Source of the DNA: Mya arenaria
Lineage: Eukaryota > Mollusca > Bivalvia > Myida > Myidae
Reading direction: 5' to 3'
NCBI RefSeq assembly: GCF_026914265.1
Contig: NC_069136.1
Span: 11,526,356-11,590,355 of the forward strand
DNA: 64,000 bases
In this document: positions 1-64,000 of the stretch, piece after piece
Layout: the number at the start of each line of letters is the position of its first letter
How positions within the stretch are numbered: the stretch's first letter is position 1
The notes under the pieces: generated by a model
Seen by the model: the letters and a program-made list of their open reading frames with translations, nothing else
Database searches by the model: none
Told to the model about the DNA's origin: nothing
Program-made: the position numbers and the translations under genes

Positions 1-780
1 TTTTGCAAATGAATGTTGATACATTGCAAGCGTATTTTTGATGTTGTTTAATTCAGGTTTTGAATATGTTTTCCGGTTATATATGCCCGGTCCTCGACCT
101 GCCCCTTTCGGTCTCCCCAGTATCGTTATCGGTAGTTTTTACTAATGATTGTTACTAAGGGCTCTGTCTCTGTGGTCTATATGGGCGTGTTTATACCTTC
201 CTCCCTCACAATGGAATTGGGATTTGATGATTTTCGTCACAAATAGTACTGATTTTGACTTGATTTGTTATTGAGTTTAGTTTTTTTGTTCATTCCATGA
301 ACACAGTACTCTGATAAGCTATCATCAATAGTTCTACCCAGTAATTTTGAATTCTTAAAAGGAGTGTTTAAGCATAAATTGTTATACAGTTTTCAAAGAA
401 CCTGGTATTATTATCAGCACTGTTTTTCATGTCATGGTCATTGATAATGTTTAAAAATGTGTCATCAGTTCTGGATGCTTCAATGAAATATACCTTGACA
501 AGATAATTCACAATGATCTATTCATTTGTTTGTTGCGGATTCGTTCGAAACAAACACCAACAGTGCATCTTTGACAACAAAAATTTCATTTATCAATTTA
601 TTTTTTGTGGAGGATTCCTTCAGAAGAAACACCATAAGTGTGTCTTTGACAGCAAAATTGACATTGATTAACTCCTCTTTTTGTTTTGCAAACAATTGTT
701 TATACATTTGAAGGGTATTTTTGATCTCATTTAATTTAGGTTTTGTATGTGTTTTTCCTGTAATATACGCCCGGTTCTTG
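1..780. repeat. Repeated block, copy 1, left part
   Basis: This stretch matches 25377-26167 closely by eye and is the left part of copy 1 of a three-copy block. It contains degenerate units of about 75 bp built around a TTTGACAACAAAATTCACAT-like core, for example near 566 and 640. On the minus strand these read as a recurring KELINVNFVVKD-like peptide. No intact gene is seen. The block is broken at 780/781 by a LINE and resumes at 3784. Confidence 0.8.
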
Positions 781-783
781 AAC

Positions 784-806
784 CAAGTTCAAGTTCAAGT
801 TCAAGT
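784..806 (-). repeat. Microsatellite 3' tail of the LINE
   Basis: Three to four repeats of CAAGTT (ACTTGA/AACTTG on the element strand) lie exactly at the 3' junction of the LINE. Several LINE clades end in short tandem repeats that prime target-primed reverse transcription. Confidence 0.7.
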
Positions 807-1027
807 TTTTATTCGTCAAGGCATATACTATGCATGTGACATAACAAAACAATGAAACACATATTAATTAACATCAAATAAAACAGTGAACAAACATGTC
901 AAATACAAGAAAAAAAAAGAAGAAATTTTTCTAAACAACATCAGTGAAGATATGAAGTAATAAGGCACAATGGAATGGTATTGTAATTATCAATTGCTCT
1001 TTGGTTAATCGGTGTATGGAGAGTGAG

Positions 1028-3395
1028 TCATCTGAATTTCAGTAAGATGATTTTACAGAACAATGCCAACTTAATTAATTTAGGTTTATTGTTACAGTTC
1101 ATAAGTTCATCTAATTTAAAAGAGTTGGGGTGACGAATGTAATAAGGAACAATAAATTTTTTACGTATGATTGAAAAATGATTACATTCAAGTAAGTAGT
1201 GAAATTCATCACCAATAACATTCTTCGTACATAACTGACATAATCTTTGATTTCTCTCAATGTTCAAATGCCTGCCTTTTTCAATTGGCAAAGAATGGTT
1301 TGTGGTCCTAAACTTACAAAGTATTTTACAAAGGTTACTAGGTAACAAGTCAAGATAATCTTCAAAACAATGATTACTTTTAAACATTCTATATACAAGA
1401 CATTTGGAAGAGCTATCAACAGTACTAGACCAGTTTGATAAGAATTGGTCATACAGTCTACTTTTAACAATTGACTTAAAATTAACAGAACTAATGACTG
1501 TTTGACTTCTAAAATAATCAGACAAACCAAGTTCATTTAAGGTATTGTTAACGAAAGATAACCATGGAGAAACAATAACATTACTATTATGTAGTTTTAG
1601 AACCGTATTATATAGTAACTTAGATATTTTACAATCTTTTTCGTTCACTATCTTACTCCAATAACATAAAACTCTCCATTTAATTTGTAAAGCTATGGGT
1701 TTTACACCAAGTTCACCATACACCATGCAGTTAGGGGTGGAAGCCTTGAGATTGAGTATTAATTTGCAATATTTCAGCTGAAACTGTTCAATTATTTTGA
1801 TATTTTCAAAACCCCATACTTCGCAAGAGTATAACAAAATTGGAGCAATCATAGAATCAAACAAATGTAACTGAACTGAAATGGGAAGATTGAGTTTTCG
1901 GGACTTTTGAATAAGTGAGAACATAGCTCTTCTAGCTTGTTCAACTAATCTTTTCTTAGCTTTACAAAAACTGCCATTATAATTAAAAAGTATTCCCAGA
2001 TAAGAGAATTCATCAACACACTGTAGTATTTTATTGTTATAGAAAAATACTACATTATTTTTAACTTTTGATTTACTAAACAGAACAACTTTTGTTTTAT
2101 CCTCATTGACTTGCAAATCCCATAACGTACAGTAATCAAACATAGCATTTAAAGCATTTTGTAAGTCATGACTACTTTCAGCCAATAATACCGTGTCATC
2201 TGCATATAACAATATAAAAATTCTAAGATAAACTTCAACATCATCATCACTAAGGCATTCAAAAGTAACCTTAGACATAGTGGCCAATCCTTCAAACTTT
2301 GTAGACATAAATTGGGATAAATCATTCAAAAATATAGAGAACAAAATTGGAGACAAATTCTCACCCTGGCGTACTCCAGTATGACTACTAAAAAAGTTAG
2401 ACAATGTATTATTCACCGTAACACATGATTTTGCCTTAGCATACATATTACGAATGATTCTAATACATTTCCCATCAATATTATGTGCAAGAAGTTTTTG
2501 CCACAAATGAATGCGATTCACAGAATCGAAGGCCTTTTTATAGTCAACAAAAGCACAGTATAACTTTTTCCCTGTACCTAGGTAAAAGTCAATAAGTAAT
2601 TTTAGTGAGAAGATATGATCTACTGTGCTATACTTTTTACGAAACCCAGCTTGTTCTTCACAAAGTAAATTATGACTTTCTAAATAACAATTTAATCTTT
2701 CATTAATAATATTTGTAAATAACTTGCCAAAACAACTTAAAATAGTAAAACCTCTATAGTTATTTGGATCTTTAACATCTCCCTTATTCTTATATATAGG
2801 TAATATAACTCCGCGGCTCCAGACATCAGGAAAAATACCAGAATCCAAAATAACATTAAAAAGTTGACAAATAATAGATAAAATATCATCTCTGTCTGCA
2901 TGTTTTATAAACTCATTCAAAACATTATCAAACAAAGAAGGGCATTTGTTATTTTTCAACAGTCTAACAACTTTTTTTAATTCTTCAATGCTTATTACAG
3001 CATTTAAAAACTCATTGCTATATTCAACTGAAGTATCATCAAAGTCTTGGGATGCAACATCATTATCATCAACAACAGACTGGTTCAATTTGATAAAATG
3101 TTCATAAAATACCTGGCTAGAAATCTTTGAAACGGTATCTTTCCTATCACCAGAATACTTGTTTAGCAAATTCCAGAATGCTTTAGGATCATTAGAGCGT
3201 AGATTAATAAGTTTTTTACTTACATCATTATTAAACAATCTTACTTTCTTTTTAATTGTCTTTTTATAACATTTACTACTATTAACCATTGTATCATAAC
3301 TATCCACAGTTTTTATCCTTCTATAATAATTCTTATCATGTAAATATCTTTTCCTAGCAGTATCACAGTCAGCATCAAACCAAGGTTTCTTGGCA
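1028..3395 (-). CDS. LINE ORF2, reverse transcriptase part
   Basis: The annotated Met frame is 759 residues (1028-3307). The same frame stays open upstream to about 3395 and adds a linker containing KPWFDADC and a following Arg/Lys-rich stretch, typical of the segment after the endonuclease in LINE ORF2. The reverse transcriptase domain is clear: NYRGFTILSCFGKLF, EEQAGFRKKYST, AFVDYKKAFDSVNR, GVRQGENLSP and the catalytic LLYADDTVLL. Near the C-terminus a CQLC...H...C cluster forms the usual zinc-binding region. The ORF has no internal stop, which suggests a fairly young insertion, but the apurinic endonuclease domain is missing, so on its own this copy should not make a complete ORF2 protein. 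Confidence 0.9.
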
Positions 3396-3624
3396 TGAAA
3401 TTGCCAATTCTGATATTTTCCCTTTTCTGATACTGATCATTATTGTCAATTTTGTACACATTTACCAAAATGTTTGATTTAGCTTTTGTCAAATCAGACG
3501 ACTTCGCACACTCATCAATCATAGACTCCAATGTATCAAATCTTGAATCCAAAAGCAACCTCGTGGCTTGGGCAATCTGGTCAAGATCTTCCTTTGATAA
3601 TTTTGAACCTTTTCGGGAGCTCAT
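3396..3624 (-). pseudogene. LINE ORF1 N-terminal remnant fused to ORF2
   Basis: The frame starts with MSSRKGSKLSKEDLDQ and reaches QKRENIRIGNF, which resembles the 'RRNNIRI' stretch of L1-type ORF1 RNA-binding proteins. Sequence from about 3395 downwards then belongs to the ORF2 linker in another frame. The rest of ORF1 and the ORF2 endonuclease are absent, so a single internal deletion of roughly 2-3 kb (judged from usual LINE sizes) joined the two ORFs. The fused frame stops at 3313. Confidence 0.65.
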
Positions 3625-5950
3625 GATAGTTTAAATATGCTTATACAATGGAGAAAAGTTTATACTTCATACTGCATATAATCACAAATAGTTATTTCAA
3701 ACAGAAAGTTAACAATATTCAAGTTTTTGACGTCCACGTTTTTCAAACAATATCGGCCATGTTGTCACCGGAAGTCTAAAAAGCGCTACTGTCAGTCTCT
3801 ACAGTATTTGACGTGGCAACAAGTGGATGTCACGGGTTTATCTAAGCCCTATCTCTGTGGTCGTTATGGACATAATTGAAAATATTCCCTTATAATGGAA
3901 TTAGGAATTGATGATTTTCTTCACAAATATTGATGATTTTGACTCGATTTGTAATTGATTTGCAGTTCCTTTGTTCATTGCATGAACACAGTACTGATAA
4001 TCTTTCGGCTAGAGATCTACCTAGTATTTCTTGATTCTTGCAAAGAACTTTTACAGTTGAGTAATTGCGTTGGAGAGGAACATGGACAGTGTGCCTTTGT
4101 CCATATCACTCTTTTGGCAGGCAAGACCTTTGTCTTCGACAACAAAGTTAACATTGATCAATTCATCAAGAGATGGGTTTATGATCTTTCCATTTTTGCA
4201 GATTCTTGCAAAAGGATTTTTTAAGCATAAATTGTTTTACAGTTTTCAAAGAAACTGATATATCATCAGCGCTGTTTCTCACATGGTCATTGACAATGTT
4301 GACTAATGTGTTAACAGTTGTGGATGCTTCGAAATAAACACCAACAGTGTGTCTTTGACAACTAAAATCACATTGATCAATTCTTTTTTTGTTTTGCAAA
4401 CGAATGCTTATACATTGTGAGCGTATTTTTGATGTCATTGAGTTCAGGATTTGTATATGTTTCCCTGTTATATTTGCCTGGTCCTTTAATCGCTACCGTT
4501 GGGCTCCCCAGTATCAGTATCAGACGTGGCAACAAGTGGTTGTTACTAAATGCTCAATTTTAAGTAGAAGCATTTATTACAGCACCTGCGTCGCACAACT
4601 ATCCATTATATTCAACTATCCAAAAAACATGCGTACCACATAAGTTTGTATAATATGTATCAAATCGTTGTATTTAACGAGTGTGTTATAGACAAAAAAA
4701 TTCTCATAAACCACTCCACTATAAAACAACGAATAATTCATTGCTGCAAAATTATAATAAATATAACAAAAGTATCTGTTTGAAACATTATCAATTTGAG
4801 TGAAGTGTAATTTGAGTGAAGTGTGTATAACTTTTTAAGCATCCTGCCGCACGCTCGCTCGCCCCGACTGTTTCCTCTTTCCATCCTTGCCCCTATGATT
4901 ATGAATTGTTGCAAAATGTAATAACCTCACCAAGTTCGGCTTTATCAGGTCTATATTACCCAGCCTGCACAAATTTAAAAGGTCCACATGCAATTTATCA
5001 CCCTGCCGACCTAAATCATACTTTTTTAACGTAACTATTTGCAAACCATCAATTTCACCTAAATCAGGGTTCTCAACATCCCGATAAGATAGTTAATTGT
5101 CTAACTCCAGGTAAAGTAAGTGTATAACAAGGCGCCGCACAACAGAATGACTTCTTCCAGGCTTGGTGTGCCTTATCTATTTCGGCTATTACTTGTGAAA
5201 GTCTTGTAGTCTGAAACATGTGGAGTGATGGGTGCTGTGCCCAGAGAAGCTCTCATCTCGTCATTTGAATTTGGCTGTCAGTTAGAAGCTCGATCCTGTC
5301 TGTTAGATAGGTAGAATAATGTGCGAGAACCTGTAATCTATGTCTTCTTGGGTATGCCCAACTATCAGGAAAACAATCTTCTTATCTTTCATTATTTCAC
5401 AATGTTCAAGTAATCACAGACACATTGTTAAGACTGATTTGTTTGTTTTATTATAATGATTTTTCTTTAACATGCTATTACTAAGGTTTCATACAACTAA
5501 TATTGACACTAAGAAAAGGATCATACTTTGAACGGAATAATAAAGATACATGTTATTATAATAATGATACAAATAGATGGGATATGTATAAAATTTGTCC
5601 CTATTAAAAACATTTCTAACGCATTGATAGAGGCATATTATGAAAAACATGGCCTTAAATGGTTTAAACCATTTCACCCGGTAATTCTATATCAATTTAA
5701 TACATTTGGTATTGTTGTAAAAACAACCAGCCTCCAGAAAATGTTTTTGGATTTTAATTACTAATGTCATAGATTATGCTAATATTTGTCCTAAAATTAT
5801 TGTTGAAAATTGTGTAATATCGCACAGAGGTATGAAAAAACACAGTCCTATAGGGAATTAATATGGTGGTGCAGTGCAAGGCACCCAGTGCTCCACTCTT
5901 TAATAAGTACCAAGAAAACTGTACAAAGCTATTTTTCTGAGAACTAAACA

Positions 5951-6130
5951 TTGTTGGTACAGCAATGGTGGTACCAATTGATCTTGCAGTGTTTGTTTTC
6001 ACATTTCATCATATTGTCTATATACATTTGGCATTTTACAGGAACAATACAATTTAGATTTGCTTGTTTTGATTCTTGTTGAGGCATTTCACTTCTTTGA
6101 CTAAAGCCACTTGATTCTGGTCAATTTCAA
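5951..6130 (-). pseudogene. PHD-like finger remnant, copy 1
   Basis: Minus-strand reading gives a C-x5-C, then KCENKHCKINWYHHCC, like the second half of a PHD finger (C-x4-C-x5-H-x2-C with the conserved Trp). The same peptide is readable in copies 2 and 3. It is not an independent gene; it is best taken as an exon remnant of the decayed element that forms the block. Confidence 0.4.
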
Positions 6131-6559
6131 TCAATAGGTAAATAACATTTCAGCATATTGTAAAATTTAAAAGTATGGTCATTCAAACAACTTGAAAATG
6201 AACCAGACATAATTTGATTTTTATATTAATGACTTAAAATATGAATGATTGTTAATCGATGCCACTTAATAATGTAAAACTTCAGAAATAATTTCTTATC
6301 AAATCTGAACATGATATAAACTATATAATATCATACATACAATATTACCTATTCAAGGTATAACTTGCATTCAAGATTGTTTGAAACTTGCTAACTAGGT
6401 CTGTTTTTGATTCATCTGTGATTTTAAATGAAATAAACAGTACACTCTTTAATATGCACCTCAATTGACATGGCGTGTCTTGTCAATCAAACCAACCACT
6501 TGATAACCGATTGACCAATCGGCCTCAGGATACGACAGTAGCGTGGTTTTCTTATTTAT

Positions 6560-6853
6560 TCATTCCCCAAAACATTGCAAAATATTGAACACATTTTTGA
6601 GAATTTTTCTTCCATTGTACTTCTGTAAGGGTAGATTCGAATGATATTTGTTTTCTGACAGGTGTATGTCACAAAGTAACATAATTTCGCAAAAGCTGTC
6701 CCTGTACTTAATGATACCAATACTGGCGCTTTTCTTTAAGGAAATGTCTTCGCCGTCCATTTCTAGACATAAATCTCTGTTACATGCCAGGGCTTGCTGG
6801 ATTGGTAAGTTTCTTGGATGCTCCATTTCCCTTTTGGGCTGGCTCCAATACAA
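6560..6853 (-). pseudogene. Exon-like fragment of unknown protein, copy 1
   Basis: A 97-codon minus-strand frame begins MYWSQPKREMEHPRN and contains LEMDGEDISLKKSASIGIIKYRDSF. Copy 3 carries the same frame at 28866-29154 but with a small indel that shifts the end. I do not recognise the family. Its position downstream of the transposase core in copy 3 suggests a C-terminal exon of that element. Confidence 0.4.
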
Positions 6854-6906
6854 CGAAACTTAAATTCGGTGTTAATATGAATCCACAGTCATGTACATGT
6901 TTTTTT

Positions 6907-7440
6907 AGCTCACCTGTCACTTTGTGACAAGGTGAGCTTTTGTGAACGCCTTTTGTCCGGTGTCCGTCGTGCGTCAACAATTTACTTTAAAGACATCTCC
7001 TCATTAACCGCTGGGCCAATAATAATAAAACTTCATAGGGATGTTCCTTGGGTGGTCTTCTATCAAAGTTGTTCAAAGAATTCAATTCCATGCAGAACTC
7101 TGGTTGCCATGGCAACCAAAAGGAAAAACTTGAAAAATCTTCTTCCAAACCACAAGGCTTAGGCCGTTGATATATGGTAGGTAGGATCACCAAATGGTCC
7201 TCTACCAAGATTGTTCAAATTATGGCCCTTGGGTCAAAATTGGCCCCGCCCCGGGGGGGGGGGGTCATGGGTTTTCTCTATATGTTTATAGTGAAAACTT
7301 CAAAAATCTTCTCCTCTGAACTTACTTGGCCTAGAGCTTAGATATTTGGCATGGTTCATCGTCTAGTGGACCTCTACAAAGATTGTTCAAATTATGGCCC
7401 TGGGTTCAAAATTGGCCCCGCCCCGGGGGGTCATGGGTAT
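6907..7440. mobile_element. AGCTCACC hairpin-headed interspersed repeat
   Basis: Begins with a stem formed by AGCTCACC (6907-6914) and GGTGAGCT (6931-6938), followed by TTTTGTGAACGCC and GTCCGTCGTGCGTC. Further on it has two copies of a unit containing TTGTTCAAATTATGGCCCT and GGCCCCGCCCCGGGG (about 7210-7260 and 7385-7440). I recognise this arrangement as a repeat very common in bivalve genomes. No coding capacity is seen. Confidence 0.6.
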
Positions 7441-7625
7441 TATCTATATGGCTCACTATTTGGTAATGATCAATTTTGAATAACGAGATCACTAGAAAAA
7501 AATATGTTCAATAATGTCATTTTATCTATTCCACATGATTAATTGATATGGAAGCCCCTAGAAACAAGTTTTAAAAAGATAATTAATTGATTTGTGTTAC
7601 CATGGTAACAAGTTAAATTTCGTTG

Positions 7626-8071
7626 TGTGATGGACGTTATATGGACAGGAAAATCTATTTTTTTTTGTTCCTGCTAGAATGAATATGCAATGAAACAAGA
7701 GTTATTAGACAGTTTAAATTTAGAAGAATAATATTTCTATGTTATATGATACTTGAAAGTAAAATTATTTTAATAAAACTTTCCATAATCGATACATACA
7801 CAAGGACATGAACAACGACCAAGTTTGACATTCATTTGTTTGTCTTTTTTCTAACTGTGAATTATATTATTAGTCGTTAAAGTGTTTTCAAACAATACAA
7901 TATGTGTAATTAATTGTCTTAATGTATTGAACAAATAAATTCTTTGCCTGATTACAGTTTAACAGTATTGAATTCAAAATTCTGTGATGGACGTTATGTT
8001 GGACGGAAATCTGTGATGGACGTTAATTTGGACGAAAAAATTGATGATGGGACGTTTAGATGGACAGGAAA
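7626..8071 (+). repeat. Subterminal-type motif repeats of element B
   Basis: The motif GTGATGGACGTTAT followed by TGGACAGGAAA occurs at 7626-7650 and again as three nearly head-to-tail copies at 7983-8071 (spacing about 29 bp). It resembles the GTGACGGACGTTA inner end of the element A terminal repeat but with a different 3' half. Clustered motifs near transposon ends are often transposase-binding sites; that role is inferred here. Confidence 0.5.
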
Positions 8072-9421
8072 TGAAATCGATTAAGTCTTGCAATGCCGTA
8101 ATGAGTTCTTATTCTTTGTTTCCAACTACTTAAATTTGACAATGTCAATTGTCATTGTCAATTGTATCAACTTTGTGAAAGTCCTTCGTTTAATAAAGGT
8201 GACTTAATAAAGGTGACTAAGAAACAACAATATAAATTTGTATTTAATAGTGAAAATCATAACTGCTGTCTGCCAATAAACAATATTTACAGGTAATTAA
8301 TGATGATTTTAACTCGTACAACTGCTTTTGTATTATTAATTACCAAAACATACAGATTAAAACTAATGAAACTTCGGCATGCAGTGAAAGAATGTATTTT
8401 AGTAAATTAGAAATTACCTAATGGCTCAACAACGACATTCTAGCGTGTTGTCGATCATGTCTTGAAGATCACGGTAAAGCGAGGCATCTAGCAGTATTTG
8501 ATCGCTAAGCCTTTTCTGTGTGTGTTTAATCTATGCATGAAGAGGTTACATAAAGGACACTGTTACATTCATTACTTTGAGAAAGGTTTTCCTCAACCAT
8601 TTGCGTCTGCAATAATCATCTTTCTGTGCATGTACCTGCTTTTTTCACTCACATTGCTGTTTGTTGCCTCTGCTAATCATGTGTTAGAACGCTATATATT
8701 CACAATAACCGTGTCTGCTTATTGTTGTAACTGTTCTACTAGATCCTATAGCAGTATGTTGTGAACTTTGCTTTATGTATTCACCTTTTGACTATTAACA
8801 CCCCTCTGTAGCATGCTCACTTGCTTGTAACATAGCTAGAAGGGTGGTGGTTTAGCACATAGCCGTATTAGTCATTAACCAGGCAACCATAGTGCCAAGT
8901 GGACCTGGAGGTTCAAGTGAGAAGCAGACGAAGCCCACTTTTGTTCCATTATGTATACTCTAGAACCTTTCCCTGTAGTTGTCAACTAGACCTTATATCC
9001 TGTTACAACTTTGGCTTTCTCTATTAAGTTACAGATTTACTCATTGTTATTATTAGGAAGTAACCATGTATCACTTGCTTTTGTAGTTGTTATGTATCTG
9101 TACAACATGCCTATTCCACTTTGTAAATGCCAACAATGGTTCAACTTATATATGTCCCTTGGCTTGAATTTGGAGAAAAGCAAAAAAGTTCAAGGTCACA
9201 TTGAAATTGCATTGTTAGTAAAGCTGTCTTTTTAGAAATATCTTTTATGGCTAATAATATGCCTAATTTAAACAAACTTTGTCTTGACATGACCTTAAAC
9301 TTCTTTAAAATTGCATAAACAATTCAAAATGAAGTGAAATCATTTATTAGCATTTATTCCTTGATAACTCAATTCATAACAGAAGACTCTGGAATCAATT
9401 CAATGCCGGAACTTCCTCTGC

Positions 9422-11562
9422 TCACATGTCTGAAAGGAAAATATAAGCAAATGAACATGTGTATTATACATACAATAGAAACTGCAAAAGTATAACAATC
9501 CAGAAATCCAAGCTTAGCCCAATGACAATCAATGACTAGCATAGAAATTTATTGACATTGCCATACCTGAAAATTTATATAGCAGCCTTGTTCCGCACAT
9601 GACTATGTCAGGAGGATCCTGTTTTCTCTGAACATCAGATTCCAGAACAGTGTGTTTGACATCATTCAGAGTCCAGCTATTCTTCGTTTTTTTGAAGAAT
9701 TGTACCCATGGCCATGCATCAACCTTTAAATAATAAATGAATTAAAAAAATAAAATTTAAAGTAATATAGCAAGAGCTATGAATTTTCTGACATTCTAAG
9801 GACCATAACTCTCAAAAGGCTTTACAGAGTTATCCTCCTTGGTCAGAATCCAGCCCCTGCAATGGTGAACAGATGTATGTAAAGTTATATTAAAAAAGCA
9901 CAACAGATGTTCAAGTTAAAAGTGTTTGCACGACAACTACAATACAGATGAAGACAGCGTCAGACAGTACTTAATATTCTGTTGCTTAAAAAAATAATCT
10001 AATAATATGTCATGAAGCTGCTTGAATAAAGAAATTTTAATAAAATGCTTTTAAAATGTAAAATGTCACCATTTTACCTGTCCTTTTTAAAGCAAAGTCA
10101 CTGTTGACTGCTTCAATAAGATTAGAAAGTTTTAACTTTATTTAACAGAATTGCATTCAAATATCAATGCAACAGGAAATGAACAAGAAACGACAAAAGT
10201 TCAAGAAAGAAAACAATAATTAATACAGAACAAGGCCCATATTCACTATTTAACATTGAAGAGTCTAAAATTGAGACTCAATACTCAGTCCTCAAAAGTT
10301 ACTTTTCATTTGAACTTGAATAGCAACTTTTGAGGCCGGAGTCGGAGTCTTGAGTATCAATTTTAGGCTCAGCAACCTTAGTGAATATGCCCACCAATAA
10401 AATAAATCAAAGTTTGCTTCAACATGAAGTAAAAAATTGCTCTCAAACTACACTTACAACTGCTGGCAATAACGAAGTCCCATGACGGACAATTATGAAG
10501 TCTCCTGGCCGATACCTAACATTTATTTATTATAATTTCCTAATAAAATGAATTGAACCCACATGGTGTATGTCACTCTGTGCTCTATAGTAAATGATAT
10601 AAATTGCATCACTTAGGATTAATGGTTAGTTTGCGTATAAGAGTAACTATTTTTCTTATCAATATTGACTGGAGTATGGAATTAGAAACTGTATACTTAC
10701 ATCACATCATCATGCAAGCCTGCAGACACGTCAACTTCGGAGTCGGACAATTGTTCACTCGGGAGATTACCGTCATCAGAGGGATCGGATGGATCGGCAT
10801 CGGCGTCAGACGCAGGATCCTCGGGCATCAAAGGGAGGAACATGTCAGTACATGTATCTGAAGGACAATATTATATATATCAAAAATGCCACAGACAATA
10901 TGAATACATGCAAATTGCTTCATTTAAGTACTTTTACCAGACATCACCATAGCCTCAATGTGAACTCACCTTCAGAGGACTGCATTTTCTGCCCGTTAGC
11001 ACCTAGTTTCCACCCCACATGCTCACTCGGGAGATAATCGTCATCAGAGGGGTCAGATGGATCGGCATCGGAGTCAGACACAGGATCCTCGGGCATCAAC
11101 GGGAGGAACCTGTCAGTATCTCAAGGACAATATTATATATATCAAAAATGCCATCAATTGACAAGGTGAAAACATGCAAATTGCTTCATCAAAGTACTTT
11201 TATCAGACATCAACAGAGACTCAAATGTGAACTCACCTTCAGAGGACTGCATTTTCTGCCCGTTAGCACCTAGTTTCCACCCCACATGCTCACTCGGGAG
11301 ATAATCGTCATCAGAGGGGTCGGATGGATCGGCATCGGCGTCAGACACAGGATCCTCGGGTATCAACGGGAGGAACCTGTCAGTATCTGAAGGACAATAT
11401 TATATATATCAAAAATGCCATTGACAAGGTGAAAACATGCAAATTGCTTCATTAAAGTACTTTTACCAGACATCAAAAGAGACTCAAATGTGAACTCACC
11501 TTCAGAGGACTGCATTTTCTGCCCGTTAGCACCTAGTTTCCCCCCCACATGCTCACTCGGGA
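9422..11562 (-). pseudogene. Element B gene, C-terminal exons only
   Basis: Minus-strand exons with GT-AG borders: a partial exon at 11501-11562, then 11237-11386 and its diverged copy at about 10973-11123, then 10701-10857, 10458-10515, 9567-9723, and a last exon ending in a stop at 9422-9424. Phases agree where checked (157 bp ending with two bases, then 58 bp starting with one). The repeated exon encodes LIPEDPVSDADADPSDPSDD then YLPSEHVGWKLG, strongly acidic. The last exons encode YRPGDFIIVRHG...LPAV and WVQFFKKTKNSWTLND...GTRLLYKF, matching the element A C-terminus. Function is unknown; the acidic part looks like an unstructured linker or protein-interaction region. Confidence 0.6.
10972..11562 (-). 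repeat. Tandem exon duplication, about 264-bp unit
   Basis: The landmark CAGAGGACTGCATTTTCTGC recurs at about 10975, 11241 and 11505, so an acidic exon with flanking intron has been tandemly copied; a diverged further exon lies at 10701-10857. The complete exon (11237-11386) is 150 bp, a multiple of three and phase-symmetric, so added copies keep the reading frame. Confidence 0.75.
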
Positions 11563-13569
11563 GATGGGTTTATGATCTTTCCATTTTTGCAGATTCTTGC
11601 AAAAGGATTTTTTAAGCATAAATTGTTTTACAGTTTTCAAAGAAACTGATATATCATCAGCGCTTTTTCTCACATGGTCATTGACAATGTTGACTAATGT
11701 GTTAACAGTTGTGGATGCTTCGAAATAAACACCAACAGTGTGTCTTTGACAACTAAAATCACATTGATCAATTCTTTTTTTGTTTTGCAAACGAATGCGT
11801 ATACATTGTGAGCGTATTTTTGATGTCATTGAGTTCAGGATTTGTATATGTTTCCCTGTTATATTTACCTGGTCCTTTAATCGCTACCGTTGGGCTCCCC
11901 AGTATCAGCATCAGACGTGGCAACAAGTGGTTGTTACTAACCCTTTGCATGCTGGGTAAATTGTCGTCTGCTCAAAAATGTCGTCTGGTTTATTCTAAAT
12001 TTCTTTCAATTTACTTAAAACTTTGGGGATATATTGACAGAGTGGCAAACAGCTTGGAACCTGACCAGGCGCCGAGTTACTCGGCGTCTGGTCTGGTTCC
12101 AAGCTGTTTGCAAAGCCTTTAAAATCGCTATCAGCAGCTTAAGGGCTAAATGCTCAATTTTAAGTAGAAGCATTTATTACAGCACCTGCGTCGCACAACT
12201 ATCCATTATATTCAACTATCCAAAAAACATGCGTACCACATAAGTTTGTATAATATGTATCAAATCGTTGTATTTATTGAGTGTGTTATAGACAAAAAAA
12301 TTCTCATAAACCACTCCACTATAAAACAACGAATAATTCATTGCTGCAAAATTATAATAAATATAACAAAAGTATCTGTTTGAAACATTATCAATTTGAG
12401 TAAAGTGTAATTTGAGTGAAGTGTGTATAACTTTTTAAGCAGCCTGCCGCACGCTCGCTCGCCCCGACTGTTTCCTCTTTCCATCCTTGCCCCTAATGAT
12501 TATGAATTGAGCCTGCCGACCTAAATCATACTTTTTTAACGTAACTATTTGCACACCATCAATTTCACCTAAATCAGGGTTCTCAACATCCCGATAAGAT
12601 AGTTAAATGTCTAACTCCAGGTAAAGTAAGTGTATACCAAGGCGCCGCACAACAGAATGACTTCTTCCAGGCTTGGTGTGCCTTATCTATTTCGGCTATT
12701 ACTTGTGAAAGTCTTGTAGTCTGAAACACGTTGGACTGATGGGTGCTGTGCCCAGAGAGGCTCTCATCTCGTCATTTGAATTTGGCTGTCAGTTAGAAGC
12801 TCGATCCTGTCTGTTAGATAGGTAAAATAATGTGCGAGAACATGTAATCTATGTCTTCTTGGGTATGCCCAACTATCAGGAAAACAATCTTCTTATCTTT
12901 CATTATTTCACAATGTTCAAGTAATCACAGACACATTGTTAAGACTGATTTGTTTGTTTTATTATAATGATTTTTCTTTAACATGCTATTACTAAGGTTT
13001 CATACAACTAATATTGACACTAAGAAAAGGATCATACTTTGAACAGAATAATAAAGATACATGTTATTATAATAATGATACAAATAGTCGGGATATGTAT
13101 AAAATTTGTCCCTATTAAAAACATTTCTAACGCATTGACAGAGGCATATTATGAAAAAACATGGCCTTAAATGGTCTAAACGGTCTAAACCATTTTACCC
13201 GGTAATTCTTTATCAATTTAATACATTTGGTATTGTTGTAAAAACAACCAGCCTCCAGAAAATGTTTTTGGGTTTTAATTACTAATGTCATAGATTATGC
13301 TAATATTTGTCCTAAAATTATTGTTGAAAATTGTGTAATATCGCACAGAGGTATGAAAAGCACAGTCCTATAAGGAATGAATATGGTGGTGCAGTGCAAG
13401 GCTCCACTCTTTAATAAGTACCAAGAAAACTGTACAAAGCTATTTTTCTGAGAACTAAACATTGTTGGTACAGCAATGGTGGTACCAATTGATCTTACAG
13501 TGTTGGCTTTCACATTTCATATTGTCTATATACATTTGGCATTTTACAGGAACAATACAATTTAGATTT
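11562..13569. repeat. Repeated block, copy 2 (truncated at both ends)
   Basis: Starts at GATGGGTTTATGATCTTTCC (equivalent to about 4171 in copy 1) and stops at TTTAGATTT, equivalent to about 6060, where element A begins. It lacks about 96 bp present near 4910-5005 in copy 1 and carries a 205-bp MITE. The PHD-like peptide is readable on the minus strand around 13445-13560. Confidence 0.85.
11941..12145. mobile_element. 205-bp MITE with CTAA target duplication
   Basis: Begins CCCTTTGCATGCTG and ends CAGCAGCTTAAGGG. It is flanked by CTAA on both sides (11937-11940, 12146-12149), while the uninterrupted sequence in copies 1 and 3 has CTAA once (TTACTAAATGCTC). The interior has a strong palindrome around 12048-12115 with arms CAAACAGCTTGGAACC and GGTTCCAAGCTGTTTG. 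I recognise the type as a short hairpin element abundant in bivalves. Confidence 0.85.
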
Positions 13570-13609
13570 GGCTCCTTATTAGATAAATGGAAAAAATAAC
13601 GTCCGTCAC
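13570..13609 (+). repeat. Left terminal inverted repeat of element A
   Basis: Forty bases starting GGCTCCTTATTAG and ending ACGTCCGTCAC are identical to the reverse complement of 23791-23830. Confidence 0.95.
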
Positions 13610-13753
13610 ATTAAAAAAATAGAAGTCATTATTTCAGCCGATTTTTTATGGTTTAACAATAAAATGAATATTCAGCTTGTAAAAAAACAACATAATAAGA
13701 TAGTTGATGCATTAGTTTTGAAATAAAATACAAAAATGTATGACCTGGTAATT

Positions 13754-14150
13754 GTGACGGATGTTACTTTGACATTTTTCTTAGTGGAAAAAAGGTAGTT
13801 TTGCTTAATATTTTTGTTAAACAATCATAAAATCCACACAGGAACTCGGTATTGTTATTTTCAAACTATGGTGTTAATTGCAGCACCTATAGTTTGTCGG
13901 TAACAACATATTTTATATTTGTGACGGCAGTTCACTATTTTTTGTTCCATTTTATGTTTCTGTGATGGTACCAAATATAAATGAGGCATAAACCATTATC
14001 ATACTAGGCAAGAAATTAAACTGCCTTGTTTTGCATTATCTTAGTGTCAAGATAAAGAACACAATGAGAGCCTGAGTTAATATACTTAACATGGGCGTTA
14101 CGTTTGACATTTTGACTTGTTCTGGTCTGTGTGGCTGTTACATTTGACAT
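13754..14150. promoter_or_regulatory. Left subterminal motif cluster of element A
   Basis: Related motifs: GTGACGGATGTTACTTTGAC (13754-13773), GTGACGGCAGTT (near 13921), GGGCGTTACGTTTGACA (14093-14109) and GGCTGTTACATTTGACA (14133-14149). Together they suggest a consensus GGnnGTTACnTTTGACA. Likely transposase-binding sites by analogy with subterminal repeats of other transposons. Confidence 0.5.
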
Positions 14151-15128
14151 CATGAAGCTTAGAAACATGCATGTTTGAACTATTATCACTGGATTTTGAA
14201 TTAGAATAGTTTTTGTTGTCAATTGCAATTGATTCTCATTGTGCACAGGCTTTAAATTGTTTTTCAGCAAAGTTGTCTGTATCTTATTTGAATTTTCAAA
14301 TGTCACTTTTCTTAAAATCATATTAACTTTTCTAAATTATTTTTCCAAGTATTGAAACTGTTTAAAAGACTGTGTCAACTGACATGCTTCATTTATAATT
14401 GAAGTGATACTTTATAATGCTTCTAAAATCAAATGGTAGAACACTGTTGGTTTATGTAGTGAACTTTGCTTTGCTGAATGTACCCTTTGTTGTATGTAGT
14501 GATCTTTGCTTTATGTACCCTTTGACAACATGTACTTAGCACCCCTCTATAGCATGCTCACTTGCTTGTACTAACATAGCTGTAAGGGTGGTGGTTTGGC
14601 ATATAACCATATGAATCATTAAAATTTTAGTGTGTTATTAGCTGTTGTCATCTTTATGCACCTATTAGCTGTTAGTCACCTTCTGCAACATGCTTATCCG
14701 CTTGTAACATAGTTTGCATGGTGAGTGGTATTGTACTTTAACCATTTCAGCTATTAACAAGGCAACATCAGTACAGGATGACCTTGGGGTTTCGGGTAAG
14801 AAGAAGACATGTGACATATTTCAACTTATATCAATAAATTGCTTATGAAAAATCCTCACGTTAGAGAATCAATTCATTAAACATCTAATTGGTAAGATGT
14901 AAGATACAAGCGAATTCATCATAACACTTCATTTGCAGGTCAGAAGTTTTGTAATAAACACCCTTCATGTAATTAGATGACTTGTAAAAATTATTTGTTA
15001 ATGGAAAAACATAAACAAATGCTGTATAAACATTTCATTCAGTACATTGTATTCTGTCCTTTAAAAAAAAAATCAGCAACACTACAAAATTTCAAGAATT
15101 TATTTCTCAACTTGTAAAAATTCCTTTG

Positions 15129-18100
15129 TTAAAATTTATAATACAGTCTTGCTCCTGAAGCAATTATTATTGGATCACTAAGACATTCAGCCACATTAAA
15201 ATTGTCCAGAAAAAAGGGTTTGTCTTCCAGCCTCCATCTGTCACGACCTGCCTTGCGAAAAATATTGTACCCATACACCCATTTCAGGTCTTGATTCCAT
15301 GCAATCTGGTGTCTGGATAATCTGTAACAGACAAAAACAGCTCATTATGTTTGTTGCACGAGTCTTACAAAAATAGTCTAAGGCAAGTATTGAATTCAAT
15401 TTATATGAGAGCATTACTTACTTTGCAAAGTTTTCACTATATAATTTTATCATAGTCAAAACACATTATAGAATATGTGCATTGCCTGCAGGGCATGTTA
15501 TATACAACCTTCGGTACACAAAATAATATAAATTTATTTTTGTGAAGTATACAACAAACAGAACAAACAAAGGAAACAATAACAAAATAACAAAACAAGT
15601 TAATAACTTTCATTCAAACCATGACCTCTATAATTAATAAAAAAGTTATCATAATTTCACTGAATTTGAAGATTATATGCTGTTTCAATGTTCTTATAAT
15701 AATAAATGAGGTCAAGATTTGATATTCAACTGTATGTATCATAAGACTTACAACTGCAGGTATGTTTTCTTTTCCATGTTTGGTAAGGACAAACTGTCCA
15801 ACAGCATACCTATTTTGACATTTGAATAGACACATTTAAATAGAAAGGTCAAAATTAGTGACCTGCTCAAACCAACAAGAGCTGACTGTGGACATTACTA
15901 TTAGAATGTTTTCGAAGACCAAAAAAGCCAAAAGGGAAATAATTCAGATAGAATGCATAGCAGTCTTGTCTATCCTCGTTTCTTAGATATGTAAAAAATT
16001 TTACGTCGAATTGCACTGAAATACTGTAACAGCTACAATTAATTAACCTAAACTGTATTTTAACTTGTTTCTTCAGACAACCTCACAAGCCCTTTCCAAA
16101 CATTTGCTGTAAACAAAAAGTTTTTTTTTACATTTGTACAAACTTACTTTGGTTCCGCTTCATCTGTGCTGCTAACAGTAGGTCTGAAAGGTAAAACAGA
16201 TATCAAGATGACTCCTTCATGTAAGTAAACAAAAAAACACAAGGCTTTCAGAGTGTTGTGCACAATGCAGGAGTCCCTACCTGTGAAAATCCCCTTTCAG
16301 TCACATTACCTTTGACCTTTGGTGAAAAATAAAAAGTTGTGCATAATCTTCTCATTGCCACTTTTCATTATAATAAGTTTTGTCTAGTTACTGCTTAATG
16401 TTATATTAAACTTACCTTCAATGTAGATCTTTCACTTAAGTATCTTAAAATTTATTAACATAATTATTCATTTTGTAAAGACTGCTTTTAAAATGAGCAA
16501 GTATTGGAAATTAAAGCTAAATAGTTGGATTATATACACCAAATAATGAAAATGAGAATTTGTTTGCACCTGCATAACAACTGGGTCTGGTAAACTGGTG
16601 ACTTCTCGAACTGGTCACTGCATGGCTTCTGGGACTCAACAGCACATGGAAGCTGGGACAGATCATTTGGTAGCTTGATGGACTGGTCATTGGATGATTC
16701 CAGGTAATGGTCACTGAATGGCTGCTCTGTCTGGTTACTGGCTGCTTGTTGGGGCTGATCACTGGCTACCTGATCAATCTCGCTGTGAGAAAAGACACAA
16801 AACATTACTAAACATGTAAATGTTGAATAACTGAGATTAAAGGAAAGATCATTTAATTCCTATAAATGATTTATCAGTTATATGCTCTGAACAGGTCAAT
16901 ATACATTACCAAACTTTAAGCAAACTTAGTTATAAGCACCTGCTTGAAATCTGGGTGTTGGCAACTGATGGTTCCTGGTTCTGAATACAAGATGGCTGCT
17001 TGGTCCATGAAGTGACATCCAGCTGGGGCTGGTCACTTGCACTATCAGCCGTCTGATCACTTGACACTTGCTTGGTCAAGATCTGTTGTTGGGTATGGTC
17101 ACTGGCTGGCTGAACATTCTCACTGAAGGAAGAATGCATAATATCATATTAAACTTACTTTAAATGTAAAAATTTCACTTATCTTTAAATTTATAAACAT
17201 TATTCATTCTGTAAAGCCTGCATTTAAAATGAGCAAGTATTGGAAATTAAAGCTAAATAGTTGGATTATATACACCAAATAATGAAAATGAGAATTTGTT
17301 TGCACCTGCATAACAACTGGGTCTGGTAAACTGGTGGCTTGTCGAACTGGTCACTGCATGGCTTCTGGGACTCAACAGCACATGGAAGCTGGGGCAGATC
17401 ACTGGGTAGCTTGATGGACTGGTCACTGGATGATTCCAGGTAATGGTCAATAGATGGCTGCTTTGTCTGGTTACTGGCTGCAGGTTCAGCCTTACTGATA
17501 CTTTCATTTATTACATTCAAGATATCAGTAATATCCATTGTTTCAATTGTGTCTACACCATCAAAGTCAAATGAACTCTCAATAATCAAATCTTCATCCA
17601 TATTAAATATAGCAGGTTCTTCCAATTCTGTATCATAAGTTGCAACAAATTCTGAAAATGGGGTATCTGATACTAATTGGCTTGTACTTGGATCCTGTTG
17701 AATATTTGCTTTCCCACCTCTAGTCCTGACTCCACCCCTAGTTCTAGTTCCACCCCTGGTCCTTGCCCCACCTCTCATCCTTACTCCTGTTGATATGCAT
17801 GTCGTAGGTTCTAAACTGTTAACTTCAGCTGCTATAGCTTTTGTGGTGAACTCATGAAAGACACTTGGGTCAGATTTAGTTGCTTTGGATTCTTCAAAAT
17901 CTGAATCAGAATCTGACTCTGATGCATTTTTATCTTTATCTGATTCTGAATCAGTATCAATATCTGTAACTAATCCATCAGACTCTGAACTGCTGGAATC
18001 GAATGTTCTCCTATTCACAAACCTTTGAGCACCACCTCTTCCTCGAACTCTTTCCATAGTACCTCTGCCTCGTCCCCTTCGGACTCCACCTCTCCCTCTA

Positions 18101-18147
18101 CCGCTTTGGATGCCACCTGCGTCCTTGAACATGCTCGACACCGTCAT
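15129..18147 (-). CDS. Element A gene, C-terminal exons (RGG, acidic, SDQ-rich, small C-terminal domain)
   Basis: Exons on the minus strand: 17306-18123 (or from the Met at 18147), 16940-17122, 16570-16782, 16150-16185, 15752-15809, 15129-15305. All internal phases close, and the stop is at 15129-15131. The first exon starts with GRGRGGVRRGRGRG repeats, becomes Ser/Asp/Glu-rich (SESDKDKNASESDSDSD), then has three RTRGG-type repeats. The next exons are Ser/Asp/Gln-rich (ASDQPQ, SNDQSIKLP). The last two encode YAVGQFVLTKHGKENIPAV and a WVYGYNIF...WRLED...GARLYYKF ending, homologous to element B. RGG boxes often bind nucleic acid; the C-terminal part looks like a small beta-rich domain. The roles are inferred. 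Confidence 0.7.
16494..17490 (-). repeat. Exon-containing tandem duplication in element A
   Basis: The stretch 16494-16760 is repeated at 17231-17490 with a few differences, including the intron start GTGCAAACAAATTC and the exon encoding SDQSIKLP, LPCAVESQKPCSDQF and VYQTQLLC. The offset is about 737 bp. The added exons (183 and 213 bp) are multiples of three with the same phases, so the duplication extends the protein without breaking it. Confidence 0.8.
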
Positions 18148-18189
18148 TTACTTGTTCACTTTGCATTCTATTTCTTCTCCCTCTCTGTC

Positions 18190-20268
18190 TTATAGCAGGT
18201 CTAGCTCTACCTCTGTTTCTGGGAACATCTTTTGAAGCTTTTTTATGTCATTCACCTTCCATTCGTGTACGTAGTTACTGTTCACACATGTTTGTTCAAC
18301 TCCATTGATACAGAATTCGCAAAAACAAATTAGATTTCTGGTATTAATTATCATCTTGTCTACTGCTTGAACAGCCTGGACTTTGCGAGTTCCTTTCAAA
18401 GTTTTACAGCACTTATCACTTCGTTCTGGTCTATCGTGGTTGATGTCGGTCACAAGAAAAATTGTCCTTTTAAAGTGTTCATTGTGATCTGTGTCTTCTT
18501 TTGAGAGCTTTTGCTTTGCAATTTCAAAAAATTCATTGGCATCATTGACGACCACATTCCCACCCATGACTGCTCTTCTGACTGCACTCTTGACTACAGC
18601 ACCTGCTCCATCTGATGGACCCTTTCCGTGACGAGACCCATAAAAATGTCTTTCAATCGAAAATCCAAAATCTGCTTGACTACAAGAAATGTCAGTGAAT
18701 GGTACCTTTGATTTATATTGAGCTGAACATCCATCAGTAAGTTGGATTTCTTTTAATATGGTGACTCCTCTTTTTTGAATGAGATGCTGGTTGGCTAATT
18801 TAACGAATTCTTGTACTGCTGCTGCATCATGTACTTTGTCATCTGACACAAAAATAAGATGTTCAGTAACTATATCTTCACAGCCCTCTTCTTGGCACCT
18901 GTAATATGCCACAGTGGGATGGACTGTAACTTGGTTGTGGCTCCAATGGGCACTTTGAACTTCTCTTTGCGCTACACAAGTATAGTTTTCTGCAAAATCC
19001 ATGTTCAGTATTGCCCAGGATTTTGGCACATTTTTCTGAAGCATAAGGAACTGTTTCTGTTGCCATGCAGCAACAAACAAATGTTCAGCAAAGGTCTTCA
19101 GCTCTTCTGAAAGGTTCAAAACCACCTCAGTGACACTACCTGTATGGGATACGGGCATGATCTGTGTAACTTCTTTACCCTTGTACTGTTTTTTAACACG
19201 CTCCCACTTTGAGTATACTACAGTGGCCATACAGTTTTGTTCCGCCAAAGGCTGGTAATACCTCACAATACCATCACAACCACAGTGAAGGCACTGTCGC
19301 TGAATGCACTGTAATTTGTGAAACGCCGATCCTTCATCTTTTTCACACAATGTAATAGCTACTGCTTCATATTTATCTTTCACTTTAATAGTGGAACCAG
19401 ATCTAGCAGCTACTTGTGCCAAAGCCTTTAGCTTCAAGTCCACATTTGCACAGCTCTCACACAAGCAACCAAACCATGGCTGCTTTCTTGTAGACTGTAC
19501 ATTGCTTGGTTTGTTTTTCACGAACGTTGAAAATGATGCTTTCACATCCACATGATCTTCCTTGAACTGTCTGTACACCTCTGCTAGTGGTCTATCCAAA
19601 ACTCGTCGTTCCTGGTTATCTTTCTTTACTCTTTTTGCAGTGGGAAGATTTGTGGATACATCACACCTTTGAAAGTAGTCTTGAATTACTTTCTTATTTT
19701 GTTCACTGGTAGCATCTCTCCTAAGCTGTTTCGCTTTGTTTCCAGCTATAGACTGTTTGCTAATATATGAATCACTTACGCCTAAAAATCTTGCAAGCAT
19801 TGTACTTAGTCTGTACTTTTTCAAAAATGATAGGTTTCTAATGATTTTTTGCTTTACCAAGTGACTGTTATTCTTTTTATTACTGTTCTTTAACACCTCA
19901 TATGATTTCTCAAAAAACGCCAACTTTTTTCTTGATGTAGGGGTATTCAATAGATTTTTCTCTTTCATAATTTTTCTCTTTCTTGGTGTGATGTTGTGAA
20001 CAAGATACTCCACCGTGTTAACAAATTCCTCAGGGTCTTTTGGAAAATTCAACTTCTTTTGTGCCCTTTTCAAATGAGATTCAGTATTATTCCTTTTGTC
20101 TTGTCGGTAATGCCTATCTTTCTCTTTATATCTTCTATGTTTTTGACTGCTTCGCCTTTCACGACTTTCCGCCTGTTTCCTTCGCCAGTATTCCCTTTGT
20201 TTTTCAGTCTCTGACCTTGTTAAAACCTTTTTCGTTTTGGATTTTTCTTCAGTCACAACTCCCATCAT
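18190..20268 (-). CDS. Element A core protein, candidate transposase
   Basis: The reading frame is 692 residues long. The N-terminal third is very basic (EKQREYWRRKQAESRERR, KHRRYKEKDRHY) and includes a helix-turn-helix-like stretch around MLARFLGVSDSYISKQ. A Cys-rich segment follows (WFGCLCESCANVD; later CIQRQCLHCGC). The likely catalytic region reads AILNMDFAENYTC, QSAHWSHNQVTVHP, then EIQLTDGCSAQYKSK and ERHFYGSRHGKGPSDGAGAVVKS. The acidic residues in DFAENY and TDG look like the first two positions of an RNase-H-fold DDE/D site; this is inference. An intron acceptor TTTGCAG precedes 20287, so the frame continues upstream into 20805-20943. At the 3' side a possible 87-nt intron (18124-18210) would join it in frame to the RGG exon. 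Confidence 0.75.
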   Translation of the reverse strand: MMGVVTEEKSKTKKVLTRSETEKQREYWRRKQAESRERRSSQKHRRYKEKDRHYRQDKRNNTESHLKRAQKKLNFPKDPEEFVNTVEYLVHNITPRKRKIMKEKNLLNTPTSRKKLAFFEKSYEVLKNSNKKNNSHLVKQKIIRNLSFLKKYRLSTMLARFLGVSDSYISKQSIAGNKAKQLRRDATSEQNKKVIQDYFQRCDVSTNLPTAKRVKKDNQERRVLDRPLAEVYRQFKEDHVDVKASFSTFVKNKPSNVQSTRKQPWFGCLCESCANVDLKLKALAQVAARSGSTIKVKDKYEAVAITLCEKDEGSAFHKLQCIQRQCLHCGCDGIVRYYQPLAEQNCMATVVYSKWERVKKQYKGKEVTQIMPVSHTGSVTEVVLNLSEELKTFAEHLFVAAWQQKQFLMLQKNVPKSWAILNMDFAENYTCVAQREVQSAHWSHNQVTVHPTVAYYRCQEEGCEDIVTEHLIFVSDDKVHDAAAVQEFVKLANQHLIQKRGVTILKEIQLTDGCSAQYKSKVPFTDISCSQADFGFSIERHFYGSRHGKGPSDGAGAVVKSAVRRAVMGGNVVVNDANEFFEIAKQKLSKEDTDHNEHFKRTIFLVTDINHDRPERSDKCCKTLKGTRKVQAVQAVDKMIINTRNLICFCEFCINGVEQTCVNSNYVHEWKVNDIKKLQKMFPETEVELDLL

Positions 20269-20804
20269 TTTCCTCTTCTCACGGAACCTGCAAAGAAATG
20301 TTTCCGCATCAAATGTAGTTTTAGAATATTATAAACTAACAAAAAGTCAATATTTATACAAACTGTGTATTGAAGTTCTAATGTACATGTGTAAAAAACC
20401 TTTACACAGATCTAAATGTGTGGGTTCAAGACTTTCTCCGAGGCTGAGCGCAGAATAATATTACATGTGTGTCTTATAAGAAAATATGTGGTGGTTATAA
20501 TACGTTGCGAACAAGCGACGTCATGTGATAAATAAAGGTCAGTGATTACTAAAGTTTTAAGTATTTATTTTACAACGATAAGGAAACAAGTACATGTATG
20601 TAACTTTCAAATTGCACTCGTTGGCACCGATCCTCACGTGCATGTGTTCTTAGTGCGGGAGTAAACCCATTCGTCTGACCTGGTGACCACATGACCATCT
20701 TACATGTCAATGTCGTAGATGGAACCTAGGTGGCAGCGGTGAGAAGCAAGCCCTTTTTACCACTACGCAAGCCAGACAGCCAGTGATTACTACAAGATCA
20801 ATAC

Positions 20805-20943
20805 CTTTTTTGTCTTTCTCGAGCTTTCATTCTGTCTTCAATAATTTGCAACTCTGGTCTTTTCTTCCAACTCAGTCGTTTTCTTTCTTTCTCCCTCTGT
20901 CTGTATTCACTCAATTTTCTAGGATTTTTTTTTCAAGGATTCT
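20805..20943 (-). CDS. Element A gene, upstream basic exon
   Basis: On the minus strand this reads KLSEYRQREKERKRLSW and then EDRMKARERQK, ends in a GTATTG donor, and joins in phase to the core exon (K-R-F-R-E-K-R-K-M). Its upstream limit is uncertain: with the TTACAG acceptor at 20944 the frame meets a TGA just before a run of nine A, so either the acceptor is closer or the run has slipped. Another possible 5' exon with an ATG lies near 21460-21520. Confidence 0.45.
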
Positions 20944-22336
20944 CTGTAACTTAAGAGAAGTGAATATTAAATGATATGTACAAATAGACATGATGATAGC
21001 AATTTAAAACAGAAATTATTTCAATGGTTAAATTACCTTTATAGATTTACAGAATATACTATAGTTGTTTGGAGGTCAATAAAATAGCGCGGATGGTGTA
21101 TTTATGGAAGTACTGGACTGAAACTGAAAAAAATATGTTTGATTCTTATTAGGTATTATTAAATTTCTGTGTTTTTTATGACTTGTGGATTGAGCACAAT
21201 TAGTTATCATTGATCCTGGTGGCAGTATATTTAATTTTGAAAATTGAATACTTCTTAAGTTGGTGCTAGGGGCTAAGGTCATTTCAGTTCTACCCATGAA
21301 CAGAAAAGTTCAATAAAACTGAGTCTGAAATTGTCAGTGCTTGCACAAGTTTGTCTTCGGTGCTTCCGGGGTATCAATTTTAATTTATATTAGTAATAGA
21401 AAACTTGAAATTACTTTATAGCTCTTTCAGCCGGTGTAAGTCTGGTTTGGCAGCTAACCTTTGTGCTGGACTTCACACTTGTCAACATAATGGTCCTTGT
21501 GCTTTTACGACGTTCCAGATGCTGTAAATAAATTGTCTTTGCATAAATAGTTTGCAAATGAAAAAAATGCAAACTAATCAGATAAAATTATTACATGAAA
21601 ATGGCAGATCTAAACCGAACAAACCACAAAAACAAACATTTGAATGTGTATAAAAATCTAAAAATTGTCCACTCATTCTATACAAGTACACAGACTGGTT
21701 AAAATGAAGAATACTTGTAATTTAGAGTGCTTCTATGCTTGAAATTCTCTGGCTTGCGAGTCTTAAAATTGTTTTGCTTGTTTGGGTTTCACGCCGCCTT
21801 CAATGTTTCAGTTATATCGCAGCAGTCAGTTATACACTTTTCCTAGGCATGCTTAGACCATCAGTACTGGGTACAAAGTAAGTAACTGACAACTTGCTTC
21901 ACATGGAGATAATTTTGTCCAACCTCACGCATTACAATGCAATGCATTGAATCGCAACCACCCACCTGCTGGAATCCAGAGTTACAGAGATTCCATATAT
22001 TGAAGCCCATTAGCCGCCTTTTACGATAGCCTGTCTGACACAAGGGGCGAAAAAGATCTTATTTACACTCAATTTAACAAATTAATTTAATAGAAATAAA
22101 AATGTACGATTGATTTGCATTTACACGTACAATCTGTTCATATTTTCATTGTCAAATATCACAAACATTGTCAAAACTTAACAGGCATACACTAATATTC
22201 ATCTGCAGTCACTCCTGTTTTAAAAAATTGAATGGATTTAAGTTGCACATAGATCTCCTTTATGACACACATATATTTCAGTTTTACCTGAATAGATGTA
22301 AAATAACTCCACTTTTTTAAAGAAATCTTGATCAGT

Positions 22337-23609
22337 AGTTACTTTTGACAAGGCTGTATCAAAAAGTAGTTGTCAAAAGTAACGGTGTTTGAAAATGTTT
22401 CAGCACAAAGTGACTACTTGTAATTTTAATAAAACAAATATCTGATAATACTTTCAATTATTCTCATCATAACACTGTAAACTGTACTACTGCATAAGAA
22501 TGTTTGAGTGAAACATGACAGCACAACTATGATGGATGTTACACTTTGACAACATTTCACTGTCAAATGTCACTTCTGATCATTCATGTAACGTCAAAAT
22601 ATCACGGGCGATTCAGTTTTTAGAGTCATTAAGTAACCGGCGTGTCAATTGTGCTGTGTCAAATAGTAACGGGCAATTTATAAATTTGTATTGGGAAAAT
22701 ATTTCACTTTGAAAACAGCACAATTATTAAAGTTTAAAAATGAAATCCAAGAAAATACACACTGAATTGAAATATTCAGACAAAATAAATTATTTCTGCA
22801 AAGCCTTTCGAATCGTCAGTCGGCAGTTATGTTTGACAATCTGATATGCTACCAAATGTGTCAAAACTAACGCGGAAATTTTTCGATTCTGTCTAAAAAT
22901 AACTGCCGAACACCGACTTAAAATACATGCACGTTTACCCAAAGAACTAAAGCTTAAATCAAAGAAAACCCGTCAAAAATATATTTCTCAAATCACAGGA
23001 ACATTAAACAAAATAAAACACCATTTTTATGTAGATTCTGAGGCTGTGACGGACGTGATCTAACAAAATAGTTTGACCGACAATGCAACTAACCTCTTTT
23101 TCCTCCATTTTTTTGGACGACGGCACAAATCGATGACGTATTACACAAACGATGTTGTAATATAACCTGTAAGCGTGCAAATTGCCCTTCTGCTAAACTC
23201 CGAAACCCTGTACACGCAAATGAACGGTCGTTACGGATTTGACCGACATAACATTACTTCAACTTGCCAACTTTTTTTGCATTTTTTTCAAAACAATAGC
23301 CATTTCATTTGAGTACATGATGTAATGTTGGAGAAAAATATATGCACTTTTAAACATAAGTGCTGAAGATATCAATATGTATTTGTGTGTATAGGTTTGG
23401 CTCCAATGAAAATATCGATCATTTTGACCGACAACGTAACGGGCGTGAGGTCCTTCTTGTACACAATTTCCTCGCATAGAAATAAAAAATAAAATAGTTT
23501 TAAACACAACTTTATAAAGAATAAACATATTTTGCTTGAATGCATACTCAGAATAACTATATACCTGAATAATATGTTATAATGTTGACACTTTTGACAT
23601 GCCATCTCT
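22337..23609. promoter_or_regulatory. Right subterminal motif cluster of element A
   Basis: At least nine related motifs in both orientations: GTTACTTTTGACA (22338-22350), TGTCAAAAGTAACGG (22371-22385), GGATGTTACACTTTGACA (22534-22551), AACGTCAAAATATCACGGGC (22590), TGTCAAATAGTAACGGGC (22656), GGCAGTTATGTTTGACA (22822), TGTCAAAACTAACGC (22859), GTGACGGACGTGATC (23046) and TTTTGACCGACAACGTAACG (23422). The density far exceeds that of the element's centre. Confidence 0.55.
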
Positions 23610-23790
23610 CGCCACCTCTTATAAGAACTATGAAAAACCTTGACATTTTTGACAAAAAAAGTAAATTAATAAAAACAAACAAAACTAAGTGAAAGATTTT
23701 ATTTCAGTTATATCAGTGCTGTGAACATGGATTAAGAATATCAAATTTACACCATTTATGCCATCAGATTTGAAACTTTGGAACAAAAAA

Positions 23791-23830
23791 GTGACGGACG
23801 TTATTTTTTCCATTTATCTAATAAGGAGCC
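23791..23830 (-). repeat. Right terminal inverted repeat of element A
   Basis: Starts GTGACGGACGTTA and ends AATAAGGAGCC; an exact reverse complement of 13570-13609 over 40 bases. Confidence 0.95.
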
Positions 23831-25376
23831 ATTAATCAATTCATCAAGAGATGGGTTTATGATCTTTCCATTCTTGCTGATTCTCACAAAAGGAGTTTTA
23901 AAGCATGAATTGTTTTACAGCCAGCTGCTTTCAAAGAAACTGATATAATATCAGCACTCTTTTTGCACATGGGTCAGTGAAAATCTTGATTAATGTGTTT
24001 ACGGTTTTGGATGCTTCTAAAGAAGCATACCTTGACAACAAAATTCACATTGATCAATTCCTTTCTTTGTTGAAGAAACACCGACAGTGTACCTTTGACA
24101 GCAAAATTCACATCGATCAATTGCTTTTTTTGTATTGCAAATGAATGTTGAAACATTGCAAGGTATTTTTGATGTTGTTTAATTCAAGTTTTGTATATGT
24201 TTTTCCTGTTATACATGTATATAGTCCGTCCTTAAAATGCTACTGTCAGTCTCGCCAGTATCAGTATCGGACAAAGTAAGAAGTGATTGTAATTAAGGGC
24301 TCAACTAGGCCGTTTCTCTGTGGTCTATATGGACATGTTTGTACCTTCCTCCTGAATGAAACACAGACACAACACAGCCTTTTGACAACAAAATTGACAT
24401 TGATGAATTCCTTTCTTTGTTTTGCAAACGATGGTTTATACATTGCAAGAGTATTTTTGATGTTTTTTTAAAGCCTCAATTATAAGACTTGTAGGTTTAA
24501 ATGGGGACCCAATTTCCATAAACCAAGTTGTAGATATCCACGTCCATGATTACAGTCATAATTTTTTTTATCCTTTTTATGTCCATTTCACACGTTTGGC
24601 AGACAAGACCTTTGTTTTCGACAACGAAGTTCACATTGATCAATTCATCAAGAGATGAGTTTATGATCTTTCCATTTTTATGGATTCTTGCAAAAGAAGT
24701 TTTTAAGCATAAATTGTTTTACAGTTTTCAAAGTAAATGATAAATATCAGTACTGTTATTCACATGGTCATTGACAATGTTGACTAATATGTTAACAATC
24801 CTGGATGCTTTGAAAGAAACACCAATGATGTCACAGTCTTTGACAAGAAAATTCACATTGATCAATTCTTTCTTATGTTTTGCAAACAAATGTTTATATA
24901 TTATCTTATATATTATCAGTGCTGTTTTACACATGGTCAGTGGAATTGTTGACTAATGTGTTTACAGTTAAGGATGAGTTTGAATGAAACACCGACATTG
25001 TGTCTTTGACAATAAAAAAATTCACATCGATCAATTCCTTTTTTTGTTTTGCAAATGAATGTTGATACATTGCAAGCATATTTTTGACGTTGTTTAATTC
25101 ATGTTTTGAATATATGTTTCCCTGTTATATTTGCCAGGTCCTCAAACAGCCACTGTCAGTCTCCCCAGTATCGTTATCAGAAGATTCAACTAGTGATTGT
25201 TACTAAGGGCTCTGAACTAGGCCATATCTTTATATTATCTTATATATTATCAGTGCTGTTTTGCACATGGTCACTGACAATGTTAACTAATGTGTTTACA
25301 GTTGAGGATGCATTTGAATGAAACACCGACATTGTGTCTTTGACAACAAAAATCACATCGATCAATTCCTTTTTTT
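23831..25376. repeat. Degenerate repeat array related to the block
   Basis: Several partial, diverged units of the same sequence that opens the repeated block. The core TTGACAACAAAATTCACAT, followed by GATCAATTC and TTTTGCAAATGAATGTT, recurs at about 24030, 24100, 24385, 24610, 24840, 25005 and 25340. The downstream part (CCTGTTATAT, CAGTCTCCCCAGTATC) also recurs. No intact gene. Confidence 0.75.
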
Positions 25377-28203
25377 GTTTTGCAAATGAATGTTGATACA
25401 TAGCAAGCGTATTTTTGATGTTGTTTAATTCAGGTTTTGAATATGTTTTCCTGTTATATATGCCCGGTCCTCGACCTGCCCCTTTCGGTCTCCCCAATAT
25501 TGTTATCGAAAGTTTTTACTAATGATTGTTACTAAGGGCTCAACTAGGCCATATCTCTGTGGTCTATATGGGCATGTTTATACCTTCCTCCCTCACAATG
25601 GAATTGGGATTTGATAGATTTTCGTCACAAATAGTACTGATTTTGACTTGATTTGTAATTGAGTTTAGTTTTTTTTGTTCATTCCATGAATACAGTACTC
25701 TGATAAGCTATCATCAATAGTTCTACCCAGTAATTTTGAATTCTTAAAAGGAGTGTTTAAGCATAAATTGTTATACAGTTTTCAAAGAACCTGGTAAATT
25801 ATCAGCACTGTTTTTCACATGGTCATTGATAATGTTTATAAATGTGTCAACAGTGCTGGATGCTTCGAATGAAATATACCTTGACAACAAAATTCACAAT
25901 GATCAATTCATTTCTTTGTTGCGGATTCGTTCGAAACAAACACCAACAGTGCATCTTTGACAACAGAATTCACATTTATCAATTTATTTTTTGTGGAGGA
26001 TTCCTTCAGAAGAAACACCATAAGTGTGTCTTTGACAGCAAAATTGACATTGATTAACTCCTCTTTTTGTTTTGCAAACAATTGTTTATACATTTGAAGG
26101 GTATTTTTGATCTCATTTAATTTAAGGTTTTGTATGTGTTTTTCCTGTAATATACGCCCGGTTCTTGGACCGCTACTGTCAGTCTCTACAGTATCTGACG
26201 TGGCAACAAGTGGTTGTCACAGGCTTATCTAAGCCCTATCTCTGTGGTCGTTATGGACATATTTGAAAATCTTCCCTTATAATGGAATTAGGAATTGATG
26301 ATTTTCTTCACAAATATTGATGATTTTGACTCGATTTGTAATTGATTTGCAGTTCCTTTGTTCATTGCATGAACACAGTACTGATAATCTTTCGGCTAGA
26401 GATCTACCTAGTATTTCTTGATTCTTGCAAAGAACTTTTACAGTTGAGTAATTGCGTTGGAGAAGGAACATGGACAGTGTGCCTTTGTCCATATCACTCT
26501 TTTGGCAGGCAAGACCTTTGTCTTCGACAACAAAGTTATCATTGATCAATTCATCAAGAGATGGGTTTATGATCTTTCCATTTTTGCAGATTATTGCAAA
26601 AGGATTTTTTAAGCATAAATTGTTTTACAGTTTTCAAAGAAACTGATATATCATCAGCGCTGTTTCTCACATGGTCATTGACAATGTTGACTAATGTGTT
26701 AACAGTTGTGGATGCTTCGAAATAAACACCAACAGCGTGTCTTTGACAACTAAACTCACATTGATCAATACATTGTTAGCGTATTTTTGATGTCATTGAG
26801 TTCAGTATTTGTATATGTTTCCCTGTTAATTATTTGCCTGGTCCTTTAATCGCTACCGTTGGGCTCCCCAGTATCAGTATCAGACGTGGCAACAAGTGGT
26901 TGTTACTAAATGCTCAATTTTAAGTAGAAGCATTTATTACAGCACCTGCGTCGCACAACTATCCATTATATTCAACTATCCAAAAAACATGCGTACCACA
27001 TAAGTTATAGACAAAAAAATTCTCATAAACCACTCCACTATAAAACAACGAATAATTCATTGCTGCAAATTTATAATAAATATAACAAAAGTATCTGTTT
27101 GAAACATTATCAATTTGAGTGAAGTGTAATTTGAGTGAAGTGTGTATAACTTTTTAAGCATCCTGCCTGCACGCTCGCTCGCCCCGACTGTTTCCTCTTT
27201 CCATCCTTGCCCCTATGATTATGAATTGTTGCAAAATGTAATAACCTCACCAAGTTCGGCTTTATCAGGTCTATATTACCCAGCCTGCACAAATTTAAAA
27301 GGTCCACATGCAATTTATCAGCCTGCCGACCTAAATCATACTTTTTTAACGTAACTATTTGCACACCATCAATTTCACCTAAATCAGGGTTCTCAACATC
27401 CCGATAAGATAGTTAAATGTCTAACTCCAGGTAAAGTAAGTTTATACCAAGGCGCCGCACAACAGAATGACTTCTTCCAGGCTTGGTGTGCCTTATCTAT
27501 TTCGGCTATTACTTGTGAAAGTCTTGTAGTCTGAAACATGTAGAGTGATGGGTGCTGTGCCCAGAGAAGCTCTCATCTCGTCATTTGAATTTGGCTGTCA
27601 GTTAGAAGCTCGATCCTGTCTGTTAGATAGGTAGAATAATGTGCGAGAACATGTAATTTATGTCTTCTTGGGTATGCCCGACTATCAGGAAAACAATCTC
27701 TTATCTTTCATTATTTCACAATGTTCAAGTAATCACAGACACATTGTTAAGACTGATTTGTTTGTTTTATTATAATGATTTTTCTTTAACATGCTATTAT
27801 TAAGGTTTCATACAACTAATATTGACACTAAGAAAAGGATCATACTTTGAACAGAATAATAAAGATAAATGTTATTATAATAATGATACAAATAGATGGG
27901 ATATGTATAAAATTTGTCCCTATTAAAAACATTTCTAACGCATTGACAGAGGCATATTATGAAAAACATGGCCTTAAATGGTTTAAACCATTTTACACGG
28001 TAATTCTATATCAATTTAATACATTTGGTATTGTTGTAAAAACAACCAGCTCCAGAAAATGTTTTTGGATTTTAATTACTAATGTCATAGATTATGCTAA
28101 TATTTGTCCTAAAATTATTGTTGAAAATTGTGTAATATCGCACAGAGGTATGAAAAACACAGTCCTATAGGGAATTAACTGTACAAAGCTATTTTTCTGA
28201 GAA

Positions 28204-28437
28204 TTAAACATTGTTGGTACAGCAATGGTGGTACCAATTGATCTTACAGTGTTTGTTTTCACATTTCATCATATTGTCTATATACATTTGGCATTTTACA
28301 GGAACAATACAATTTAGATTTGCTTGTTTTGATTCTTGTTGAGGCATTTCACTCACTTTGAAAAATGTCAATTTGCCAATTCTAAATTGTGTGCCTTCTT
28401 TGACTAAAGCCACTTGATTCTGGTCAATTTCAATCAA
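28204..28437 (-). pseudogene. PHD-like finger remnant, copy 3 (longest)
   Basis: Minus-strand frame with FRIGKLTFFKVSEMPQQ, then a C-x5-C and KCENKHCKINWYHHCC. The pattern C-x4-C-x5-H-x2-C with a Trp two residues before the His resembles the second half of a PHD finger. The first half spacing is unusual, and no final Cys pair follows before the stop, so the finger is incomplete or continues in another exon. It lies downstream of the transposase core in the same orientation. Confidence 0.45.
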
Positions 28438-28865
28438 TAGGTAAATAACATTTCAGCATATTGTAAAATTTAAAAGTATGGTCATTCAAACAGCTTGAAA
28501 CCAGACTTAATTTGATATTTATATTAATGACTTAAAATATGAATGATTGTTAATCGATGCCACTTAATAATGTAAAACTTCAGAAATAATTTCTGATCAA
28601 ATCTGAACATGATATAAACTATATAATATCATACATACAATATTACTTATTCAAGGTATAAGTTGCATTCAAGATTGTTTGAAACTTGCAAACTAGGTCT
28701 GTTTTTGATTCATCTGTGTTTTTAAATGAAATAAACAGTACACTCTTTAATATGCACCTCAATTGACATGGCGTGTCTTGTCAATCAAACCAACCACTTG
28801 ATAACCGATTGACCAATCGGCCTCAGGAATTACGACAGTAGCGTGGTTTTCTTATTTATTCATTC

Positions 28866-29154
28866 CCCAAAACATTGCAAAATATTGAACACATTTTTGA
28901 GAATTTTTCTTCCATTGTACTTCTGTAAGGGTAGATTCGAATGATATTTGTTTTCTGACAGGTGTATGTCACAAAGTAACAGAATTTCGCAAGAAGCTGT
29001 CCCTGTACTTAATGATACCAATACTGGCGCTTTTCTTTAAGGAAATGTCTTCGCCGTCCATTTCTAGACATAAATCTCTGTTACATGCCAGGGCTTGCTG
29101 GATTGTTAAGTTTCTTGGATGCTCCATTTCCCTTTTGGGCTGGCTCCAATACAA
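28866..29154 (-). pseudogene. Exon-like fragment of unknown protein, copy 3
   Basis: Same coding stretch as 6560-6853 (MYWSQPKREMEHPRN, LEMDGEDISLKKSAS), broken by a one-base indel compared with copy 1. Lies between the transposase core and the PHD-like remnant. Confidence 0.4.
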
Positions 29155-29889
29155 GGAAACTTAAATTCGGTGTTAATATGAATCCACAGTCATGTACATG
29201 TTTTGTTTTCTATTTCTGATTAATGCTCTTTGCCACTTTTTCATTACATATGCCATAGGATGTAGATGTTGCTATAAATTGCTTTGTTGACTTAATTAAG
29301 ACTGTTCGAAAACTCTGAAATCGGGGATTTTTTTTCATAATGCAACCAAAATTTGATGCAGTCAACCATTTCTTTCTTTCAAGAAGGCAAAGTTCAGTCT
29401 GCTTGACCCTTCATCTCAATATGTCTACACTCTTCCAGTGTCACAATAATGGCACTTAACTTTGGCTGGTAGTTATTTACTAAGTCAATGTTGCTGATCT
29501 CTGATAGCTAGGGCAATACACTTCTAAGGCTGCATCAGTTGTGCCTGCAAATACAATCATGACATTTCATTGTAAGCAAAAGAGCAAAAGTAGTTAAGAA
29601 AAAAATAATTAAATTGTGCATTAAATTTATTGCATTTAATTTTAAGCAATAAATGTTTTCGTTTGCGAGAACAGGGTCATATTCTACAAACTGTTCTACA
29701 CAAAGTGGCATGTTTTTCATCAAAAATAAATAAGGCTTAAACAGCACCAAGAATGTATATATTTGTCGCAATCTATAATCCTCTTGTCAAAATGTTTGGA
29801 TTCTTGATCGAGTTGTAGAGCATTTTAAGTTCTTAGACCCCCACAATTGTTTTAACTTTTAGCTCTGGTAGTTTTTGCAGATTTGATTT

Positions 29890-30700
29890 AGCTGTCTAAA
29901 TTTGATTGTCAATGTTTTGTGTCCCTTGAATCATATTGAGTAAAACACCATTTTTATCCTCAAATGGAAAACAACTGTGGGTAAAGAGGGGTCCCAATGT
30001 CCGTACACTATCGGCTAAGCGAACAAGCTGATGGAGATTCAGTGTCATAAAACAAGTGCCATACAAAGTTGAGAACTGTTGACAAACTCAAATAACATTA
30101 ACTGGGCTGAATTGATATCACTTGCTGCTGAACCAGACATAAGTAAAATATGCATTGTATATTAACAGGAAATTAAAACTGAACAAATCTTCTGGTGACT
30201 AAGATGTTCTTGAGAACAGGAGCACTATAGTACTGAAGAAATGAAATGTATTCTGATGCTTTCCAGTATTTTATATCTGTCTGAATTGATCTTGTCAATC
30301 TTGATATATTTAGTGTTGGCTGTATTGACTTTAATCTGGCATCTACTTCCGAAATATTTGAATGAGATTGCATGGCTTTCCTTTGTGAGTCACTGGAAAC
30401 CAATAATGATATTAAAAGCCTCTGTATTCCTTATAAGACGCCATACATATAGTCTAGTGCAATACCATCCACTATATGGTCCTTGGACTCCATTAACCAT
30501 ATATTTTCCAATTCTTGATTCTTGATTATCCAATGCCTTTCGAGAATCTGAAAGAACCATTTCTTTTGTCCGAGCTAGTAGTTTAGGTCCATCAGAGTGG
30601 AATGGGAATATGTGGGTATGTCCTTTATGAATTATTGCTGTTTCACCACTTTGTAGGCATTTCCAGCATGAAAATGATCCATTAAATTGAACCCTATTAC
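29890..30700 (-). pseudogene. Decayed CACTA/EnSpm-like transposase core
   Basis: Reading the minus strand from 30700: VQFNGSFSCWKCLQSGE, KGHTHIFPFHSDGPK, VNGVQGPYSG, LDYMYGVL, then RLKSIQPTLNI and YWKASEYISFLQYYSAPVL, then NLHQLVRLADSVRTLGPLF and FPFEDKNGVL. The order and spacing match the animal 'QFNG..C..C..GE / DYMHAVLLGV / YWKASE.R.WLLYYS / N.H.L.HL...GPLW' proteins I know as CACTA/EnSpm-type or Tnp2-like transposases. Reading requires frame changes and passes at least one stop (in LDYMYGVL* and after VTRRFVQF), so it is a pseudogene. A further fragment at 29535-29771 may be its C-terminal continuation. Confidence 0.6.
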
Positions 30701-31259
30701 AAAGAAGACCTATTCAATTTCATTGTGGGGAATTTCGTTCCTGCCTGGGCTCTTGGTAATGCAAGCTTAAAAACTGCGAGTGAAATCATTTAGCAGAAAT
30801 TCTGCCTCTTCCTTATTGTATAGTGAGGAATAAAAAAGGCACTTATATCAATTGGCAATAGGGCTGTATCAGTAACATTATTATTACATGGTAAAAGTAC
30901 ACATCTTGTTAGTAACGAGCATTGTGGCAAAGTGGAAGTTCAGGCTGACTAGGTCGTTGGCCTCGAAAAGCCAGAATTAGGGGTTGAAAAGAGGTTTGAG
31001 CGGAGTAAAACCTATGACATCGTATTGCAGTACGACTTTCACCACATGTAGCAAAAGCAGGCTTGAATTTGCAATTTTTGTAGTTGCAGTGCCCAAAGTT
31101 GAAATAGTTATTATGTTAATGCTTTCGGAGTGGCCGTATGGGCCGGGTGTGTTGCGCTGGTAATTTGGCGGACTTACATGCAAGTTCAGTGAGGAAACAA
31201 ACTTTATTAAATCAATTTCAATAACATAACTGCAGGCTAGCATTTCTTAACTTAAATTC

Positions 31260-32129
31260 TTTCACTTCAGAGAGTCTTAACAATCCATTTCGTTTCTGCT
31301 GCAGAAAGTGTGGCAAAAAAGTTGGTTGCCCAAGCTGAATCACATGACAAATAATTCCTTTTGTTTATTCTGATCGTAGCTAGGGGGCAGAAGAGCATAG
31401 CATTTTCAAAAATTTAAAACTAGTATCATCATGGTGAAGCATAAGTCTGTCAGTCTTGTTAATGTTAATCTTTAATTCACATGCAGTCAGGGAGACGTTT
31501 TAAGACTTTCTCAAAGCTGTAGAAGCCATGTATTTTATTTGAATCTTGGAAAATAGTGGAGATAGAAATAAAACTTTTAATATCGACTGATGGTAATGAG
31601 TTAAAGGAAGTGCACCGTTTTTAGTTATCTCTTGATCTTTACCTATGATATTTCAGAAATAGGTGCCTCTGGAAAATTTAGCATATTTTATCATTACATG
31701 TTATAAAATGTTTGAAAATCCATATTCACGCTATAAAAGTTCCTGTCCAGTCCTACATAACATTATCTGCTATGAAAATTTTCAACTTGTTTACAATAAT
31801 GATTCAACCATTCACCTTCTAACAATACATTGTATTACAAGATCTGCCTTTTCACTGAAAATGGGTGTTAAGTGAGCATCCATCGGTTCTAGTGATAGTC
31901 TTGTTTTTTTGGCTTCTACGCTATCGAAACCAGATATTCAGAATTTTATCATTTGGAAGAGTTTATGCCCAATGAATTCATCATATTAACCCTGGTATAG
32001 TAAATTCCTAAAAGTATTCAGAAAGTAAATGTTTGAAATGTACATGAAAAGAAGACCGATAAGAAACATTATAGCTATGATGTTAGTTGTATTATATATA
32101 CTATGTTTAATACCTTTGGAAATATATAT
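31260..32129. other. No gene seen
   Basis: AT-rich unique-looking sequence. Only short random frames; no repeat structure recognised. Confidence 0.5.
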
Positions 32130-32319
32130 AGCCCGGAATTAACTTAACTGGGTTTCCCATGCCGGTACAAATAAAAGGTGAATATCAAGCTATTGAAATT
32201 CATGTAACAGTCCAATGACTCTATTGTCTCCGAAGTAACAAGTGTATATAACAACGGTTTAATTTTGTTTGTACCGGAGGATTAGGCTGGGAAAACCCGA
32301 ATAACTATAATTCCGGGCT
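32130..32319. mobile_element. 190-bp MITE, GCCCGGAATT ends
   Basis: Ends are inverted: AGCCCGGAATTAACTTAACT on the left and ATAATTCCGGGCT on the right; the inner parts GCCGGTACAAA and TTTGTACCGG also pair, making an imperfect repeat of about 45 bp each side. No coding capacity. Confidence 0.7.
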
Positions 32320-32814
32320 TAAACTATTGTCATTATATGCATGGTAGTTTAAATGTTTATAGATCTACTCTGTTAGTTGTACATTCAATATTTAATGTGG
32401 AAATTGTAATTATGTTAACATATGTTGACATGGTGTAGAGTTTTCAACTAGGTGTGAATGCATTTTAAGGGTCTGTAAATGATGACCTCTAAATACTCTT
32501 AAGGGAGAGTAGGTTAAGGTCATGATAACTTTGACATATTGTATTTTGAATACATTTTTCCTTGGTTATTTTTAAAAACTTTTCTGCATTGACTGCTTTT
32601 CATGCAAATTTCCAACTTCTTTGAACTGCAGTCTTTCCATACTCTTTTAATTGTTCAGAATACATTGTCATTTTCCACGATCATTATAGTTTTAATGTGT
32701 GTTTTGAATTAATTATTAAATTGTTTAAAAATGTACACATTTTTGCTATGTGCATAACTATTTATCATGTATTTTTATTTACTTATCAATATAATTCTGT
32801 AAAGGGTAGAGTTT

Positions 32815-33225
32815 ATGAAGTAATTTCTTTGTGAATAAGTAACCTTGGGGAGCCATGAAGCCCAACAAAGCGACTGTGGTTTCTTATTCACAAGGAAATT
32901 ATGTAATAAATTCATAACCCACTTAGTGTTAGCCCATCTCTAATTGCATCAGCTTTTAAATTAAGCCATGCGTCTGTCGAAATGACCTGTCAATCACTGC
33001 AAGATATTGAGACGTCATTTGAATTGGCGTTGACACTGATATTGCGCCTTTGCATATCCAAACAGTTAATGCATGGGCAGTTATAGCAATTTAATTATAT
33101 TACTAAATCATGAAGAGTTGTAGCTTTAGAAATAAGTAACGATTCTTCACAAATAAGAAACTAAACATTTTATACATCAGGGCCCCTGTTGGCTGACAAC
33201 GTAGGGCAAACACTAAGTAATAGTT
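32815..33225. repeat. Nested inverted repeats, likely MITE
   Basis: Outer pair ACTTAGTGTTAGCCC (near 32931) and GGGCAAACACTAAGT (near 33207); next to it a second hairpin pairs AATTTCTTTGTGAATAAG (near 32821) with CTTATTCACAAGGAAATT (near 32882). Also CAAATAAGAAAC-type sequence near 33149. Probably one or two short non-autonomous elements. Confidence 0.5.
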
Positions 33226-33629
33226 TGTATTTTAAATGTTTGTTCTTTTAAGAAATATGTGTAAATACACCTTTATAATATAAATATGCAGATACAAGTT
33301 TGTGAGTGTAATGATTATTTGTGCTTCCTTGATTACATGTTCATATGTTTGTATTATTCAATAAGGTATTTGATTGAATAGTGGTGTGATATTGAATGTA
33401 TTATTAATAATTACGTTGTCAAATAAAAAAGAAAAACGTGAACATGTGTTTCTTTGTACAAATACAGCCACAATTTAAACTGAATGCATCTGAAATTTGG
33501 CAAGAAGATTGTCAAGTTGATCAAAATCTTGACCATTAGTTTGAATATATGCCCTCTGGGGTAAAAAAACAACTAGCTCTCGAGTTTAACTTTAGAAAAC
33601 GTTTTTTTTTAGCATTATAGGCTGCTTTT

Positions 33630-34265
33630 GTCTTCTGTCTTTGACATGACCAACCTCCCTGCCAAGTTTGAAGACCATAGGATCAAGCACAATAACTATC
33701 AATTGAACAGTTTTTGTGTTCAAGGTCACAGCGACGGTGACATTTTTCCTACTGACCTCAAAATCAATAGTGATCATCTACTGTTCATGACCAAACTCCC
33801 TACGATGTTTGAGGACAGTAGGATAAAGCATACCTCTAAAGGTACTCTTGATCTCAATCGGAGCTGCGCTTTGTGTCCAAGGTAAACCATGAACTTAGAC
33901 CTATAGTATTGACCTTAGAAGTCATAAGTGGTCATTTGCTCGTCAAAACCAAACTCCCTGCGGAAGGTAGAACCAATGTTATCAATCCCTAAAGCAATTT
34001 GTGTACCACAACCTTTACCTTTGAACTGAAAAAAGAGGGTTCATCTGCAGGGGTTTTGACCAACCTCCCTGCCACCATTCAGGACCCTCAGACCAAACAT
34101 ACTCTATCAATTGGAGCTTTTTTTTCTGCGCACATGAATTGATGCAAAACCTGTTGCCTGTTCCTTTGCAACCACAAAGTAGAGGTAATCTGCTGGCCAC
34201 GCCAACCTCCCTACGAAGTTTGAGGACCTTAGGCCCAGTGTAATCTAGTTATCAATCTGACAAGG
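33630..34265 (+). repeat. Degenerate tandem repeat, about 145-bp unit
   Basis: The phrase ACCAACCTCCCTGCCAAGTT and variants followed by GAGGACC-TAGG recur near 33649, 33790, 33948, 34058 and 34202. Units are diverged. No coding function is suggested. The preceding 33226-33630 shows nothing notable. Confidence 0.65.
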
Positions 34266-34279
34266 TTCGGTCTACTGAA

Positions 34280-34770
34280 CAATGGACCAACATAAAGGGG
34301 GAATAAAAATTAAAACAAGCAGCAACTGTGGCAAAATACATTGTCCTGTTTTTAGGGCACAAAGTTTGATAATAATTATTGTATGTTTCAAATTTAGACA
34401 ACACGTCTAAACAGTGTGCAAATTTCAGGGTCATAACTCTTGAGTGACTAAGATAATGAGGCTCAGGTTATCAAACCTGGCAGAGACATTCGTTAACAAC
34501 TAATGTCAAAATTTGGTGATGTGTTGAAATTGATTGACAAGACCAATTTCAGGTATTTTTTATAATGAAAGGGAGATAACTTTCTCACGTCACTTTTGCA
34601 TATGGCAGGTTATTGAACTTGTCCAAGATATTATGCCCATACACATTCGGACCAAATTTGGTGATGGTTGGACAAAGGCTTTTTAAGTTATTGATCGGAC
34701 AACATACTGGACATCGCCTGCCTGCCAGTACGCTTCATGTTAATACCTTACCCAAGACACAGAGAAGAAA
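34280..34770. repeat. Diverged interspersed repeat fragments
   Basis: Contains GGCAAAATACATTGTCCTG (34325-34350), echoed by GCAAAATAGGCCTGTCCT at 48887, and GTCCAAGATATTATGCCCAT near 34620, a phrase I associate with bivalve repeats. Boundaries not determined. 34770-35020 has no recognisable feature. Confidence 0.4.
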
Positions 34771-35020
34771 ACAAAAGTACAATTGTTACATGTTTAAAAT
34801 CATAAAAATTCATTGGAAAAACATCAACAAGTCTTTCACCATATTTTATTAACCATCTTAATGCATTAACAAAAATTATGTGTATAAAGAATTCATTTAA
34901 AATCTTTCATATATAGCAATTACATAAACATTTTAAAAAACACATAAACTAGATAATGAGACTGACCAGAATCTTCTTTACCACAAAATAACATTATAAC
35001 ACTTCATATTTGGTTCAAGA

Positions 35021-35490
35021 TTAAGGGACTTAAAGATACTAGACACCAGATGATATTATTGCAAAAAAAAATGATTTTTTTTATAAAAACTTAAATAAAA
35101 TTGACATTGCTGTATACAACCCATTGAATCTTACCTACTGATGTATTACATTGCTTACAACACATGCATTTATTGCATTCTTTGCACATTTTTCCAATTC
35201 AAAATTTACTGGGTTTGTCTACCATATAAATCCCAGCATTTAGTTTAAAAGTAGTGTTAGTATTTATCGGTACCCATAAACAGATAATATTTAAACTGCG
35301 AAACCATTATGCGCTATTTTTAAACGGGGAAACTCAGATGAGATGGCAACATTAATTTTGTGTTTATTCTTTTAATCATGTAAAATGATGTATTATTGGC
35401 CTCCTAATAGCTCACATTGACAATTCTAGACTTGTTTTGAGAAAATACTGTATTTGTCAATTTTTGACCATCTGGTGTCTAGTCCCTTAA
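35021..35490. mobile_element. 470-bp MITE, AGGGACT-AGACACCAGATG ends
   Basis: Left end TTAAGGGACT followed by ACTAGACACCAGATG; right end CATCTGGTGTCTAGTCCCTTAA. TTAA lies at both outer edges, so a TTAA target duplication is possible, but TTAA may also be part of the repeat. Interior is AT-rich and non-coding. Confidence 0.75.
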
Positions 35491-35829
35491 AAGGAATAAC
35501 TAAAACCATCTACAAATACAAGCATAAACTACAGAATTCAAAGTCATAATTGCTTAATGACATGTCCAGTATCACCTTCTACTTAAATTCTAATTAGATT
35601 CATTTTAAGTACAAACTGATGATCTCCTCAAAAAAATATGCTTGTCAAAAACCTTTTTCTGAGGAAATTCAATTGAAAACCTTGACACAATAATGTCCAA
35701 TTCAATACGCTTTTTCAGCATAGAAACAGACGAATCAAAAGGGTTGCTGCTAACAACATACACCAGACAGTAGGTGTTATAAATGACAACTACATCTACA
35801 TATTGAGTCAGATTTAATGTGACACAGAA

Positions 35830-36460
35830 AGATTCCACCTGCAGATATGCAGATATCACTAGGTCTGATAGATAACACCTGCAGGTATGCAGATAACATC
35901 AGGTCTGAAAGAAAACACCTGCAGATTCCTTTGCCGAGCATAACACCAAGCAATCACAACTACAGTTTACATCGACTCATCACAACTGCTTATTGAAGCA
36001 ACACACACCAGGTTGCCACACCTACAGTTTACATCATCTGCAGATAACACTAGCTGGTCTCTTTCACGGATTACACCATCTGTTCACATCTGCAGATTTT
36101 ACAATGCAATATCGCCTGCAGCTTACTACACCTGAAGATAACTCTTGCATATCTCTTCTTAAGATTACACAGTGTTAACATCTTCAAAATTTACAAAGCA
36201 ATAACAGCTGTTTATTTCTCCTACAGATAACTCATGCTTAACCCTTCCACAGATTACAGACCATGTGTTTTCAAATCTGCAGATTTAACGATGCAATGAA
36301 CACAAGTTTAATGGTTCTGAGACGACTCCTGCATTTTTCTTCAACCTCACACCACTTGTTTTCACTTGCGGTTTTCACAAAGCAGTAACGTTGGCAGATA
36401 ACATCACCTGCTTTGCTACAGTACCATTGGCAGATTACTTCTACAGATCACACAACAGTT
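35830..36460. repeat. Degenerate CACCTGCAGAT-rich stretch
   Basis: Variants of ACACCTGCAGATAACAC recur many times at irregular spacing, just 3' of the WRAP53 stop on the gene strand; this may be within or beyond its 3' UTR. Confidence 0.55.
36211..36216 (-). terminator. Possible polyadenylation signal of WRAP53
   Basis: AATAAA on the minus strand (TTTATT on plus), about 250 bases after the stop codon. Plausible by position only. Confidence 0.3.
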
Positions 36461-36465
36461 TGTGT

Positions 36466-39400
36466 TCACACCCACCAAAGACGCAAACTATTATCAAGTG
36501 TATTTTGGGAGCTTCTCCTACTGTCACTATCATCATCATCTGAGTCAAATGTACATTTGAAATGTCGTTGTCCTGATGCTGTAGCAATGAGCGATAATGT
36601 CGGATGTAAGCTGAAATGAATATCATTACTATGTTTTATTATGCATTTTATTGAATTCTGATTGTGAACTTTAATCTTTTTAATATCATATAATATTTGA
36701 TGAATAATCAATAAATTACAATAACTACAATTACTAAAATCTACTATATTACACAGTTGTATTACAATAAAATCGCATATATATATGGAACTTCTAAAAG
36801 CTATCATGCACTTAAAATGATTACATTTAACTGGTTACTTCTGGGCTTGAATTTAGAAAAAAAATTGTATTGCAAATTTTTGCGAGTACCTAAAATACCA
36901 AAATCTGAAGTTGTCTCTCAATATTTTTGTCCACCCATTTTTTTGTAAGGAAAATGTAAAGTGATCAGAATCAACAACAATGTATTCTGTGTCATAACAA
37001 TTCACCTTCTAAATTAGATTCGTAAACATGGAAAACATATTGAGGAAGTCTGATAAGCAGTCGGCACAAAATAACTTGCCTTCGTATAAATTGAAAGTTA
37101 ATTTCATGTGGAGTTTGTTCTTAGTTTTATGGAGAGATTATTTAATTTAGGGTTCTATGTTGGATAAGTTTTATCATCGCCTTCAGCGCCTTTGATTTAA
37201 AATACTAATTTGTAAACAAACTTCTTTGGCTTGTCATGATGATGGACTGCGCCTCAAAATTGAATTGATCTTAGCCAAATACTGCCTACTAAAATCTTAA
37301 CACGAAAAACACACTACAATGTGCCCTAAGCGTAACACGATTGTACAAATGTCCTAATTTTCTGTGTTTTTACGAAAATAGAGAAAAAGAAAAATATAAG
37401 TTGCTATTATCTGAGATTTTTCACTTGCACAATTTTGTAACTATCTTAAAATTAACTCGCAATTTCCAATTTTTACTTACATTTTGCGAGTGTGCAAGTG
37501 TTATCACACCAAAATCAAAGATAACGCACACCACGCCCGGACACAATTTCCACAACATCATTTTCAAAATGACATTATTTTATTGAGTTTTGGAGAACCA
37601 TTTTAAGTTTAGATTGGTACGGTGTTTGGAAAGGAGAGGTGGGTTTGGGAATACAGAAAGGAAGTTACAAATTACCTAATTCCATTGACAGTATCACAAT
37701 GGGCTTGGAATCTCATGGTTGGGTGAATAACTGGGTCTGACAAAACCGGGTCATGTTGAGGAGGGGAGAGTGTGTCCCACACTAATACATTCCCATCATG
37801 GCTGCCCGATACCACATACCGGCTGTCGCTGAAGTGTAGAGGAATGTAGGTATGTATGGAATTGCATGTGATAATTTGAAATAATCCTTTATGTTTGAAA
37901 AGTATACTGCGCATGATAGAATTAATAATCATTACGGTTAACATTAAGACGTCTATATGGTTCTCACTAAGGCAACTCAGGTTCAATTCTCGCCTTGGGT
38001 GCATGCAAGTTTCATTAGTGGTTACCAAGCCCAACTAGTGAGTTTGCCCCAGGAACTACGTTTTCCCCAACAACACAAGACCACATTTTTGCACACAATT
38101 GTGACTTAGTATAGGTTCATAACTTTCTTCATAATCGTTGTAAAAATATATAATGTTTAAACTAATTTAAGTCTTAATTGTGCATTTGCGATACTGAAAG
38201 TCAAAGCTGCACAATATATATGCCACCTTACCCAGTAATATCAAAGTAGATGCGCTGATTCGTCGACACCTGCCTATTCAGTGTAAAAAGGATCTGGCCT
38301 GGATTTCTCATGTCCCAACAAAGAATCTCATTGTCCTGCAAGCGTAGAGGTCACATTCTCAAAAACAGTGTGTGGTTAAAAACAGGTGCACAAATCATCT
38401 CACAGGATAAAACACTGTATAATGTGAATAAGAATACGACAAGCGATGTTTACTTCCACAATACTTTGCATAACAAAGTTGGGGATTTCACGAACAAAAA
38501 TGCAAAACCAAAGGTACTATGGTGCCTTATATTCATATAAAAGAACACTTCAACAAAGCTACTTATTTCACATTACCAGTACAGTGTTACAATTATTCCC
38601 CCATTTTGAACCTTTCCATTTTCTCCTTCAAACTTGACTATTTATTTATTTTTTGGGGAAAAACAAAAAGTGAGATATTCATCATTTGTTGCCATTTTTG
38701 GAGATTATTTACAATAAAATATTTCATCAATTGTCATTTAATTATGCTCTGAAATATATAACACACTACAACTGGATTCACTAACAAAATTGTTTTTGAA
38801 AGCATACAGGGGATTTTGCATATATGCCAAAAGTGGTTAAAACGCCAAATACATAAATAGGGTTCTAATAAATAATCATGGGTATGGATATTAAAATGCA
38901 GGCGGATCAGCAGAATGAAATCTGAATGAACAGATGCAATAGAGCAACCAACCTACCTTTCTACCACCACTGTACAGCTTCGTTCCATCAGGGGAGAACT
39001 TGACCTGAGTCACCCCTCCTTGCTGCCCTTCAAACATACACACCATCTCTCCCATAGGCTCATTGTACAGGGCCACTGCAAAAAATATTACACAATCTGA
39101 TTCAATACACACCATCTCTCCCATAGGCTCATTGTACAGAGCCACTGCAAAAATATTACACAATCTAATTCAATACACACCATCTCCCCCATAGGCTCAT
39201 TGTACAGAGCCACAGCAAAAATATTACACAATCTGATTCAATACACACCATCTCTCCCATAGGCTCATTGTACAGGGCCACTGCAAAAAATATTACACAA
39301 TCTGATTCAATACAAACCATCTCCCCCATAGGCTCATTGTACAGAGCCACTGCAAAAATATTACACAATCTGATTCAATACACACCATCTCCCCCATAGG

Positions 39401-42400
39401 CTCATTGTACAGAGCCACTGCAAAAATATTACACAATCTGATTCAATACACACCATCTCTCCCATAGGCTCATTGTACAGGGCCACTGCAAAAAATATTA
39501 CACAATCTGATTCAATACACACAATGACTCCCATAGGCTCATAATTGTACAGGGCCATTGCAAAATAGTACATTATCTGATTTGACATAAATTTGGCTTT
39601 TATAACATCATTTCATTCTGTAAAATACAATATACCGAAATCTTGCACATAAATTAATATGCTGACAGGAGCTTATGCAAAATAAACTGCTTATCTACTT
39701 TGTATATAATAATTAAAACATTATTTCATACCAGACTTAGCGTAGGAGCCAGCTGCATAAAGACCTATATCTGTAGGACTTGGTGCAATGCAGGATATAA
39801 TGCCACGCTGTCCCTCTTTGGCTGTAATAAGACAAGAACAAATAATATAATCTTTGATTTAGCAATTTACCAGTACATTTCTTAAACATGTGCAATATAT
39901 AACTTTCGAACAGCAATTTAGAATTTTAATCCTCTCAAAAATGATCCTACATTTATGTTTTTAGTGAGATCTGTATGTATCTATTAGTATTACAGTATAC
40001 CGGTAGTAGCTTTTTATTGCAGTTTAGATTTTCAAGATCATACCAGTAAATAGTTACACCTCAACTTCCATTCCTTAAATGAACTGCCTTTCGGCAATTG
40101 CATTCATCAATTGATGAACGCAACATCTTCGGATATGTTCGGATCGTAATTCATTGCATAACAATATACATGAAAGCTATTGATCTTGTTATTGGTTGTA
40201 TTGTGTCTGCAGGTCCCGTAAAATATAGATCAACATTTTTAAAAGTGTTAGTTTATTATATTTTAAATATAATGGTACCATAAGTGTTTCAATTTTACGT
40301 TTTAAAGTGATTTCAAGTTGTTAATCTTTTCCCGCGTTATTGTGACGTCATTTGAAAAAAATGTTTCCGGTTATAGTCGGGTCGTTCTATTCACTGAATG
40401 GGTAAGAACGGATTACTTAAAGGTTTTCTTAAATGAAATGAAGATTTTTTTTAACAATTCTTGAATGAAATAATGAACTATTGGTGTAAATATAAGGAAT
40501 GAACTGTGGGGTTGATGTCATTATCGGGGATATGAACGCAATTGGGTAGGTCAAAGTACGCGTGGAGTCCGAAGGAAATTGCTGGTCAAACATAGATTGA
40601 AACTAATATATATATTTATTAACACTTTGTTTGAAATCTTGAAAATGCACTTGGAAACTTTGATTGGTTCTTATATAATAATTGTTTTTAATCTTAATCT
40701 TATTTAAAAGTTCCAACCATATAGACAACAATAGTATGTAGTATAGAAGTGGTTAGGGCACTCGTTTCTTGCCAAAATGATTTGGGTACGATTCTGGGCA
40801 CATATTGTATGTGAGTTTGGTTAGTGATTGCCGAGCCGGACAAGGGGTTTCCCCTGGGTACTACGGTTCCCCCCACAACACAAGACCTCTCTATCACACA
40901 ACATCATGCCAATGAGAATGACTAAAAGTACAAGTTTCTTCAGAACCGTTGTTAAATAAATAATGTTTAAACTAACTATCATTGTACAAACAATAGAACC
41001 ATACATACAATGAATCTTACCAAATGTTGGTCTACTTTTAAATTCCCTGCCTGGCCTGGTAACATCGAACACCCGGATAATCTTGTTAAAGCCTGCATAT
41101 ATCTTGTTCCCATCGCAACTGAATTCAACACAGTGAGCAGCAACCACTTCATCCTAACAAGAGAAAAACATACAAGAGTGAGACTCAACAACTTTATCCT
41201 GTGTTTCAAAATCAAAAATACTTATCAGAGCCCATGTTCTTGAACAGTCACCAGTTTGAGTCTTAAGACTCAAAAAAACAACATATGAGCTGTGTTGCCT
41301 GACTTTTGCCTTTGGACATACATTTGCTTTTATTATTTTATGAGGTATTTAAGTTAAATAATCTTTCAGGAAGTAATACTTAAAATTTCACTTATATTAC
41401 GTAAGGTACGTGGCTACAGGTGAGACCTGAATACTTAATTTGACGTCACAAACAAGACATCATAACAAAAGTACACTACTGAAATGATGTGCAACATTAA
41501 TATACCGATATTACAACAAGATAAATCATTTTAGATGTTTTCCTGACAAAGAATCTTTATGGAACATAAATAAAGAAAACAATAATGATAATTTTTTGCA
41601 TTTATAATCCATTTGGCCGTTTTAAACACAGACTATATGAATGCAATCAAAATAAATCAAATCAAAATCCTTGGTTGTTATGGAAACATAAGTAAACTAA
41701 TGGTCATAAATTGGTGAGAAAATGATGCGTCAATGTCCATCCAATAAAAGAAAGAAGTATGGAAAAAAATTACATGATTATTTTTGCATTTTTTATGAAT
41801 GATTACAGTAAAACTGCAATCGTTCGAGCAGCTGATCAATCGAGAACTGGCAATTAGTCATGGTTGAGGATAAGTCCTGACCATTATTCCTTCTATTTTT
41901 ATATTTATTATATTGACAATGAATCAAAACCTAAATAAGTTGAGGACTGGAGCATTATTGCCGATCCCAATGCACAAATCATGTGCAAAACCTTATAACC
42001 TCAAGGTCATAATTTCACACATTTTCCCAAAAGAGTGTCTATAGATATATGGACCATGTGGTTAAAGCTCAATACATATACATACCACATGGTTATAAGC
42101 TCTGTAGGTACAGCGAAGTTGGCCTGTAAAGGCATCATACAGATGTATGGGTGTGTCCTTGCTTGTTACAGCAAAACTGAAAGAAAAGCTTAAATTCAAA
42201 ACCTTCAGACGAACATGTTTTAATAAAACAAAGTATGTTACTATCAAATAGTTATGAAAATAGAACCTGGGTCACAAACCTGATAAGAAAAAAATCAATA
42301 AGTACATATATACTTTATTCCTGTAATAGGTTTTAATGTGCATAGCCAAATATGCATCTTTTTGGCATTCAAATACTGCAGCTTTTCCTCTACAATTTAT

Positions 42401-45400
42401 GGACAAGGTCTTGACTAAAATAAAATATCTTAAGCAATTAATATACCGGTAAGCAATTCCATGAAAATCATAATGGTTTCGCTCAACAAGATGCATTTAG
42501 AAATATAACAATAGCATTTGTTTGTGTGTTTTTTCAGGTTAATAAGATGCATATCGATAAAAGCCAGAGTTAAACGCCACCAAAGCATGTGTGTAATATC
42601 AATGGCAACATGTGTACCAAGTTTCATTTGAAAATCTTGAACAGTTTTGAGTTATGGCCAAAAGTAAGTGTTTTGCACTATGCCACTAACACCATCACAG
42701 AAAAACAGAGATGCTACAAATTATGTGTATTATTGTCACTGGTAAAATAAGTATCAGGTGATATCTTAAGTTCTTCTATTATTTAAGGCCAACATTAAGG
42801 TTCCTGCACACCAATGATGATAAAGCTCTGCTAGAAATGACACCAAGGCTATTACAATATACCTTTACACAATCATGTTCACCCAAAATAGAAATATAAA
42901 CTAACCACGCCTTGGCAGGGTCAGTTGATGACATGAGTGGAAACCAACTGAAATCATACACTGTGTCCGCCTCCTTGATTCCAAACACAGGAACCTGAAA
43001 TGAAACAAGTTCACACTCACAACCTAATCTAAATTGGGTATATTTCATTGTCTACTCTCAGTGTCATAACAGACATGAGGTAATAACAACAATTAATCCA
43101 TAACATTACATGTAGTTCTAACAGACTCTAAGCAAGTGTTCGGTACTTAAGGCTACCATGAATAGTTTGTTTCAAGTGGGTAAAGATGTATCAAAGAAAA
43201 TATTATGACCACTAGAGAGACTATGAAAAAGCATTTGTTTTGCATGTGCTTTAGTTAGTGGGCAGTGATTTCTCAGCCCAATTCCCCTCCCGAAACAGTT
43301 TATATTTTCCCTACCCACTCTAAATTATTATCTTTTATTTTTTTAGGAACATTGACCTCTTAACATTTAGCAAATGTAGCGATAAAGTGCCATTGATGAA
43401 TATATTTTTGTTAGTAGAGAAAAACACTGGTGGGTCACCAGACACCAAACAAACAATGTATATATCATGTTTTAAAACTTCATTTATATAAAAACAAAAA
43501 TTACCACCTTATACTATTCCTAAGTTGTACCCACCAGCTCTGGAATGACCTTTCTCTCCCCTCCTTCATAATACAGCTCCTCTGGTAAGTTAAACATCCT
43601 GAGTTTGTTGTCATTGCTATTGACCAGCAGGCAAGTACCATCTGGGGCCCTGAAATTTCAATGGAATAAATGAGAAAAGGGGTATTGAAGAACTGAAATC
43701 AATGGCAATATGCTTTAGTTTGATAAACAGATATACATATGCCATATTTATTAATATGTACCAGATCACATTTATGATACCATGTATGATCAATATGTAT
43801 GCCGCAAAATGTTAGTTTGTTTTAACAACCTCTGCAATGTTCACAGAACTCAGAGGCAACATAAAAAGATACATGTACTTTAGTTCTGGCTTCCAATTTA
43901 AGCTTCAATGAAGATATTTATTGTTTTTATATTTACAGGAACATGTTCCAAAAGGTAATACATAAATGTAAAGAAAAATGTATTTCATTCCATGACTCTC
44001 ATTTGAGAATATGGTTGGAAGAAGACAACTATCTAACCACACCTACCACTTGCAGCCTCTCATGTAGTTGTTGATGTTGTCATTTTTGAAACATTTCCAT
44101 GCTCCTGTGATTTGCCTGGGTTCATTTCTAAATTGGTAAACAGATGCAACCCTGAAAATAAGTGCATTCCTTTAAAATTTACTTTATCTTACTATACCAA
44201 GATTGAGCATTTAATCATAATGGCATTTCAATCATTTATATAATTATTATATGAGATAATATATTGATAGAAAAAAAACAATGGAATGCAATTAAAAGTA
44301 TATAATAATTATGACATTGAAAAAAAATGTGAATTGGTATTATCTAGCTTATAAAATAACTCAGAGTCTCAAGTCTGTTTCCTGGGAAGAAACCAGTACT
44401 TGTATTATTTTTCAGAGGCCATGAGAAAGTACCCGTGATGGGGATCATTTCCATAAAAAGGCGAACACCTATACCACTCCTGTAAACACTCTCACCTTTT
44501 CGCTCAGTCTAAGGCATGTAAAAAAACAAAACATGATTTGAACTAGATGCATACTTTTCTTCTTGCGTGTTTGAAGTGTTTACACTTTCTATCCTTTCTT
44601 CTTCTAGGGCAAGTTCTTTGGATTCTGTTTCCATCACAGAAGAACACTCAGAAATATCTTCTGTTTTCTGACGTTTGAAAGGTCTTCCCTCAGTTGGTCC
44701 CATCTCTGAACTTTTATCCTGGCAACTACCACCTCTGGATTCACACTTTTGGTCTACTGAGATCTTACTGGCTATTAAATCTGCACTGAATGTAGGTGTT
44801 GTGTTACATGGTAGAAATGAATTAACAACCACATCTGTTTTACTGCTTCCAATCACACTGGGGGAATCATTAATTTTGCATTGTCCATCATTAGCTGATG
44901 AGAAAATGTCATGGTCACTCAATTCAGTGTTTTTATTATTCAAGTTTTGTCCGATATTGAGTTTAAGAGCATCATCATTTGGTGGAGTGTCACTAATGAT
45001 ATTTGGAGATGTATTGAGTTTAAGAGCATCATCATTTAGTGGAGTGTCACTAATGATATTTGGAGCTGTATTGAGTTTAAAAGCATCATCATTTGGTGGA
45101 GTGTCACTAATGATATTTGGAGATGTATTCAGTTTAAGAGCATCATCATTTGGCGGAGTGTCACTAATGATATTTGGAGATACAGAAATAACTTCGAGTG
45201 AGCCTGCTGTGTCCTTCTGTTGCTGTTCTTTAACACTATTTATATTGTCAGGAGACTCAGAAATCACTTCTAGAGAGCCTGATGAGTCATTCTGTTTTGG
45301 TTCTTCGACAATGTTTACATTGTCACAAAGATAAGACAATGATAAACAACCAGAATTGGAACTCTGGACATCAATCTGCTGGCCATTTTCCTGCACAAAG

Positions 45401-45534
45401 TTTTGCAAAATGATACCAGTATCTGTGTTTGGTGGCAAGCTATTTGGGTCATTATTTTCTGGTTGAATGTCAGAAGTTGTCGGACTTGCAACAGCATCAA
45501 TCAAAACGGGTTCGTTGTTTATAACTTGCTCCAT
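36466..45534 (-). CDS. WRAP53: WRAP53/TCAB1, telomerase Cajal body protein 1 homologue
   Basis: WD40 protein that in animals binds the CAB box of scaRNAs and telomerase RNA and brings them to Cajal bodies. Eleven coding exons with GT-AG borders: 44555-45534, 44047-44151, 43535-43649, 42906-42994, 42086-42176, 41021-41153, 39732-39821, 38957-39075, 38232-38335, 37676-37828, 36466-36610. They sum to 2124 nt, all phases close, and the product is 707 residues (human about 548). Diagnostic stretches: [102 protein letters not shown] and a C-terminal LRLWWV. The extra length is an N-terminal disordered region with four 19-residue repeats and a basic FKRQK patch. ATG context ACAATGG is favourable. 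Confidence 0.95.
37925..38166 (+). mobile_element. tRNA-derived SINE, copy 1 (WRAP53 intron)
   Basis: Has a B-box-like GGTTCAATTCTCGCC (37980-37994), then GTGGTTACCAAGCCCAACTA, CCCAGGAACTACGTTTTCCC and CAACACAAGACCAC, ending TAATGTTTAAACTAA. The same order occurs at 40735-40978. The central part resembles conserved SINE central domains of marine animals; the exact family name is uncertain. Confidence 0.6.
39052..39560 (-). repeat. 68-bp minisatellite made from a WRAP53 splice acceptor and exon start
   Basis: The CCCATAGG landmark recurs at 39052, 39120, 39188, 39256, 39325, 39393, 39461 and 39530: eight units of 68-69 bp. Each unit holds, on the minus strand, about 28 bases of intron ending TTTTTGCAG and about 40 bases of exon encoding [13 protein letters not shown]. 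Only the lowest-coordinate unit continues into the full exon (38957-39075). Confidence 0.9.
40058..40577 (+). mobile_element. 520-bp element, inverted copy of 46300-46822
   Basis: Runs from ACACCTCAACTTCCATTCC to the CGCGTGGAGTCCGAAGG end and is the reverse complement, with few differences, of 46300-46822. The terminal part carries GGGTTGATGTCATTATCGGG and ATGAACGCAATTGGG. Lies in a WRAP53 intron. No coding capacity; probably a non-autonomous DNA element. Confidence 0.75.
40735..40978 (+). mobile_element. tRNA-derived SINE, copy 2 (WRAP53 intron)
   Basis: A-box-like AGTGGTTAGGGCACTCG and B-box-like GGGTACGATTCTGG, followed by GTTAGTGATTGCCGAGCC, CCCCTGGGTACTACGGTTCC and CACAACACAAGACC, ending TAATGTTTAAACTAAC. 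Matches the copy at 37925-38166. Confidence 0.7.
44952..45180 (-). repeat. Four 57-bp in-frame repeats in WRAP53 exon 1
   Basis: The CACTAATGATATTTGGAG landmark recurs every 57 bp from 44991. It encodes four copies of [19 protein letters not shown] with few substitutions, around residues 119-194, inside the disordered N-terminal region. Confidence 0.9.
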
Positions 45535-45726
45535 TGTAAATGATTGTCATACATTAACAGCGCAAAAGCTTTTTCATTGGATCATTCCAGATTAATAACA
45601 AACTCAAAATAACAGTGATTGATAACATAAAAGAAGACTCTTCGGTTCTTCATTTATTTTATTTTTCCTCACATGGGCGCAGCCATATTGGATTTACTTT
45701 TGCGAAATACGATCGCCATCAACATT

Positions 45727-45785
45727 TTCGTCGTCGTCATCATCATCATCAGCATCATCATCATCATTCATTGACGTTATCATCG

Positions 45786-45834
<49 letters not shown>

Positions 45835-45862
45835 TATCACCACGTCATCATCATCAGCAGCA
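45727..45862. repeat. (ATC)n microsatellite upstream of WRAP53
   Basis: Nearly pure CAT/ATC trinucleotides, interrupted around 45770, about 200 bp upstream of the WRAP53 start codon. Long frames across it are artefacts of the repeat. Confidence 0.9.
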
Positions 45863-45949
45863 GCAAATAAATTATCATTTTTCATGGCCTGATTATCACA
45901 AAATTTAGCACATATCATTTCCACCATTGTATTTTGAATTCTCCTTCAT

Positions 45950-47115
45950 TTTCTATCCATAATTGTGTGATGGTCATGAAAAATACTGTGGAAAGTATTA
46001 ATTCCGTTGAATGAACATTATTTGAGATGAGAGTTATAACCCCAAGTTGCCCTAAAACTTTAACCTAACATTCAATCAATGGCCATAATTTGTATGGGCA
46101 TCAAACCTCTGATGGATGAGAATTCCATTAGACCAATGTTTTTTGAGATCTAAGTTAAAACCCCAATTTTCTCTAAAACTTTCTAGCTCCTTCAAGGGCC
46201 ATAATTTGTATAAAGCATTACTTAAGGAATGAATTGCGGGGTTGATGTCATTATTGGGGTATGAACGCAATTGGGTTGGTCAATGTGTGTGAAGTCCGAA
46301 GGACTCCACGCGTACTTTGACCAACCCAATTGCGTTCATATCCCCGATAATGACATCAACCCCACAATTCATTCCTTATATTTACACCAATAGTTCATTA
46401 TTTCATTCAAGAATTGTTAAAAAAATTCTTTATTTCATTTAAGATAACCTTTAAGTAATCCGTTCTTACCCATTCTGTAAATAGAACGACCCGACTATAA
46501 CCGGAAACATTTTTTTCAAATGACGTCACAATAACGCGGGAAAAGATCAACCACTTGAAATCACTTTAAAACGTAAAATTGAAACACTTCTTGTACCATT
46601 ATATTTTAAATATAATAAACTAACACTTTTAAAAATGTTGATCTATATTTTATGGGACCTGCAGACACAATACAACCAATAACAAGATCAATAGCTTTCA
46701 TGTATATTGTTATGCAATGAATTACGATCTGAACATATCCGAAGATGTTGCGTTCATCGATTGATGAACACAATTGCCGAAAGGCAGTTCATTTAAGGAA
46801 TGGAAGTTGAGGTGTAAATATATAGAGTTATGTTACCTAATTGCATGATGTCCATCAACAGTTGTGTTAAGTATGAAGTGAACTGAATGAAGCGCATAGG
46901 AGTTATTAATGAAAATTCAACTTTTTAGCTGACACAATGTGCCCTGAAACTTTAACCAATTATGGGCAATAATTTGTATTTAGGATGATATGGAGTTATG
47001 GTCCTGAACAAGACGTGTGAAAGTATGAATTTAATTGAATGAACAGTATTGGAGTTATACTTAGTGAAAATTCCAACTTGCCCTAAAACTTTTGACAGAC
47101 CCTGAAACCGATGCA
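45950..47115. repeat. Decayed tandem repeat interrupted by a fold-back element
   Basis: Units of about 140 bp containing AGTTATAACCCCAAGTTGCC, CTAAAACTTT and GGCCATAATTTGTAT occur before (45950-46203) and after (46830-47115) the 46204-46822 element, so that element inserted into a pre-existing array. Confidence 0.55.
46204..46822 (-). mobile_element. Fold-back copy of the 520-bp element
   Basis: 46300-46822 is the reverse complement of 40058-40577. In addition 46204-46299 is an inverted partial copy of the adjacent end, so GAAGTCCGAAGGACTCCAC forms a palindrome centred near 46300 with arms of about 95 bases. A short fragment of the same palindrome lies at 54828-54905. Confidence 0.75.
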
Positions 47116-48230
47116 GACGCTGGGGAGAGTAGTATAGTCCTCCTTATTCTTTGAATGGTCAGGCTAAAAAATATCCTTATATTTTGATTGAAATGCAGTT
47201 AACATGCAAAACTGGGCCTGGAAACTTGCACTCTTTTGATCTTTATTAAAACATGGCCTAGAGCCTGAATGAATAAAACTTCAGTCTTTGCTATTGAACC
47301 CTTGACATTCTTACATTTATATCAAGTTTGGTACACATCAGTACAACATTTAACCATTTCAGTATTTATTTTTAATAAACTATAGCTTTATACAGTTAAA
47401 GATGTTTATAAATAAAAATAGAACATAAAATATATATATGGTTTTTAACAACATCAGGATTGGCAACATAAATGGTTATCTAACAAGCAACTATGTTAAC
47501 ATTTATTATATACCTGGGGCTGTATTTAATAACCAACTTAGATTTAACTTTTATTTAAGAATATAATCTGAGTGTTTTGATTGGCCTGTATATTTAGCTG
47601 ACCAATAGACTGAATGGAACCACTGAGGCATGTCTAAGAGCTATTCCATTAAAACAAATCAAATAAAATTTTATTTTCAGTCGGTATGACATAACAGAGA
47701 AAACATTAGCTATGAATAGCTATTGACCGACTAAACATATAACCCCCAGGGGGAAGGCGATTTTACATTATACCTACCTCCAACAGAAGCAAATTTACCC
47801 TTTTAGAGTCCAAATTAGCGAAAAAACACCCACCCATATAATAAGAAATTAATTTCCTCCTCTCCCCCATGGGTTAAATGTTTTACTGGAATAGCCTTAA
47901 AGATAAAGATATCAAGAAATATATAATTGTATACAGGCCTTTTATATGAACATGACTTTCTTACAATGATGGTATCTTTGTTCAAATTTCATAGCAAATA
48001 AAAGTGATTCACACAACATTGAAAGTTATTGCATTTGTAGATATTGTTTTTAAAAAAGTAAAAAAAAAAGTTGAAACATTTAAGACAATCAAGAAAAAAG
48101 TCATCATAAAACAATTACAGGGCAAGAACATGGACAATTTCTTTGAAGAACATTGTAAAAGAGTAACAATAAAGGTAATAAGCACAATATTGTATATGGG
48201 CACATCTCTCTAAAACTGTTGTATCCATTG
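47116..48230. other. No gene seen
   Basis: AT-rich sequence between the two host genes, no convincing coding potential or repeat structure. Confidence 0.5.
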
Positions 48231-48564
48231 TTAAAGCTGCACTCTCACAGATTGACAATTTTGTCTTTTGACATTTTTGTCTCAGAATCAACTGCATTTG
48301 GCATTGATGCCTTCTATTCAGAAAAATAAAACAACTCGCTAAAGAACAGGTCTTGGTTGTTTGAAAAAACTGCTGAAAAATGAGTTTTCTTAAAGCGCAA
48401 GTAATGTTTTTAGCCACAAAACATCATTTTTGAAACTTAAATACGAAAAACTGAGGTCTGATCAGTATTGTCAGCAGTCTTATATTACTGGTTCCTAGTC
48501 ATTGACACATGGATTGACAAAAAAAGAAGAAAAACATTGTCAATCTATGAGAGTGCAGCTTTAA
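48231..48564. mobile_element. MITE, TTAAAGCTGCACTCTCA family, copy 1
   Basis: Ends TTAAAGCTGCACTCTCACAG and TGAGAGTGCAGCTTTAA are exact inverted repeats over 17 bases with looser pairing beyond. Two more copies lie at 50923-51288 and 62422-62808. Confidence 0.85.
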
Positions 48565-50922
48565 TGTGGATAAATTACTCATCTTTTTTTTTTACTTATT
48601 TCTGTTTCATGTCTAGAAATAAACAGTGACATGAATCAACCAAATTATTTTCCTCGTTGTTTTTTTATTTATTTCAAGGTACATTTGGTGTTTGTATACA
48701 ATATTCTACAAATAAGAGTCAACACAACAAAAATATATTTAATGAAACAAATTATTTATTCTGTAACAACAGTCTGCCATTCATTTACCGATATTACCGG
48801 TAAATAAATATGCTCAGGACTGAAACATGTGAAAACACTAAAACAAAAAAACTGATAAAGTTAAAAATTACAAGAGCCCCAACAGTCGCAAAATAGGCCT
48901 GTCCTTGTTTTAGGCCACCAAGTTTGGTGATAAGTGGTTGTAGGTTAGCCAAACTTAGAGAGTGGACAATTGTAAGTATATTTTTTGCCAATACAAGAGT
49001 CAGCCTCCTATACGCCACAGGTGAAACTATAATAATACATCCCATTCTACGAACAGGCATATATAAAAAGCAAGAGACATTTAGAATATACAACAAATAA
49101 AGCATTTTGAAAATGAATTATTGCAACATTCCCTTCACCAAAAGTACACAATTACCCTTAACCTGCTGGACAACTAGCAAATATAACTTCTATTTTTTTC
49201 TAAGAAATTCGAGCATTTTAATATGGTAAGTGCCTAAAAAACCATTCAGCATTAAGACATTTTGGAAGTTACTATAATTGAAAATTGTTTACATGAGCTA
49301 TTTACAATTTTAAAGACACAATCTACATGTGATATTATATTAACCCTGTTGAAAGCACAAGACTTGTATTTAGTAATGTGCATGTTTTTAGTAATTTTGG
49401 TTAAAGGACATTTGTTAAGACTCAAACATTAATTTTATATTTGATAGGCAGACACAATTTTTAGACAAATAAGAACATATAGAGGTAAGAGTTTTAGCCA
49501 GGTTTTAAAAAGGTCAGTCTGCTGCAGAAGAAGGAATGTGTCAAATGGAGAAAAAGGCACATTGTATCAGGCTGTCATGAGCTTGAACATTATGAGATTC
49601 ACAAAAACTGTTTGTTTTAAAATTGAATAATGTCAGGCTTCAACTGCCAAATATGTAATGTGTATTTATAACATTATTATAAGTTTTAATCAAAACAAAG
49701 GAAATATATGACAGTCTTCAGCAATTAATTCCATGAAGGCAGAAGGGTGCCCAAGCTGGTCTCCATGCCACTAAAAAGGACAGGGTGCAGGACCCTGCTA
49801 CAATCCTAGCAGTAAATTACCATTCTGACAGAAAAAGGATTTCATTTATAAACACATGAATGAGCAAAAAGCAAAGTTTTATAATAACAGTCTTAGCATA
49901 GTTACAAAAAGAGGTATTTCAAAAGCTTTATCTTTCACTCATTACATCTAATTGCTGACAAAAAACAAATAAACATACAACAGTTGAAAAAAGAAGTTGT
50001 AAGAAAAATAGAGAAAAATAATATTATATAGAAAAATATATCAATAGATATTGTAAAAGAGCATTTTTTTTATATTTTAGTTTTCATTCATAGAAGACTG
50101 ACAACTAAAGCATAAAGCTGATCAATTATTCCAAACAAAATAAACACAACCATTTGCCTTTAAATGCATGTAAATGTATATGTGTAGAATTAAAAAAATA
50201 AGTAGATAAGATCATTTTACTTTAAAGACTAATGGCAAAAGTACATGTACGTGTATATCTGACAAATGTCACAATATGATCACATTACATTTAATGTAAG
50301 CACCATAACATTTAGTGAAAATAACAATATAATTGTGATATAAACAACTAAATTGATACATCAGAAAATAACCCTTCACATTGTCCAATCTATCAATGAA
50401 ATACGCTGTGGTAAAGAAATTATATTTCTACAAACCAAAATAACTATTAAACAGAATTAAGATCTGTTTTCTGACATTTTTTCTTATTTTTCTTATTACT
50501 TCATGATTCTTTATTTGGTTGAATTGCATTAAAATGATTAATAATAAACCTTTAAAAACTAGAGAGCATAATATAAATGTGGTTACATTGAAACCAAGCA
50601 TATTTATATAAATATACATATTTTTACCTACATGTACATGAATATATAAAAAATAAAGTGCATTATTACACAATGTGAACATTATATAACACAATTATCA
50701 ATATAAAATCCCTACCTACCATTATTGAGCTCTTAACATTTCTACTTAACTAAGTAAAATAATCACTGGGGTCCTTTGAACAAAGTTATTTTAATCTCAT
50801 TAAATACAAAATGTACCTCTACTTTCATATTATCAATAGATATTATTTTTAATAGATTTTTAACAATTATTATAATATATTGTTGCAAAGAATATTGTAC
50901 CATAAAAATACATATCAACCCT
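48565..50922. other. No gene seen; repeat fragment near 48875-49000
   Basis: AT-rich. 48875-49000 (GCAAAATAGGCCTGTCCT) resembles 34310-34400. No exon-like frames with splice borders were found. Part could be a long calpain 3' UTR, but nothing shows it. Confidence 0.45.
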
Positions 50923-51288
50923 TTAAAGCTGCACTCTCACAGATTGAACGGTTTGACAACTTTTTTTATTTTTTGTCTTGAAACTAGTCAATTTTGGCAA
51001 AAATCCATGGAAAACAGTTATATTATACTGCTGACAAAAAATCAGATCGCAGATTTTTATATTTAAGTTCAAAAATTGATGTTTTATGTGTTTTTCTTTA
51101 ACCGTTAGTAACGGTTTAAGCCATAAAACATTAATTTTCTAACGGAAATATGAAAATCCAAGGTCTGATTTTTTGGTCAGCAATCTTATATAATTGGTTT
51201 GCAGATATTTATGCCAAAAAATGCTCTTTCCAAGACAAAAAAATAAAAAAGTTGTTAAAATGGTTAATCTGTGAGATTGCAGCTTTAA
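50923..51288. mobile_element. MITE, TTAAAGCTGCACTCTCA family, copy 2
   Basis: Left TTAAAGCTGCACTCTCACAG, right CTGTGAGATTGCAGCTTTAA. The interior has an inverted arrangement of AAAAAATCAGA and TCTGATTTTTTGG. Confidence 0.85.
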
Positions 51289-52809
51289 TGATAAATATAT
51301 CATCATCTCCTATGAGGTTTACATGTACCTATGTTTGAGCCACATCCAAATTATATGTCAGCAGTTTTACTCAATTGTGCATCTCTATATTAGTGTTTAC
51401 GCTTACATCTCCCCCAATGGGAGCGCAGGGAGTATGAAATGATCATTAAGAAGATTCTTACGAAAAGTTTAATTGGTTTTATTAAGTGGGTTATTTTTGT
51501 CAATTTATCTTACTAGATGGATAGTACATTATTTCCTGTAAACACTAAATTATCTTAGCTGGACAGCCCTTCATCTCCTGCAGTACTATTGAGCAAGTGG
51601 TAGATATATTCTAGAGTAAATTTAGGCATAAGCTTGTCAACAAATGATCCAACCATTTTGTTTACTAGTGAACATCTCTCCCAGTAGCATTTTAAAAGCA
51701 AAAAGCAACAATTTTTTTATACTTATACCCACATTTAGTTGACAGCTACTCAAAATGCATCACAATAATAGCTCATAAAATATTCATGTAAACATACATT
51801 TATTTAAATCTGCTACAATATTATTTTTTTTGTCAACAAATTATAACTGACAGATCACAAATTTTGTTAAGAGTATTTATACAAGCTTTTAATAGCCTTC
51901 TTTGATCTGCTATGTTAAAACATGGAAGTTACATGCTATTTGACATAGTTTATATTGTCATTGCATTATTAAGACATTATATATAAAAAAGTTTTATTTC
52001 TTGACGAAATTGGGAAATATTTTTTATATTTTTCCAAATACTCTGTTATGATGTTGACTGTGGAATTCCTCACTCATAATTCAATCATTTTTTGACCAAG
52101 GTGGTCTTTGCCCTCTAAACTTACTTATTTAAAAATAAAGATATTTAAAATATAAAAAAAAAGTTTAAAAACACTTAATTGTTATACAACAAATTAACCT
52201 TAAACTTCACCTATTTGGTAATGAAAATATGGCTGATAAAAGTTTTTTCAATGTATATCTGATCTGCTGCAGTTCAGTCTAGTATTTAAAAGAAAGTAGC
52301 CACTTCATGCCTTCACAAAAGTAAAGGGACCATGTTATCAACACTTATTCGTACTAATTAAATTAAAAATTCAAATTCATATTTTGTGAATGGTCAAAAC
52401 AATTAGCCCTCTTTGTCAGTTTAGGTGATCTTTATTTGATTTTGCAAGTTAAGCCTATAATTAAGTTTGTGACACTTGTTTCACATTAATCTCAAATTAT
52501 CGATCTCACGATATTTTGCCGTAAAAGGCACCGGTATGTATGTTCTAAATTGATTACATAATACCCACATTGTTGGTTGCACAAATCTATCACAACCTCT
52601 CCTTGCATAAAATAGCAGCTTAGAAGTTAAAAACATTACGTGTTATGAGTTCCCTTTTCCTTGATAGATGCGAGTGGGTTTTTGGTATTCAGGTATTCAA
52701 CTACATAATCTCAAACTATATATTATAAGCGATCCCCTTGCTAGATAGTTCTCGATCACATTTGACTCAGTTATCAGAACTAGTGGTGCTTTAAATTTAG
52801 GTCTCTTTT
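51289..52809. other. Downstream of the calpain stop; no gene seen
   Basis: AT-rich. A minus-strand AATAAA lies at 52433-52438, about 370 bases after the calpain stop, and could end its transcript. Otherwise nothing recognisable. Confidence 0.4.
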
Positions 52810-55800
52810 CTAGATGGCAGAAAGTGTTTTCGACTGCGTTATCTCCACGATTAACTTTCCTGAGCGAACCTGGTCGCCCTGACGCCCACGCCCAACCAAC
52901 CCCACTGTCTGGATAGATCGTGTGCACTCATCCGCGCTAATGAACAGGTGCTTGCCCATGTAGGTGTCCTTGATGATATTGCTGTTCCATATCTGAAATA
53001 GAAAATATGTATTCGCATCATTTATTTTTTCACAACTGGTAAGGGCATTAAAAGAATCAAGAAGAAAATCAAATTTGAAATCACACATGTATGTAATTTA
53101 ATCCTTTTGTTCAGATCAGAAATACCGAATATTGAAAAAGATTCACATTTAAGAATGTTTTCTGAGAAATGTTGTTCACACTCTTTTACGAAAATTCAAA
53201 GGGAAAAGGGAAATAACTCTGCAACAATATGACCCAGAGTTATCATTTCTGCACAGAGCAGAAGTTGACATTGACATCTATGATTACGAACAATCTATAA
53301 CAGTTTTCAAGTCATGGCTTGGACAAAAATTACTTAATAAAAAAAGGAAAAAGGGCAGATAACTCTGCAACAATGTGACCAAGAGTTATCATTTTTGTAC
53401 TGAGTACAAGTTGACATTGACATCCCTGAACAGTCAATCACAGTTTTCATGAAATGGCCTGGACAAAAATTACATGATAAAAAGGGGAATTAGGGCAGAT
53501 AACTCGACAAGTCGCTTAAGAGTTAGAATGCTTGTAAGGTGCATTACTACACATTGCTGCCTATCTATGTTCTAACTATAGTTCTGCTTCAGATAAAAAA
53601 AACTAATAAGATGACTGGCAAAAAAACAGCACATTTCCAGTTTTGAAGGCCAGAAAAGGGGAGTTTCAGAAAAGGGGAGACATAACGTAATTACCCAGAG
53701 TTTTCTGTGTTTAGCATCGCATCACTTATGTGTCAATCATTAACATGAGATTAGAGGTTATGATTGTTTTACTGGTAAACTTGCCCTTATCCCATGCCTG
53801 AGGACATGGGTTCCCAACCCACCAGTTGAAATACTCTGACCTTTCAAAATAGACACCCTTGAAACAAACTCTTGCATAATTCATCATAGCTCTAAGCTGC
53901 CTTCATAAACGGGCTTAAAAGAAGAAAATTAATATAAGCTAATGACATTGTATGACTTACCTGCACTTTAATTGGGTTTTTCAGTGGGTTTTTCCTGAAA
54001 AAGACAGCTGCCTGCTTCCACTCTGGGTTCAAGGTGTCTTTCTTCACAGACGTGTACACCTGCTGACCTTCACACTTTATCACACAGTAGGGGTCGCCAC
54101 CTGCCAAACATTGGAATAAAAAGACATACAGTCATCACTGTGTATTTCTGTATGTCAAATGTGACCATTTTTGAAATCACACTCCCATGCATTTCTAGAT
54201 AAATTTGTTTTTGTGCTTTTTCTTGTAAATTACATAAATTAAAATCATAAGTTGTACGTTTTAACTCACTGATATTATATAAAATACATGTTCAGTTCAA
54301 ACATAGATTTCTTGGAATCCCCACCATCCACTAAATTTTATGTTATAATTTGATATGAATTTTCGCTCATTAAATGTTTAACTAGATTCTTATTCCCCAT
54401 ATGTTTGAAACAATAACAAAACAAATACTGGCAGTATGAATAATATTGAGGCTAACAATTTAAAACCACAACTATTATAAAAAAATGTAAAAAGGACAAT
54501 AATTCCTGTGTACAATAGGTTAGTCCCCAGAAACTAGACCCCAGCAACAACGGCATCATCACGCCCAGCACCACCTACCATCCCGCTCCTGCTTTTCCAA
54601 TCCTTCGGCCTTGAGAATCTTGATCTGGGTGACCATCACCGGCTGCTTGGCACAACAGTTCCAAAAACTCCGCTCGGGCTTTTCATGCTTCAACTCCCTA
54701 GGAAAAAGTAAGGGGGTGTTCATTCAAAGTTATCTATTTTTTCTCATGCTTATGCAGTAGCAAACGCAAGCAAGTTCTGAAAAGCGCGCTAGCGCTTTTT
54801 GGTTATTTGCTCACTTGCCCATCGGGGATATGAACACAATTGTGCTGGTTAAAGTACACGTGGAGTCAGACTCCACACACTTTGACCAGCCCAATTGTGT
54901 TCACAAGCTGGAGGCGTGATATTAGTGAATACAGGCCCAGCATTCTCAGTGGCCATTTATAGTAAACACAGGTTTCTAACAAGGAAACCCATTGACAGAG
55001 ATTCATATCAGCTCTTGAATCGCTAGGTGCTGTCTTATAACTGTTAGAAACAATTTCTTGAAACACTTACTTGAAGTCATTGGCACAACCTGTGTAAATT
55101 CTGAACAAGAATTCCACCTCCAGATCCTTGTCGAAGGTACAGGCGATGATCAGGTAGCGACCCTTGTCAAGCTTCATTTTCTGGAAAATTGATCGACTAT
55201 CTCGGAAAGTTGTGTTCTTGATCACTTCCTGGTAGGTGTAGTCATGGATACGGTGATGTCGATTTTCTTCCACCTGTGCAACAAAACATAACCAATCAAT
55301 GTAACTTTTTTGACTGTTTAATATTAAAATATTATACTTTCACTTCAGTCCATATATCATCCTCAATTAGGCTGTCCAGTCTGTAAAGTATTGCAATTTA
55401 AATAAAAAAATATGCATAAAATCTACCAATAGGATAAAAATTTGTTATGTGTGTGAAATATAATGTGTGTGTTTTCCAGTATGTGAGTTTATACATACAA
55501 AGTATTTAAATGCATTTCAGTGGACACATAGAATTTAACTCAGGGCCAGGGCCCTGATTCAGTTAAGATCGTATGTCTTAAGATCTTAAATTTCCAGAGG
55601 CATAACCATGTTTGGCTGTGGGATGGCATATGGCCAACAATAAGCTATTAAAAATTATAACATCCAGTCACATGATTTACAGCCAAATTAACTTAGAAGT
55701 TGAAACTTCTAACTTAGGCAAAAAAAAACAAATATGACATGGTTCTTACTTTAAGTAATGTGAAGCCAATGGTTGTGTTTCCACTTCCTGTCTGACTGCG

Positions 55801-58800
55801 TACTGACTTCTGCATGATCTGCATCATTGTGTCCTCCTCATTCTCATCAATACTGAACACAAACTGTAAGATACATCAATACTGAACACAAACTGTAACA
55901 TACATCCATACTGAACACAAATTGAAAATTACATCAATACTGAACACAAACTACAACATACATCGATACTGAACACAAACTGTTACATACACCAATACTG
56001 AACAGAAACTGCAACATACATCGATACTGAACACAAACTGCTACATACATCGATACTGAACACAAACTGCCTCAAACAATTTTTATGAACACAAACTGTT
56101 ATATGCATTGATACTGAACACAAACTGCTAGATACATCGATACTGAACACAAACTGTTACATGCATCGATATTGAACACAAACTTCATCAAACAATTATT
56201 ATGAACACAAACTGTAAAAAACATGAATACTGAAGACAAACTGCATCATATATTGATACTGAACAGAAACTTTAACATTCATTAATGTGAACAGGCCCTA
56301 ATTTCTCGAAACTTCTTAAGTCCCTTATAACAGGATTAAGCTAATCTCACTATTTTTGTTGTTCTATAAAATGTGTTATATTTACTTCTTCTAGAATATT
56401 TTAGAAATTTTGTAGGAAAAATCTGTATGATCATCAGAATAAACCATTTTCCATTTATCAAAATCCATTTTCAGTTTGTATTTTGGCTAAGTGAAATAAG
56501 CGACTTAAGCCTGTTGAGCTTAAGAAGTTTCGAGAAATTGGGGCCAGAACACAAATTGTAACAAACATTGTTTTGAACAGAGACTGTAGCATACATCAAT
56601 ACTGAACACAAACTGCAACAAACATTGATTTTGAACACAAACTGTAACGATGATTTAAGTATAGAGTTCATTGTTAAAAGAATATAATAAAAACATTCTA
56701 GCTGGCTACACAATAGCATGTACATATCCAAGACAGCATTTTCACTGATCTGCTTGAAGCTTTATTTGTTACCTATCTACTTAAATTTCATGTTGAGGGT
56801 CTGTTTAAATGATTGATAAACAGAATAACCAGTACGTACCTGGGGATTCTTCAAGAAAGTATCCTTATTGTTGAGACAGCCCCCGGCAAGGTTGGGTTTC
56901 TTCCAGGCACTGTGAGCCAACCCCTCGTGCCAGGTTTTCGACAGGCTGAACATGGAGGTGTTCACCACACGACAGTAAGACAAGTTCACATAGTGCTGGC
57001 AGAAGTCTTCAAAGGTCATCCTGTATGTGACACATGTTTTTATTATCATATTTGTTACAATAAACATAGTCCATACCATTTTAAACACCCAATTTTCATG
57101 GTGTCCAAAGGACATGGATGCACCTGTAATCATGTTTGTCACAGAAGTGCCTCTTGGAAGTTGTAAAAATACGAAAGCAAAGAATGTAAACAAGCAGTGT
57201 TTTAATACTTTTAAACAGGATTATCGCGGGGAATAAAGGGGCATAATTCTGGTAAAAAATTATGCAGCGTAAAACCCTCCTGATCATCTGCAAATAATGC
57301 CTGATCACTGTCATCCTTCAAAAAGTGTTTGAGAAGTTCATAACAAGATATTTTTATTAAACCCCTTATTGATGAAGAATTTTATCCTAAAAATGGTCAC
57401 ATCAAACAGCTTCCCTGTACGTTAACTTCTTTAAAGTGGTCTTGGCCTACTTGTAATAACTTTATAACACTAAATCAATTTCAGCAATTACTTAAGTATG
57501 AAGAAAAGAATGCAATAAAATTGAACACTTTCATAGTATATTATCTAACCAGTGATTTTTTTTGGCCAATTTAGTGTTGAGTATCGGCCCTTTCCCCTCG
57601 CCAAAAAGCATCCATTTTTCCCCCAAAATGGCCAGTTTTTCCCCAAAACCGAATTCAGTTTTCCCCTCTTTCCTGAGTTTCTTTTTACTTTCAATTTAAA
57701 GCTGCAAAGTTAATTTCACATTTCATTTAAGTTCACTGCCATTTCATACATTTTTTGATCATCTGTCATCCTATCCAGTAAAATCCAGTCCGGGTAAACA
57801 CAAAATAGCTGATATTCATTTACAGTCTTTTTTGCCAGGATTAATTTTCAGTTTACTTTCAGTTTTCGTAATGCAAAATACATGTTTAACTTGAAAATTG
57901 TTGCCATAGTCAATGAAGTATGGTATTCGGTAAACAATAGCAGTTTCACAGCGTCGAAGGAAATCTATTTATGTGTGTTTTAAGTATCTAAATGTTTTGT
58001 ACTCAACTGTTTAGTTCTAAATTAGATTTTGAGTGCAAAACTTCATACACAGACTTCAAAATACACAGACACACAATTAACATCCAGTTTAAACATGTTG
58101 TCGTGAGTATTGTTTTGAAATCAAAACCTTGTTAATGGCTGTCTTGCATCACCATGTTATAGAAAAAGTCTGTATGGACACATATATATATATATAATAA
58201 CCTCTGAAAGTTAAAGCAGAAAATTAAATCTTCTATAAGTAAAATGACCATGTTATACTTTTCCTAATTTTTGGACTTTTCGCGCTTATTTTCCCAATTG
58301 AAAAGGCACAGGCAGTAAAAAAAAATGAAAAAAAAATCATTGCTAACTTAACAAGTAATTAATGGTAACAGGTTTTTTTCATTTGAGATTAGAATCTTTC
58401 AAGTCTCACCAGAATTCCCCATCCTCTGCGAAAACCAGCCCCATCTTTTCCCTCTCTGTCTTTGGGATCTTCTGCCACTCCGGGTCACTAGAACAGGTAA
58501 TATTCAAATTTATATTTGCTTCTGAGTGTTTTGATTCAGTGCAGAATTGTGACACGTGCTGACAAGACATTCTCACAGAAAGACAGCATGCAGATGCAAA
58601 GCCACTTCAATTTTTTCAAGGAGATTTTCTATTTACTACCAAACAATACCAATGCTCAAAACAAGGCTATGATAATAGTCTCATTTCTTTAAAAAAAAAC
58701 ATACAGCTGAACAGGCAGGTATTATCAGTGATGACATACCCATGTAAACACTATATATGTTCTAGAGAATCAGACACGAAAAACAAAATATAATAATTTT

Positions 58801-61800
58801 ATATGTTATATAACGATTACAATTATAATGTGTAATAAATTCTAAAAACAGTGCGATGACAAAATAGACAATTGCATCATTCAAATCCCATTCAGAATTC
58901 AAATAAATCATATACATATTTGTTCAACAGGTCACTTATCAATGAAAGCGTCCTTCTGTTTCTAGACTCCCTGGTCTCCTAAACTACAGGCTCTGTTGTA
59001 CTCTGTTGCTAAATGGGCATTACTCAAGAAAGAATTTAGCTATTCAAGTTTCATAGAAATAAGTTTCTAACTTATGGCCAAGTTTGAGTCTTCTGTGTAG
59101 TCCATCTTTCAGGGTTTAATATTCCAATAAAGTGAGACCCAGAACAAAAGTGTTGTCTCCAAATTCTCATATAATTTTCTGATTCCCACTATTATGAAGT
59201 AAAATGAATAAATTATTCACAATTTATTCATGAACATTTATAATTCTATTCATTTAAAACACATTATAATTTAATTATGTATGTATTTATTATTTGTGTA
59301 TTTTGTAATGGTGACAATGAGCTGTGTATGCTAAGGTCAAAACTTAATTTTCTGTTCTGATTTGAAATAAGAAATCATAGACAATGATGTACCCAACCCT
59401 GTCCTATCTGTAAACATATAGTTCCTTTTCTGATAAATGGGCTCATTAATATTACACATAATTATATTAGGCTTTTAAGACTCACTCATCACTGAAGGCC
59501 CCTTTCCACTCGCCCTGGCCCCAGGGGTTCCGCAGTCGGATCATCGCAAGTTTGTTCTTGTTAAGGAAGGAGAACATTCCGGTCTCAAGGCTGATGTTCT
59601 TGACAGCGGTGATGCCGTACGCGTGTCCCTTCACCAGGCCTTGGGCTGTAGATGCTTCCATTTCCTCATTTGATGCTGCCTGTAGTACAAATCAACCAGT
59701 TGAATTGAGGTATGATTGACTTTAAGTTGGTGTTGGGAATCGGTTCCAGTTTGACTATTGATAATCGGTTCCACTCAAGTAACTGATTATCGATAGTTCA
59801 GTTTTTTGACAATACCTTATTTGTACTTTTATTCTTGCACAATAACTCATAATCCTTAACAATACTTATGTTTTGTGTTATTTAGTGCTGTTGCTGCTTT
59901 CGGCCAGATTATTAACAATAACATACCAACACTTCCAAATGAATAAATGAACTCAAAGGAGAAATTGTTGAAAATAAACTGAGCGCTTATAATAGGATAT
60001 AAGAAGAAAAACAACTTGATGAGTTGAATCGATGATCGATTTTGACAAAATACAATCGATTATCACAGATTACAAGCCCAATCAATCATTCTTTTTAATA
60101 TAAAAGATAATCGGAACAACTTCTATAAATTTATGCATATAAAAATATTATGGTAAGATATTTTGGCTCAATTGTGAAGACTGACATGGAAAGTCTTAAG
60201 AACTGTGAATCATATTTGAGTTATGTCTTAAAATAAGCACAATGTGACAATGTCAACCACCAGCAATCATATCAAGGCTTTTAAAATACCAAAACTTTGT
60301 TCTCATCAAAAAACCAAAACTAAAAGAGCCTTTGAGAAAATGTGAAGAGCATAGGTTATCATAAAAAATAAATTGAACAAACATAAATATGTTTCTATTT
60401 TTCATAAAAACATGTTTTACACACTGGTATGGAGGCTGCTAGCAGTGATTTTCTGTCCACTTCTTTCTTTAGCCGCTCAAAAAAGACGTTCATCTCCTCT
60501 GGATTATCAGCAACACCCAGGTCGGCGATGGTGAGCTGTTCTGATACACCCCCTGTAAAGTCTTCCAAGGCTTCACCTAGATCCCCACCATCCAGCGTCT
60601 CATAGCAACCAAATAACCTGGGTAAGGCAAAGACAGTTTGAAATATTAAAGTGATACTCATTTTTAAATTCAATATAACAAACATATATTTTGAATGAAA
60701 GACCTTCTACTTTTATGTACTTAATAATGCATTTATGAAATAATAAATAACTGATAACACGATTGTAACCATCTAATTAATAGCTAAAAATGCACAAATA
60801 GACTGGTCACAATGGTGCATCCTAATAGATTAGCAGCATTCAATGATCATTTTAAAAGGTAGAAACACAATGTTTATGCACCTTTCTTTCACTTGAAACA
60901 ATGTATGCTTTATAAGAACCATTGTTTTTGATATTTATTCATCCTTTTCGGTAAATTAAAACAACTGTCTAAATAGAGCTACTGCTTATTTGGGAGTAAG
61001 AGTGCATCTTTTGCATCTTTAACGTATAAACATATGTTATGCTGGTTATCACTAAACCATTCAATTGAATATGCTGGTGATAAATACTGAAATCAGAGCT
61101 GCTTCGTATCATATCAATTTCATTCATATTTTTCCCCACATACTTTGCATAGGCCTTTTCTAGCAGTGCACTCCAGAACTCGTTCTTAGACTGCGAATGA
61201 ATAAACACAAGTTCTCCATTGATAGTGGGCAGTTGGTCGTCAATAACGATCTCAGTCCACTGACCATAGCGCCAAAACTGGAACCGAAATATCCCGGAGT
61301 AGTCGTCCGGCTTGTTCTCATCCCATTCCTGGCCACTTGGTATCACCTAGGACAGAAACGAAGTAATTACCACATTTTGTGGACATTGGGTCACAAACAT
61401 GCTGATTGGTGGTCACCCATCCCAATACGAGGGTTTTCTATCAGCACTCTGTTTTCAAGCCACAACACAATACATATAATGCTTAATCTGATCATGACTT
61501 CTTCTGTTAACTGTTTTCAAACCACAACACAATACATATAATGCTTAATCTGATCATGACTTCTTCTGTTAACTACCTCAGGTACTTCTTTTAACAAAAA
61601 AGTAATTGTACTGAATCCAAGTCCACATGCATGCGTTTGTCCAGGGTAATCATGTGACTAGTAAATCTCTCCATTGGTTAGAACAGTTATGAATATATAT
61701 ATGTATCAGGGTGGTTTGGTATCAGGTCAACTGTAAAAGCAAGAGTTATGGGCCTTACTACAAAAATTAGCAATGGTAATTATAAACTAAGTTTAACATC

Positions 61801-63252
61801 TGCTTACCCTTTTTAATTTTGCATTTATATTGACAAAGGCGAAAATATTCCTCGACAAACCTTATATTTCTTCCAGAAAAATAAGAACACCATTCCTACC
61901 CTTTGGCAGAGTTCTTTGTAGAGAGCTAAGCATGATGATGCGGCCACAAACCAGCAGTTGCCGAGACGACCCTGGGTCACGTCACCGGAGCTCGTGCCTT
62001 CCACAAACAATTTGGGGTTCTCACAGATATCCTGAAAGAAGTGATGAAAATTAGCACAAGCCTGAACCAAGCCTGGAATGATATGTTTTGTCTAAACAAA
62101 ACATTTTTTGAAGGATATTCTTGGAAGTATTTGGTGAAATTTATTTTAATTTCATTGGGTGTAAAGGAGTGGAAATGTGATATAATTTTAATTTTAATGC
62201 AATGTCATCAATAAATGTTTTTTACATTATATACACAGTTTTAAAAACGAATGTAAACAAAATCTCATTAATGGAGCCCAATATTTCAGATACCATTGTT
62301 AACAAGATTTATCAACAGAAGCACGGTTTTTCAAATTATATAATTTATGTTATTAAATTTTGGGTGAACATGCGAAAACAGCAGTTTCCGTGTGAGTGAA
62401 ACTTCATTGCCTTAAGCTGGCTTAAGCTACAATCTCACAGATGGATTGTTTTGACAAGTTTTTTTATTTTTGACCTTGGAATAGCCAGTTTTTGCATAAA
62501 TGTCTGGAAACCAGTGATATTACACTGATGACAAAAGAGCAGATTCCAATTGTAATATTTACTATGAAAATCGATGTTTATGGCTAAAAGCATTCCTAAT
62601 ACTTACCGATACGGTAAATGAAACTTTCCATGTAGTTTTCTAAACAATTAAGAACTGTGCAATTCAATTCAGTCGTATAATATAACTAACAATTATTGTT
62701 AGTTATATAATACGACTGAATTGGCATGATTGCCAAAATCGGCTGATTCTGAGACAAAAAATAATTAAAAAAGGTCAAAACTGTCAATCTGTGAAAAAGC
62801 AACTTTAAGCAATATGTTTTCAAGAGTCATTAGGACACATATCATTTTTCAATGATGTGACCAGATTTTTTCTTCAATACAGAGTTAACAATCTATTTAA
62901 ATTAAGTCCACAAATAAGGCTTAAAAAACAATACCATTCACCAACCTTCGGTCTTTTCCATGTGACCCCTGTCAGTTTTCCACTGGAGTAGAAGAGAGAT
63001 TTGTCTTGGGCAGGAAATTCAGGGTCCACGAAATAGTTCCCAGTGGACTGGGCTTGTTTCTTTAGGCTGGCATAGTCCTGTAACAACAAAAGTTCAGGTA
63101 TATACTGGTACACTGCTACCTTTATATATTGTTTATCTAGTTTATACAAGTAAAATATATTTTGTAATAATATGTTTAACAATTAATTGCAAATCACACC
63201 ATGGTTTTACCTGGTTTTTAAACTTGACAACTCCATCACCGAACAGCGGCAT
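52810..63252 (-). CDS. CAPN5: Calpain-5 / TRA-3-like cysteine protease
   Basis: Thirteen coding exons: 63211-63252, 62946-63077, 61900-62031, 61144-61346, 60425-60617, 59486-59679, 58410-58487, 56840-57020, 55750-55863, 55071-55273, 54579-54697, 53961-54100, 52810-52992. They total 1914 nt, phases close throughout, and the product is 637 residues, close to human CAPN5 (640). Protease core: Cys84 in [11 protein letters not shown], His253 in LVKGHAYG, Asn285 in MIRLRNPWG, so the triad is complete. Then the C2-like domain III ([35 protein letters not shown]) and a C-terminal C2 domain ([44 protein letters not shown]). No penta-EF hand, which is the TRA-3/CAPN5 layout. Expected to be a calcium-activated intracellular protease. 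CAPN5 versus CAPN6 naming is safe only because the active Cys is present. Confidence 0.95.
53199..53515. repeat. Tandem repeat, about 140-bp unit, 2+ copies
   Basis: AGATAACTCTGCAACAATGTG, GAGTTATCATTT, AGTTGACATTGACATC and CTTGGACAAAAATTAC recur with about 140-bp spacing, in the last calpain intron. Confidence 0.75.
54828..54905. mobile_element. Palindromic fragment of the fold-back family
   Basis: ATGAACACAATTGTGCTGG and CCAGCCCAATTGTGTTCAC are inverted arms around GTGGAGTCAGACTCCAC, the same design as the palindrome near 46300. Lies in a calpain intron. Confidence 0.7.
55845..56655 (-). repeat. 29-bp minisatellite made from a calpain splice acceptor and exon start
   Basis: About fifteen units of 28-31 bp, consensus CATCAATACTGAACACAAAC plus TGTAACATA, run from the start of exon 55750-55863 into the upstream intron to 56285, and a few more continue at 56546-56655. 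On the gene strand each unit is TTACAG followed by exon bases encoding FVFSID. The array is split by a MITE at 56294-56545. Confidence 0.85.
56294..56545. mobile_element. 252-bp MITE inserted in the calpain minisatellite
   Basis: Left end GGCCCTAATTTCTCGAAACT and right end AGTTTCGAGAAATTGGGGCC form inverted repeats of about 26 bp. Minisatellite units flank it on both sides. Confidence 0.8.
61449..61572. repeat. 62-bp tandem duplication
   Basis: Two nearly identical units beginning CTGTTTTCAA and containing ATAATGCTTAATCTGATC, in a calpain intron. Confidence 0.85.
62422..62808. mobile_element. MITE, TTAAAGCTGCACTCTCA family, copy 3 (diverged)
   Basis: Left TTAAGCTACAATCTCACAG and right CTGTGAAAAAGCAACTTTAA are a degraded version of the family ends. 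The interior also contains an inverted pair around TTATTGTTAGTTATATAATA near 62690. Confidence 0.65.
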
Positions 63253-63313
63253 GTTGAGTAAATGTTGCAGTTATCTTCCCTTTCAGAAGCAATGAGTAGA
63301 TTAGGAAAGAGTC
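63253..63313 (-). other. CAPN5: 5' UTR part of the first calpain coding exon
   Basis: A TTTCAG acceptor just above 63313 suggests that the exon carrying the ATG starts there and that a non-coding exon lies further upstream, possibly outside the window. The ATG context CAACATGC has A at -3. Confidence 0.4.
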
Positions 63314-63334
63314 CTGAAATACAAACAAGAAGCC

Positions 63335-63439
63335 AGTAAGCAGATCTTAACGTAGTGCTGACGAGGAGCAGTAAGCAGATCTTAACGTAGTGCTGACGAG
63401 GAGCAGTAAGCAGATCTTAACGTAGTGATGATGAGGAGC
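63335..63439. repeat. Three 35-bp tandem repeats upstream of the calpain start
   Basis: AGTAAGCAGATCTTAACGTA recurs at 63335, 63370 and 63405. The first two units are identical and the third has two changes. Confidence 0.9.
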
Positions 63440-64000
63440 GAATAAGAGCGCACTGGATTGAATGCTTGTGTGTTATCAAAAAAGGACATAACTTGGAAAA
63501 AATGAGAGTAATGGGCCTTACTATTAATGTGTGTATTGCCCTTCCTAGTTTCATTTGAATATCTGAACAGTTTTAGGGTAATGGCCAAGGCGCAGAAAAA
63601 AAGACAAGCTATCAATATACATGTACACCCTCACAATTAGCCATAAGTATTAACAGGTATTAATATACTGACTGTTCAAGCGAAGGAATATCAAATGGTC
63701 AGGTTACAAATGGATATCGTTGTGCACAGTCAATTTTATTTACATTCATAATCGGGTGAGGCCCCCTCATCAAATAATAAGTTTATACAAGTTAATAATC
63801 CTTTTCAACATCAAATCTTTGATGCATAAATTATGATAAGCAAATTATGCAAGTTTTGAGTCTCAAGTTTGTCAGACTAGTTCCATAAAGTAAATTGCCA
63901 AGATCTAACCACCACCCAACAACTTGTCATAATTTGACTTTAAATGAGATATTTTATATATTACACACCATTTCTACATTTATTAACAAAAACATTTTAT
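63440..64000. other. No gene seen
   Basis: Upstream intron or promoter region of the calpain gene; AT-rich, no exon recognised. Confidence 0.4.

Follow-up and report, generated by a model that had tools for sequence, protein, structure and literature searches.

The question raised by this locus is whether two inverted arms that enclose one large minus-strand gene are the ends of a mobile element and, if so, whether the gene between them encodes its transposase. We analyzed a window of 64 kb, meaning the whole 64,000-nucleotide stretch of DNA, within which the two arms delimit 10,263 bp. The arms are 44 nt each (13569-13612 and 23788-23831) and 98% complementary, and their outermost 41 bp are identical, giving perfect terminal inverted repeats that are one base pair longer than the 40 bp claimed in the first-pass annotation. 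Even with up to three mismatches allowed, the outer 22 bp were found at only two places in the 64-kb window, both of them element ends, and they had no match in 100 shuffles. An exact-match search of viral contigs with the 22-bp tip returned nothing.

The extent of the element could be read from the DNA on either side of it. The window holds several segmental duplications, and both flanks have paralogs elsewhere in it. The left flank is 95.7% identical to 5002-6062 (over 12512-13570) and 91.9% identical to 27320-28322 (over 12510-13570). These two copies continue alike past the point that matches the element start: their first 33 bases beyond it are identical, a short insert follows, and homology then resumes. 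The right flank matches the sequences from 4154, 24636, and 26542 onwards at 71 to 79% identity over 239 to 476 bp. The boundary is ambiguous by 2 bp, with TG common on the left and CA common on the right. Because the paralogy of the flanks stops at the tips of the inverted repeats on both sides, these tips mark where an inserted element begins and ends and are its true boundaries. Terminal inverted repeats at true boundaries are what places an element among the TIR-type DNA transposons. The paralogy of the flanks at the tips is a line of evidence independent of the inverted repeats themselves.

A short motif is repeated just inside both ends. GTCAAA(N0-4)T[AC]AC has 14 copies in the window, and all of them lie inside the element. 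Three are in its leftmost 1.5 kb and 11 in its rightmost 3.0 kb; the intervening 5.75 kb, the gene, and the 53.7 kb outside the element have none. A narrower form, GTCAAA(N0-2)GTAAC, fits the three left copies and four at the right end and is found nowhere else in the window. When the element was dinucleotide-shuffled 200 times, the narrower form turned up on average 0.045 times and never more than once, against these seven copies. The comparison covered the narrower form only and serves as a check rather than a blind test, since the motif had first been spotted by eye in the element and was counted afterwards. The end regions likewise hold all five GTGACGG copies of the window, against a mean of 0.21 and at most 3 in shuffles. 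Arrays of motifs near both ends are typical of transposase-binding sites, as in hAT and CACTA elements. With flank paralogy that ends at the tips and subterminal repeats private to both end regions, the earlier proposal of a mobile element with defined ends stands, and we conclude with high confidence that this is a real DNA transposon.

The gene inside the element is built around a 712-codon open frame on the minus strand (18190-20328); no open frame exceeded 188 codons when the element's minus strand was put through 300 single-base shuffles. An eight-exon chain with GT-AG introns extends it to 1,195 codons with no internal stop (Table 1), in keeping with the minus-strand gene with in-phase C-terminal exons described on first pass, two of the acceptors being chosen by frame. 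At five of the seven junctions the GT-AG site used is the obvious one. For exon 2 (18123) and exon 7 (15305) we settled on weak acceptors that keep the frame, which nearby alternatives break; a stronger-looking exon 7 acceptor 16 nt upstream is out of frame. Additional 5' exons beyond exon 0 are possible. Apart from the frames of this gene, no open frame inside the element exceeds 106 codons, leaving the gene singled out earlier as the only large coding candidate. The tail contains a DNA duplication (16392-16745 and 17135-17481, 91.5%), and the 57 codons common to the duplicated exon part differ by eight nonsynonymous changes versus one synonymous change, so that no constraint is visible on this part of the tail.

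Table 1. Positions in the window of the element's ends, subterminal regions, exons, and flanks
Feature	Positions	Strand	Basis
Left flank, recent copy of 4170-6060; homology ends at left tip	11561-13568		Window self-comparison
Left terminal inverted repeat, 41 bp, perfect	13569-13609	+	Outer 22 bp unique to both ends in window
Left subterminal region: GTCAAA(N0-4)T[AC]AC at 13763, 14097, and 14137; GTGACGG copies	13602-14148		Motif count
Exon 7: end of C-terminal module and stop; acceptor chosen for frame	15129-15305	-	Splice model
Exon 6: start of small C-terminal module (YAVGQFVLTKHG)	15752-15809	-	Splice model
Exon 5	16148-16183	-	Splice model
Exon 4: partial duplicate of exon 2 end	16570-16782	-	Splice model and DNA duplication
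Exon 3: Gln/Ser-rich tail	16940-17122	-	Splice model
Exon 2: RGG-rich and acidic extension; acceptor chosen for frame	17306-18123	-	Splice model and composition
Exon 1: basic N terminus, HTH-like stretch, Cys cluster, putative RNase-H-like DDD core (D439, D527, D568)	18211-20287	-	Open frame and motifs
Exon 0, provisional: start codon and MKARERQK(R)	20805-20830	-	Splice model
Right subterminal region: 11 copies of GTCAAA(N0-4)T[AC]AC, both orientations	22151-23243		Motif count
Right terminal inverted repeat, 41 bp, perfect	23791-23831	-	Arm comparison
Right flank, repeat-array unit homologous to 4154, 24636, and 26542 onwards; homology starts at right tip	23832-24058		Window self-comparison

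The predicted protein has a very basic N terminus (32.7% Lys plus Arg over residues 1 to 110), a stretch, LARFLGVSDSYISKQ, that looks helix-turn-helix-like, and three CxxC pairs. The DFAENY, TDG...QYK, and HGKGPSDG motifs are present as previously described, and by motif we assigned the core acids as D439, D527, and D568. Their spacing, D-87-D-40-D, is compatible with an RNase-H-type transposase. After the core come an RGG and acidic part, which is the pair of extensions noted on first pass and lies in exon 2, then the Gln/Ser-rich tail, and finally the small C-terminal module.

An RNase-H core had been proposed for this protein, and single-sequence AlphaFold models of it were of very low confidence. 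Two runs reached pLDDT values of 33 and 35. In the second model (pLDDT 35), only three of the five core strands appear; a strand leads straight into D439, a strand ends three residues ahead of D527, and a helix begins two residues past D568. According to PMC5718144, a DDE/D core has two aspartates on or near strands 1 and 4 and the third acid near the following helix; the placement of the acids in our low-confidence model agrees with this and is only a hint. A crude propensity calculation was mixed over the stretch around D1 and called a helix at D1 itself. The case for the proposed core is built on the order and spacing of the motifs and on the low-confidence strand pattern; the pLDDT values of 33 and 35 count against it.

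Proteins resembling this gene product are, we assume, common, multicopy, and uncharacterized in invertebrates, with the motifs presumably varying across the family as TDG(C/A)xxQ(Y/F)K and HGKGxxDG. The description of the family as uncharacterized held to the extent that we obtained no credible match from Pfam, NCBIfam, or PDB sequences; the family may nevertheless be catalogued in Repbase. Pfam had no match to the 712-residue frame. For the core, Pfam gave only matches at an E value of 0.03 or worse; PHROG matches were likewise at 0.03 or worse, and no PDB sequence scored better than 0.29, all of which we judged to be chance; NCBIfam returned none. In viral contigs, the 712-residue frame had 9 pattern matches and the two motif-steered alignments, A1 and A2, had 12 and 39, and in genome contigs A1 and A2 had 33 each; none was confirmed. 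The DNA pattern for HGKGxxDGxG occurred at 61 viral loci, and tblastn of the 712-residue frame against all 61 gave a best E value of 2.7, while tblastn of the 266-residue core against plasmids and phages found no match. The collections searched in this way were viral, prokaryotic, phage, and plasmid, none of them animal genomes, and their bearing on animals is slight. Among the papers searched, none contains the six motif strings or a candidate gene name.

Taken together, the locus is probably an autonomous eukaryotic cut-and-paste DNA transposon whose single large gene encodes a transposase of about 1,195 residues. As to the parts of this reading, the element is probably autonomous, and it is likely that the large gene is the element's transposase. 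Binding to the 41-bp terminal repeats and to the GTCAAA(N0-4)T[AC]AC subterminal repeats (GTCAAAnGTAAC) would fall to the basic, HTH-like part at the N terminus. Cleavage of the ends and their joining to target DNA would be the task of the RNase-H-type core, through D439, D527, and D568. The tail, with its RGG, acidic, and Gln/Ser-rich parts, is probably a disordered accessory region.

We looked across the known superfamilies to determine where such a transposon might belong. Sola elements encode a DDD transposase and make 4-bp target duplications, and we know of no Pfam model for them. That our element belongs to a superfamily already on record, with Sola the most likely, is a serious possibility that falls somewhat short of an even chance. 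The putative triad here is also DDD rather than DDE, as assigned by motif, and Sola1, Sola2, and Sola3 are all reported in bivalve genomes (PMC10294476). The same source gives curated bivalve Sola1 elements a mean length of 5445 bp (5.4 kb), compared with 10,263 bp (10.3 kb) here. The comparison with Sola is one of description, and the target duplication is unreadable at flanks that are chimeric (see below).

Sola also gains from the absence of signatures that mark other superfamilies. A C/DxxH motif between D2 and the last catalytic acid is given as the signature of hAT, P, MuDR, Kolobok, and Dada in PMC9587614, and C(2)C plus H(3-4)H in the same interval is given as that of CACTA-Mirage-Chapaev-Transib in PMC12730594. 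We found no C/DxxH between D527 and D568 or on to residue 600, and neither C(2)C nor H(3-4)H in residues 527 to 620. CACTA/EnSpm and hAT elements do carry repeated short subterminal motifs inside their inverted ends, as this element does, and in those groups the motifs are thought to be transposase-binding sites; our element differs from them in having neither C(2)C plus H(3-4)H nor C/DxxH between D2 and D3 and in a main frame with no Pfam match. Academ elements carry an XPG-type nuclease, whereas no match to such a nuclease was found in the parts of the gene scanned here, Academ being compared by description only. Zisupton/KDZ elements resemble ours in having a large transposase with Cys residues; Pfam includes a KDZ model, and no Pfam match was obtained. 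As for target duplications, published lengths are 3 bp for Academ (PMC5199201), a group reported as amplified in bivalves (PMC10294476), and 8 bp for Zisupton/KDZ (PMC12730594), and no 8-bp duplication was seen at the chimeric flanks here.

It is rather unlikely that the element represents an undescribed superfamily of animal DNA transposons. The protein of such a superfamily would be characterized by a DDD core with DFAENY, TDG(C/A)xxQ(Y/F)K, and HGKGxxDG motifs, a basic and HTH-bearing N terminus, and a cluster of Cys residues, and its DNA by inverted ends that are long and perfect and by densely spaced GTCAAA(N)GTAAC binding sites near them.

The flanks themselves have a composite history. 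The left segment, 11561-13568, matches 4170-6060 in three parts (98.9, 98.6, and 95.7%), of which the first two are separated by about 200 bp extra, and it is joined on its left through a short common GAGAT. The left flank corresponds to the site at 6060 (the upstream copy) and the right flank to the site at 4154, so that two different sites meet at the element and the natural partner of each flank is absent beside it. For this reason, a target-site duplication is unreadable at this locus: only TT is common to the flanks at the tips, and with flanks from two different ancestral sites it lends no support to a duplication. BLAST of the joined flanks matched two different sites, which led us to drop a reading in which they formed a single empty site with a duplication of 2 bp (TT). 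The chimeric flanks are best explained by recombination between two nearby copies of the element, by a deletion extending from the right end, or by a jump in the assembly. A history of recombination or of an assembly jump would mean that the genome holds at least two copies of the element. An assembly artefact in particular, with two near-identical copies of the element at two sites joined through the repeat, would account for a 6060 flank and a 4154 flank that each lack their partner; we consider it somewhat unlikely, since biological recombination between copies or a right-end deletion would yield the same picture. It would concern the flanks only and is compatible with the reading of the locus as a transposon.

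Could the large gene be cargo, carried by a non-autonomous or host-gene-capturing element whose transposase is encoded elsewhere? The fold and function of the gene product do rest on a low-confidence model, and an RGG and acidic tail is in our judgement unusual for a minimal transposase. Nevertheless, the acidic triad, basic N terminus, and Cys pairs suit a transposase, the other frames inside the element are of 106 codons or fewer, and the gene family is presumably multicopy in invertebrates, all of which makes cargo improbable. That there is no transposon here at all, and that a host gene was instead trapped between inverted duplicates in a rearranged repeat array, would fit a neighborhood rich in segmental duplications and flanks from different sites, yet it is very improbable given arms with 41 perfect base pairs, tips absent elsewhere in the window, paralogy that stops at both tips, and a subterminal motif private to the end regions.

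The element links an unclassified multi-exon gene family, which we take to be widespread among invertebrates, with defined DNA ends and with a short repeated motif to which a transposase could bind. Since the family is tied to both ends and motif, any genome that carries it allows the link to be tested directly. If the element proves to be Sola or to belong to another catalogued group, it would be an unusually complete copy of a known kind. Should the family instead fall outside all superfamilies known so far, a large number of orphan gene models would have to be refiled as transposases, and if it is a new superfamily, widespread "uncharacterized" invertebrate proteins would be transposases or their domesticated descendants.

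Within the 64-kb window, only one stretch of the DNA transposon was also present outside the element (E 1e-3). This repeat was 79% and 69% similar to the DNA at 8754-8929. Intron 0 of the candidate transposase gene, lying between exons 0 and 1, carries an insert of about 230 bp with an 11-bp direct repeat, AGTAATCACTG, on both sides. By eye, the insert looks like a tRNA-derived SINE; it gave no match with ARAGORN or with Rfam at the gathering threshold.

Coordinates of repeats, duplicates and open frames (window-relative)
Feature	Position
Repeat within the element	14492-14808
Insert in intron 0	20540-20791
Segmental duplicates	1-6906; 25378-29207
Third, partial copy of the duplicates	11561-13568
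Non-LTR retrotransposon	785-3783
Inverted repeat	40039-40570; 46301-46832
Tandem array	39036-39582
345-codon frame	44509-45546
Frame matching calpain	56777-57220

Elsewhere in the window, a 532-bp inverted repeat has arms of 95.9% identity spaced approximately 5.7 kb apart, and a tandem array is built of units of approximately 68 bp. The 345-codon open frame contains an internal repeat, and a Pfam search with it returned no match below E 0.1. The other frame resembles calpain domain III over a short stretch (residues 103-130, E 3.8e-6) and probably represents one exon of a calpain gene belonging to the host.

The two segmental duplicates, each consisting of a repeat array and a tail, share approximately 94 to 95% identity. 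The non-LTR retrotransposon (RVT_1 match, E 1.6e-36) splits the left copy of the duplicated array, and the other array copy represents the corresponding empty site, with the junction at 26171.
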